Below are positions 1-64,000 of a stretch of DNA of 64,000 nucleotides, piece after piece. Numbering within the stretch: the first letter of the stretch is position 1; every line of letters begins with the position of its first letter. Under the pieces are notes generated by a model. That model worked only from the letters and a program-made list of their open reading frames with translations, made no database searches and was not told where the DNA came from. Source of the stretch: Escallonia rubra (Eukaryota > Streptophyta > Magnoliopsida > Escalloniales > Escalloniaceae); contig JAVXUO010001587.1 of assembly GCA_033065855.1 (NCBI GenBank), forward strand, positions 632,501 to 696,500, given 5' to 3'. Made by a program: the position numbers and the translations under genes.

Positions 1-1863
1 CACATGTTTGAGTATGATCATGCTATAGTATATAGTGTTGTTTTTTACATTTCAAATTTGTTGATTTTGTTTATGTTCTTAATTTTGGCAGTTTAATTAA
101 TTTTTAATGGACTTCAATTCTCACACCATTTGTCTTATTCATTATTCTTTTGTCTGAGTTGGTCGACGCACATGTTCATACATATTCCATGTATAACTTG
201 TTTATTTATTTATTTATTAAATAAAAGATGTGAATGCATTACAGTCGATCGCCATGCGGCAGTAGCTCTGATAACAATAATCCTTGGCATCCTCTCAACA
301 ACCTAATCATGGGCTGCAGAAGAAGTTGATTCTCTACGTTTGTAATTGGCTCTGTTTTCTTTTATCTTTTTCCTTTGCACCAAAAAAAAAAAGCTCTGAT
401 AAAAATACGGCCAATCCTCCTATTCTAGTGCACGTCTTTCGAGACCTTACATCCTAATGGCGGATCCTTACATTCTAGTTCTGTACGACTGCAATGCTGC
501 AACAGCCTCCGAGAACAATTAGGCGGATCCTTACATTCTAATGGCCTCTTTCAAGACCTTATGGAGTTGACTATATTTGAATACGGTTGACCAGGTTACG
601 AGGAGAGAGAATGAAATGGGTCGTTTTTCAAGTTTTTTTTTTTCAGATTTTCAGTCCCACCTCTATCTCTCTTTCTCTGAAGACCAAACACTTCTTTCTA
701 GGGCTTTGATTTTTGTGGGTTCTTCTTCAAATTGACTTGGTTGAAAAATGGCTAGAAGAAAACGAGCATGTGCGAGCATCTCAAGACCCTTGAACCCAAG
801 CCCGAACCAAAGCTCGAGCCTATTGCCGTCGAGATGGACCACGAGCCCTAGCGCAGCCAAGATGCCTTCTTAGACCACGTCTATGTGCAACTTTCTTCCT
901 CCTTGATCCCAGGTTTACATTAGATGTTTGGTTCCCCCTACGAATGTCGAAGTATAGCCATCTTAAGGTGTGTTATTTAGTCCGACTCACCAATTTAAGC
1001 AACATCATTTACCACGCTGACTATGTGCGGTTGCTTTATGCAAATTTGGTCTGGCACACGTCTATTGTTGTACACTCACCTTTATAATTTTTGGATATCG
1101 ATCCCCTTTTACTTAGTCGCGCCTTGCTTCTATTCTAGGAATCCCGAATAGCGGGTTGCCAATTAGATCTTGAGATGATCTTGCAAGCGGGTCAATCTTA
1201 TTCGTTTGATGGACGCTACTCGAATCGAAAATAACTCCAGCATACCCCGCAACGAAGCGATGTAATTGCGGTTAGCGTGAATTCTAAGACCTCCCTCTCC
1301 TCTCAAAACTCATCCCTCGTGTCATTGCTTGTAATCTTATCTTAGCTTCGGCTGTACCTCCCCCCCACCCCCTCCATACCACATGGTTTTCTTCGCCTAA
1401 ACGAGCAAAAGATGCATAGAAGGTTGAATGTCATTTAGCCTTATCATTTTGCAAAACTTTTGCACTATCTTTAAAAAAATGCTACTTACGATTTTTTATT
1501 TTTATTTGTCTTTTTACCTCTTTTTTTGTGCTAAAATTATACTTCGGTGACAAGTATCGATTTTTTATTAAGAAATTATAATAGAGTTGATTAGCATATG
1601 AAAGAGTGAAACACTATCTTCCCTAAATTTGTTTAGCTACCTCGGATGCACTCTCGTGCAACCACATCCTTAACCGCTATAAGTTGAACTCGAATGGTGT
1701 ATGCTAAGAATATATGGTGAATACTTAATGAAAGTGGCAAAAACAACTTTAGCAACGTCTTTTGAAATTGAGCCAACAGTGTTGGAAGCAAAATTATTTT
1801 TACATGAATCTTGTTCGAGGATGCATAAGCTTAACGTTCCTGAACTAGACATTGCATTATGCA
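1..1863. other. Intergenic stretch, no gene recognised
   Basis: AT-rich sequence with short open frames only. A frame at 1701-1931 on plus encodes about 76 residues that I do not recognise; it overlaps the end of the acyltransferase pseudogene and has no visible splice partner. A short direct repeat containing GGCGGATCCTTACATTCTA occurs near 459 and 521. Nothing supports a gene call. Confidence 0.5.
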
Positions 1864-3142
1864 TCAGTTTAGCAAAGGACACGGATCAAGGGATGCGGAG
1901 GAAAGAAGCTCTGGATCGCACTCAAGTATAGCCATTTCTTCTTCACTCAAAGTCACCCATGCTTCGATGTATCCATTAAGAATATTATGTTTGTTAACAT
2001 AGGTAAATCTGCACTTCCGTTGCCAATTGATACCCATATTGGCTTTCCCCATCCAAAATCAGCATCATAGAGACCGCCATTGCACACACTTGTAGCAGCA
2101 TAGTAGTCAGCTCCTGCATTGGAGTGCATCTCGCGAAATTGTTTTATACTCTCAGCGAGCTTGAGAAGCCCTTCCTCTCCTTTTATTTCCTCGACAAATT
2201 CACTGTTAACTTTCGCGATCCCATCCGTTAAACCAGCCACCACTGAGTGCAACTCTAACTCACTATGCGGAAGCGAAAATGCAACAGCCCCCCAAACATT
2301 ATTTCCGATGGTATATTCTGGTAAGGGTGGGGAACACCTATTCCGAAGATTCACCGCGAGAGACAAAACGGATGGCTTCACTGAACCGCCTTTTGCTCTC
2401 GAAGCAGCTGTGGCGCATTTCCAGATGAACGATGTCACGGTGACAACACGGCTTGGGTTTGGTACTGCAGGTGCGGCTTTCTCCTTGAGGGCTGATATGG
2501 CCGAGGCATTGAAACGAATTCTCCTCGTAACGCACTTAGATTGTTTGTGTTTAGAGGGCAACATGACAATTGATGATCCTTTCGCTAGTGAAGGATTTTG
2601 GGGGAAGAGAGAAGGAGCAATAAAACTTGGATATATTTTCTCTGAAGATCCACGAGCTGTTTCTGTCCAAGCTTTTAAAAAGACTGCAAGGTGTGGCCAT
2701 CGACGAGTTTGTGTGAAGTGCATAAGCTAATGGCAACTCCGCTACAGTCGAAAAAGTTTACTTGAATCATCACTAGATATGTTTCTGAGTTCGAGGACAT
2801 GGAATAGGAAGTCGGATAGACGATCATTCACTCGGGTTTGAACGTAATAAACCCCCTCATCGTTACATTCGATGTGTAGCTCATCTCTGATCCTCCCAGC
2901 AAATGGGTAGAAGCGAGTTAGAGTTTCTGATATGATAACGATTGCTTTAGCCTTTGAGACCTTTCGTGAATGGCATCCTCGGATGCAGCATTCTCATTTT
3001 TGGGATAGTAGAAAACCAATGGAGCATATAAATGGGGAAAGAGCTGATCTAAGCCTGAAAGCCTGTATTTTCTGAAATGAAGGGGAGTAAGAGAAGCAGG
3101 TTTGATGTTCTCTTTGGAAATGATTTCAACCTCTGCCTTCTT
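1864..3142 (-). pseudogene. BAHD acyltransferase pseudogene (vinorine-synthase-like clade)
   Basis: BAHD enzymes move an acyl group from acyl-CoA to an alcohol or amine acceptor, usually in the cytosol. Pieces in family order on minus: an N-terminal segment with VEIISKENIKPASLTPLHF and LDQLFP (about 3140-2935); FYPFAGRIRDE and the following 40 residues in another frame (2930-2755); the catalytic HKLVDG, matching HxxxD, near 2710; then a long C-terminal part with the structural DFGWG motif (about 2060), ending SASLDP and a natural stop at 1864. Total span is about 425 codons, normal for the family. Four frame changes are visible: about 5 extra bases near 2930; a deletion near 2750 that joins the segment before NFFDCSG; one T missing in a T run near 2675, just after HKLVDG; and a small deletion near 1970. 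No initiating Met precedes KKAEVEII, and the MULE end lies 190 bp upstream. Substrate cannot be inferred. Confidence 0.85.
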
Positions 3143-3248
3143 CGGTGCCCGAGCTTCAGTCGAAGATGATAACGAACGATGGACGCTGCAAAACAGTAAC
3201 AAAACTCCAAGAGAAAAATGGTATCAGGCCTAAACAAAGGCAGATGGT

Positions 3249-3255
<7 letters not shown>

Positions 3256-3330
<75 letters not shown>
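3256..3330. repeat. (TA)n microsatellite at left MULE end
   Basis: About 70 bp of almost pure TA dinucleotide with a few interruptions directly abuts the first base of the left terminal inverted repeat. A matching tract abuts the right end, so this is probably the target. Confidence 0.85.
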
Positions 3331-3540
3331 TGACCGCGTAGGCAAAATAGGATATCTTGCCAGCGCGATCTGGCCGTCCATATCACTTTTTTTTGCGGCG
3401 CAATCAGTCGTCTGCTACACAGTCTCGCGGACGGATCTTTTTACCATCTTGCCCTCGCTCACCCGTCCGCTACACAGTCTAGCGGACGACTGACAACCTG
3501 CGACAAAAAGTAGTCCGCTACACTGTCCAGCGGACGACTG
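3331..3540 (+). repeat. Left terminal inverted repeat of the MULE
   Basis: About 210 bp matches the reverse complement of 11961-12192 almost base for base. It holds three units of the form GTCCGC - about 11 bp - GCGGAC, with a fourth just inside near 3570-3592. Subterminal palindromes of this kind are often transposase-binding sites; that role is inferred. Confidence 0.9.
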
Positions 3541-4096
3541 TCATTCTGACACATCTGACACAATTCTGTCCGCTACACAGTATAGCGGACAGTATTGCCC
3601 ATTCCCTTTCTTTCAGCACAATTTTCTTCTACTCAATTCTTTCAGCACAATTTTCTTCTCCTTCAGACTCGCTTCCATTTTCAGCTGCCTTCAAGCTTCG
3701 AGTAACACTTGCTTCAAGCTTCGCTCAAGCAAGGTAAGTTTGCTTCAAGTTTTCTTGATGTTCTAGAAATTTGTCACTGTATTCATCAATTTGTGATTTT
3801 ATACTCTAGATTTTTTGTGATGTTCTAGACATGATGTTCATCAAAAAGGTATAATTTGTTAACTTTATATTTAATTCATTATAGTTTAATTCGATTTTTT
3901 GGCATGATGAATTCGTCTATTTATCTTACTAATTTAAATTTGTTATGTTCAATAAATTAGTAATTGTTAATTTGGAGACACTTTTGAGATTATGCATACC
4001 GTATGTTTGCCATCCTAATTTTTAGGTAATATTTTCAGTTAGAAATGCCATTTGATTGTTAAGCGTAGTCTATTTCTACACAGCTCTTGTTTCACA

Positions 4097-6394
4097 ATGT
4101 CTGATTTCGTGTCGAGCTCCAACGTCCCCGCAGATGCTAGTGATCCGTATCTAGGACGAACATTTGCTACGTTGGAAGAAGCTGAAGCATGTTTTCGAGC
4201 GTATTCATTGAGGGTTGGTTTTGGCATTAGAATAAAGACTTCAAGAACGAGCACCATAACCAGAAAGATATGCTCTCGCTTATACGAGTGCCATAGGAGC
4301 AGAAACCCAGTGCAAAATGAGACATGTGTAGGCAATGATGACAGTGAGGACGAAATAGGATATCCGCGTAGAAGACGGGACTGCTTTGAGCGCACAAATT
4401 GCCAGGTCAAGATGTTCGTAAGCTACAAACCCAAACAAGACCATTGGCTTATTACCAGCCTGGAACTGGCACACAATCACCCGTTAGTAACCCCTTCTAA
4501 GGTGAGTGAGATGCATCAACACAAGAAGATGGGTAAGGTCGCAAGGAGCCTGATTCAGACAATGAGCAATGCGCGACTAGGACCTACCGACATGATTAAT
4601 GTTCTTGCTGAACAGGCTGGGGGAATTCAAAATTTGACCTTTAACACGACAGACGTTCGTAACGCGGTCCGAACCCATAGACGAGCCGCGTATGACCTCA
4701 ATGATGCTCAAGCCACAATGAGCCTATTGAAACGGATGCAGATGGAGGACCCGCAGTTGACCTTCGATTATAAACTTGACGACGAGCATCGAGTTAGCAC
4801 AATTTTTTGGGTCGACGGTCGTTCGAGGCTTGCTTATAAGCATTTTGGGGATGTCGTGACGTTCGACACCACATACCGTACCAACAAGTACTCGATGCCG
4901 TTCGCCCCTTTCACGGGGGTCAATCATCATTATCACTCCATCCTGTTCGGGTTCGCCTTGTTAAGGGACGAGACCGAGAGTTCTTTTGAATGGTTGTTTA
5001 GGACGTGGCTGGAAGCAATGAACTTCAAAGACCACAAAGTGATCATCACCGATCAAGATTTGGCAATGAAGAAGGCTATTGCGACCGTCTTCCCAGACAC
5101 TCGGCACAACTTGTGCACCTGGCACATAAGCAACAAATACCCGGAACGGCTGCATCACGTGTACGCAAAGTATCAAGACTTTAAACAGGATTTTGACAAG
5201 TGCGTCCTCAAGTCGTTAACGATTGAGGAATTCGAGGAGAGGTGGGAAAAGCTTGTTCGGGATTACTCATTGCAAGACAACGAGTGGCTCCAGCACTTGT
5301 ACGAGCGCAAAGAGCAATGGATTGGCGTTTACACGAGGAGGTATTTTTCAGCGGGCATGAAAACGACGGGCAGGAGTGAATCCATGAATGCCACGTTCGA
5401 TAGTTATGTGGGTACAGCTACCAATTTGAAGACTTTCGTTGCATCCGCACAAAAAGCGGTAGCTTCGTTGTTCGTAAAAGAAAGGGCTGCCGACTTTGCA
5501 ACAACGTACAAACAAAGGAGAACGTTGCTCGAGACCCCGCTGGAGATGAACGGTGCCAAAGTCTATACGAAGGAGATCTTCTTGCTATACCAAGTAGAGC
5601 TGCGAAAATCCGGACGATATAGTATAAACAAGGTGGCAGAAATGTCTACGCGTGAGTACAAGGTTTATTCGCTCGTGAATGACCTAGTCCCTGAGAAGCT
5701 GCGCAGAATGTATACGGTGAGCCACGACACATTGACGGACTCGGTGACATGTGTTTGCAAGAAGTTTGAGTTCCATGGCATCCTGTGTAGACACGTTCTG
5801 CGGTTTTTCACCCAGAAGAATATCAGGACAATCCCCGATAAATACGTCTTGCCACGGTGGACAAAAGGTGCAAACAGGTTGCACGGTACCATTTCCTTTC
5901 CGGAGCACCCGTATACTGACTTTGAAGAATCAGAGACGTTGCGGTATAATCATCTGGTGACGATGTTCACCCGTTTGTCCGTAAAAGGTGCTGCTACAAT
6001 GGTCGGTTATAAACATCTCCTCGAGGTAGCTCAGCAACAAGAGCCCATCGTCGACCAGTTGGAAGCAGCTTCAGTCACCAATGCGATTGACACCGAGCCT
6101 ACGACGGGGGTATCAGAAGATGACGAGCCGGAGGAGGAAGACGACAATGACATCCGTTTGTTGGATCCAATTATATCGCAAACGAAAGGCCGCAAGAGAT
6201 CTACGCGGATGAAAAGCTCTATTGAAACGGCAACTCAACCTAAAAAGCTGCGAAGGTGTGCATTGTGCAACAAAATGACCGACCACGACAAGCGGAACCA
6301 TTACAAGGCACTAGGGATAAGTTCAAGGGGTTTGCAAGACGGGGAAGAAGGTGACGCCGAAGATGAGGACGAACAAGCTGCAGTGGACCTTTAA
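4097..6394 (+). CDS. MULE transposase with FAR1-type DNA-binding domain and SWIM zinc finger
   Basis: A 765-residue uninterrupted frame. The start is the ATG of MSDFVSSSNVP at 4097; upstream in-frame sequence opens only with TTG. Domain order: FAR1/WRKY-GCM1-like DNA-binding region from about residue 16 (DPYLGRTFATLEEAEACF, then Cys, Cys and His-x-His ligands ending LAHNHPL); MULE transposase core with FDTTYRTNKYSMPF (D257), ITDQDLAMKKA (D319) and GRSESMNATF (E428), giving a plausible DDE triad, plus the conserved CTWHISNKYPERL; SWIM finger CVCKKFEFHGILCRH from C552; then an acidic tail and a C-terminal CALCNKMTDHDKRNH zinc-knuckle-like segment. It should bind the element's ends and catalyse cut-and-paste transposition in the nucleus. 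The FHY3/FAR1 light-signalling factors are domesticated relatives, but here the gene lies inside terminal inverted repeats, so transposase is the better call. No stops or frameshifts were seen. Confidence 0.93.
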   Translation: MSDFVSSSNVPADASDPYLGRTFATLEEAEACFRAYSLRVGFGIRIKTSRTSTITRKICSRLYECHRSRNPVQNETCVGNDDSEDEIGYPRRRRDCFERTNCQVKMFVSYKPKQDHWLITSLELAHNHPLVTPSKVSEMHQHKKMGKVARSLIQTMSNARLGPTDMINVLAEQAGGIQNLTFNTTDVRNAVRTHRRAAYDLNDAQATMSLLKRMQMEDPQLTFDYKLDDEHRVSTIFWVDGRSRLAYKHFGDVVTFDTTYRTNKYSMPFAPFTGVNHHYHSILFGFALLRDETESSFEWLFRTWLEAMNFKDHKVIITDQDLAMKKAIATVFPDTRHNLCTWHISNKYPERLHHVYAKYQDFKQDFDKCVLKSLTIEEFEERWEKLVRDYSLQDNEWLQHLYERKEQWIGVYTRRYFSAGMKTTGRSESMNATFDSYVGTATNLKTFVASAQKAVASLFVKERAADFATTYKQRRTLLETPLEMNGAKVYTKEIFLLYQVELRKSGRYSINKVAEMSTREYKVYSLVNDLVPEKLRRMYTVSHDTLTDSVTCVCKKFEFHGILCRHVLRFFTQKNIRTIPDKYVLPRWTKGANRLHGTISFPEHPYTDFEESETLRYNHLVTMFTRLSVKGAATMVGYKHLLEVAQQQEPIVDQLEAASVTNAIDTEPTTGVSEDDEPEEEDDNDIRLLDPIISQTKGRKRSTRMKSSIETATQPKKLRRCALCNKMTDHDKRNHYKALGISSRGLQDGEEGDAEDEDEQAAVDL

Positions 6395-6544
6395 TTTTTT
6401 GTACAACTTTATGACATTTGTAATAATATTCGAGGGATAATTTTTCGACCGGGTACTGGAATTTTTTTAAAATGGACCTATGAGAGGCCATCGAATAAAA
6501 TCTAAAGTCTTTATTACGAGATTTTTTTTTATTTTGTAATTCCC

Positions 6545-6774
6545 GTCCGCTATACAATGTAGCGGACATCATTGACTTTGGTCTTTTACGTCCGCTATAT
6601 TGTATAGCGGAGGGGTGGCATCGAAGTGAAACTTTTGGTCTTTGTACGTCCGCTATACAATGTAGCGGACGTTAGAGCAGGCAAACTTTTGGTCTTCTTT
6701 AATGTCCGCTATATAATATAGCGGACGTCATAACTTTTGGTCTTCTTTTATGTCCGCTATACAATGTAGCGGAT
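6545..6774. repeat. Five palindromic units between transposase and B3 genes
   Basis: Units with arms GTCCGC and GCGGAC around a TATACAATGTA-like loop start at 6545, 6590, 6648, 6704 and 6752. Spacers share the string ACTTTTGGTCTT with the larger array at 7591-8070, so both clusters come from one ancestor. Confidence 0.9.
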
Positions 6775-6941
6775 AAGTCTATATGATATATATTAATCAT
6801 ATCGGGCAATCGGCTGTTATCAGTCCAATCTGATAACAGTCTCTCTGTCTGGAACATCTAGCCCAGGCCCTCCATCTCCGGCGACCCACAGGTGATCCAG
6901 AACTCCGGCGATAAACCGTCCCCCCCTCAACGCCAACCTCG

Positions 6942-7405
6942 ATGGCTTCTGGATCGGAGACCACCTACGATTTTATTGGCAACTTGCACCTGGCAGGCAA
7001 ACACTTTTTCAAAGTCATGATGCCGGGGTTTGAGAATGAACTTGTACGCCATCCCTCTATCTCTGTATTTTCGTGTGTTAAATCTTTTGGTTAAAAACTA
7101 ACCTATTTTTTGTGTATTGTGTTTGTTAGGACATACCGGAAGCCTTCACCAATCAATTTACAACAATTCATGACAGTGCAAGATTATATAGCCGCAAGGG
7201 GGCATGGCAGGTTGAAATCAAGCTGAAGCCCGGCCGACCCCAAAAAAAGCAATTCGCAGAGGGTTGGAACGTCTTCGTGCGCCAGCATGGCCTCGAACTC
7301 GGGGACTTTGTAGTGTTTGAACACCTTGGGTGGTGGGATTTTGAAGTTGTAATCTTTGATCGGAGCACTTGTGAAAAAATTTCTTTCCCCCAATGTGAAC
7401 CCTAA
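6942..7405 (+). CDS. B3 DNA-binding domain protein carried by the MULE (two exons)
   Basis: Exon 1 is 6942-7043, the intron 7044-7129 has GT...AG ends, and exon 2 is 7130-7405; the join is in phase and gives 125 residues. The protein is essentially one B3 fold: HLAGKHFFKVMMPGF, then LDIPEAFTNQF, then RKGAWQVEIKL, FAEGWNVFVRQHGLELGDF and VVFEHLGWWDFEVVIFD. This is the order seen in plant REM-type B3 transcription factors, which bind DNA in the nucleus. There is no second B3 copy or other domain. It sits between two clusters of the element's palindromic repeats and on the same strand as the transposase. It may be a captured host factor or an accessory DNA-binding protein of the element; the sequence does not decide. 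The intron and intact frame argue against a retro-copied fragment. The ATG at 6942 is the only suitable start. Confidence 0.8.
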
Positions 7406-7478
7406 TTTATGATTAATAAAATAATTTGAGTTCTTGTTGATTGTGTTTCGAAATTTTTCCTCGCTTAATTGTGTCAAC

Positions 7479-7575
7479 TGAAATAGCCTCGATATATTGA
7501 GATACCCTCGATAGTGAATGGTAGGTTGAAATAGCCTCGATATATTGAGATACAGTCGATAGTGAATGGTAGGTT
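7479..7575. repeat. 48 bp direct duplication downstream of the B3 gene
   Basis: The segment GAAATAGCCTCGATATATTG plus about 28 bp more, ending GAATGGTAGGTT, occurs twice in tandem with two base differences. Confidence 0.85.
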
Positions 7576-7590
7576 AATTGCAGGGATTTT

Positions 7591-8070
7591 ACGTCCGCGA
7601 TACAATGTAGCGGACGGCGCAGCAGAAACTTTTGGTATCAACACTTAGAAAAATTTGGTCTTCATTTTACGTCCGCGATACAATGTAGCGGACGGCGCAG
7701 CAGAAACTTTTGGTCTTCATTTTACGTCCGCGATACAATGTAGCGGACGGCGCAGCAAAAAACTTTGGTTTCAACACTTAGAAAAATTTGGTCTTCATTT
7801 TACGTCCGCTATACAATGTAGCGGACGGCGCAGTGAGGACGTTTTGGTTTCAACACTTAGAAAAATTTGGTCTTCATTTTACGTCCGCGATACAATGTAG
7901 CGGACGGCGCAGCAGAAACTTTTGGTTTCAACACTTAGAAAAATTGGGCTTTCATTTTACGTCCGCGATACAATGTAGCGGACGGCGCAGCAGAAACTTT
8001 TGGTTTCAACACTTAGAAAAATTTGGTCTTCATTTTACGTCCGCGATACAATGTAGCGGACGGCGCAGCA
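7591..8070. repeat. 78 bp tandem array built on the palindromic unit
   Basis: Seven palindromic units begin at 7591, 7669, 7724, 7802, 7881, 7959 and 8037. Spacing is 78-79 bp except for one shortened 55 bp unit. Each repeat holds the GTCCGC/GCGGAC palindrome, then GGCGCAGCAGAAACTTTTGG and a CTTAGAAAAATTTGGTCTTC-like spacer. All frames through it stay open, but the resulting reading frames look like by-products. No CRISPR context exists. Confidence 0.92.
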
Positions 8071-8261
8071 GAGAAACTTCCAAAAATTTTGCACCATTTC
8101 GTTTTCCACATTTCAATCATTCCCAATGAGGCCAAAAAACCAACAACGTTCATCAGAAAAATAACACAAATCAAATCACACCAACGACAACAGAAATCAA
8201 CACAAATCAAATCACACCAATGGCGTACGGTTTATGTAAAAAATACTGTTATGATACAATT

Positions 8262-11200
8262 TCAACTGGGGTCCGCATGTTGGGCCGGATTCTCGTCATT
8301 AGCCGGATTTTCTATAAACCTAACCGCTCTAGGCCGGCCTTTCATAATTTGCCAAGCCATTCTATATCTATAGCCTTCAACTTCTGCTTGGCTCCAGACG
8401 GCCGCCTTGAGGCTCTCAGAGCGACAAATGAAATCCATGTACATGCAAAGGAAGACGCCGCAGTCCGAAGTGTTACGTTGCTTGGGCCTCCTCTTCTTCA
8501 ATCGCCTATTGAGATTTGGCCGCGCCGGTACGGGGACATCACGGACACGATTGACCATTGCACAAAAAATATTCTGCGAGAAACAGAAAATGGCGTAAGA
8601 CACGAGTTAAAATTTATGGCAAGATAGAATCAGAGAATTATACAGCGATCGTAATATTACCAACGCGTCCAATTGGGCTTTGTACATGTGCAGCACAGGC
8701 ATCTGATGAGTATCGTCGTGGAGACTGTCGATCACCGATACGACTTTAGTTGTTGGGGAGTAGCAAACCAAGTACCAGTGGCTGTGCCCTAGAAATGGGA
8801 TTAGAAACACATCGGCAACACTTGCGCTCACCGGACTATCCCTATTAAGATACGCTCGTAGGTTAAAGGACGGGCTCCACTGGGCCAACTTTTTCTTCCC
8901 CCTATTTTCGACCCACTCATGCCATTCAGACACTAGCATCTGATGAATAAAGGCGTCGACCATAGAAACGGCCGGAGAGCTCGGCTGCTGCCGACACCTT
9001 TCCTTCAGAATCTCCACGTAGGTGGAGACGACACCGGTGTCTAACCAACTCCCCGGAGCCAGCGAGGCCAGTTCTCCCCACGAGCAACTGTAATCCATGC
9101 CCTCCGGATGATCCACACTATACAACGCTTGGTCATGGGGGACGCCGCTAAAATAACGCTCGCGGGTTATCTGGCCGTGCTGCGGCTCTAGGGGCTTCCA
9201 CGGATGCCCTTTGTGTTATTGCCCTCGGGGGTCGACCGGGGGGTATTGCGCTCCTTCGGGGGGGTCGACGGGGGGATATTGCACTCCTTCGGGGGGGTCG
9301 ACGGGGGGATATTGCACTCCTTCGGGGGGGTCGACGGGGGGATATTGCACTCCTTCAGGGGGGTCAACGGGGGGGTATTGCCCGCCTTCGGCAATAGATG
9401 GTCCTGCCCACGGGACAATGGGCAGACTGATGTTTCCGAAAATCCAGTCTTGCGTGACTTGACTCTGGGAGAGGGGTTGGGGTTCCGAATCCAATCGTAA
9501 AGAGAAGGAGGGCGCACTGTAATAATCCCACGGCGCTTGAGCCTGGCCCATGGTGCTTGGCGGTCCCCAATCACCAGCCATCTCTGGTACAGAGGGAAAA
9601 CCATATCCCTGGCTCACTCCCGAAGTCTGTCCCGAGGGATCGGTGCATCCCTCGGGAACAAACGGCCGCTGCCACCCCGGATAACCCATTCCCGGGTTTG
9701 GCTGTCCCGATGCTTGCCGCAAAAAATTCCCGCAGCCAACCGCCAACGCTTCAGCCTGTTGGCGAAGCTCCTCGCCCATGGCATCCACCAAATCCTTCCG
9801 CTCGCTCAACTTCTGGAAGAAGGCGAACGAGGCATTAACCTACATCCAGAGAGATAATAAATAAGTAACTTCGTACACACTTAGAATGATCAAGTTCAAT
9901 TAGAAGCACTGGTTGGGCAACTTACCAGATTGTATGCCATGTGCTCATCGATCTGACCCCTAGGGTGGTACTTCTCCCCGCGTTCAAACCTTACTGGAGC
10001 TACTCTCCTCCGGGTGATGCGGTAGTACCACTCGTTGTACTGTTCGATACTGATGACGGGGTCAGGCTCCGACACAATGGCCGCCAGCGTGTCCTGCCAA
10101 GAATTCCAGACCTCAATTTCACGCGCGCACAACTCGTGCGCATTCGCCCTGCCAAACAGTCCGACACCCGGTGGGTTCCTGTTAAGCCTCATATCTGGCG
10201 CGCCGGCTGGCAACCCCTGCAGGCAGTCAAAATGGCGCATAGCGCGATCCGGCAGCTGCCACTCTGCGACCTCGAAGTGGATCAGGGGTGTGCGTTGCAA
10301 CCCGGAGAGCGTGAAGACGAACGACTCTCCCACCCGTCGCGCCAAACGTTTGTACGGTGCCCATCGCATCTGGCCAGGAGATAACGAGTCGAGCTCCCCC
10401 GATAGTATGAAATGTTGTGATGGGGATCGTCTCTCCTCTCGTAGTGGGTTTCCTTCCAGCTGTACTCCCAGGCGCACAACCGAGGCCACACATTATCTGT
10501 TCCGTCCCTACGCCTGGGTGCGCCGGTAGCAAGGTGTTCATAAGACCACACCTGAGAGCAAAGACATTGAAAAAAGTATCGTCAACATTTATTGTCCATT
10601 CAACAAAAAAAAAACAACAAAGAGCACGTAATGAAGAATTGTATGATATACCTGCAATAGCGAGAGACATGCACATATCGCTTTGGAGTCGGGCCTCGTT
10701 GCCTTGTGCAATGCTCGGTACAGGTATGCAAGAGTTGCTGCACCCCAGGCATAATCCCCAACCTCAGCCAGGTTACGCAAAAACGGTATATATTTGACGC
10801 TGACCGTGTTCTTCGACGTCGTTGGGAATAATATTGCCCCCATCACCCACAAGAGGAAGGCTTGTGTGTACAGCACAAGGTCATGGCCCGTATAGTTTTC
10901 CGGCAAAACCCCGTAGGTATCTACCAACCACTTCAACTTGATACCACCACTGCTAAATCCATCCTGGGGTACCGAAGTAAAGAAGTCCCTAGCGGTCCTC
11001 TTATTCGTTGCTTCGGACGGATGAGCTATTACCGGCCGCCCCGTCACCGGTAACCCTAAGATGAACCCTACATCTTCTAGGGTAATTGTCATCTCTCCGA
11101 GAGGGAAGTGAAACGTATTCGTTTCACTTCTCCACCTTTCAACAAGGGCACCTATTAAGTGCCGGTCAAGTTGTTGAAAGATCTGCCCATGCGTGAAAAT

Positions 11201-11489
11201 CCCAAACCCAATCCCACGCAGTAATCTTTTCTGGGTTCTGTTCAATTTCCAGGCGTTGAAATTATCGCTTACTTCTACCGTGTTGACAAGTGCTCTTTCC
11301 TACGAATTAATAAATATTATTTAAGCAAAATAAACACTATACAACGTTCGCAACTGAAATACGTAAGCAAAATAAACGATATAAACGATAAAATAAGTAT
11401 CTTACTCCACCATCCCATATGAGCGTACTGATATGGGATGCTTGGTCGTATAATACGGACGAATCTTCTGGTCCAGGGTTGAAATCCAT
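8262..11489 (-). pseudogene. Plant-mobile-domain plus Ulp1-like cysteine protease gene of the MULE (five exons, two apparent lesions)
   Basis: Exons on minus: 11489-11406, 11299-10652, 10551-9926, 9839-8661 and 8573-8262, all with GT...AG junctions. The order gives about 949 codons. The N-terminal half is a plant mobile domain (PMD): DPSVLY-like start, FTHGQIFQQLDRHLIGALVERW, FPLGEMTITLEDVGFILGLP, GDYAWGAATLAYLYRAL, and WPRLCAWEYSW. A proline-rich repeat linker follows. The C-terminal part is a C48 Ulp1-type protease with its residues kept: His in GHSHWYLV (8780-8778), Asp in VIDSL (8729-8727), Gln in PKQRNTS (8480-8478) and Cys in SDCGVF (8462-8460). Such proteases cut SUMO-type tags. Two defects: exon 3 needs one more G in a five-G run near 10400 to stay in frame, and a TAA at 9216-9218 interrupts exon 4. 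Both could be real decay; the homopolymer one could also be an assembly error. Phases fit everywhere else. Confidence 0.8.
9225..9389 (-). repeat. 33 bp coding minisatellite (YPPVDPPEGVQ repeats)
   Basis: About five copies of a 33 bp unit lie inside exon 4 of the PMD-Ulp1 gene. They encode an 11-residue proline-rich repeat that links the mobile domain to the protease. Copy number is likely polymorphic. Confidence 0.9.
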
Positions 11490-11960
11490 TTTTTGCAACT
11501 GAAATAATGGAAAGAGGGCAAGGTTGGAAGCGTAAACATTCCCAAACATACAACGCTAGCATATTCAGCGCTAGCATGTGATCAGATAATACGCAATACA
11601 CATATATAATATATATGTATATACATTGACAAACGCTAGCATAGTGCCTATCTACTTGCCAACGCCGCAAGATGAACTCTAGATTATGAACAAAGTAAGG
11701 ATTAGTTTGTGAACTTACGTGATTGATGAGACGATTAAAGGATTTCTTGCAAAGAAATTGCGCCGATCTACTTGCCAACGCCGCTGGTTTGATCGTGAGA
11801 AGAAGGAATAGTTTGATTGTGAGAAGAAGGAATGAATAGAAGTTTAGAAGGATTGGAATGCTTGCCACCGTCCGCTACACTGTGTTGCGGACGCTGGGAT
11901 AACGACAAAGTATTGATCGTGCATCGACTGATGTGACAACTGTCAGGGGGAAGTGGGTAA

Positions 11961-12192
11961 CAGTCGTCCGCTAGACAGTGTAGCGGACTACTTTTTGTTG
12001 GCCCAAGAATGTCGTCCGCTAGACTGTGTAGCGGACGGGTGAGCGAGGGCAAGATGGTAAAAAGATCTGTCCGCGAGACTGTGTAGCGGACGACTGACAG
12101 CGCCGCAAAAAAAAGTGATCTGGACCGTCCATCCCTTCGGGATGGACGGCCAGATCGCGCTGGCAAGATATCCTATTTTGCCTACGCGGTCA
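11961..12192 (-). repeat. Right terminal inverted repeat of the MULE
   Basis: Reverse complement of 3331-3540 with three palindromic units and one more just inside at 11869-11893. It differs by an insertion of about 22 bp near 12118-12142, itself a small hairpin (GTCCATCC, TTCGGG-type loop, GGATGGAC). Confidence 0.9.
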
Positions 12193-12203
12193 AGGGATCA
12201 GCT

Positions 12204-12206
<3 letters not shown>

Positions 12207-12256
<50 letters not shown>
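12207..12256. repeat. (TA)n microsatellite at right MULE end
   Basis: About 50 bp of pure TA directly follows CAGCTCCC, the last non-repetitive bases of the element. Confidence 0.9.
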
Positions 12257-12259
<3 letters not shown>

Positions 12260-14454
12260 CTTACCATTATGTGGCTTAGACAAACGGTGACGGGGCAAAA
12301 AAACTTACAACAACCTAACTATTTAGATTCCTTTCTACTTGTGGATTCATGGATTTGGATCTCTACATTTCTTTAAAGAAAATTGATGGTCCAAGTTCGC
12401 CTTATTTTTGTCACTATATAATTGTCAAACGGAATCATCTAATAGTTAAAGTCTCAGCCATTCATTTCTTTTCATTATTGGAGATGGACCTGCGTTCTGG
12501 ATTGAAACTGAAGTGGTTATAAGTTTGTCTCCAACCTGCGTTCTGGATTGAAACTGAAGTGGTTGGGATTCTATAATTCGCAAATGGACTAAAAGCACTA
12601 GTCATGTTGATACATCTATAGTAATTAAATTGAGATGTCAAACTTTGGGTCTACTTCTTCACCCCCAAAAAAATTAAGTTTGCTTGAAGGAAACGCGCCA
12701 ACCAAATGGAGACCATGACAGTTTACTAGGACTTGCATGTTAGAGAAGTCAGTAACTCTTTGCATGATAAATTTTTTGATAACAATCTCTATGTCGCTAA
12801 AGAAGTAAAAAGGGTAGTTAAAATGCTTTATGCTATTCTCTAACCTGTAAGGCCTCTTTTCTGGACACCTGTAATTAGGGACATTCTTTTCCAGTTATAG
12901 CGATGCTTTCCTAGTTCAAACATGTACCTCTTTTCAAGAAGCCCTTTTTTCTATATTTTCAGACAGATCTGAAGAAAGTGTAAACAACAATTTAACAATT
13001 CCATAACTTCTGGTGAGAGAAACACGAAGGTGGGATAGTAGATGCCAGGAGTATTACAACGCGAAATTTTCTGTGCATATGTCGTCTCAATCAAGAAGAT
13101 GAATTATAGTGAAATTACGGCTTCATCTTGACTTACATGGAGGAAGTTCCTTGCTAGATGGTGGCGGTGAAACAACACTGCCGGCGGTAAACTTGTCCGT
13201 GCCCCAGTGACCTCGACGGCGACAAGGCCGATTTTGTATGATGGGCGGTGTCTTTCGGAACCCCAGCCCATGAAGTGAAAAGCTCTTCTGACCGGAGCGG
13301 AGAAAGGCGGGGCAAAAGCACTTGGATGGTTCTTTTCTTTGTAGAGGACCGCAAAGCAGAGGAAAGCCAAGTCATGGTTTTGAATCGGGAAACTTCAGCT
13401 CAGCGGATTCAGTGTTTTCGCTTTCTTCTAAACAAGAAGAGCAATTTCAGGTTTTGGATTGATGTAACGTGTCTGCAAATTTATTTCCAAGAAAGTCTAC
13501 CTTTCTTTTCTTGTATTACGTATTGATGATTTAAGATCCCATGGTGGGTGCATGTGCGCTTTTTAATTTGATAATGAGAATCAACTTGAATGTTGAGAAG
13601 TCAACTTTGTGTTCTTGAACCTTGGGTAACAAAAAATTAACATAGATATACTTTCTGGTAGAAATATCATTAGAGGAGGCACACGCAGACACTTTTTCTG
13701 GGTACAACCGGAATATTCTTGGAAAAAAATCCAAAAAGTAAGTTCTACCATTCTACCATATATGAACAATTAATATTTGTCCCACGACATTTATAGTACG
13801 TGAAACAAGACCGAAAAGAAAAACTATATGTTTGATCGATACGATCTAGCATGATTCGACTACGATTTACTGAGCTTCTCCTTATATCTTACTTTCTGTA
13901 ACCTTGTAGGACCAGGAGAGTGCACTTCAACCTTCTTTACCTAAATACTTATTAGGCCCCATACGCTTACCGTAGTTGTTTTATGTTTTCATTTTTATGA
14001 TTTTCATATTCAGTTTGAAAATTCGTTCATGTACTTTTATCATTTTCACAACAAAAAAAATTAGCTATTTTTTATATATTGGGTTAAGTTTGAGTGAAAA
14101 AAGCTGAAAACATCTAAAAGGTGTTTTCAGTTGTTTGTGACTATTTGAGTAATTTTATCCAAAACGAAAACAGAAAATGGTAAAAGAAAGCAAAAAAAGA
14201 ATCTTTTTCATCATCATTGCTAAAAACAGAAAACGAATATGGTAAGCGTACGGGGCCAACTTTCAATAAGAGAGAGAGAGAGAGAGAAACAAAGTTGGTG
14301 TTCCTCTGTTCCCAAAAAAAATGCGGTTACCCTAGTATGTATTTATAATAATTTTTCTTTCCCTGTATAGGAAGGGATCCTAAAGGGAGCTTCTTCTAGA
14401 TACTTTTTAATCTCAAAACCATATCCAGAACCTATTAATTACAATTAAAAACAA
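12257..14454. other. Intergenic stretch, no gene recognised
   Basis: AT-rich DNA. A roughly 32 bp direct duplication (ACCTGCGTTCTGGATTGAAA plus 12 bp) occurs at about 12487 and 12533. A more GC-balanced patch at 13100-13530 has open frames of 70-90 residues on both strands, none recognisable. A (GA)n tract lies at about 14269-14287. Confidence 0.5.
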
Positions 14455-14457
14455 TAA

Positions 14458-15797
14458 GAGTGTGTTTGAAACCATGAAATTGATGGAATTTCACTTCAAA
14501 TACTTATATTAAGTTGTTTGTAACATTAAAAATCAAATCGGAATTGCATTTCATGGGATTTGACTAGATTTGTTTCTATAGTGTGAAATCCGATGAAAAA
14601 TGGTCGGATTTCACGGGATTTCGATTTACTTGAATTAAAAGTAATTATTTACATATCTTACTCTTTTTCTAGATCTCTCCAATAATGAACCGACCACCAC
14701 CATCTTCATTGCCGCTACCGCCATACCACTTTTACTACCACCACCGGTACCCACTACTGCCACCACCACCACCACCACCGACACCACTACTACCACCATT
14801 ACTGCCACCACTGTCGTCGCCACCACCACTACAGCCATTGCCACCGCCACCGCCACTGTCGATGCCGCCACAACCACCGCTAACACTACCGCCACTGCCA
14901 CCACCACTACAACCACCGCCACCACTATCGTCACCGCCAACACCGCCAGTAGTGCCACAACTACTACTGTCGCTGCCACTACTGCCACCACCACTGCCAT
15001 TGCATCCCAACCACTACCGCCACCGCTACCACCGCCAGTACTGCCACAACTACCACAACAACCACCGTCGCCATCACTATTACCACCACCACCGCCACCA
15101 CCACCACCACTGTCACCACCAAAGCCACCGGCCAATAATGCCACCACCACTACCGCCACCACAACCGCCAGGACTGCCATAACTACCACCGTCGCCACCA
15201 CCACTGCCACCACTATTGCCACTCGCCACCACTGTCACCGCCGCAGCCACCACCACCACCGTCGCCACCACTACTGCCACCACCACCACCATTGCCACCA
15301 CTACTGCCACCACCACCACCATCACCACTACCACCATAATTGCTGCAACCACCAGCACCATCACCACCGCCGACATCACTACTACCACCGTCACCGCCGC
15401 CGCCGCCGCCGCCACCGCCACCACTACTGCCACCGGCATCACTATTGGCGTCAGTTGACGACCACCAGTTACACCTTGTTACACCTCAATACCACCACTA
15501 CCATCATTACCATCACTTGACTACCTCACCACTTTCACCGTCTATGTATCTACCCCGTGCAGTGCTGCCACCACCATGTGGTGGCAGTAGCACACTTGAA
15601 ACCATTTACCGTAATTTATTTTTCATCGTAAGTCAAGGATATAATTGTCTAAAAATTTATTACCTTTTCATTTTCTCTGTTCTCCAAACACAAAATTGGA
15701 TTTCCGTGATTTGAATTCCCTTTCGTTCCAAACAAAAAGAAATTTCAATTCCAAATCTGAAATCCAAATCCTAAAAGAATTGGTTCCAAACGGACCG
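14458..15797 (+). mobile_element. PIF/Harbinger-like non-autonomous element with trinucleotide core, copy 1
   Basis: Ends are GAGTGTGTTTGAAACCA and, from the other side, CGGTCCGTTTGGAACCA, resembling the GGG(N)YGTTTGG ends of Tourist/PIF elements. A TAA target duplication flanks it (14455-14457 and 15798-15800). The core at about 14690-15460 is a degenerate CCACCA/CCACCG trinucleotide array. Open frames across the array, reading Pro, Thr, Ala, His or Val runs, come from its composition and are not genes. Copy 2 at 49916-51159 has the same flanks, core and orientation. Confidence 0.8.
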
Positions 15798-15800
15798 TAA

Positions 15801-16295
15801 GTTCCAGTAATTGCACTATAGTGCAGGAAATAATGTTTAGTCCCTTATTACTAGTTATAAAAAATTGCACCTTGTAGAAATATCAAAGCAATATATATTG
15901 CAAACTTGAGTTCATCACTATCTCAGAACTGTGAATTTTTACATTAGTATTATCGGGAAAAATTTGTTATTAGAACACAGTATTATTCAAATTGAACGTG
16001 TTCAATTGACTACGCTAATGCACTAATATTTAACTGGAAGTCTGAACTTCCATGGTTATAATAAAACATCTCACTAAGCACTACAACCTACTATATGATT
16101 TCTCTAAATTCTTCTGAGGTTGTGAAAATATTTGAAGCACTACAACCATCTCATTAGGCACTACAACATAGTTTAGTACATGTATCATATGATTTATATC
16201 TTCCGAGTATAAGTACATAAATTGTGTTAAATTTAATATTGAGATAAAATTATAACATACATGATCAATTTTAAAGATATGCAATACTATAAAAT
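15801..16295. other. Short AT-rich spacer, no feature seen
   Basis: About 0.5 kb between the Harbinger-like element and the CACTA element. A CACTACAACC/ATCTCATTAGGC motif recurs near 16078 and 16138. No gene recognised. Confidence 0.5.
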
Positions 16296-16298
16296 GTA

Positions 16299-16520
16299 CA
16301 CTACAGGAAACAGGGGCTTTAGCGACCGCGTTTTGTGACCGCCAAAATATGCGGTCGCTGAACTCAAGTTTAGCGACCGATTTAGCGACTGCTCTATTTC
16401 GCAGTCGCTAAAGATTCATGGTCAACGAAAACTTGGCTTTAGCGACCTAATTTTGAGACTGCCGTGGCCATCGCTAAATTAGAGAAACATTTGGCAACTG
16501 AGTTTGGCCGTCGCTAAATA
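16299..16520. repeat. Left subterminal repeats of the CACTA element
   Basis: Several direct and inverted copies of TTTAGCGACCG and GCGGTCGCT occur. In En/Spm such motifs bind the TNPA protein. Confidence 0.85.
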
Positions 16521-18879
16521 TTTAGTCAAATTTTAGTTTTAAAAAAAAACAAAATTGAATTTTTGTCTTAAATTTTTGGTCACTTCCCAGCTATTGCCAA
16601 TTACAAACGGGACAGATCTGGGCGCTAAGCTAAGATCTCCTGATTCAATAGCTGCTCCTTCTTTCCTCTGTCTCCTTTTCCCTTCGCACAGTTCGCCTCC
16701 GCTCTATTGAAAAGTCTCCATTCTTTCCTCTGTCTCTCTTTCGCCCAGATTCTTTGCTTCCGCTAAAACTAGCGACCACCATCGTACACAATCTTCTACC
16801 ATATTCTACCCACCCCTCTACAATCGCCGCTCATCACGCCCTTAAGGCTTCCGTGGCCGCGGCCGCGCGCCAAATCGTGATTTTCAGCCGCCGTCAACAG
16901 TTGCTCTAGACTGTCTACAACTTCCTTCTGGTATGCCTGATCTTTCACCCCTCAATTTTATACCAACAAGAAATTCTTTGATTCATCACGGTTGTACAAA
17001 TCTGAGGAGGGTTTACTGCACCACTGCCAAGTGTTTGTTGGGCAGCTAGGGCTTGTACGATCATTCCCACGTCACAATAATGGCCAATCTGGTTCATAAG
17101 TTAATGTTAGGGTTACTAGCCTTTTCGGATTGGTTGGGTTGGCAGTGGTGCATTAGGTCCCGCACATATAGAGGGGGATAGAGTGGCCAGAAAATGGCGC
17201 TGATGTAGAGCTAAAGTAGCTACGCTGGATGACTAGCAATTGGGTGTTGACTTGTGTGCCCTAATTGCAGCATCATCTTTCACTCCCTGAGCTCTGTTAT
17301 TGCATTCTTTTTCTCGTGTTGTTGTGTGGTGGTTCGTAACTGCCATTAATTCTAGTTCTGTGTAGCTACATATGCATAAAAACTTTGGCAGAAATTAGGT
17401 CCCCTGGAATTTGTATAGCATTTTTGCATTTTTTTTCCCTCCTGACTTGGGATTTGGAATTCGCATATATAAATGATTTGGCTTTTGAACTCTATTGCAC
17501 GTCTAAACTTGTAGAAGAGTCATTGTAGAAGAGGCTTGACTTTCCTTTTCTTGATCCCCCCCCCCCCCCCCCCCCCCAATGGGTTTTGCTATGATGCCTA
17601 ATCCCAGGTGGTTGTGGTCCTTGGCTATGATTCATTGCATGCTGTATAATTCTTTTGCCAAGAAGCTAGATAAGTCCTTCTGTAGTCATATGTATTAATG
17701 ATGTGTGTGTGTGTTTTCGGTAATGATTGTGATTCTAACCTTAGCTCCAAAACTTGATTTTCATAATGACCAAATAAATTTTGAAAGTTGGTACTATGTA
17801 ATCACTTTTTTGTACCAATAAAGATGCAAGTTGTTTTTCTATGGGTACTGTTTTGTATTTTTTATGGTTTAAACAACGAATTTACTCCATGATTTTAAGT
17901 AGTCCGGCCACATACAAGTTGTTTTAGGCATCAAGGTACATTCATTGCTAAATCTAGTTAATTGAAATCTATGTACAAAACTTGTATGTGACTGAACTAA
18001 TTTTATTGGTTAAATAACAATTTAATTAAATCTGGTTAGATAAATTATTGTTGGTGTCACTTCAACATGCTAAAGAAGTGAAATAACACACGTGTCCATT
18101 TATTTTGCTTTTGGGAATACTGAGAGTTTAATTTTTGGTTTTCTTCTTAGGTTTGGAGTATTGATAGCCTAAAGTCCGTTCTTTTGGACCTAAGTGTCCT
18201 GTTACTGGGAAGAGAATCCAAGGGGTATGTATTTCTGCTACTTACTTTTGATTTTAATGGTTTTAATGTTGCTGGAAAAGAACATCGTTTTAATTCATTA
18301 GGTAAACTTGCAGTATGTGTAAAGCATGCAATCTATATTTTATGTTTTGCGTTGTAGTTTCTTTGTTCTTATGGATATGTTGGATGCATACTGTGTTTTG
18401 CTTTACATGCCTTGTTAGTTGTCTTTAGAATGTCTCGTAGTTTCAAGACAACATAGTATTTCAGATGGTTTTTACTAGCGCATGTTGGATTAGCTGTCTT
18501 AGCTTGTTTGTTTGGCAGATTTTAAAAGCATACTTGTTCATTTGAGAATTGAGATTGTTGATGGAGGGTGGGACCCAATTGGATTGAAATATCGGATACG
18601 TGCATTTTAAACAACTTTTTTCCCATTTGAGCATTGATTATTTGATTTTTAATTTTAGATTGTTAATTATGCATTGAGCATTTGAGAATTGAGATTGTTG
18701 ATGGAGGATGGGACCCAATTGGATTGAGATATCAGATATGTGATTTAGTTGAATGGTGGGTTAAAATTAGGTTAATTAGATTAACGCGGTAATGAAACAT
18801 GACATGGTGGGTTGAAATTAGGTTAATAAGGTTCATCTTCCATGGGGTGAAATTCTGGTTCCACCCTGAATTCGCCCTA
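16521..18879. other. CACTA 5' leader region, no coding sequence recognised
   Basis: A pyrimidine-rich segment at 16650-16920 looks like a transcribed leader, followed by T-rich intron-like sequence. A run of about 22 C lies near 17557-17578. A direct repeat beginning TTTGAGAATTGAGATTGTTG is found at about 18539 and 18680. Confidence 0.5.
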
Positions 18880-19315
18880 ATCAACATTGATTAATCTTGA
18901 TTAGTGCTAATCAACACTTATTAGCACTGATCAACACTGATTAGGCTAATCAGCCCTCATTATCCCTAATTAGCCTATATTAACACTTACTAGCCCTGAT
19001 TAGCACCTAGGAACCACGGACACTAAATAGCCCTAATTAGCAATGTTCAGCTCTAATTAACACTGATGGACACTAAAAAACCCTAATTAGCCGTAATTAG
19101 AACTAATCAGCCCTAATTAACATCAAATCATCCTAATTAGCAATAATCAGCCCTGACTAACCCTAATTAACACCGATGGATATTAAATTGCCCTAATTAT
19201 CCCTGATTAAACTAATAAACACTGATTAGGCTAATCAGCCCTAATTAACACTGATTAGCCCAAATTATCCCTAATTATCCCATATTATCCCTACTTAACA
19301 CTGAGTAACACTCAC
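18880..19315. repeat. Degenerate AACACTGATTAGCCCTAATTA minisatellite inside CACTA
   Basis: More than 20 imperfect copies of an 11-12 bp motif around GATTAGCCCTAATTA lie just upstream of the TNP2 start. It resembles a telomere repeat only superficially, since the CCCTAAT units are not in register. Confidence 0.8.
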
Positions 19316-19414
19316 TTGTAAGTGATCGCATGATATATATGTTTCAAATTGAAGGTTGATTTTGAACTCGACTTGTATAGGTTTAACAGGTAGTGAGAGA
19401 TATATATCATGTAA

Positions 19415-22400
19415 GTGGATAGAAGTTGGATACAACGAATGATTGCTCCAAGTGAGATTGGGGTATCGGAAGAGTTTAGACAGGGAGTGAACGGGTTTAT
19501 TCTATTTGCTTTGAATGAACGGGAGTTTGTGGATGATGGCACGATTAAATGTTTGTGCAATGATTGTCAACTGTTAAGTTGGAAAGCCATCGACGATGTA
19601 ACTTTTGATATGTTTCGTAGAGGTTTTATGAGTAACTATACGAATTGGACTCAGCACGGGGAACCAATTCTGAGGGTGCCCACTGAGGTCACCGCTGAGT
19701 TCAGACAGCACAGTCATAGAGATCTAGGATTTTCCCAGTATCAACATATGGTAACGTAAGCTTGGCCGAGTGGGATTAATTGGGATAACTATTTTAACGA
19801 TAGTAATCCTACTGTGGAAGAAGAGCCCAACCCGGTCGCACGAAAATTTTATAAATTGTTAAACGACTATGCGGAGCCGATATGGAATGGACGTACAAAG
19901 CACAACAAGTTATCTGCTGTGACAATGATGCTACTCTAAACGTCTGAGCATGGTCTAAGTGATAGGGGTTTTGATGCTTTTTTTAAGCTTAATTAAGAAA
20001 TGTTGGCAGAGGAGGAGAAGTTGCCTGAAACGTACTATAATGCTAAGAAAATGATGATAAAACTTGGTTTGGGGTACTAGAAGATAGATGCGTGTAATAA
20101 TGATTGTGTCTTATTTTGGAAGGAGAACAATGACTTGAGCGAGTGTCCGGTTTGTGGCCACGCAAGGTATAAACTGACGAGTGGGAATAAAAGAAAGATA
20201 GCATGGAAGATATTGCGGTACTTCCCGCTGACACCAAGGCTTCAAAGGTTGTATTACTCTTCTAAAATGGCAGAGCACATGAGATGGCATAGCAATGTTC
20301 GCAGCAAAGTTCTTGATTTATTGAGACATTCTGCCGATGGAGGCAGGGAAGGAATTTGATTGCAAACGCCCATCCTTTGATGCAGAGGTTCGAAATGTGT
20401 GACTTGGGCTCGCTACTGATGTGTTTAATCCTTTTGGGCACTCTAGCACACCCTACTCTACGTGGCCTATGATCATTGTCCCGTATAACCTTCATCCAGA
20501 CATGTGTATGAAGAAGCAATTCATGTTTTTATCATTACTCATTCCTGGACCTACGAGCCTGGGTAGAAATATAGACGTGTACTTACGGCCGTTGATCGAT
20601 GAGTTAAAAAATCTATGGGAAGTTGGAGCCCTAGCATTTGATGCATCTATTAAACAGAACTTCAACTTGAGGGCATCAGTCATGTGGACTATCAATGACT
20701 TCCCTGCATATGGTATGTTGTGTGGGTGGAGTACACACGGAAGGTTGGCATGTCCTTATTGTATGGAAGTGAGTAATGCTTTCACCTTAAAGCACGTTGG
20801 GGGGGGGGGAGGCTTTCTTTTGGGGTTGTCATAGAAAATTCTTATAGCCTAATCATCCATTTTGAAGGCAAAAAGATAAATTTGATAAAACTGTGGAGCG
20901 TCGCGTTGAAACACGTGATAGATTGTCTGGCGAGGAAGTGTATATGTGCGTAAATGACCTTGACATGGATGCGGTACCATTTGGAAAGTGTGGTGCTAGT
21001 TTAAAGTTCCTGGATTTGAAAAAAACACACCTGGAAGAAAATGTGCATCTTTTGGGAGCTGCCTTCTTGGCCGACCCTCCTTCTGCGCAACAATCTCGAT
21101 GTTATGTACATTGAGAAAAATGTTTTTGAAAATGTGTTTAATACAGCCATGAATGTCAAGGGCAAATCAAAAGATCACTTAAAAGCACACAGAGATATGC
21201 AGGTGATGGGTATACGGCGTGAATTGCATCCACGAATGGTTAATGGTAAGCTAGTTTTGCCCAAAGCAGTATATACATTGGATAAAAAGCAGATACAACA
21301 GGTGTACGAGTGGATTAAATAGTTGAAACTGCCAGATGGCTATGCATATAATATATCACGCTGTTGCAACCTTGCAGATTGTAGGTTTTATGGTCTAAAA
21401 AGTCACGATTGTCATGTATTCATGGAAAGATTTATACCAATTGTCTTTCGTGACCACTTGCCGAAACCAGTAAATGAAGCATTGACTGAACTTAGTCATT
21501 TCTTCCGGGATTTGGGCTCAAAGGTGCTCCGAGAGAGTGATGTTAAGATTCTTGAGGAAAACATTGTTGAGACAGTGTGCAAGTTGGAGAAAATATTTCC
21601 TCCGTCCTTCTTTGACTCGATGGAGCATTTGACCATTCACTTAGCATATGAGGCTAGAGTGGGCGGACCTGTGCAGTATCGATGGATGTATCCATTTGAG
21701 ACACATCCATCAATTACTTGCACACATGCGTTGATTACTAAAATCAATTCTTATTTCTTACATAGGTATAAGTTTGACCTTAAGAAACAGGTGCGAAACA
21801 AAGCCCGGGTTGAAGGTTCAATTGCAGAGGCTTACATCCTTGAGGAGCTTACCAACTTCTGCTCCCTTTACTTTGAGACTGATGTTGATACAAAGATGAA
21901 TCGACTTGGGCGCAATGACGATAGGGTCGTTACAGAATTCGATGAGCGTCTTTACATATTCAAACATCTTGGTCGTGCACTTGGAGCAAGGAGTGGTCGA
22001 TATCTATCTAAGGAGGAGTATGTTGCCGCAACATTGTACAGTCTCATGAATTGCAATGAAGTTGCACCATTCATAGTGTAAGTAGTTGTGTACATATCTT
22101 CCTTCTCATAGTATTCACTAACATAATATAATGACGATGCTATATCACATGCAGTGAATATGATGAGAAAGTGTTATTAGCAAACCCTGGGATATCAGAT
22201 GGACAACTTGAAAAAATACAAAACAACGCCTTCCCTTAGTGGTTTCGACAGCGCGTAAGTTCTAAAACCTACAGTTCATTTCTAATAAATATTGCATGTA
22301 ATAACCTAATACTCTGTGCAAATTGTTTGTTGTTGTAGACCGCCCATGATGGAGTTGATGTCCGTCTCAAATTGCTTGCTGCTAGCCCTAGTAGACTAGT

Positions 22401-23041
22401 ATCATATCATAAAGGGTACATTGTCAACGGGTTTAGGTTTAACACGATGAAAGTTGACCTTACTAAACAAACCCAAAACAATGGAGTTTTGATCAAAGGT
22501 GACTGTTATAATGATGGCGAGCATTATTTTATGGGCAGTTGGAGGAGGTTGTTGAACTAGACTATTATGGCAGTGGTAATCGACTGGTAATGTTCAGGTG
22601 CAAATGGTTTGACATTACCGCTGATCTCCGAGTTAGTCGACATGTGTCTACATTAATATGAGGTCAAGCCTCGGAACGTACGAACCATTTCTATTTGCAG
22701 CTTAGGCAACGCAGGTCTTCTATGCAAAAGGTGTGACAAGGAAGGATCCAAATTGGCATACTGTTATCAAGACCAAAAGAGGCTTTGTTGATGATGATGT
22801 GTTCGTTGAGATGTACCAAGAGGATGATGCTGCCACAGTGATACCGCTTCAGGAGAATGACGAAGTTGTTGATGAGCCTCTTTGCGATTTAGGCCATGCT
22901 GGAGAAGATGTCGATGCTGAAGCCCTCTGTGATGATGATGGTGATGGTGACGACGACGATACTGAGGAAGACGTTCATGACGAAGAAGAAGACGATGAAG
23001 ATGAAGATGAAGGGGACGAAGATGACGACGTTGTCTATTAG
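19415..23041 (+). pseudogene. TNP2-like CACTA transposase, broken
   Basis: Family domains appear in the normal order. A transposase-associated N-terminal domain reads MDRSWIQRMIAPSEIGVSEE and later YTNWTQHGE (19415-19690). The Transposase_21 core includes ECPVCGHARYK, WPMIIVPYNLHPDMCMK, IDVYLRPLIDELKNLW and GWSTHGRLACPYCM (20080-20840). KTHLEENVHLLGAAF and the region around 21050-21320 follow. A DUF4218 part reads MEHLTIHLAYEARVGGPVQY and FDERLYIFKHLGR (21440-22080). A DUF4216 part has VNGFRFNTMK and QNNGVLIKGD (22380-22700), then an acidic tail. In-frame stops sit at about 19757, 19936 and 19996, after 20090 (GY-stop-KIDAC), at 20356 and at 21319, with frame changes near 20800, 21110 and 22640. 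Some stops look like single-base changes in conserved codons. It cannot encode an active transposase as it stands. Confidence 0.9.
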
Positions 23042-23291
23042 TGATAGTGATTTACTGTGTAGAGCAAAAATATTCTTGTCAATGTACTTTTAGACATGCC
23101 TGCTTATTATTTAAATTGAATTAGTTATTAATGGATGGTGCTTGACTATTTAATTTGGGTTGTCTTTTATAGTCGGCAGTGCCACATTGTTAGCATACTA
23201 AGTTCTGCACTTAAGTTGTTTATTATTCGGGCGAACCACATTGTTATTAATTTTCTTTTGCACTTAAGTTGTTTATTATTCGGGCGAACTA

Positions 23292-24888
23292 CATTGTAGA
23301 TATGCCGAGATCCAGTGCCCCCCCAGGTCGTAGAGGTGGCCATCGCGGAGCTGCTTCAGCACGGTCAGCCTCCCTCCCTAGGATTGGTGATGCGACTATT
23401 ACTGAGCAGTCGTCATCGTCATTAGTTGCTTTAGACCATGGTGAGACGATATTAGTTTCGTGTCGGATTGAAAGAAATTACTTGCAATATATATATATAT
23501 ATATATAATGATTTCCTTTTTCATCTTCTGCAGCGTCTAGTTCATCGATACCGTGAGGTATCACCCGCATAATACCTCTTCCAGCCACCTCGGAGCAGAG
23601 GATTACTGCTCATGTCCGAAACAATTAGTAAGTTTTTAATTTTCAAAACTCAATTCTATAGTAATACGCACTTATATTGGGATTGATGTATCTCTCTGTG
23701 ATTTCTTGTAATTAGTTTTGTTGAGGACTGTGTTAGGACCAAGATCGGTCCTATTATCAAGGCTCACTTCCCATAGCCTTATGCGACGTTGGGGTCGCGG
23801 ACGGAATCAGACAAGGAGCTTGTCTGGGGGAATTTTTTGGTAAGGAGCGCAATATTTTTTATGTGCTTTACTTTCACAGTTTTAGAAGTACATTATCGCT
23901 GATTTTTTCTTGCTAACCGTATTTTTCAATTGTGTTGAATGTTCAGGACTATTTCAAATATGAATCGGAAGGAGAGCGAGAGGCAGGGAGGCAGGCGTGG
24001 GAGTGACATTGTGTCGAGAACTACAAGAAGTGGATGCTGAATGTGAGGAGGTGGGCGCTAGCTCGGGCGGGTACGACAAATATATCTATGACTAGGGACC
24101 ACAACCCCGAGTACTTCTCCAGAACCATGTGGGGGCAGATGGTGTCGCATTGGAGTACTCCAGAATGGGCGAAGCTGAGTGAGGGAGGCAAGGAGATGGC
24201 TCACAGCGAGAATAAGATGAAACACAGTGCTGCCGTCCATTTTCCGTGCACGAGCTGAGGTTGATAGAGGAGGACCCTGACAGGAGGCCCCTTACGAGGT
24301 TCCATCATTTTGAGCGCACACGCCAGAATAGTGATGGGAAGTGGGTGTCTGAGAGCGCCGAGCAGTTTGCGGTTAGCACGTAACTCATGTATTACTTTTG
24401 TATTCCTATTGCATTTTTCGCAATTGCGGCCAATAGAATTTCTCTAACATTTTCGTTGTTTTCTTATTCGGAATTTATATATATATAGAGAGAGTTCAAG
24501 CTAGCTCCCTGCCAGACGGTAGCCAGACATTGGACGAGGTCTCGTTGTGGTCAGATGCTACGGGGGGTCCTAGGAAGGACCGTATACTTGGCCACCCTTG
24601 TCAGTCCGCATGAGCGTTGCTAGCCGACAGACCTCAGTCATCAGGCAAGACCAGTTGCAGCGGTCCTCGGGCAGATGCGACGGAGCAAGCGCGCCTTCAG
24701 ATGATGATTGATGACGGTTATCTAATTTTAAGGGGGCCTAAACATCATGTAATACAAATTTTCTCAAGTACTTATGTATTTTGTGCTATATATGTGATCT
24801 TGATTTGATATATGATGTTGAATCATTTGTATGGCTTCGTGCAGGGCGATACCGATGATCCTAGTGACGGTGACCCCTGGGGCGAGTA
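23292..24888 (+). pseudogene. TNPA/Ptta-like second CACTA gene, broken
   Basis: Starts MPRSSAPPGRRGGHRGAAS at 23292. Exon-like blocks follow: a segment with FVEDCVRTKIGPIIKAHFP (about 23715-23780), DYFKYESEGEREAGRQAWE (about 23945-24000), NYKKWMLNVRRWALARAG (about 24020), MWGQMVSHWSTPEWAKLSEG (24130-24190), and RTRQNSDGKWVSESAEQFA (about 24320-24375). It ends near 24888 with DDPSDGDPWGE and a stop. This matches the plant transposase (Ptta/En-Spm) family that binds subterminal repeats. Frame breaks occur near 24000, 24240 and 24610. A (TA)n tract lies at about 23490-23508, probably within an intron. Confidence 0.75.
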
Positions 24889-25304
24889 AGATGTTGTTGG
24901 ATCGAACGTGCCTTCTTCATCGAGGAATGAAGAAGATGATGACGGGGCTGGTTGTTCTGTCGAACGAGTGATCTTGATAGGGGTTTGGTTTGGTTTATGC
25001 AATGACTGTTTTTATTGTTTTGAATTGATCATCGGTACTTAACTGTATGAATTTTAATTATTGATTTTAATGCATATGTTAACGTTTATCTATACTTTGA
25101 TGAATGCAACAAGTTGTTTGAATTAATGCGGGACAGGGGTTGAAACAATTTTGAATGAATGCGTTGAAAGCTTTTAACGCATTCATTTAAAATCGTTTCA
25201 ACCGGATTGGTATTGGATTGGATTTGAATTGCTTTTGAATTGATATTAGTTTTTCGACAGGTTTTGGATAGGTATTTTGACCTGAATTTTTTTTGTTGTT
25301 GCAA

Positions 25305-25787
25305 AATCACGATTAGCGACCGCGAAGTGCAGTCACTAAATTGAAAAAGCGGTCGCTAATTTTAATATTTCAAAAAAATATTTCAAAATAATAATATTTA
25401 AAAATATTTAGCGACTGCACATAGCGGTCACTAAATTAAATAAGGTGGGTCGCTAATTTTAATAAAAAAAATTATTTAAAAATATTTAGCGACTACTAAT
25501 GTCGATCGCTAACTCGGTCGCAAATATATAATAATAGTTAATAAAAAAGAAAATTTTAAAATTTAATAAAAATTTAACGACCGCCAGACACGGTCGCTAA
25601 ATGTAGTCAACGCGTTCGCTAAATTTAGCGACCGAATTTTAAACGTGATCGCTAAAATTTAGCGACCTGGCCTTCAGCGACCGTTTTAGCGACCGCCCTT
25701 GCGCGGTCACTAAAACGCTATAGCGACCACGTTGACACTTTTAGCGACCGCCAGACATTGTCTCTAAAGCCACTGTTTCTTGTAGTG
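25305..25787. repeat. Right subterminal repeats of the CACTA element
   Basis: Roughly fifteen copies of TTTAGCGACCG or its complement are packed in under 0.5 kb. They match the motif at the left end. Confidence 0.88.
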
Positions 25788-25790
25788 GTA

Positions 25791-28700
25791 GAAATAACCT
25801 CAATCAACTATAAAGGTTTTATGTGAAACATTAGCAACCTCTCACTTGAACTCAAACCTAATTGTAGCGAACCCGCTTCGCAAAATTCATTCAGACCCGC
25901 AAAAGGTCTAAAAAGAACTGAGTCGCCATTTTATTTTATGAATTAAAGGAAAAGTAAAAAAAAAACCTACAAATTTCTAAAATGGTTAATTAGGCTTCTA
26001 AAAGGACAAAAAATTGAAATGATATGTGTTGGGACTAAGTTAAACGGCAGGAGGATGTTAGGCACCCACCACACCTCTAACAGTCTCTACTTCGTTTCGG
26101 CCTTTCAAGGCATAACAAGTAAATATCCACAAGTGACATTTAACATAATCCTAACATTTGGTTTAAATTCAACTACTGGGGTCAAATGGTCTGCGTACCC
26201 AGTTGGACAAACCGAAATCAAAACTATCGTAGTTCAACACCGGCCCTAGTGGGAGGCGACCTAAACTTCGCTCATTGTCTTTTATGTAGGAAAATGGACT
26301 TGAAAGACTCTTTTCATAAAACATGTTTTGCTGACTGAAATTCGGTAGTGGGGAGGTAAAATATTCTAAACTTCTCTGGACTAAAAACTAAACTAGAAAT
26401 CACTATAATTGCCTTTAGACGATGATGAGAACTTAGAACCAACTCGGAATGAATCCATGATTCACGTAGATCACCATATGGAGACTTTTATACGAAACTA
26501 TCGAATTTATCCATATAAATGTATCACCATTTCTAGAGAAACATGGTACAAATGTTCTAGAGAGAATAGCTCCCTTTGAGATGTAGTCAAATGCCCCTCT
26601 TTATATAGGTTTGAGGCTAAATGAAGAGATAAAGATAAATTTTTAGTCCGAGATCTCTAATGGAGTCAAATATTTGATCAAATTCACAGATCGAACGAAA
26701 GTCAACTAATCGGCCAATTTATCGGGAGGTTTCCTACGTATCGATCGAACAGGAATAAGACAAACATAGTTTGGAAAAGAGATGTTCTTTAAAGCCAGAA
26801 CCAACAATGATGGCAAGTGGGTGGATGTCAAGAACCATCAAAAAGGCAATTGGGAAAGAAGGTTATCTGAAGCCAGAGCCAAGAACGTGAGAAAGCAGCT
26901 CGTCACCAGATAAAAAGAAAAGAAACATGTCTAGAGTCGGAGCCAACAACACTTGAAAGCGGCTAGTCCTTTACAAGGAAAGGAAAGACGTGTGGAAGTC
27001 AGAGCCAACAACACTTAAAAGCAGTTGGTCGCTTAGACACACGGAAAGTAAGCCTATGTAAAAATTGAAGCCAACAATGCTTAGAAGCAGGTGGTCACTT
27101 AGACACAAGGAAATGAATTATGTGTAAAAGTCAAAGCCTACAAAGCTTGAAAGCAGTTGGTCGCTTTGACACACGAAAAGGTATCGTGTGCAAAATTTGG
27201 GGCCAATAATGCTTGGAAGTGTTTCGTCGCTTAGACACAAGGAAAGGGAACATTAGTAATAATCAGAGCAATAACGCTTGGAACCGGTTGGTCACTTAGA
27301 CAAATGGAAATGGACTTTGCCTCTTCTTGGAACCACCAAATGGATTTGAGTGGTCGTCTAGATACGCTGAAGAAAAACTTTGTCCATTGCCGGAGCCACC
27401 AAATTGTAAACGGTTGATGGACAGAGGAAGGATCTGACTAAGAGTTAGACAACAATGCCCGCAAGTGGCTGGTCAATTCGTCAGGACAAGACTTTTATCT
27501 AAGAGTCAGATTCAACAACACCCACAAGCAGCCGGTTGCATAAATATAATTAGGATATCCGCAGAGGGGCCACCCAAAGCCAGAGCCAACAATGCCCAAG
27601 ATAGTATGTCGTTGAGTGTCGAACAGGAAGTACCAACTCTTTTTTTGGAGTTAATATGAAGAAAATGTTTCTTCTAGTAAGAAGGGATAAGATGTGGTAC
27701 TGACCTTACACCATACAACATCACTGAACTAAGCAACAAATCCAATTCGTTGGATGTGACATCGACTAAACAATATTCACAGAAGCAGAAAGCCACGGGC
27801 ATGACACGACATGATTATCAAGAAAGATAGGTAGTGGCATTAATAACGAAATTCGACAACCAAAAATCATTCAAAAGGGGCTAAAGAAGCCTTAACATAA
27901 TATTGAGCAATACCCCCAAAATAAAGGAAATTACCATAGCACATAAACACGCAATATCACAACATGCAAACCCACAACATCTGGGAGGCACACAGGGCAT
28001 GAGAAATCAAGGCACATAAGCACACAAAATCGACATGTGCAAGCAAAAAAAAAACTGAGAAGCGGACGGGCAAATGGATGGAAAATTTTTGGTTCAACAG
28101 GCAAACAAGGCAAAGCATGCAAAATTATCAAAAACAGGGATTACGCAATCATACAAGATATGTAGGCACCCAAGCACGTAAAAGCGTAAGATGGCTGCTC
28201 GGATCTTCCCCATACTATCACATCTTTTAAATGACAATCAAGGTATTCTGATGAGTTGCTGCTGGAGAGGACACATGGACGTGGATGTGCTAACTCGACT
28301 AGGACTGAAACTAGATAGGGACCGGATGAGGGAAGGTTAAGCAGTATCCACGTGCCAACCTAGATTTAGGATTTCTATCCTAGACCTAGATTTGGACGGA
28401 GACTATGATCGGAACTAGGGAGAAGACTGTAAGTTGTTTCAACATACTAACCTAGACCTAGGGTCAAATGCCCTCGGAAGTAGAGTTGGACTGAAAAATG
28501 GAGAGTGTACATGACTTTCACGTACTGACCTGAATTGAAAGTTAAATAACCTCGAATGTTGACCTGGATTAGAAAGTGGCTGCACCGGATGAAGGTTGCC
28601 TACATACCCTTGTCCAGAAGGGATCAAGCCAAATGTAGTTTGAACTGGATCTTGAAAGAAGATGATAGGTAAAGTTCTAGAAAGATAAGTCGACCCTTTT

Positions 28701-28825
28701 CTAGATTCAAGAAAGATAGGAGCATGACTGAAAATTCATAGCAAAAATCAGATTTTCTTATTTTCTTGTTAGCTTATTTTTTTTCTTACTTTTTTCAATT
28801 TGTGGTTTCAATTGACCATATTCAC
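25791..28825. other. Repeat-rich non-coding region, no gene recognised
   Basis: Contains strings such as AGTCGCCATTTTATTTTATG and GTTAGGCACCCACCACACC, which resemble non-coding parts of plant retroelements, but no boundaries or target duplication could be fixed. The middle holds a roughly 65 bp tandem array. No protein-coding segment was recognised. Confidence 0.45.
26780..27610. repeat. Degenerate ~65 bp minisatellite
   Basis: About 13 units of a motif like AGTCAGAGCCAACAATGCTT followed by GGAAGC(A/G)GTTGGTCGCTTAG and a purine-rich spacer. Units start near 26792, 26868, 26934, 26997, 27064, 27129, 27193 and 27257; later ones are more diverged. Confidence 0.85.
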
Positions 28826-29960
28826 CTATAGAGGGGGTGTGACTAGGTGTTCACAAAAAAATATTATACAACATAAGACTTCGCAAAATAAAATAACAAG
28901 ATTGAGAAATACATGGAGATTTATATTGGTTTGGCCTACTTGCCTTCATTCATTCCACAAGCACTCCACACACGGGAGACCTACTGAGACCATCACTATT
29001 TATGCTAGCTTCAGATGCTAGCTCAAATTGCAGTACAATATATAGCCTATTCGAGGTTTACAAACAATTATAGTTGAAATAAGTGATTATACCTAAATCA
29101 AAAAAACTTCTTACACTTATTGAAAAGTAGATTTACAGAGATAGTGCAAGATGAGCTAAGTTTTCTTAGGTAGGAAGATCATAAGTAGAAATGAACTTTG
29201 CCAAGAGAGTAGCTCACATAATCTTTTTAGATGTTTCTCATTCAAATAGGTATGATGATGATTTGCGTGTGAGAGAGAGAGAGAGAGAGATAGTTTTTCA
29301 GGAAATTCAATGAATGTGCTCAAGAGAAGTGTCCTTATTATAGTTCAAGAAGATACGAGCATTTGAGTTCATGAAAGGAATAAATCCAACTTAGAAACCA
29401 GTCAGTTTGTTTCCTGGCCTAAATCAGTTGAACTGATTACAAAACATTCAAACTATTTTTTGAAATAATTTAACAAAATCATAACATTCTTTAAATAGTC
29501 AAATGACAAATTAAATTAGTCGAACTATTTGATAGTTAAGAAAACAGTTAAACAATATAGCAAAACAGTTGAACTGATAGAGTAAAAACCATTGGTCTGA
29601 AAATAATTTAGCTGAATTGGAACGTATTCAGTTAAACTGAAACTCATTCAGTTGAACTGACAACATAATCGACTCGACTCTTTTGCTCTTTTAAAAGTAC
29701 TTAGAGGTCTGAAGAGAACAAATGAACTAATTCCAAATCAGTTGAACTGATTTGAATACAATTCGACTGTTTTTCTCAGTGCTTAAGCCTAATGCACTGA
29801 TGAAAACAATTAGACTGATTTAAACAACAGTTGACCTATATCCTAAACCAGTCAAACTGGTTTCTCTTTGAGTTTGGTTTCTTTCACTGACTTTTAGATT
29901 GAACTAGTTTGAGAATAGTCGAATTGTTTTGCCTTACAAATAAAAAATTGTTTTAAAACC
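28826..29960. repeat. Retroelement-like remnant with CAGTTGAACTG palindrome cluster
   Basis: A purine tract AGAGGGGGTG opens the segment, followed by a transcript-like AT-rich leader. Between 29400 and 29900 the palindrome-like word CAGTTGAACTG and close variants recur about nine times. The layout resembles 40258-41470. An LTR origin is inferred; the element has no coding part here and looks like a fossil. Confidence 0.4.
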
Positions 29961-30214
29961 ATAGGCAACTCAACTTAAGGAATGGAGGAGCGTAGCCAGA
30001 ATATAACAACTAAACCTTGCAACTCATTTTAATCAGGTTAGGAAGAATTCAGTACATATGATGTATCAACTATCAAGCACCGTGCCAGGGATTCTTAAAA
30101 CCATGTAAATGCATGTCGAATCCAAATGGTTTTGAAATAGTTGGATTACAATAAGTCACGTCATTTTTCTTTTCTTAATTGAATGGGGAGTTATAATGAT
30201 ATGTCTGACACTTT

Positions 30215-30841
30215 TCAGATCCCAGCATCGAGCTCGAGCACAACATCATGGGCTCCAAAAATGGAGGCAAATGTAAAACCCTTGCATTGGGGAAGCCTAC
30301 TGATCTCTAAGGCTTCTTTCTCCGTCAGCGACCAATCAAAAATTTGTAGGTTTTCCTTCATTCTCTCCTTGTTGTTGCTCTTGACTAGCAAGCTCACTCC
30401 TTGCTCGTACACCCATCTTAGGGAAACCTGTAAAATTTGTAGGGAACTTTGCGTCATTTCAAAAGCATCCAGGGAGACTTATGACAAATCGTTAGAGGTT
30501 AATTAATGCCATTCTTACAACTTGCCAAGTAGGGACACTTTTTGCCAATTAGCATCTAGGGAGCATTCGATCTTGATCCGGTAAAGCATGAGACGATCTT
30601 GACGGCTATTTTACCTAACCACTTAAAAGTTGTATGGTCAATCTCTTAGTCTCTTACAGTAATACTAGTATCGGCACTCTTCAAGTAAACCATTTCTTTA
30701 ACTTTTAGCTACTGTTTCAACAACTTTCTAAAACGAGTTACACTAAATTATATTAAGGCTAATTATAAGCATAGGTTCTCATTGCATCTTATATCTGATG
30801 TTGGGAATCCATCTCAATCCGATTCTTACTAATTTTAAAGA

Positions 30842-30916
<75 letters not shown>

Positions 30917-33900
30917 TCTCTAAAACTGGATCATCAGTTTCAAATAAAATCGTTTAATTTATGATTTTGTGTGTAGATTGAAAAAGCAACTCCGAGCCAA
31001 GTCAATACTTGACCACTTATATTCATCCTCTCCCAGAACAAATTGATTGCAAGCCATAACATAAGTCCACGTGGTTTGGCAACCTGAACCAAACTATGCA
31101 TTCCATTAAATACTTTGCAATACTTGACTTTCTTTTTTGATCTAAATGAATAATTACACTCGGCACTCCTGAGATTTGATAAAAAATAAATGCCGCCAAG
31201 CCTACTTATCGCAATTACACTTTGACCCCTTGTGGTTTCTAGTTTTACACAACCCCCTCCAGTCAGGGAATCCCTAGAAAAAGTTAGGGCATCAATCTAT
31301 TTGTGATGATCTACCAAAAAATTTCCCTTTAAGAAAGCTTCCTCTTCTTCAACACCAACCACTAATGCCAACCATCGTTAAACCACCCCACGATTGTCAT
31401 TGCTACCACCGTCGTCCTCAAGCTCCCCACAGTCGGTGCTATCACTGTCAGAGTATACCCTAACACCCCCACCCAACATGCACGCACACAACTAGCCAAC
31501 TACCATGGCCAATAACCATTCATCGCCGTACCACCACCATCACCACCATAAATAGCTAGCCAATCACCTTGCAAGGAAAGATCCAATCCCACACCTCCAT
31601 AGCAACAAAAAAAAAAACAGCTAACCATTATGGCCAACAGCCATCATCACGATACCTACAACTCAAACTCTAAGCAACACCATCACCATGTCGACAACAC
31701 CGTGGACCTTCAATCCATAAGTTTTGCCAACAATCAAATCCCAAAGGTCATCCATGGTAAAAAAAACAAAAAAAAGAGTTATTGATTTAATATTTGATCT
31801 AATCAGGGGGTAGGGGAGAGGGGGTGTTCGGGGGTGAGTAGAGATCAACAGATTAAGGAGAATCAAGCATCGCACATTCTTCTGCTACCGCTGGTATCAC
31901 CCCTGACATATATGCCCCATATTTTTCACCCACCCCCCTTCGCACCACAACCACAACCAAAACCACACACACGCGCACACCAAAACCTAACCAACAGATT
32001 TGTTCTACCGACCACCGTCCCACCACCAAAGTCATTCCGTTTCCGGTCGCCGTCTCATCACCAAACTCATCCGATTTCTCCCACCGAAGATCCGCGTGTG
32101 TCGCCAGTGGTGGTTTTCCATTAGTGGTGGTGGCGAGGAATTGGTGGTTGTAGTGTAGATCGACAGTGGTGGATTTGTTATTAGTGGTGGTGGCTGAGCA
32201 GTGGTGGTTGTGGTGTAGATCGGCAGTGTTGGGTTCGTTTTTTGTGGTGGTGGCGGGGCAATGGTGGTTGTGGTGTAGATCGGTGGTGGTGGTGCGTTCG
32301 TCTTCAGCGTTGGTGGCAAGGGCAGTGGTTGTTGTGGGTGTAGCGCCTCAAGCTACAGCAAAAGGGAGCTAGCCGTGTGTGATCTAGCGATTGTGGTGGT
32401 AGTAAACTGGTCTGAGCAGGCTGTTGTGGATTTGGAAATATAAATTTATTTTTTTATTAGGGGTATTACCATCTTATTACTAATTTTATTAAATCTGTGA
32501 ATTGAAAATCAAAAAAGTGTAGCTTAGTATAATTTTATATCTAGTGTAGCCATGTGAAAAACAAAAACTTGTGGAGTGCTAGTGTTATTAAGCTTGTCAA
32601 CATCTACTTGTGGTGATATTGACCAAGAACCTCCAAAATGATCTGTATCAGTGGTCAAAGAAAGTCGCGAAAAACAAATAATAATTGAAGTGCACTCTGT
32701 CATATGAGCACATCAAAGAAGGAAACCATTGGTTTCCAGTATATCCGAAGCATCCAAGGGAACAAAAGAAAACAGGAAGACTAGTATGCACCTGTGCAGT
32801 GGTTTTTCCTTTGGCCTTGGCTATCTTCTTGAGCACATCACACTCAAAAATTCTGTTGTCGCCCCATGTAGTCCCATTTGCTCCCAAAGGCGAATACGCA
32901 GTCACATGAATTGCATGTCCCTTGCAGAACTCTCTCAATTCCTTCTGCTGCCATAGTGGGTTCATCTCCACCTTAAAACCAGCAAAGAAACAAAAACAAA
33001 ATACTAAGCAAGAACCAAAAGGAGAAATCTTAAGAACATCACGAAATTTGCCAATACAATTCGATCTCACTTGATTGACTGCTGGAGGAATTTTGGCATT
33101 TGAAAGCAGCTCCTCAAGTTTCTTGCAAGAAAAATTACTGACACCGATCGCCTTGGCTAGGCCCAGATTTTGACACTCTTCCATGCCTTCCCATACTGAG
33201 TGAATGTCAAAGGGCAGTATGTGTTCCCTTGGAACTGGGGCTCCGTTCATCATTGGACTCAACCTCAGAGGCATGTGTATCATGTACATGTCGACATAGT
33301 CCAATTTAAGTTTCCTGAACCCACAAGAAATAGACATAATCAACTAGGCTATCATAAACTAAAATTGAACACCTTGGATATCCCAGCCCTACAAATTCAT
33401 GACCTTCATTTTCTCCAGTCTTCATGATCTCAATGTTGTGTGGTGGGCACAATATAAGTGAAATGTATCTTTGTAGCGGAAATACTTTAGAGTATTATGG
33501 TAGAGGAGGAGGATGTAGAGAGGAGAAACACTCTTGTATAATTTTTCTCTTACTCAATCAACTCATCTATTTCATAAAACTCACTCACTCACTCTTTCAC
33601 ACTTCACTCTTCGGCACATCATAAAATAACTAGGTGATACACCTATTTATACTAAGACATTAAAGACTCTTTTAATATCCTAAACATAACTCCCCAAACC
33701 TTTTCATCTTCCTAATTAATCATTCATAGGTTATGAGTAAGTTCTCTAACCTTTCACTTTTCAGTTTCTCTTTATTTATTCATGTCTTGATTCTTCCTCA
33801 TCAATTGTCATAACTTTGTAGAATCAAGATTAACTCTCAACATGCCCCCTTAAACTTGATTCTCTCATTCCAAGTCGACTCCGTAACTTCTCACAGACTT

Positions 33901-36900
33901 CTCTATTCAGGGGCTTTGTGAAGATATCCGCATCTTGATCTTCGGACTTCACAAACTTGACTTGGACTTGTTTCTTAGCAATGCTCTCACGGATGAAATG
34001 ATACCGTGTATCGATGTGCTTGCTTCGATCATGAAAGACTGGATTCTTTGCAAGGGCTATGGCTGACTTGTTATCGACATAAATTTGTGTCGATTCATCT
34101 TGAATAAAACTGAGCTCCTTGAGCAAACTTCTTAGCCATATCGCATGGCAAATAGTCGATATTGCAGCCACATATTCAGCTTCACATGTTGATAGAGTCA
34201 CTATCGATTGCTTCTTCAATGTCCATGTGAATGTTGATTTACCAAAATAAAAAACTAATTCAATTATACTTTTTCGATCATCCACGTCTCTAGCCCAATC
34301 ACTGTCACTATATCCCACTAATTTCATATCACCTGATGCAGGATAAAATATACCAAGATCAATTGTACGTTTAAGGTACCGAAGTATCCTTTTCGCCACT
34401 TTGAAATGATAAGTTGTCGGATTTTCCATATATCGACTGATATAACCAACTGCAAATAGGATATTAGGCCTTGTGCACGTCAAATACCTCAAACTACCAA
34501 CCAAACTTCTGAACAAGGTCCGATCGATTGGACCTTCTTTGACGTGTCTCGACAACTTATTTTCAACCTCGATGGGGATACTGATTGGGTTACAATTTTC
34601 CATATTGAACCTCTTCAATACTTCTTTTGCATATGCCTCTCTTGCGAGATGAAAATCCCATCATCTATTTGCTTCACCTCGATCCCAAGAGAATATGACA
34701 TCAAACCGATATCAGTCATTTCGAACTCCTTGACCATTTCCTTCTTGGAATCATCAAACATCTTCACATTGTTGCCAGTAAAAATTAAATCATCGACATA
34801 TAAACAGACTATCAAGATGTCACATTTTCCATTCATCTTGACGTAGAGGGCATGCTCATGTGGTCACTTCTTAAAGCCTCTCTCTTGAAAATATTTGTTG
34901 ATGTGACTGTTCCACGCCCTTGGTGCTTGCTTCAACCCATACAGGGCCTTCTTCAACTTTAACACTTTGTCTTCATGGCCTCGAACAATATATCCTTCGG
35001 GTTGTTCGATATAGACTTCTTCATCAAGAAAACCATTAAGGAAAGCTGACTTCACATCCATCTGATGGATCTTCCACTTGTTTAAAGCTGCTAGAGATAT
35101 CAACAGTCGTATTGTTTCCAATTGAGCGACTGGGGTGAAGACTTCATCATAGTCGATTTCAGTCCTTTGCTTGTATCCTTTGACAACAAGCCTAGCTTTG
35201 TATCTCTCAACTTCGCCTTTGGAATTTTTCTTCACTTTATAAACCCATTTTACACCAATGGGCTTCTTTCCCGATTGAAGAGTCGTCAGCTCCCAAGTAT
35301 CATTCTTCTCGATGGCACCAATCTCTTCATTCATGGCCTTCCTCCATATCTTACTTCTTGATGCCTTATCAAAATCGATTGGCTCAGTATCGGCAAAAAG
35401 ACAGAACATGCTTTGGTTCTGGTTTAAGTCATCATAAATCTCCTCCAGAGATCTCTTACCTTGTGGTCCTGTTTTGACAGGACTATCGACCGATGATGAT
35501 GATGGACTCGATTGAATTGGAGATACAGGACTCGAGGGGGTCACAGGTTCAATCGGCTCTTCTTCTAGTTCTTTTTTATCCATATCGATTGGATAGAAAA
35601 CATATTGCTCCTTGCCTCGGTCAGTCCAGTGTTATGAGCTCTTTTCATCAAAAGTCACGTCTCAACTGACTTTCATCTTGTTGTCAACAAGTTTGTATAA
35701 CTTGTACCCTTTTGACTCTTGACTGTAACCGATGAAGATAAAATTCTCGCTTTTATCATCGAACTTCTTCCTTTGCTGATCGGGAACATGCACATATGCA
35801 ATGCTTCCCAATACTTTCAAGTGGGACACACTTGGCTTGTATCCATTCCAAGCTTCTTGTGGTGTTTGATTCCACACACTTCTCGTTGGACATTGATTCG
35901 ATAAATAGACCGCACAATTGACTGCTTCAGCCCAAAATTCCTTGGGCAAATTCTTGCTATTCAACGTACTTCGAGTCATGTTCACTATCGACCAATTCTT
36001 TCTTTCCACCACTCCATTCTGTTGAGGTGAATATGGAATGGTAAGCGGTCGACGGATGCCATTCTCTTCACAGAATGCCTTGAACTCCTTAGATATGAAT
36101 TCTCCACCTCGATCAGATCTCATCGCCTTGATCTGATATCCACTATGCTTCTCCACAAGAGCTTTAAACCTTTTGAAGGTTGAGAACACCTCTGACTTTT
36201 GCTTGAGGAAATAAACCTAAGTTCTCCTACTTTAGTAATCAATGAATAGTAGAAAGTATATGTGCTTACCAAGATATGCTAGATCGATTAGACCATATAC
36301 ATCAGTGTGTATCAGCTTCAACGGTGCCTTTGCTCTTGATATCAACTCATTTGGGAAAATGTATCGATATTACTTCCCGACAAGACAACCTTACAGAGTT
36401 GGTCTGGCTGGTCTATCGATTGCAATCCCTTTACCATATTCTTCATCGATAGCAATTTCAGACCTCCAAAATTGAGATGTCCAAGCCTCAAATGCCATAA
36501 CCAAGATTGATTATCAAAATAGGCCTTTAAACATTTCACCACATCATGATGGATATTCATCAAGAACATCCTATTGCTCAACATCGGAACACAGCGATTA
36601 AGCTCTCTCTATCATCTCTCAGGTCAAGACTTTTGTCTTTCATATCGATGTCGTAGCCTTTCTCCAACAGTTGGCCCATGCTCAAAATTTTTGCCTTCAT
36701 CTCCGGAACATAATAAACATTTGAGATAAACTAGTGGCCTTCATCCATCAATATGATCATAATTTTGCCTTTGTCTTTGACCGGGATTTTGGACATGCCT
36801 CCAAATGTAATTTTTCCCGTCACCGATTCATCCATCTCGATAAACATGTGTTTGTAGCCACACATGTGTTCGTAGCCACACATGTGATTGTTGGAACCGA

Positions 36901-38965
36901 TATCGAGATACCAAGATTTTTTTTTCTTCTTTTGATCCATCATGTGCCAACAGGACCGTGTCATCGCCCACCTTATTCTCTTCTGGATAATGGGCCTTCA
37001 TATTTTCTTCTTTTGGATCATCTTGACACTCCCAAGAGTAGTGTCTGTATCGATGGCATGTAAAACACTCAACGTCTTTCTTGTTTTGGCATTGATAATA
37101 GCCACCTCTTCCTCGACCTCGTCCTCGTCCTCTCGATGGACGAAATTCTGAACCCGATTCATTATTGTTGTACTGAGTTTGTACACCACGGCCTCTGCCA
37201 TGACCTCGTCCACGGCCTCTACCTCGACCACCTCGATTCTTGTTGGTGTCGTCTTTCCTCTCGTTGATATTCATCTTGGCCTGAAGAGCTTGCTCGATAG
37301 GCTATTTGTTCCTTCTTTTGATTTTGTCCTTATGGACTTGTAATTTTCCCGAGAGCTCATCAACCGTCATAGTTTCGGTGTCGTTGGACTCCTCGATAGC
37401 AACAACGACATGGTCGAATTTTGGATCGAGAGATCGAAGGATCTTCTCGACCACCCGACTATCTACCATCTCATCACCATTTCTCTCAAGTTGGTTCACA
37501 ACCGATAGAACTCTTGAAATGTAGTCAAAAATCGTCTCAGAGTCTTTCATTTGTAAAGACTCAAATTCACCTCGAAGGCTTTGGAGTCGCACCTTTTTCA
37601 CCTTATCGATCCCTTTAAAAATATTTTCCAATGTATCCCATGCTCTCTTCGCGGTGGTGGCCTGCGCAATCTTCTCAAAAATATTGTCATCGACGCCAAG
37701 TTGGATGAGTGAAAGAGCCTTTTGATCTTTCACTCGGGTTTCTTTGGCAGCCTTCTTCACGGCTTGACTAGCACCGGCCAAACTGGTTCCACATATTCTT
37801 CTTCTACCGCCTCCCAAACATCTTGACCACCAAGAGAGGTTTTCATTTGGATGCTCCACCTTTCATAGTTGTCTTTCACAAGCTTCGGGAAAGGAAATGT
37901 TCCACTTGATACCACTTAGTGTTGCGTGGTGGGCACAATATAAGTGAAATGTATCTTTGCAGCGAAAATACTTTAGAGTATTATGGTAGAGGAGGAGGAT
38001 GTGGAGAGGAGAAACACTCTTGAATAATTTTTCTCTTACTCAATCAACACATCTATTTCATAAAACTCACTCACTCACTCTTTCACTACAATACTCTTTC
38101 ACACTTCACTTTTCCACACATAATAAAATAACTAGGTGATACACCTATTTATACTAAGACATTAAAGACTCTTTTAATATCCTAAACATAACTCCCCAAA
38201 CCTTTTCATCTTCCTAATTAATCATTCATAGGTTATGAGTAAGTTCTCTAACCTTTCACTTTTCAGTTTCTCTTTATTTATTCATGTCTTGATTCTTCCT
38301 CATCAATTGTCATAACTTTGTAGAATCAAGATTAACTCTCAACACTCAAAAGACTCTCAATTCTTACCCCTCCGCAGAAAAGGCAGAGGCCTTTACATTC
38401 AGACCATCACCTTGGTCTCCAAACTTTTGACAAAAGGAAGCTTCAAACCCTTTAGGACACTGGCACATGCCTTTAGATGCCACACGCGCAGCCTCTAGAA
38501 CAACCACGAGGTTGTCCTAAACACTCATAATCTACATACTGCTTTTTCGACATCTCTTGAGCAACATAAGAACGTACAGACTACTTTCTATACCAAGCTA
38601 GCATCACTCTAGTATGCAATTAATTAGTAAAGAGTTAGAGTGAGGATTTACTCGAGGCTCATTTTGATGGCAGGCAAGACTTGATCACGAATGGCAAAGA
38701 TGCCAAAAAGCTTGGTAGTGATGAAGAGCTCGTCGCGGGAGTTGATGAGGCCGAGACGGAGCGCTTCAGGAATCGCTGCCGCGAGGTGCTCTTCCGTGTT
38801 GTACGCGAAGGCGGTGTCAAAGTGGCGGTATCCTACCTTGATGGCTTCCAAGATGGCCGACTTTGCGGTCTCCAAATCCACAGGAGGGTAGGGGGAGGTG
38901 CCCATGCCCACAATCGGCATGGGCTTGTCACATGACCCTACTGTTATCTCGGGAATCATTGGCAT
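30215..38965 (-). CDS. Aldo-keto reductase (AKR4-type, codeinone/methylecgonone reductase-like), four exons
   Basis: Exons on minus are 38965-38652, 33314-33071, 32971-32792 and 30427-30215, all with GT...AG junctions and matching phases. They give 316 residues, the usual AKR length. The catalytic tetrad is intact: D50 and Y55 in [13 protein letters not shown]85 in FITTKLF, and H118 in YMIHMPL. Other family signatures are [52 protein letters not shown], and the NADPH-binding [20 protein letters not shown]. It should be a cytosolic NADPH-dependent carbonyl reductase; the substrate is unknown, and relatives reduce ketones in alkaloid and polyketide pathways. The start is the ATG of [10 protein letters not shown] at 38965; only TTG precedes it in frame. 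Intron 1 is 5.3 kb because a Copia element sits in it (about 0.43 kb without it); intron 3 is 2.4 kb. A TATA box lies 76 bp upstream. Confidence 0.92.
30846..30915. repeat. (TA)n followed by (GA)n microsatellite in AKR intron 3
   Basis: About 36 bp of TA followed directly by about 32 bp of GA. It lies in the intron between exons 3 and 4. Confidence 0.95.
32121..32345. repeat. 60 bp tandem repeat in AKR intron 3
   Basis: Four units beginning near 32121, 32181, 32241 and 32301 share GTGGTGGTGGC, GTGGTGGTTGTGGTGTAGAT and CGGCAGTG. The translations are low-complexity and no gene is implied. Confidence 0.85.
33434..33842 (-). repeat. 3' LTR of the Copia element
   Basis: 409 bp, TGTTG...CAACA ends. 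Nearly identical to 37920-38344. Confidence 0.93.
37920..38344 (-). repeat. 5' LTR of the Copia element
   Basis: 425 bp, the same ends as the other LTR. It differs in length mainly by a short duplicated stretch near 38085-38105. Confidence 0.93.
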
Positions 38966-39004
38966 GTTCGATTTCTGCAAGCTTTCTTTGAAAGCACTCT
39001 GCTA

Positions 39005-39025
39005 TTAGGGTGTCTCGATCTTCAT
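39005..39025 (-). other. Possible 6-codon upstream ORF before the AKR start
   Basis: ATG AAG ATC GAG ACA CCC TAA lies 40 bp upstream of the AKR start and 16 bp downstream of the TATA box. It may lie at or just upstream of the transcript start, so translation is uncertain. Confidence 0.3.
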
Positions 39026-39040
39026 CGGCTCTGTGGTGGA

Positions 39041-39046
39041 TTTATA
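39041..39046 (-). promoter_or_regulatory. TATA box of the AKR gene
   Basis: TATAAA in the context CCAGTATAAATCC on minus, 76 bp upstream of the start codon. Spacing is typical for a plant core promoter with a short leader. Confidence 0.6.
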
Positions 39047-40257
39047 CTGGTGCGTATCAGTAGATGGCAATCCAAAGATTAATTTAGCTGCGGTTGGCTA
39101 GTGGTGAGCGTTCATAAACAAAGATTAATTTACCAGCCTTCATATATATTATTCTTATGAAAACTAAAATGGTCTCCCTACAACTGTTATCGGACGGACC
39201 CCTTGCGGACTGCTTTCGTTTTTCCACTACTAATCCGGAAAATGGTTTTATTAGGAGTCATTTATTTTAAAAGTCTTGACTATATGTTAAAGTTTATTAT
39301 ACAATCTATATTTATAAGGTTATTTTGTTAAAGATATCTCGAGCCAATGTTCGAGTACCGGGCGCTGAAGTCACCAACATTCATTGGCGGGGGAGCTGAC
39401 TAAAGTCTTCTTGCATAATATGGATTCCAAACATTCATAAAGCGGGTAGAGTCTTTGGAACAATAATTTTTAATTCAGTGAACCTTTTTTGTAATATATT
39501 AAATTAGTTTTTATGGTGAAATATAAATAAGCATTGTCCTTGTGCATATACCTTATTCTAATTTGGTAACCATATAGAGGCACCAAAATTTAACACTTAG
39601 TACCCAAAAAAAAAAGTGACTTCACTACCATAAAATATGCATATAATTTAGTGGAATTTATCTGTTATTGCATGTGAACATTTTGTATTGTGCATTTATA
39701 AAATTAATTTGTACATTTCAATGTCATGGCAATGACGTTAACTATATCTTAGTTCAATTTAGATAGAGGAAATTTTGGTCAGTAGTTTATTTATATCATA
39801 TAAATTATAAAAGTTAATCAATACAACTAATTAAATAATTATGAGGTGGCACTTTTAGAAGCATATAAATTCAAATTTTAACCAAAATTTTAAAATTATT
39901 TAACGAACATGCTTACCAAGGTAGATTTATCTCCAAATACAACAAAATATATAATCTAAGCTTTGGAGATTAACTTAAGTACAACATAAGAAAAAAAAAT
40001 CGATTTATATGCAATTCTATCTTCTAAATATCTATGTTATTTTCATATAAGAGTGTCTTTAGGAGTATAGAAGTTAAAATAAAGTCATAATATGTTGATA
40101 TATTACTAATGCATAAATTAGAATGGTAAAATTTTAACTAATCATAGTGTAGAACATCATCTAAAAATATTTTATTAAAACTTTTTCATCATAAAATTAG
40201 TTGAATTTAACTCATGTTTTATCCAATATATTTTGTGAATTCCTTGAAAACAAAAAG
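39047..40257. other. AT-rich intergenic stretch, no gene recognised
   Basis: Upstream region of the AKR gene. No coding or repeat structure stood out. Confidence 0.5.
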
Positions 40258-41470
40258 ATAACCTTAGAGGGGGGGGGGGTGAATAGGGTTTTAAGACTAC
40301 TTTAAAAATTAACAAACATCAAACCACAATCTCAATAACTTAAATAAGCAAACAACCAATCTCAACACAAATATAAAATGATAATGTAAAGAGAGAAGGG
40401 TTTAGAGATACTTGACAAGGAGATTTAAATGGTTTGACTTGATATACCCTCAAGCCTACGTCCACCCCTTCAAGGAAGTCCCTTGAAAGGTCCTAGAATC
40501 CACTAGTATGATCTTCCTTATGGGTCAAGATCGAACCTCTTACAATCCCTTGATGCTATGCCCACATCAAGAACAAGCTTTGACAAACCCAAAGCTCCAA
40601 AGCTTGACAACCCCAAGCTTTGATACAAGAACCTTTAGATGAAGAATTGTGTACAAGATTTCACTCTCAATAAGTAGATGAGTACAAGTTTAAGCACTAG
40701 AACAAGAGAGATGAGTGTATGATGACTTATGAAAGTGTATATCTCTCAAATGTAAGCTCACAATAAATGCTCTCTTGAAATGGATGAGAAATCAATGAAA
40801 AACAAGAGAGATTGAACAATTGCTTTGATCTTTGAGTATATGAAAGATAAGAGAGCTTTGAATGCAATTGATGAATCAAAACTAAGCCCAAAATGAGTAT
40901 TTATAGAGTTGGGAATAAATATGACCGTTTGGGGTATGTGGAGCATTAAATGCGCCAAAACGGTAAATGCAGTTAACTGTAATGCACCATTGCAGTCGAC
41001 TGTAATCCCAAAGTAGCCGTTGGAAAGTCAAATTTCCAACTTACAGTCGACTGTAATCCAAATGCAGTCGACTGTAATAGGCTACTGGAAGTATTGCAGT
41101 CGACTGCATTCTAATGCAGTTGACTGTAATACATCACTGCCCAACTTGCAGTTGACTGCAATCCAATGCAGTTGACTGCATTCCAGAAAATACAATTTCC
41201 TAGTTTTTAAAGAATGAAAAAAATTTATGCATGCAAGGGAAACATATGGGCAAGTTCTAGGTATAAAGTCATCGTAACGATTATCTCTCTATATCTAGTT
41301 TACAAAGAAGGAAATAAAAGTATTGTAAAATACGATCGACGAAGTTCTTCTTTGGAGCGATCCGTTGAGAGTCTTTGACCGTGTGGCTCGTCGAAGAGTC
41401 CTTTTGAATGAGTATGAGATTGTTCATATCGCTTCATCAACTCAATGCACCTTAGGCAACATAAACATCA
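40258..41470. repeat. Retroelement-like remnant with CAGTCGACTG palindrome cluster
   Basis: Opens with a purine tract AGAGGGGGGG followed by TGAATAGGGTTTTAAG, a pattern common next to plant LTRs. A cluster of eight GCAGTCGACTGTAAT-type words with GTTGAC variants lies at 40970-41190. The 3' part (ATCAATGTTGGTTATCATCA) also looks LTR-like. No coding part, no target duplication found; a fossil, family not decided. Confidence 0.4.
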
Positions 41471-43229
41471 ATGTTGGTTATCATCAAAACCAAATATAAT
41501 TCTACGTTAAATAACCGTATGGTTAACACTTTGCTTATGTAAAATTTATGGAAGCGCCTATCTTTACAACTCATGATGCTTGTCCATATATGAGTTAGGT
41601 TCATCTTTGACTGTACCAAATTTATCAATTGCGCTGAAATCTCGCTTTAGCGTTATACAACTTTCTTACTTTTGTTTTATAAGTAATATATATATATATA
41701 TATATATATATAGCTCCTAGTCTAATGCTAGAACTATCTAGTTGATTCATTTCTAACGCTAGAACTATCTAGCTCCTAGCTAACCGCTACTAAGACTTCC
41801 ATCTCTCTCCCCCCCCCCCCCCCTCCTAATTTTCTTGGGGATCCCTTCGGTTCTGAGACGTCCTTCGCTTTGTCGGCCCCTAACCGCTTGCAGCGGTTAG
41901 TATAAAAAATATCAAATCTGGGCTGTCCACAACCACTAGTGGATGATTAGATGACAGCTAGAGAGATAATTATCTCTCCAACGTTAGACAGGGATCACCC
42001 CCAATGTGTGTGTGTGTGTGTGTGGTGTTTTCCTCTCAGATCATAGAGTGGTTATACGAAGATAATATTTAAAATAAAGTCCAATTAAGTCTATAATTTA
42101 GACTAAAGAGCCGAGCTGTCATAGTAAAGGTAGTATCTGTACACTGTATCTGCCATTCATTCACACTCTTATAAATGACTTTTGCTCACAAAAACTTTTC
42201 TTCTTATTGCTCTTGCGTTATCTTGTGAAAACGTGCATGATTGAGTTCTCTAAAGACAACTATAGACGGCGATATGGGGTGCTCCGTTCTGCTCGCGCCA
42301 TCCCAAGTCGATCCATCCACAACAGCTTTGTTCCCTTATTGTCGTGTCGTTGATTTAGAGCGCTCTGTCTCACCCTGCCCCATCTTGTCCAGATCCAACC
42401 TGCCCCAATTAATCGATTTCAGAAGGGGTCAACCAGTGCGGTGTCTAATTCTTTTTATTTTTTTTAAACTAGTCACGTCTTACAAAACATATTTTCTTTA
42501 TTTCGGTTGGCATGGACTGTGGGCAGAGGTGGTTGTCGGAGTTGGACTGTAGTGCTAGCTGTCAGGGCGATGTGATCGTCAGTCCCAGCGGTGGTGGCTG
42601 AGAAGGTGGTGAGCACCAGCCATTGCCTGTGCTTGCGGCCGCTAGAGGCCGTTAGCTGCTGCCAATTGTAGGTTTGTGTGTGCGTATGTTTGAAAAACAA
42701 GTATACGAGTTATGTTTTGTGGAAATTCATTTGGACTACTCTAGTGATGAAAAAAATGCAAACAGCCCCAATTTATTAGATCCCCATTTGCGTTATATTC
42801 ATTTAAGGCTTCCCCAAATAAGTAACATATAGGGCGGGGCAAGATGGGTGGGGCAAGGTGGGCAGGGCTCCGATCATATATTGGGTTTCAGCCGTATACC
42901 GGGTTTTTAAAATTAAAATGTAAATAAATTAGAAATACCAGTGATTGTCCGTTAAATGTGCTTAACTTGTGGCATACACGTGGTACTAAATGGAGAGCTG
43001 GGTATTTTCAGCCGGTGTAGTAAACTTTGCGGAACCATGTCCAGACAAAATTATCCCAACAAGTATATCTGCTGAGAGATTGGGTGATCAATACTCGAAG
43101 TTGATCAACACTCAGCATGTCGCTAAATAACTATGAATAAACTGTGGCCTCAACATAAGTGCTTTCAAAAAACACAAAGTTCAATGGATGCCAAACCTTT
43201 GAGGCAACTACTCCAAACAAATATATATC
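41471..43229. other. Spacer with microsatellites, no gene recognised
   Basis: Holds (TA)n at about 41687-41712, a C run near 41810-41823 and (TG)n at about 42004-42023. Frames up to about 100 codons at 42241-42552 show no family resemblance. GGGGCAAGATGGGTGGGGC occurs near 42837. Confidence 0.5.
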
Positions 43230-46200
43230 TCAAAGCTTATGTAAAATTAGTTGAGCTCCATGCTGAGGTTGAAGGGTAAAAAGTGGAAAAGGAGCATGTG
43301 CGTATGAAGGCGAAAGCTCGAAGGAGAAGCGACGTAAAATCGTTGCTATAGCCATCTTCGCTTCAATCATCGAAAAGTTTTGTCCAATGCATATACGGGG
43401 ACCTCCTCCAAATGGAAGATACGAGAATTTGCCCTTCGTCGCACTGAAAACTCCGTCTGAAAACCTTTCTGGGTTGAACTCTTTCACATCGTCACCCCAT
43501 ATTTCAAAGTCGTGATGAAGTAGGAGTATAGGCAAAGTGAATTCCACACCCGCTGGTAGGTTCATAGTGCCCAGTTTTGCATCCTTGGTGAGGGACCGAA
43601 ATATAAATGTAGCAGATGGATATAACCTGAGAACCTCGTGTAGAATCATAGTCACCTGCCATCATAACATAGGCAGCGCAAGAAAGAAGTGAGTAGCTCA
43701 ACAGTACAAATTTCAGGACCATCACAGTCTGCTACAAACTTCATTACTGCTGAGTGCCCTCCGCATTTAGTCTTTTATGCTATAATCATCGCTGCAAGAC
43801 CTCCAACTTATATTTTTAGAATGAGTATACTATAACAAATGTAGTGAGTTTAATATTCTAATAGTGCTAATGAGGGAAGAGAGAGATAGAGAGTGATAGA
43901 GAGAGAGGCTCCTTACAACTTTGAGGCGGTTTAAGCCATCAAGATCTGGCTCTTCGTTCCCGAAAACTTGAAGAACCTCCTCTCTTGCACGTCCTTGCCA
44001 GTGTGGGTATCTACAAAGTAGAATCATCGTCCAGACAAGTAAACTTGAAGTTGTGCCTGATCCGCCAAAGTAAAACAGCTTGCACTCCGCTATCACCTCC
44101 TCGATACTTAATCCAATCCCATTTTCGCGAATTTCTTTGAAGTTCGATTCCATCAATATACCTAACAAGTCATCCTTTCTTGCCTCCCCCATTTCCATTG
44201 CTTTCTCTCTCTTTCTAATGATACCCCTTAGGAGAACTTGCAGTTCACTGATAACTTCTTTCATTCTCCTGTTTGCTTTAGTTGGAATGAACCTGCAATT
44301 GACAAGCCTACGTACTGAGTCCGGGAAAGATTGTAAGAAGCAAAATAACCAAGCCTAGGAAAAGGATGTAGTAAAATAATGCTTACACGCATTGTAGCCT
44401 TTAACAAAAAAGTGAATAACATATGAGAGAATCCGATTTCTAAGTGTCGAATGAGCGTTATGAAAGAATGAGCAACGACCACGATCTCAATGACTGTTCC
44501 AAAAGTTGAATCTTAAAATGACGTGTTCCCTTTGCAACAAAGTTAGCAGTGATTAAGTAAAACTACCTCCATCCTGGGATGAAAACTATTGGCAATAGCT
44601 GAAGTGCGAGATCAACTTGTTCCTTTTGGAGTTGGAATATCCTGTTTCCTTCTTCTTGGTTACTCCCAAATGCTGTTCGAGAAATAACATCACCTGACAG
44701 AGCTTCAATATAAGGCCACACATCAACTTCCGCGGAGCCCCTCGCCGAGACTAACATTTCCCATTTGTCAATCATGTCTCTACAACTCAAGAATATTTCC
44801 GGCAACATGTTCTGCACACAAGATGACATGATTGTCAGGACAACACTATAAATTGGAACGTTCGCGATATTGCCTGCGAATTTCTTTTTATGGTACCTCG
44901 GTCGTATGAAGATGATTATATCTCCTCGTATACCGATAATTAATGGCTAACACTTTCAGCGATAAGTTTTAGTATAACCTTTTAGCATCACTAGATAGAA
45001 GTCACTCAAGACATTTGACGGCTATTATTTGTCGCTATATGAGAGTTGTATCTATCTTCTTACAGTTTCTGAGAAGTAAGGCTCTTTGAAAGAATTAAAT
45101 GATTTGGCTCTACAACCTTGAACACCTAGAAATTGGGGAAACATGAAATTACCTTCAACTTCTCGAGATGAAAAGCTGGGTTGATTATCCTTCTATGTTT
45201 TGTCCATTTCTCGCCCTCGGCAGTGAAGAGCCCACCAGTAATAATCTCACCAAGTGGGTCTGGAGGCTTTCGAAACAAATTGGGCTTGGACATGATCTCC
45301 TTCATTAGATCTGGTTCTACTATGTTCACCCTCGGGTTAGGCCCAAACCACATAAATGAGTTTTTGCCTGCAATTTCATAGGAGTATTTGGCTTTTTTAG
45401 ATATTCAAACGCCTTAACCATGTTCAGTAAAAAAAAAAAAGAAGAAGCATAAATGAGGTTAAACGTTATGTTTCATTAGAAAATCGTGTTTCGCATTAGG
45501 ATTGAATATAAGGGGAATTACGAAAATATTTGCTTATGTTTAGAGCTAATTTTTAAAAGGGCCTTAAGTTTTGACTTATTTAAATTCGTCCCTAATTTAT
45601 GCTTCCACTACCAATTGGTTACGTAATTAATTTTAGGATATTTTGGCCACCAAATCATCAATAATCCAAGGGCTAATTACACCTATGTCCCTGAGGTTTG
45701 GGGGTAATTACACTCAAGGACACAAAGTTTCAAAATGTAACACTTATGTCCCAAAAATGTTTCAAATGTATCACTCGTGTCCATCCGTTAGGGTTCCATC
45801 CAAAAAATATACTGTTCATCATTATGTATTTTAAAAATGGCAATACTGCCCTTATACAGTATATCCTAAATAATTTTTATAATTTTCAAATTAAACCTTA
45901 ATTTTTTAATTTTAGGATTTGCAAACCCACCCCACCGTCCTGCAGACTCGCCCCACCCCACCACGCCCTTTGGCAAACCCACACCGCCGGCAACCAACAA
46001 CATTTGAAGCATCACCGGCCATGGGTCAGAACCCAAGCGCCGCCATCCGAAGTGCCGTCCCCGCCCAAGCACCGTCAAGCCCTGATCTGCGCCAACGCAG
46101 CGACGGGAAGAGCACAGCCACCGTGGGGCTGTTGTGACCACAACAACAACCAAAAAGAAAAAAAAACAGCCTTTGAAGAAGACGAAGTTGCCGGCCGTGA

Positions 46201-46552
46201 CTCATCAGAACAACCAAAGGGAGCACCGCCACTGCACATGGTCAAAATTCTAACAGGCCACCGCTACCCCTTGAGTCAATAAGGCAAGCCGATCAACGGC
46301 GTTGTATACCGTCACCACCGCCGGCAAGAAGACCCACAGTTACCGTCACAATCGGCCGCCGAGAAACAGTCACAACTCACTGGTCGGTGGTGGTTGCGAG
46401 AGATTGGAGGTTGTAGGTGGCGGGGACAGGCTGTGGCGCTGCTACGGGGTTGGGTGAGGGAGGGGGTTGCGACGGGATTGGGAGAGGAAGGGGGCTAATC
46501 GATGGCGGCGGTGGTCTGACAGAGGGTGATCGAGTGGGGAAAGGGTAGGGGA

Positions 46553-46584
<32 letters not shown>

Positions 46585-47590
46585 TGACACATTAAAAAAC
46601 AATAAGAGTTTTCTTTTCTGATTTTCTTTTCAAAAAAGAGACAATGGCATTTAAAAAAATAACTTTCTAACATAAGGGCAATAAAGTCATTTTGTTAAAA
46701 CCGTTAGGATTTTTAGGGTTCCGTTTGTCAATGGACATAAGTGTTACATTTTGAAACTTTGTGTCCTTGAGTGTAATTACCCCCAAACCTTAGGGACATA
46801 GGTGTAATTAGCCCATAATCCAATTATGCCCATTTAAAAGTAACATACTTTTTAAAACTTCAGGGACTTAGAAACCAAAAATGAAACGGGAGCTTAGATA
46901 AATGACTAAATTGAAATAAGTAAAACTTCAAGAATGTTTTAATTAATTATTAAACCCATATGAACACACAAGTCTAAAAAAGATACAAATTCTGACAAAA
47001 TGCGTTTCTTGTGACAAAAAGACTAGTCAAAAAGTTATGGCGGATTGCAAATAACACCACCACCACCTTGATTCCGGACCAAATAAGAATCCTTACGCAT
47101 TGTTTAGCAGAATGCAAACATACCTATTTTTAAGAGTTTTCTCAAAACGATGCAGGTGACTAAGCACACCAAAGACTAATAGCAGATCATGTAATCTAGC
47201 AATAACGAGACGCTGAAACAAAAGAGGCAGCAATGGAAATGAGAGACACTGAAACAACAGGGGTAGAAGAAGATCACTAACGACTTACGAATCGGGCTTC
47301 TCACTGGACATACCGTACTTTTGGATGACATGGTGGACGTAGGGCAAGACATGCGGCGCGATGTCGTCGGACAGACTGATGGTCTCAGATTTTGTGTGAT
47401 TAGCAAAGGCTGAGTACTCTCCCAGGTCTCCTATAAGCAGCCGGTACGGATTTCCGGCGAGACCGTGATCTCTCAGGGACTTCTCCAGCTTCTTCGGCCT
47501 CAACCACACCCACTTTACTAGTTTCAAAGCCCAGGTAGCCAAAGCCAGAAAAATAACTGGGATCGCTACTGAAAATGATGTTATTTCCAT
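43230..47590 (-). CDS. CYP72A: Cytochrome P450, CYP72A type, five exons
   Basis: Exons on minus: 47590-47314, 45367-45153, 44811-44567, 44292-43917 and 43655-43230, with GT...AG junctions and correct phases. They give 512 residues. The N-terminus is a membrane anchor ([18 protein letters not shown]) followed by [20 protein letters not shown], so the enzyme sits on the ER. Signatures: [18 protein letters not shown] and [17 protein letters not shown] early; ExxR as E378-VL-R381; PERF at 433-436; and the haem loop [10 protein letters not shown] with C460. CYP72A enzymes oxidise terpenoids, for example secologanin synthase and triterpene oxidases; the substrate here cannot be read. The I-helix motif reads GGSGTT (322-327), where the family normally has AGQETT, so the acidic residue is Gly. 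Intron 1 (1.95 kb) hosts a Mutator-type miniature element. The gene lies 4.3 kb upstream of the AKR start, on the same strand. Confidence 0.93.
45670..46814. mobile_element. Mutator-type miniature element, copy 1, in P450 intron 1
   Basis: Terminal inverted repeats of about 85 bp start GGGCTAATTACACCTATGTC and a perfect 9 bp target duplication ATAATCCAA flanks the element (45661-45669 and 46815-46823), which identifies a Mutator-type insertion. The 1.1 kb interior has a GC-rich part with (GA)n near 46555-46584 and no recognisable gene. It is related to 57927-58910, in opposite orientation. Confidence 0.88.
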
Positions 47591-47675
47591 CGTGTTGGTT
47601 TGGGATACAAGACAGGTCAACACCAAGACCTGAGCATTCGAGGATATGAAAGGGCAAGGGAACCCACTTCTAGCT

Positions 47676-47682
47676 ACTTATA
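47676..47682 (-). promoter_or_regulatory. Probable TATA box of the P450 gene
   Basis: TATAAGT in CTCGCTATAAGTAGC on minus, about 86 bp upstream of the ATG. The hAT element begins about 130 bp further upstream. Confidence 0.5.
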
Positions 47683-47813
47683 GCGAGTTAGGAGGAGGAG
47701 GATGTGCATGCAGCACTTCATCTCTAATATTAGTCGTCCCTCCTCAAAGTAGTGCTCCTCAAAGTAGTGCACCACTTTGACATAGTACAGGAGTTTGGTC
47801 ATTTTACTTAACT

Positions 47814-48755
47814 TAGAGATGTCAAAAGGGTCGGGCCGGCCCGGCCCCAAATAGGCACGGGCTGGCCCGGCCCTCAAGATGAATAGTGGCCAGGGCTAGG
47901 GCCAGGCCTAATATTTTCCAAAATTGGCCCGGCCCTCGGCCCAGTTTTGGCCCTCTTTTGTCGGCCCTATTCTGGCCCTCTTTTCAGCCCTAAATCTGGC
48001 CCTCTTTTCGGCCCTATTCTGGCCCAGCCCTTTGGCCCTAAATCTGGCCCTAAACTATTGATGATTCCTACTTCTTTATCTACTTTTACTTGCAAGGCTC
48101 CTCTGTATTAGTTTCATGGAATTATGGAGAGAAAATATATCTTTGTTTGTCTAGGAATTAGAAACAACACAATTTAAGCAATGAAAATGGGGAATATAAC
48201 TCTAGAAAGCACGGAAAAGTTCATGCTAAAAGTAGCCTAATGATGTATATTTCTAATGAGATATTTAGTACTATGAAAATGCAAAACTAGAGGTATATTT
48301 GAGTGAAAATTTCTAGAGATATCATTGGAAATTTTTTTGTAGGTATTAATTGGTGAGTTTAGAAAACAAAAAACTTCATGACTAAAAGTTATATTTTTTC
48401 ATGTGAAAATATCGTCTTTTTCCGAACAAAATTACTCTTTGTTGCAAATCAATATTCTCAAATCGAGTAAAAATAAAACTCTAGGGCACTTCATTAACCA
48501 CGAGAGAGACATTGAATGGTTTAGGGCCTATCAATTGCATTGAATTAATATTTTGCAACACAAAAAAGGAAAAAAAAAAGGGCCCGGCCCGGCCCTAAAG
48601 TTAGGGCCTAGGGCTTGGGCCTGGACAGGGCCTCCATTTCCTAGATTTGGGCCCGGCCCGGTTTCCAAGGCCCGAAGCCCTAAATGGCCCGGCCCATTTT
48701 CTGGCCCTCTGGGCCCGGGCTGGGCCGGCCCAAGCCCGGCCCTTTGACACCTCTA
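47814..48755. mobile_element. GGCC-rich hAT-type element, copy 1, upstream of the P450
   Basis: Ends TAGAGATGTCAAA and TTTGACACCTCTA are inverted repeats, flanked by a perfect 8 bp target duplication ACTTAACT (47806-47813 and 48756-48763), diagnostic of hAT. Both subterminal zones are dense in GGCCCGGCCC-like palindromes; the centre is AT-rich. It has no transposase, so it is non-autonomous. Sister copy at 53269-53896. Confidence 0.9.
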
Positions 48756-48825
48756 ACTTAACTTTACATTCTTCATTTTCCATCGTCACTTTTCTCTATC
48801 CCACGTGATATGATTGAGGTGAGCT

Positions 48826-48920
48826 TGCCCAACCGTGCCCAGCCCAACATCTAGGACTTTCTATGATTGAGGTGAGCTTGCCCAAATGCCCACCTTGTTT
48901 TTCCTTTTCTCCTGCTGTCT
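48826..48920. repeat. Duplicated block C (left unit)
   Basis: Segment from CCAACCGTGCCCAGCCCAAC to GCCCACCTTG is repeated at 54013-54179 (C'), with about 45 bp extra in C'. It is the start of the tandem duplication. Confidence 0.8.
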
Positions 48921-48922
48921 TA

Positions 48923-49831
48923 GGTAGCGTATGACATGATGTTTTTTTTACTAGTTTTTTCTCCGATTTACAAAATCCGTTTGACAGACAGTTTTTATTT
49001 TTTATTCTTCAATTTTGAAAATCAGATTTTAAAACGGGACTGTTTTGAAAACTCCATTTTGGAGTTTTGGGTTTCTAGTTTTGGTTTTTGTTTTGAAATC
49101 CAACCTTCAAACTCTGTTAGAAACAAAAAATGAACAATATTTTAACAAAACCCCCCATCACACACAGTGCACCACCACGACCACCAGACCCGCCGCCATC
49201 GCAATGACCAAACACCACTGACATTTTCACCATCACCACACACTACAGCCGGCTACTGCCCTTGACAATCATGACCACTACAAACGTCCCACGCCACTGC
49301 CGCCAACACCACGACCCAGCACCACCGACCGCACACACACATGACCACCATTGAGATCAGCGTTGCCACCTAACCACCGTCGCCACTCACATTCCTACCA
49401 TGTCGCCGCCATCGCACCGACGCAGATCTGCTCACCATCGCAGATCTGCTCCACCCAACAATCATCATTGCAGATCTGCAACGACCAACCGTCGTCACTC
49501 AAATCAGACATTAATTACAACCATCGTCGTGACCTCTACCGTGCCTGCAAGCTTCGCCAATCACACCATCGTCATTGCAATTTTTTTATTTGATAAGGAA
49601 GGAAGAGGGGGGTTGTGACTGGCGGTGGACGTGGCTAGAGGGTTTTATTGAAGAAAAAGAGAACGTTTTAAGGAAAAATGAAAAAAAAAAGAATGAGGTA
49701 AGAAAACTCAAAACAAAAATTTCTTTACTAAACATCCATCTATTTTTTTCTTAACAAAAAAAAAACTCTCAACTAGTTTAGGTTTTTAGTTTTCCGAAAA
49801 CCAAAACTAAACAGCTTTGTCAAATAGACCC
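48923..49831. mobile_element. Probable ~0.9 kb DNA transposon, family undecided
   Basis: The duplicated right unit lacks this segment (near 54150-54165), so it is an insertion. Ends GGTAGCGTATGACA and, from the other side, GGGTCTATTTGACA are imperfect inverted repeats, with TA on both sides. The interior is CCACC-rich at 49150-49560. No gene recognised. Confidence 0.5.
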
Positions 49832-49915
49832 TAATAGTGTTTGCACCAATCTTTAATTAAATATCACTAAATAGTATTAACTGTTCATTCTTACTTGAGA
49901 AAAGAAGATAATTAA

Positions 49916-51159
49916 GAGTATGTTTGGAACCATGGAATTGATGAGATTTCATTTCAAATCCTCAAATTTTGTTGTTTGGAACATTAAAAAAAGGAATTGG
50001 AATTGGATTTGATGGGATTTGACTGGATTTGTTTCTATAGTGTGAAATCCGATGAAAAATGGTCGAATTTCATGGGATTTCGATTTACTTGAATTAAAAT
50101 TAATTATTTACCTATCTTACCCTTTTTCTGGATCTCTCCAACAATGAACCCACCACCCCATCTTCATTGCCGTTACCGCCACACCACTTTTACTACCACC
50201 ACCAGCACCACTACTGTCACTACCACCCAACGGCACCACTACTGTCACCACCACCGCTACCACTACTGTCGCCACCACCACTACCACCATGCCACCGCCA
50301 CCACTACTACCACTATCGCTGCCTCCACAACCACCGCTAACACTACCGTCGCCACCACCACCACCGCCACTACATCCTTCACCACCACCGCCACCACTAC
50401 GGCCACTACTGCCACAACTACCATCGTCGCCACCACTACTGCCACAACTACCACCGTCGCCACCACTACTGCCACCACCACCGCCACTGCATCCCCCACC
50501 ACTACAGCCACCGCCATCGCCGCCAGTACTGCCACCACCACCGCCACCACTATTGCCACCATCGCCACCACCACCACTGCCACCACAACCACCACCACTG
50601 TCGCCGCCACAGCCACTGCCACCATAGCCATCAATAATGCCACCACCACCACCGTCGCCACCACTACTGCCACCACCACATCATCACCACTATTGCCACC
50701 ACCGTCGCCACCACCACTATTGCCGCCACCACCACCATCACCACTACCACCACCACTATTGCCACCACCGCCGTCAACATCACTATTGTCACCGCCGCCG
50801 CCACCACTACTGCCACCGGCATCACTATTGGCGTCAGTGGATAACCACAACTACCATCATTACCATCATTTGACCACCCCACCACTTCCACCGTCGATGT
50901 TGCTACCCCGTACAGTGCTGCCACCACCCCCTCCACCATGTGGTGGCCCTAGCCCACTTGAATCCACTCACCGTAATCTATTTTTCATCAAGTCAAGGAT
51001 ATAATTTTCTAAAAATTTATTACCTTTTCATTTCCTCTGTTCTCCAAACACAAAATTGAAATTTTGTGATTTGAATTCCCTTTCATTCCAAACAAAAAAA
51101 TATAAATTGAATTCCAAATCTAATTCCAAATCCTAAAAGAATTGGTTCCAAACGGACCC
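49916..51159 (+). mobile_element. PIF/Harbinger-like element with trinucleotide core, copy 2
   Basis: Same end sequences, orientation and CCACCA/CCACCG core as 14458-15797, with TAA on both sides (49913-49915 and 51160-51162). The right duplicated unit carries the uninserted sequence GAAGATAACCAAGGATTC near 54745-54762. Long open frames in the core reflect a lack of stop codons in the repeat. Confidence 0.85.
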
Positions 51160-51162
51160 TAA

Positions 51163-52145
51163 GGAATCAAATTTGGAAGTTATTTTTTCATGGAAGAAAC
51201 TAACTTAAGTTAAATATGTGCTCATTTTTTAGAGGGTAACTACCTATTTAGAGAAGTTAGGGGAAGTTATTTTCCGGTGGGTAGTTATTTTCTAATGCCT
51301 TGTTGTAGTATAAGCATTTGTTGGAAGACTCGACCTGAAAAATAACTAGACTTACAGAAAAAATGACTTCATTTTAAGTCTTTATCTTTTTAACCTTTTT
51401 AGATGCTTTACCTTTTATCGGTAGAGGCTCCCTTTTCACTGTAAACACTTGTCTTTGTAATAAAAGGCTTTCTTTGTTTTGAGCGCGCAATCTTTTACTT
51501 TGCTTTAAGTTTTCATTTTCATCAAGCTTGTCGTTCTGAAAGAAGTTCTCAAATAAGAGACACAAAAGAACTCACATCAAATTGCGAGTTTGCCCGCAAG
51601 CACACATGCTTAGATAAAAAGGTCAAGTTATTGATTTTCGTGTTTGAGATTGGCCTCATTTTTTAGTATGACAACTCGTCATCCAAGTTAACTATCATAA
51701 AAGTTGGTGCTAAGTTCCATCGCCTCAGTGCCTAGTTCAAATGAAGTCTAGATGTAGCTCTCCGAACCCAAGGTCCCTTTATGTCACTCAAAAAAAAATC
51801 TCATCATATTCTTTACGTACCCGCAATACTGGTAGAGCAAAACAGCTCTAATACTGTACAAATAATCATTCAAAAAGCAAATACTTAACTCAAAAATAAT
51901 TCAAAACATAATTACAATCCTCTTATATTAACCACCTAAAAGTTAATAGAATTAAACTAATTAGTAGTTTGTCAAAAGCAATTTTCATAATATTTATGTC
52001 ATGGTATTAACCCGTTTTGGACAAAATGAGTTCAAATGCTACCGGCGGTAAACCCATCTAACACCATCACATGGGCATTGTCAGACCTAAACTACTAAAA
52101 ATTTGTTCCCACAGCCATAACTTAAAACAATATAAGTTGGCTTAA
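51163..52145. repeat. Duplicated block A (left unit)
   Basis: Aligns with 54755-55775 in the same orientation at roughly nine bases in ten by eye, for example ATTTGGAAGTT, GAAGAAACTAACTTAAGTTA, GATGCTTTACCTTTTATC and CATAAAAGTTGGTGCTAAGT. No gene recognised. Confidence 0.88.
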
Positions 52146-52147
52146 AA

Positions 52148-52310
52148 GAATTGTGTGTGTGCATGTAAGACTTTGTGTACTTCTGTGTGTCGTTGAATAC
52201 AAAGAACTGTGGGTGAGAGTGAAAGACTTCGTGTACTTCTGCGTGTCATTGAATACAAAGAACTGTGTGTGAGAGTGTAAGACTTCGTGTCCTTCTGCGT
52301 GTGAGAGTGT
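52148..52310. repeat. 56 bp tandem repeat, about three units
   Basis: Units share GTAAGACTTCGTGTACTTCT and GAATACAAAGAACTGTG; the latter recurs at 52195 and 52251. The right unit has about one copy, around 63226. Confidence 0.85.
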
Positions 52311-52329
52311 GCAGTGACGTTAACAATCA

Positions 52330-53000
52330 ATACACTGAGAGAAACAAAATGGTACTTACCGATTCTTCCTGCTAATGATTTCCAGCATTTATCTCGCTCC
52401 TTAGCAGCTAGCTAGCCATATCATCTTTTATATCGACTAGGAGGATGCACGTGTACATTAGCATGTGACAAAATAAGATTATGTTATAAAAAAGTCATAA
52501 GTCCATTTATTCTCTAAACTATAACAATCAATTTCCTGTGTTCAAGTATACATGTTAGTTTAATTGAAGTCAAAAGTGCAAGCTGAAATTAGAATGTATA
52601 TGAATATAAATTGCTCTAGCAATGTTATGAATCCATCTAAATAATAGTATTAGTCTCCCAGCCACCTTCATGTAGCACAAACTTCTATAGAACGTAAAAA
52701 GGTGTAGTTCGATTTGATGACAATGAAAAGCCATCTCCCAATCATGATCTTACCCACCATTATTTAAAAGTCCAAATAGCTACTTTAGTAAATGAAGAGT
52801 AGTTAAAATAGTTAAGCCGCTTGATCCTTTCATGGAGCAAGGGCTTTGTACCATATCCTAGTTTTCAACCAATGCATTTAGAGTTAAATTAAAAGGCTTA
52901 AAGTTTAACAATCATGAAATTGGTATTTAACTTTATGCCAACATCCATTATAACACCCCATACTTTTTGAGACGTCTGAAATAATTATTTGTTGGTTAGA
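52330..53000. repeat. Duplicated block B (left unit)
   Basis: Aligns with 63300-64000 in the same orientation, for example TTTCCTGTGTTCAAG, TAGTTTAATTGAAGTCAAAA and GAAGGGCTTTGTACC-like strings. It ends in an AACACCCC(A/G)(A/T)ACTTTTT segment resembling an LTR start that both copies share. B' runs off the window. Confidence 0.88.
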
Positions 53001-53268
53001 AAAATAAAAAGGAAATAATTTTTAGCGATTAACCGGGATTCAATAGAGTATGAAAGTTTGAAATTATTTTGCGGTCAAAATGTAATTATAGGAAAATTTG
53101 GGGCCATTTTGTAATTATGAAAAGTTTTGGGGCCATTTTGTAATTCTTCAAAGTGGGATAGATGAGTGGCAACATGTGTTAAATTGTATGGGGATTGGAC
53201 AGTGAGTTATCAGCTGTTTGGTTCTTTTCAGTAATTTAGGATGGGATTGGACAGTGAGGTATCAGCTG

Positions 53269-53896
53269 TAGAGGTGTCATTTGGGCCGGGCGGCCCGCGG
53301 GCCGGCCCGTTTTGGCCCGGTTTTGGCCCGGGCTGGCCCGGGCCTGGTTAATGAACAGTAGAAGCCCGAAAAAGGGGGCCTGGGGCCTGGGCCTGGACCA
53401 GGCCAAAAAATCCAGCAGAAATGGCCCGGCCCGGTTCTAGCCCGGTTCTGGCCCTTTTTTGGCCCCACTTTTTTTTGAAAATCTAGCTTTTCCCCCCCCT
53501 TTCTTCCACCCCTTTTCCAAAATTCCACATACATTATTATTTTGATTGTTAGAGTTTTAAGAATAATTTTTTTTCATATATATAAAATAATTTTTTACAA
53601 GCAAAAAATATATATTTTCGTATATTTTCGTATAAATAAATTTCTATGTAAATTGTTATGTGTTAAAATTGAATAACATGAGAAAAAAAAAAACAAAGGG
53701 CCTGGGCCCGGCCCAAGCCCGGCCCTAAATATTGGGCTTAGGGCCTGGGCCTGGACCAGGCCTAAAATTCACTGCGCCAGGCCCGGCCCGGCCCGGCCCG
53801 TTTTCACCCTCCCTTGGCCCGGCCCCGGCCCGGCCCGTTTGCAGGCCCGATGGGCTTGGGCTGGGCCTGCCCAAGCCCGGCCCTTTGACATCTCTA
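53269..53896. mobile_element. GGCC-rich hAT-type element, copy 2
   Basis: Ends TAGAGGTGTCA and TGACATCTCTA with a perfect 8 bp target duplication ATCAGCTG (53261-53268 and 53897-53904). Same layout as 47814-48755 but shorter: GGCCCGGCCC palindromes at both ends and an AT-rich centre. Non-autonomous. Confidence 0.9.
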
Positions 53897-54012
53897 ATCA
53901 GCTGTTTGTGGATTTTCAGTGGTTAGGTGAGGATGTTTGTTTTCATGATTCGGGCTTTGTAATTTCGATGCATGTATCAATATGGGCCTAGAGCATAATG
54001 CAATTTAGTTCT

Positions 54013-54179
54013 ATCCAACCGTGCCCAGCCCAACATCTAGCCACTTGCGAAGCTGGCCCGCCCAGCTTTGAACACCATGTTTTCCAGGACTTTCTATGAT
54101 TGAGTTGAGCTTGCCCAAATGCCCACCTTGTTTCCTTTTCTCATCTTGTCCCAGTGTGTGCCCAAATAGCTGTTCATTT
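54013..54179. repeat. Duplicated block C' (right unit)
   Basis: Counterpart of 48826-48920, with an extra segment CCACTTGCGAAGCTGGCCCG and neighbours between the shared parts. It is followed by CTGTTCATTTCTTACTTG, matching 49881-49897 of the left unit. Confidence 0.78.
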
Positions 54180-54187
54180 CTTACTTG

Positions 54188-54731
54188 TAGGAGTGAGCAC
54201 GGTTCAGTTTGGAGGCTGAATACCAAACTGAACCGAACCGACCAATCTCGGTTTGAAAAAAAATTAAAAAAATTCGAACCGTAGTTGAATGGTTCGGTTT
54301 GAACGGTTTAATCAGTTTGGGCCAAACTCAATTTTGCGCAAGTTTAGGTCCAAAAATTAATAACTTACACATATTAATAAGCTCCAAAAAAATTGAATTT
54401 TTTTATCATAATTAATAACACTTAATGAAATGTAGGCGGCGAATGAAAAATGCGTGTTACGTTGAGGGATTTAGGATTTATCTCATTTTATATAGGTGAT
54501 TAGATAACTATGATTAGTAAAAAATAACTAGGATTAGGTAAAAATATAGATATGCTATATTATATACGATTGGTTCGGTTTATGCGGTTTCAAAAAAATC
54601 CGAACCAAATGTACGGTTTGGGAAAAAAAAAACCAAACCGATTGATTTTTAGATCGGTTTGAAAATAGAAGGATTAGTTAGTTCCGTTTTCACGGTTGGA
54701 TCGGTTTCTACGGTTTAAATGCTCACCCCTA
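54188..54731. mobile_element. hAT-type miniature element (TAGGGGTGAGCA ends)
   Basis: Ends TAGGAGTGAGCA and TGCTCACCCCTA with a perfect 8 bp duplication CTTACTTG (54180-54187 and 54732-54739). The left unit has a single CTTACTTG at about 49890-49897, the empty site. The interior is rich in GGTTCGGTTT words and has no gene. Confidence 0.92.
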
Positions 54732-54754
54732 CTTACTTGTGAAGAGAAGATAAC

Positions 54755-55775
54755 CAAGGATTCAAATTTGGAAGTTGTTTTTTCATGGAAGAAACTAACT
54801 TAAGTTAGATGTGTGCCTACTTTTTAGAGGGTAGTTACCTATTTAGGAGAAGTTAGGGGAAGTTGTTTTCCAGTGGACAGTTGTTTTCTAGAAAAAGTTA
54901 TTTGGTAATTATTTTCTAGTGTCTTGTTGTAATATAAGTATTTGTTGGAAGACTCAACGTGAAAAATAATTCGACTTACTAACAAAATGATTTCATTTTA
55001 AGTCTTTATATTTTTAACTTTTCTAGATGCTTTACCTTTTATCCGTAAAGGCTCCCTTTTCACTATAAACACTTGTGTTTGTTACAAAAGGCTTTCTTTG
55101 TTTTGGGAACGCACTCTTTAACTTTACTTTAACTTTTCATTTTCGTCAAAGTTGTTGTTCTTAGAGAAGTTCTCAAGTAAAAGACACGAAAGAACTCACA
55201 TCAAATTGCGAGTTTGCCGACAAGCGCAAATGCTAAGATAAAAAGTTCATGTTATTGATTTTCGTGTTTGAGATTAGCGGCATTTTTCGGTATGACAACT
55301 TGTCATCCAAGTTAACCATCATAAAAGTTGGTGCTAAGTTCCATCGCCTCAGTCCCTAGTTCAAATGAAGTCGAGATGTTGTGCTCCGAACTCGAGGGTC
55401 CCTTTATGTTCCTCAAATCAAAATCTCATCATATTCTTTAAACTAATAGAGCAGAACAGCTCTAATACTGTACAAATAATCATCCAAACAGCAAATACTT
55501 AACTCAAGAATAATTCAAAACACAATTACAATCCTCTCATATTAACCATCTAAACTTGAAGTTAATAAAATTAAACTAACTAGTAGTTTGTCAAAAGACA
55601 ATTTCATAATAGTTATGTCATTATATTAACCCATTTTGGACAAAATGAGTTCAAATGCTACCGGCTTCAAGCCCATCTAACATAATCAAATGGGCATTGT
55701 CAAACCTAAACTACTAAAAATTTGTTCCCACAACCATAACTCAAAACAATCATAAGTTGGCTTAAAATAATAACT
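54755..55775. repeat. Duplicated block A' (right unit)
   Basis: Counterpart of 51163-52145. It is cut at its right end by the retroelement insertion at 55781. Confidence 0.88.
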
Positions 55776-55780
55776 GAAAT

Positions 55781-58700
55781 TGTAACACCCCAAACTTGAG
55801 GCTAGTTTTATGCTAAAAAAAATTCCTAGTTAATTATTTATTGGATCTTTAGCGATGAATTGGTGAGCATTAAATTTTGTTATCTTTAACAATAATTAGA
55901 AATTGTAATGAAGTTGTGATTTAACGATAGCAGTTATATGATTACCTATTTAGACCTTTCGTGACGATTAGCGAGATCGAAATTACAACGGCTATCTTTA
56001 GTGACAATTAAAATTTTCTTTTAGTTTCGGTATACTTTCTAGCAACGATGTGTGAAATGGGATGGCGTAACAACTGTTAACAATTCTCTTAGCGCATAAA
56101 TGATCGTAAACATTTATTTTGGAGCATTTTGCAGAAATAAACACTTCGGGTGAAAATTTTATGCTACTAATGATAGTTAGGGGGAACTTTTAGTTATTTT
56201 CCAAAATTAGGGTTACATATACATATATATGTAGCTTTGAGAGGTAGCCGACCCTAATGGCTCATCCATATTTTTCTGAAAGCGGCTGAGAAAGAGAAGG
56301 GGTGAAGCAGAAGCAGAGATAGAAAATTCCATGGGAAGATCTGTAGGTGCTTGCTCGTGGAGGAGAAGGAAAAGGAAAATAGAAAAAAGGAGATAGTAAT
56401 TGGCCGACAAGGTTCCGGCGAGTTTGCGTAAGGTCTTCGGGTAAGATTTTTCTAATCCTTTTCTCTGAAATTTATTCAATATTTTATGGGATTAAGGGAC
56501 TAGGATTGAAGCCATATGTGCGTTAGTGAGGGGTATATTGTTTTGAGTGAGGAAGCCGTGAAAGGGAGGGTAAAAGATTCAGGTGTGAAATGGGTTGTGT
56601 GCGGGGCTGTTGCAGGTGGATGCATGTGTGTATTACTGGGTAAAGGTGGAGGGTTTGTACATGTGCAACCAAGCTGCCGTGAGTGTGTGTTGCGTGTGTG
56701 TATACGTGAGTGTGTGGGTTTTATGACTGTGAGAAGGGGACTGCCGTAGGGCCGTATTGTGTGAGGTATGTAAATGGGTTTGGGATTAATCTGAGAAGGA
56801 GTCGTGGGTCTATGCCATAACAAATTGAGAGCAGTGTCTTGGGTGTGTTTTAGTGTGTGTATGCATCGAGGGAGAGTAGCCGTGAGAGTTTTGTGGGTAT
56901 GTACGCCGGCGCAACCATGATTTCGGCGAGTGGAGCGTTGTTAGAGCAGCCAAGGAGCTGCCGTGAAATGAATTCTCTGTGGGTTTTGTTGCTGCCGTGA
57001 AGTGGGTATTACGTGTGGCTTGTGTGTGTGTGCCGTATGTGTGTAAAACAGGGTGTACGTGATTCATGAGTTTGTATACATGTTTCAGCTAGGTGTTGGA
57101 GTAAGCCTTTGTTTGGTGGGCTTAAAGAATAGGTCTTTGCCACATTGACGAAGGAGGACTGCCCAGTAGGCTTGCCGTGGCTGTAGTGCTTTGTGTGCAT
57201 GTGGGTTTAGAGGAAGAGAAGATAGAGAGAGAGGGAGTGAACTGACATGGGTTTCCATTGGTGTAATTTCTATACAGCAAATGTGTGTTTTCAGTGATTT
57301 AAGGGGCTGCAAGAACAGCCTATATCTATGTGGGTGTGTGCTTGTTATGTACTTGTGTTTAATGGATACGTAGTTGGAAGAATCTTGGGTTTACAGTGTG
57401 CTAATTATTTGATGGGTTTTGGTGTAGTGTAAATAAAGTGAAGGGAGAAGATGCAGTTGTGTGTGTTTCTGCTTCTACTGGTGCACATATTTGATGTGAG
57501 TGTGGCTGTGTAGAAGTGGTGCAGTGAGTGTATGTATTATAGTGTGAAAAGCATGGAAACTTTGTGGGTTCAAGGGTACCATGGCCGTAACTTTTAGTGT
57601 GAATTTAGTGGTGTTGTGGGTGCCTGTGTACTGTGTATATGTGGGTGTGTGTTGGTACAGTGTTGTGGGTTTGTGAGTATAGTTGTAAGAGAGAGAGACA
57701 TGGAGGGAGAGAGGGGAGCTTGTTACTGCTGGTTGGCTGTGCAATGTGTCCTGGGTGAGAAGGTGTAAGAAGAAGAAGCTGCACAGCAGCTGTAAGGCAA
57801 TGGGTACAGTATAAATATATGTGAGTGAGTAATGTGTATGTAGGAAGAAAAGAAAAGGAAAGAGGGGCTATCGTGAGTGGACCTGTGTGCGTGAGTTTCT
57901 GGTTAGTGGGTAGAGAATAAAAATAAGGGCTAATTACATCAGTATTCCTGAGGTTAGGTAAAATTACAGGTGTGTCCATTAGTTTTAAAAAATTACACTT
58001 ATATCCATTGATTAAACGGAATCTTAAAAAAACCTAACTGTTTTAACAAAATGACTTTATTACCCTTATGTTGGAAAGTTATTTTTTTCAAATGCCATTA
58101 CCTCTTTTTAAAAAGAAAACCCAAATTTTTAAATCTGAACTTTACTCTCTCTCTCTCTCTCTCTTCCCCACCCACTTCGCCGCCACCCTCCCCCCACCCC
58201 ACCCCACCCACCCACTGGCCACCAAGAGTTCCCTCCGCCCAGTTGCCTACAACGGTGGCTGGCCATCTACCTTGCCCACGCAAAACAGTGGGTACAACAG
58301 GGAAGAACGCCATGGGAGATAAAGGAAGGTGAAGGAGAGTACGAAAGATGATGTTAAAGTCTATGTAAAGGAGAAAATGCTGGTTTTGAAAGCTGAGAAA
58401 GTGCCCAAGAAGAGGAGTGATAATGGTGACCAAGAAGAGGAAACCATCTTTTTATGTTCTGTTAATCACAGTTAATGATCTTGTTCTTCTTTGATTCCAC
58501 TTCATTGTATTGCGTTTGCCCAATCCACAGCTCCTTCAGAACTTGAAGGAATCTTTGATTCAATATTGGAAAAAGGATTCAACAACTGGTGATTTGTTCC
58601 CAGCAATAAAGGGTCTGCCTCCATTGGTGATTTAGCATTTTGGACTCTTTATCAAGTGTACTGCTGTAGTTTAGAACAAATAAGGGTTTTTCAAAACCCT

Positions 58701-60772
58701 AATTTTCAAATTAGGGTTTGAAATATTAATTTAAAAATATACAGTACAAGGGCAGTATTATCATTTTAAAAATACGTAATGATGACATCATAAAAAACGT
58801 ATACTTTCTGGACAGAACCCTAACGGATGGACACGAGTGTTACATTTTGAAATTTATTGTCCTTGACTGTAATTTCACCCTAACCTCAGGAATACTGCTG
58901 TAATTAGCCCTAAAAACAAAGAAGAAGGAAACATAAATTTTAATGGAGAAGTGCGCGTCGGGTAATTTTGGTTAGCGTTAAGTGTGGCATGTGCGTAAAC
59001 TAGCGTACGGTTATTGTTAGCGTGTGAAACTTTACAATATGATACATTAGGCCATATTAGAATTCGTGGTAAATTTTTATATTTTTCTGAAATTGTATGT
59101 ATTTTTAGTATTTTCTGTAATTTCAGATTTGGAAAATTCTTTTGGAGACCTTAAACCCTGAAATTGTTCTGGGAAAAATTAAGGTAATGTTTTTGTAGTA
59201 TAATAAAGAATCAGTTTGAGTTTGATGAGTTTTGGAGTTGTTTTGCTATGATTTCCATATCACATTGTTTTTTAACAAAACGAAAAATCTAAAAATAGTT
59301 TTTATGTCTTTTAAATTCTGATTTAAATTTATATAACTTATATATATATATTTTAAAGTTCGTATAAAAAGCATGGGACTTATTTTCCAGCTGGAAGTAA
59401 TTTTGACAATTTATGGGTTTTTATTGCATTTAAAGCAATTATTTTAATTAAAAAATATTCAAAAATTCAGAAAATTCATATTTTGACTTTTATTAATGAT
59501 TTAAGCCATAAAAGTGTTTTAGAGTTAATTATATAAATTTTAGAGTGTCGGTACACGTAAAGGAGTGTATAGAATTTTCGGTTAGGTTGGCAGTGGGTAG
59601 TTGATGTTAGGGTTTATAGTGTATTTTACATAAATTATGTTCTAACGAATAAAATGTCAATCTAGGTTTATTCAGAAAATATTGATCGAGGTTGGTAGCA
59701 TCGCATAGCTTGGACCGAGGTAAGGAATTCTATCTGAATCCTATCTCGTTATTCTAATTTCAAATGCTTATAACAACAGTTTTACAAACTAGATCGAATG
59801 TTAATTTTTATTGATTGATATAAAAATGTTTTTTAAATTGACCATGAAAGCCTAATTTGAGCCTGATAGCGATCGTTTGGAATTCTATTTCATCTCATCT
59901 TGGAATCCATTATTCAATTGATATGTTTATAAATTGCTCATCGTAAAGAATTTTTGAATTATATTTATTACTTCTCAATGTTGACATGAGTTAGTAACTT
60001 GGGAGCCATAAGGATGGTCTGTATTGTTGGAGTTATAAGGATGGTCTGTTGGATGAGTTTAACTAGTACCTAGATGGACTAGTCAGTGTACATATGCATA
60101 TGTAAAGCGTATCGAGCACTGCCGGGGTGGCTTTGCTTCTGTACAGCTCATGTTCAATGTTTCCTGTCTATGTTTTATTACACTTGAACTGTTTTGAATA
60201 TTATCCATTCATGCTTTATTATATCCGAAGTGTTTCAAATGACTATTATTTAAAGGATTGAGTTGAATATTCATTCCTATGTTTATATTGTGTTGTAGTG
60301 ATTTCATCGAAAGCAAAATCCCTCAAAAAGTTGTTATTGGACTTGAATGTAAAATCGTTCGTTTTGTTCATCTTTGCCTAAGTGTTGTATTTTATTGAAA
60401 ATACTCTTCAAAAGTTTTATATGAAAAAAATCGCCCGAATCGTTTTGTGATGTTAAATCATTGTGCGACCTTACTGGGCTCTCAAAAGCTCACTCCCCTT
60501 TGACTTCCTTTCCGCAGGTGACAGTCAACATTAGGTTACCTGAATATGGATTAGAGCCGAGCGAGCGAAGGAATTAGATTTTGGTATTGATCATTAGAAC
60601 CTCTGCGTGGGTAAATATTATTGCTTTAATTTTCTTAGACTTAGACATGGTATTTCAATTATGACAGTTGATTGAGAGTATAGTTTGATTGACGGATAGT
60701 TGCTCTGACAGCTTGTGACATTACTGAGATCGATCGATTGTCTAACGTTCCGAAAAATTTCGGGATGTTACA
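55781..60772. mobile_element. Probable solo LTR of a long-LTR Ty3/gypsy-type element
   Basis: Begins TGTAACACCCC and ends GGGATGTTACA, with a perfect 5 bp target duplication GAAAT (55776-55780 and 60773-60777). No second LTR and no retroviral protein domains were seen, so it is best read as a solo LTR about 4.0 kb long once the nested element at 57927-58910 is set aside. Such long LTRs occur in Tekay/Del-type chromoviruses. A TATA-rich patch lies near 56215. It is a fossil; the left duplicated unit lacks it. Confidence 0.65.
57927..58910. mobile_element. Mutator-type miniature element, copy 2, nested in the solo LTR
   Basis: Ends GGGCTAATTACA and TGTAATTAGCCC, flanked by TAAAAATAA and TAAAAACAA, a 9 bp duplication with one mismatch. 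Internal parts match the reverse complement of 45670-46814, for example ATTTTAAAAATACGTAATGA near its right end. It contains (CT)n at about 58146-58164 and no recognisable gene. Confidence 0.85.
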
Positions 60773-60805
60773 GAAATAATTGAGGGTGTCATTGAATACA
60801 AAGAA

Positions 60806-63216
60806 GGGAAAATTATGTTTTAAGGGGTTTTGGAAATAAAACTTAGTGGAAGGTGGGATTGTTTTGAAAAGTTATGAAAAAGTTGGGTGATTTTTTAAAA
60901 TTTCTGAACAAGGGACAGACTTAGAAAAAATGGGTTTTTTTAAATCCTTTACTTTGGTCTTCCCCAATTACCCTTGCTCCCAAAATTGTTGATCCCTGTT
61001 CTGGTACAAGTCATTTTCTGCAAGAATGCAAGTACGGTTATGCAAAGATGTTTGTCATTTTGTGTAGATATTCAAGTCGATTCTTCTATTCCAAACGATG
61101 CAATACTAAATTTGCCAAACATTGGTTTGTAATCATTTCTGAATCACAAAAGGTTTATTTTGTTTTTCAGGCTGACCCACGATTTGTTCGGAACAAAAAT
61201 CTACTGGAAGAGCTTATTGAGAATAAGGTTTGAACCAAAATGTTGCTTTTGTTTGGCACGAGTATCATTGGGTTGGTACAACCGGTACTTTTTCTTTTTT
61301 GTAGCAAATGAATTTAAATACTCTTATTTATTAACTGTAGAAACGTTTGTCAAATATATTGTCTAGTTACTAATGTGGACATATGAGATACTAAAAGAAG
61401 AACTATATTTTGTAGAAAAATGTCTAATATCAATTCACGGTATCCCGTTAGTTGGCTAAATTAGAGAACTATATTTTGTAGAAAAATGTCTAATATCAGT
61501 TCACGGCATCCCATCAGCTGGCTAAGTTAGAGCACTTGCGCCTTAAATAAGCTCGTCAATTCCTACATTCGGGAGATACTAAAGGAAGATAGTTCTTCTT
61601 TTACATCATCTATGCCAAACAATTGTTCTAATAAGGGTTCGAACGTAAAGAGACATGGGATATATAAGTCACATACTTGTACATTCCAAGCAATTCAGAA
61701 ATACTACTACAACAATCTTTTGATAAAGAAAAAAGAAGTAACAGATCCACTCTAAATACGCCACATGAAAACATAAGAATGCAAACTATTGAAAAAGTTA
61801 GAAACTATCTAAATCCATCCATCTAGAATAATACCTGCAAAAATGTGGACCGAAAACCTCCAAACTCCAGCAGTTGTTCGGTTGCAATAAAATTAACAGT
61901 ATTTCCTTCTAGGTTTGCATCTCTTCTCCAGATTCTTGTACCTAAAACAAATCATGCACTCATATAAATGATTTCATATTACCAAGACAAAAGTAACAAA
62001 GAGTGATGAACAATCCTCAGTTACGTACCTAAACATCTTGTACACCTCTTTGAAATTAATTTGATTGTGACAGGTACACTTTTCAGCTTCAGCTGTCCAG
62101 TCTGAAAGCTTAACTCTTGGTTAAGGGAAGCAACGTATTTTTTGGACAGGAAACTTTATTGAAATTATCTCTAATTACCAATTAATGAACATATATGGAG
62201 GCACATGGTGCACACACGTAACCACTCACATAGGAAAAGGATATATTTCCTTGTAACAGAGGCATAACGAACCCATCAAGCTGTATTAGGAAAGAAGTGA
62301 CATATGAGATACAAATTATATATATATGAGAGAGACATAATGATTTCGATTACTTAAACAGATACTTGAGTCACACAGCGTGGGGTGACTCTCCCATTGA
62401 TATCATTTTGTAACAGGTTTAACAAAAAGATCGGCTCATGATGACAATATTGTGAAGGTGTATTCTACTTCAGTGGCAATATTGCTAACAGTAGTTGTTT
62501 TTGTATTTCTATTCGGATATGTCCCTGGCTTTCTTTCTTGGCTCCGTTATCGTTTCTCTATCCGTATATATGCACTCCGTTGGGAAGTCACAGAGATACA
62601 AGTTATATTTGAATGAACAAGTGTTAGATCAGTAACTGAACAATATATTTGACAAACATTTAGAATTGCTTCTGTAGTTAGTAAATAATAATAGTATCTA
62701 AATTCATTTGCTACAAAAGAGGTAAAGTACTGTGAGTACTGACCCAATGATAGTCCTGCCAAACAAAAGCAATATTTTGGTCCAGGCTTTATTCTCAAGA
62801 AGTCCTCTGGTAGGTTTGTGTTCAAAACAAATCATGGGTCAGCCTGGAAAACAAAAAAAACACCTTGAGTTATTCAGAAATGATTAGATGCCAATATTTG
62901 GCAAATTTAGTATTGCATCGTTTGGAATAGAAGAAATGACTTGGAAATGTGCACAAACTGACAAGCATCTTCGCATAACTATACTTGCATTCTTGCAGAA
63001 AATGACTTGTATCTGAACATGGGTCAACAATTTTGGGGTAGGGGTAATTCGGGAAGACCAAAGTAAAGGATTTAAAAAAACCCATTTTTTTCTAAGTCTA
63101 CCCATTGTTCAGAAATTTTGAAAAGTCACCCCACTTTTTCACAACTTTTCAAAAAAAAAAAAAATCCACCCTTCATTAAGTTTTTATTCCAAAACCCCTC
63201 AAAACCTAATTTTCCC
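60806..63216. mobile_element. MULE-type element with ~580 bp terminal inverted repeats (foldback-like)
   Basis: Left arm about 60806-61372 and right arm about 62627-63216 are inverted copies at roughly 85-90 percent by eye, ending GGGAAAATTA. The flanks TACAAAGAA (60797-60805) and TACAAAGA (from 63217) form a near-perfect 9 bp duplication. The left duplicated unit has the uninserted GAATACAAAGAACTGTG. The arms hold short frames of 60-90 codons that I do not recognise. The 1.25 kb centre carries a 66 bp tandem duplication. No transposase. Confidence 0.82.
61399..61533. repeat. 66 bp tandem duplication inside the foldback MULE
   Basis: AGAACTATATTTTGTAGAAA and the following 46 bp occur twice back to back with a handful of transitions. 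Confidence 0.9.
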
Positions 63217-63299
63217 TACAAAGACTGTGTGTGTGCATGTAAGACTTCGTGTACTTACCGATTCTTCCTGCGTGCGAGAGTGTGCAGTGACGTCAACAA

Positions 63300-64000
63300 C
63301 CTGCAATACATTGAGAGAAACAAATGGTACTTATCGATTCTTCCTGCTGATGATTTCCAACGTTTCTCTCTCTCCTTAGCAGCTAACTAGCTATATCAGC
63401 TAACTAGCCATGTCATTTTTTTTACAAACTAGGAGGATGCTCATGCGATGCACGTGCACATTAGCATGTAACAAAATAAGATTACGTTATAAAAAAGTTA
63501 TAACTATATTTATTCTCTAAACTATAACAATTAATTTCCTGTGTTCAAGAATACATGTTAGTTTAATTGAAGTCAAAAGTGCAAGCTGAAATTGGAATGT
63601 ATATGTATATGGATTGCTCTAGCAACATTATCAAACCATCTAAATAATGTTATTAGTCTCCGAGCCATCTTCATGTAGCACAACTTCTATAGAACATAAA
63701 AAGGTCTACGTCGATTTGATGCCAATGAAAAGCCATCTCTCTATCATGGTCTTAATCACCATTCTTTAAAAGTAAAAATAGCTACTTTAGTAAATGAGGA
63801 GTAGCTGAAGTACTTAAGCCGCGCGATCCTTGCATGGAGGAAGGGCTTTGTACCTTATCCTAGTTTTCAATCAATGCATTTAGTGTTAAATTAAAAGGTT
63901 TAAAGTTTAATAATCAAGAAATTTTATATTTAACTTTATGCCAGCATTCATTGTAACACCCCGAACTTTTTTAAGACCTCCGAAATAATTCTGTTGGTTA
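63300..64000. repeat. Duplicated block B' (right unit), cut by the window end
   Basis: Counterpart of 52330-53000. It ends within TGTAACACCCCGAAC and following bases, so the right limit of the duplication is outside the window. Confidence 0.88.

Follow-up and report, generated by a model that had tools for sequence, protein, structure and literature searches.

B3 and PMD-Ulp1 genes that look like maintained genes of a (TA)n-targeting MULE family in Escallonia rubra

Do a B3 gene and a PMD-Ulp1 gene that lie beside the transposase of a MULE belong to the transposon, or are they only its passengers? The question is raised by one MULE copy at 3331..12206 of a 64,000-nt stretch of the Escallonia rubra genome (GCA_033065855.1, JAVXUO010001587.1:632,501-696,500, forward strand; this whole stretch is hereafter called the window), in which the three genes lie between long inverted repeats. 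We read the locus, with a probability of about 0.6, as a somewhat decayed member of an autonomous, (TA)n-targeting Jittery/FAR1 MULE family with element-encoded regulators that has amplified recently. The initial annotation had described a MULE of this composition, and the TIR arms, Pfam matches and splice sites given below bear it out.

The inverted arms at 3330-3381 and 12142-12193 (52 nt) are 100% identical, and a second pair at 3376-3490 and 12011-12125 (115 nt) is 96% identical. Long TIRs were found throughout: the outer 260 nt were 91-96% alike in 5/5 copies with both ends compared, a sixth copy (L032) being left out because its stretch holds no exact right terminus. The left TIR region (3331..3600, plus strand) contains four 23-bp palindromes at 3410, 3465, 3513 and 3568; the right TIR region (11870..12206, minus strand) contains four at 11870, 11966, 12014 and 12069 and closes in GGGATCAGCTCCC, followed by (TA)n. 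The full family terminus reads GGGAGCTGATCCCTTGACC..., whose outermost 14 nt or so are missing at the left end of the window copy. (TA)n borders the window element on both sides. Across copies, (TA)>=6 flanked 16/18 left ends and 9/10 right ends, and outside the element it made up 108 of 54,900 bases; the family thus inserts in TA microsatellites, as the (TA)n-targeting MULEs MuTAnT, TAFT and SaTar do. A non-TA flank was seen in L017 and L020, with one end each looked at; elsewhere (TA)n mostly hides the target site duplication.

The transposase gene (4097..6394, plus strand) is open and encodes 765 aa with FAR1, MULE and SWIM domains. Pfam matches in frame 4043-6391 were FAR1 (PF03101, E 1.3e-12), MULE (PF10551, E 4e-32) and SWIM (PF04434, E 5.4e-05). 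The MULE/MURA-type transposase domain places the element in the MULE superfamily, and by domain content, with a FAR1 zinc domain and a SWIM finger joined to the MULE core in a single protein, it is of the Jittery/FAR1 type. No PDB relative was found at E 0.01, and searches of viral_contigs and genome_contigs returned no relatives outside the host, as expected of two collections without plants. The B3 gene has two exons on the plus strand, 6942..7043 (34 codons) and 7130..7405 (91 codons and the stop), which splice to 125 aa; as the initial annotation had stated, this frame and that of the transposase are open in the window. Pfam matched B3 in frame 7130-7402, and the spliced protein holds a complete domain (PF02362 positions 1-100 of 101, E 1.5e-10). 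Its best solved relatives, both weak matches, are VRN1 (E 0.01) and At1g16640 (E 0.037), which we take to be REM-type B3 proteins.

PMD and Ulp1 form a single five-exon gene on the minus strand, with GT/AG at 4/4 introns. Exon 1 lies at 11406..11489; exons 2 (10652..11299) and 3 (9926..10551) encode the N-terminal and C-terminal halves of PMD; exon 4 (8661..9839) encodes a Pro-rich linker with 33-bp peptide repeats at 9227-9391 and the N-terminal half of Ulp1 with its His and Asp; exon 5 (8262..8573) supplies the C48 catalytic Gln and Cys. On window frames, Pfam matched Peptidase_C48 in 8265-8606 and 8610-9215 and PMD in 9899-10492 and 10592-11299. In the window gene a frameshift in exon 3 and an in-frame stop in exon 4 interrupt the reading frame; at the intact locus L016 the protein matched PMD at 1.7e-73 and C48 at 2.7e-14. 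Alignment with SENP2 (E 4e-14) paired the HW, DS, Q and DCG stretches, whose residues are presumably catalytic, and the His, Asp, Gln and Cys expected of an Ulp1/C48 protease are all in place. The Gln and Cys are retained in L035 and L036, and the peptide-repeat linker varies among copies. DUF1985, which VANC proteins contain, matched one exon at E 0.025 and was not listed for the whole protein at E <= 0.1.

In the host genome, exact 32-mers of the transposase, B3 and Ulp1 occurred at 386, 376 and 222 sites, counts that miss mutated copies, and reversed-control 32-mers at 0 sites. This recurrence at hundreds of loci rules out a one-off gene capture. The initial annotation had proposed asking whether B3 and PMD-Ulp1 recur between the same ends at different loci, and they do, at many; B3 is neither a single-locus capture nor consistently missing, though it is not universal. 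Segmental or assembly duplication was rejected: among 20 left flanks (19 loci and the window) only those of L015 and L021 were alike, over 408 bases, and those of L011, L013, L026 and L027 were alike only in neighbouring short palindrome-sharing elements. At L011, L013, L026, L027 and L029, MULEs and non-autonomous relatives adjoin one another, end to end, within microsatellites. We fetched 20 loci, the first listed of 39 places, other than the window, that matched the left end. All three genes are open in 7/20, and where the five exons could all be located PMD-Ulp1 is open in 7/15 and broken in 8/15; the suggestion of a functional three-gene transposon is therefore supported in part for the family, but not for the window copy with its broken PMD-Ulp1. 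Among the best 59 of 4,797 transposase candidates, 59/59 were full length and open, with an open B3 exon 3.0 kb beyond the transposase in at least 55; since the genome searches scored the best 40-150 of 1,334-4,797 candidates, these open-frame rates are biased upward, and the 20 loci picked by left end are the fairer sample.

PMD-Ulp1 was present in every sampled subfamily and B3 in most. B3 occurred in three sampled subfamilies and was missing from a sister subfamily at 3/3 of the loci sampled (L032-L034) and from three deletion copies (L025-L027) among the 20 fetched loci; on contigs C1-C857, 42/88 exact transposase 32-mer sites had no exact B3 within 4 kb. B3 is not needed in cis, because the three sampled sister-subfamily loci have none. 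L031 has B3, though its transposase groups with B3-less elements. Loci L031-L036 were picked for being different and do not measure frequencies. The deep subfamily (L035/L036) has two extra small paralogous ORFs; its PMD-Ulp1 exons 1 and 2 and right ends fall outside the fetched stretches. Decay was seen here too: the L035 and L036 transposases have one in-frame stop each, those of L032 and L033 match in two frames, and L031 PMD-Ulp1 is frameshifted.

A 23-bp palindrome absent from the initial annotation, GTCCGC-N11-GCGGAC, is clustered at both ends, 5' of B3, and between B3 and Ulp1. The element has 20, with a spacing of 11 in 20/20 and none inside exons; the rest of the window has 0 at <=2 mismatches. 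Cluster 1 (6545..6774, no strand assigned) has five sites between the transposase stop and the B3 start, and cluster 2 (7593..8061, likewise) has seven sites in 55/78-bp tandem units between the B3 and Ulp1 3' ends. The site number of cluster 2 differs among copies. The host genome holds 3,118 sites of one type and 2,405 of another, and the examined members whose termini are related carry palindromes, even short members in which none of the three proteins finds a match. In 81 distinct 23-mers (579 sites), columns 8/16 and 10/14 hardly vary and are symmetric, and columns 9/15 and 11/13 vary without complementarity, a pattern more in keeping with a protein dimer than with a hairpin. Selection for a hairpin or cruciform was rejected, as the inner pairs 7/17, 9/15 and 11/13 show complementarity in just 45, 33 and 40 of the 81.

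Are the accessory genes under constraint? Within the main family introns are only 0-2.4% variable, too little divergence for selection tests. Comparing L016 with L035/L036, dN/dS was 0.21/0.20 for the transposase (Fisher 6e-18/3e-16), 0.27/0.26 for PMD exon 3 (p 2e-9/3e-9), 0.52/0.56 for the linker and first half of Ulp1 (p 2e-4/4e-5) and 0.55/0.53 for the last Ulp1 exon (p 0.04/0.02). The window B3 exons differ from those of L035/L036 by 3 and 4 changes of 378, whereas B3 flanks and intron differ by 55/323 and 32/321 (10-17%). L031 showed a transposase dS of 0.034 with a weak dN/dS of 0.42, 0 synonymous and 3 nonsynonymous changes in B3, and uninformative, frameshifted PMD exons 3 and 4. Of the small ORFs of L035/L036, the minus-strand one had 4 synonymous and 1 nonsynonymous change (p 0.008), and the plus-strand one 0 and 3, with no sign of constraint. 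Because the B3 exons are conserved against their own flanks and intron and PMD-Ulp1 dN/dS lies below 1, both genes look like maintained transposon genes, conserved beyond neutral passengers, and their preservation points to a transposon equipped with regulators of its own. A Pack-MULE is a non-autonomous element carrying host gene fragments; the present element has its own transposase. That B3 and PMD-Ulp1 are nonetheless captured host fragments hitch-hiking in Pack-MULE style, with no role in transposition, is very improbable: such capture is common in MULEs, as far as the accessible part of PMC2528002 goes, L032-L034 do without B3 and PMD-Ulp1 is often broken, but the selection tests disfavour it, with exon-specific B3 conservation and a PMD dN/dS well below 1, and both genes are spliced, have complete domains and recur in hundreds of copies and several subfamilies. 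We consider it somewhat unlikely that B3 spread among subfamilies by recombination and owes its low divergence to gene conversion instead of constraint. B3 shows 0-1 synonymous changes of about 76 sites against a transposase dS of 0.14-0.16 in the same elements, and the grouping of B3-bearing L031 with B3-less elements would suit such spread; but divergence between the window and L035/L036 is 9-22% in the flanks of B3 (presumed UTRs) and 5-6% in its intron, which argues for an old B3 unit of which only the exons are nearly identical.

What, then, would bind the palindromes? B3 could be the binder, VANC- or TnpA-like, occupying the sites at both ends and those close to the gene starts, controlling element transcription and removing silencing, with B3-less and non-coding relatives using it in trans. 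It alone among the accessory products consists of nothing but a known DNA-binding domain, its gene sits inside the array with sites just up- and downstream, and neither of the other two genes has coding sequence as conserved as its exons. Against this, B3-less L032-L034 retain 12-14 internal and 4+4 terminal palindromes, and in L029 two relatives of about 1.6 kb that match none of the three proteins have about four at each end. Such arrays only weaken the idea, since B3 could act in trans; we hold it unlikely. The alternative that the palindromes are subterminal or regulatory transposase sites, with B3 and PMD-Ulp1 acting on host genes or chromatin, is quite possible, if short of even odds: the transposase has a FAR1 DNA-binding domain, and the sites also occur in short members needing only transposase in trans, but internal arrays, with as many as 25 sites in L017, lie far from the ends and would draw transposase away, and excision should not need an intergenic array. 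In the preferred reading of an autonomous family with its own regulators, the transposase would excise and insert the element through its ends, and the palindromes would be binding sites of an element-encoded dimeric DNA-binding protein; because the arrays persist without B3, this predicted binder, at least ancestrally, is more probably the transposase or PMD-Ulp1. PMD-Ulp1 may act like VANC/KIU of VANDAL elements in protecting the element's non-coding regions from silencing or releasing them from it, and B3, a bare DNA-binding domain inside the array, may be an added regulator tuning transcription or opposing silencing in trans. CpG o/e is 1.04 in the element versus 0.69 in the remaining window (0.37 to 1.2 in 2-kb windows outside), which is in line with anti-silencing, although a young insertion would be expected to show it too. 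A bolder and doubtful version makes the private palindrome the base of a regulatory system of its own, inside whose array genes (B3, B3 with two paralogous small proteins, or none) are gained and lost and whose sites a single-domain B3, with or instead of PMD-Ulp1 as VANC analogue, would read in trans, defeating silencing family-wide, short relatives included. If B3 does read the palindromes, it would be another, independent fold for sequence-specific transposon anti-silencing.

The family touches the wider question of how widespread such anti-silencing systems are among plant transposons. The roles of B3, PMD-Ulp1 and the palindrome, and the anti-silencing speculated for MULE-borne PMDs (in the accessible text of PMC5418596), are directly testable here. 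This one genome supplies copies with every frame open, subfamilies that naturally have or lack B3, copies with B3 deleted, and palindrome sites in the thousands.

Several known systems share parts of this design. In En/Spm the element-encoded DNA-binding regulator TnpA binds subterminal repeats and also affects promoter methylation, but En/Spm belongs to the CACTA superfamily, with an unrelated transposase and binding domain. VANC is, to our knowledge, the best-described plant transposon-encoded sequence-specific anti-silencing factor. MuTAnT/AutoMuTAnT of Medicago truncatula (PMC4486113) is alike in long modular TIRs, Jittery-like transposase, (TA)n insertion and termini starting with a G run; AutoMuTAnT differs in its 4.9 kb and one transposase ORF, and the available sections mention no B3, PMD or Ulp1. 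SaTar and the autonomous gSaTar-MULEs of guayule and rice (PMC5907723) form similar microsatellite stacks with non-autonomous relatives, the excerpts at hand mentioning neither accessory genes nor a common palindrome. As the initial annotation had noted, such genes are known from transposons: MULEs with ULP1 and MULE-encoded PMD are already published. In grapevine and melon, Jittery-like and other MULEs bear ULP1, a ULP coding sequence coming after a Jittery-like transposase in either orientation, with no PMD fusion or B3 gene in the portion of PMC2528002 available, and the MULE-encoded PMD-C of grasses and Amborella is, according to the same partial text of PMC5418596, fused to the transposase, whereas in the present element PMD and Ulp1 share a gene of their own. 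Novelty therefore lies in the B3 gene, in the arrays of palindromes and in the modular make-up of the accessory set; no published case of B3 in a MULE was seen in the result lists of literature searches whose coverage excludes most subscription journals. A likeness in accessory proteins is with VANDAL21 and VANDAL6, with VANC and the Ulp1-bearing KIU (PMC5735166, PMC10398659, PMC13317346, each as far as accessible). VANDALs are non-TIR MULEs, whereas this element has long TIRs; VANC motifs are 8-9 nt against the 23-bp palindrome, and the accessible texts mention no B3. Anti-silencing is demonstrated for VANDAL/VANC, whereas for the Escallonia rubra element we infer it. Both are MULEs with accessory proteins; VANDALs likewise have a short motif that clusters in non-coding tandem repeats differing among copies, VANC joins conserved domains to variable peptide repeats, and KIU has an Ulp1 domain. 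The variable palindrome arrays and variable linker found here parallel VANC targets and VANC proteins (available part of PMC5735166), and the whole resembles VANDAL/VANC anti-silencing.

The 8.9-kb MULE copy at 3331-12206, bounded by inverted arms 52 nt (100%) and 115 nt (96%) long, with (TA)n beyond each end, carries a 765-aa transposase (4097-6394, + strand) with FAR1, MULE and SWIM domains, a 125-aa B3 gene (6942-7043 and 7130-7405, + strand) that is scarcely more than a B3 domain, and PMD-Ulp1, a single five-exon gene with a proline-rich repeat linker (11489 to 8262, − strand). The PMD-Ulp1 of the intact copy L016 gave profile scores of 1.7e-73 for PMD and 2.7e-14 for C48, and the sequence of SENP2, a protein of solved structure, aligned to PMD-Ulp1 across the catalytic region. 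The initial annotation had read this copy as a possibly functional three-gene transposon. The transposase, which has two compensating 1-base indels relative to other copies, and B3 are indeed open here, but PMD-Ulp1 is broken, since exon 3 carries a frameshift and exon 4 a stop. The exon 3 frameshift was absent from those loci, 16 of 20 fetched by left-end similarity, whose exon 3 is complete to within 2 bases; L013 has other indels in this exon and L022 only part of it. Outside the element, the window also holds a Transferase-family frame just beyond the left end (PF02458, 1e-30; 1956-2726, −), a DUF4218 fragment (21323-22078, +), an aldo/keto reductase exon (32651-33343, −) and an RVT_2 reverse transcriptase fragment (34867-35631, −).

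The element belongs to a multi-copy, recently amplified family of three-gene (also five-gene) MULEs with constrained B3 and PMD-Ulp1. The left 770 bases as query returned 40 long matches including the window itself (best 40 of 1,793 candidates). Among the 20 fetched loci, 17 had a full-length transposase, open in every case, and 16 had B3, also always open; B3 is missing from three deletion derivatives and at one contig end. All five PMD-Ulp1 exons were found in 15 loci, and the gene was open in 7. B3 and PMD-Ulp1 do recur between the same ends elsewhere, with all three genes open at 7 of 20 loci (L009, L012, L016, L019, L020, L024 and L028); a single pair of the 20 left flanks was alike throughout. 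All 59 transposase matches considered (best 59 of 4,797 candidates) were full length with an open frame, and an open B3 exon lay ~3.0 kb downstream of at least 55 of them. Exact 32-mers located 386 transposase, 376 B3 and 222 Ulp1 sites in the host genome, and reversed controls none.

Comparison of copies gave the family terminus as GGGAGCTGATCCCTTGACC...; the window copy is complete at its right end and lacks ~14 outermost bases at its left. (TA)≥6 adjoined 16/18 left and 9/10 right ends, and locus L037 showed that the divergent copy L036 has the same terminus, GGGAGCTGATCC, again in (TA)n. The left flank of L017 and the right flank of L020 are not TA microsatellite and are candidate places for a target site duplication. 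CpG o/e was 1.04 in the element vs 0.69 outside, with which low methylation and youth are equally compatible.

B3, recurrent as it is, is not a universal component. Three loci found via the internal palindrome (L032, L033 and L034) share the main-family terminus, both ends being exact in two, and match its transposase at 92-98% protein identity by stretch (open in L034, in two frames in L032 and L033); B3 was not found in any of them, although PMD-Ulp1 and a continuous palindrome array are present. On contigs C1-C857, for which the transposase and B3 site lists are both complete, exact B3 lay within 4 kb of 46 of 88 exact transposase sites and was lacking at 42, and an exact transposase lay upstream of 46 of 99 exact B3 sites. 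The divergent locus L031 bears B3 with the left B3 junction of the main family, and its transposase groups with the B3-less loci. We infer that B3 had a single origin and was later lost or exchanged.

In the deep subfamily, L035 and L036, the transposases are 93-94% identical to that of L016, with one in-frame stop in each, PMD-Ulp1 is only 52-79% identical by stretch, and B3 is identical at 122/125 residues. Between B3 and Ulp1 lie two further ORFs, one of 153 aa, stop to stop (L035:5019-5477, L036:4996-5454; −), and one of 144 aa (L035:5835-6266, L036:5822-6253; +). They are paralogous (35% identity over 78 residues, E 7e-16), and a Pfam search of these small ORFs returned no family above cut-off. 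The 144-aa ORF occurs at no fewer than 150 places (best 150 of 1,355 candidates), and among the matches listed on C1-C857 exact B3 lay 1.7-2.3 kb upstream in 35/41.

Main-family copies are too similar among themselves for a selection test, and L031 gave a weak or uninformative signal. Against L035 and L036, respectively, dN/dS of L016 was 0.21 and 0.20 for the transposase (Fisher 6e-18, 3e-16), 0.27 and 0.26 for PMD exon 3 (2e-9, 3e-9), 0.52 and 0.56 for the linker plus first half of Ulp1 (2e-4, 4e-5), and 0.55 and 0.53 for the last Ulp1 exon (0.04, 0.02). The window's B3 exons differed at 3/378 and 4/378 positions, as against 55/323 and 32/321 in B3's own flanks plus intron (exon contrast 1e-16, 4e-8); the flanks were 9-22% different. 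Because dN/dS is below 1 for transposase and PMD-Ulp1, and B3 exons changed less than flanks and intron, all three genes are under constraint, Ulp1 least clearly. B3 showed 0 and 1 synonymous changes at ~76 sites, vs dS of 0.16 and 0.14 for the transposase and 0.40-0.54 for PMD-Ulp1. Three explanations may each account for this near-zero change: gene conversion, module exchange, or constraint on synonymous sites.

At ≤1 mismatch the element contains 20 copies of the palindrome GTCCGC-N11-GCGGAC, where mononucleotide shuffles predict 0.03 at that spacing; it is absent from the window's other 55 kb even at ≤2 mismatches. Of its four clusters, two lie in the end regions, one in the 400 bp preceding B3 and one between B3 and Ulp1, which converge; exons hold 0/20, though they make up ~62% of the element. 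The cluster-2 array varies in length between copies, with the window's 7 sites at one extreme and the 25 of L017 at the other. Since inner columns 8, 10, 14 and 16 are symmetric and almost invariant, whereas 9/15 and 11/13 are variable and do not pair, the palindrome fits a candidate dimeric protein site; that unpaired variation led us to reject a hairpin. Exact searches found 3,118 variant-centre (TACATWATGTA) and 2,405 internal-type sites, and none with reversed controls. L029 holds two ~1.6-kb relatives that adjoin each other in (TA)n; each of their ends carries about four palindromes, and neither relative matches transposase, B3 or PMD-Ulp1. In the left flanks of L011, L013, L026 and L027, large elements likewise have short neighbours that share the palindrome, have similar termini and are stacked end to end in (TA)n. 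Because the B3-less loci and the short L029 relatives retain palindromes, the transposase or PMD-Ulp1 is a more likely putative ancestral reader than B3.

Earlier papers already describe (TA)n-targeting Jittery-like MULEs (PMC4486113), MULE arrays targeted to microsatellites (PMC5907723), ULP within Jittery-like MULEs (PMC2528002) and PMD within MULEs, for which an anti-silencing role was proposed (PMC5418596). Our literature search, whose coverage was without most subscription journals, found no B3 gene in a MULE. As far as the searches go, the retained B3 module, the PMD-Ulp1 fusion beside B3, the shared palindrome arrays and the accessory-gene exchange inside them are new.

The short relatives at L029, lying end to end in (TA)n, resemble SaTar arrays. 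Unlike VANDALs, the present element has TIRs, and DUF1985 had no significant match in it; it is therefore not a VANDAL. VANDAL/VANC nevertheless offers a close parallel: motifs are likewise packed in copy-variable, non-coding tandem repeats, and the protein likewise combines conserved domains with variable peptide repeats (PMC5735166, PMC10398659). KIU VANCs bear Ulp1 (PMC13317346). We infer that the accessory proteins of the present element regulate or protect it.
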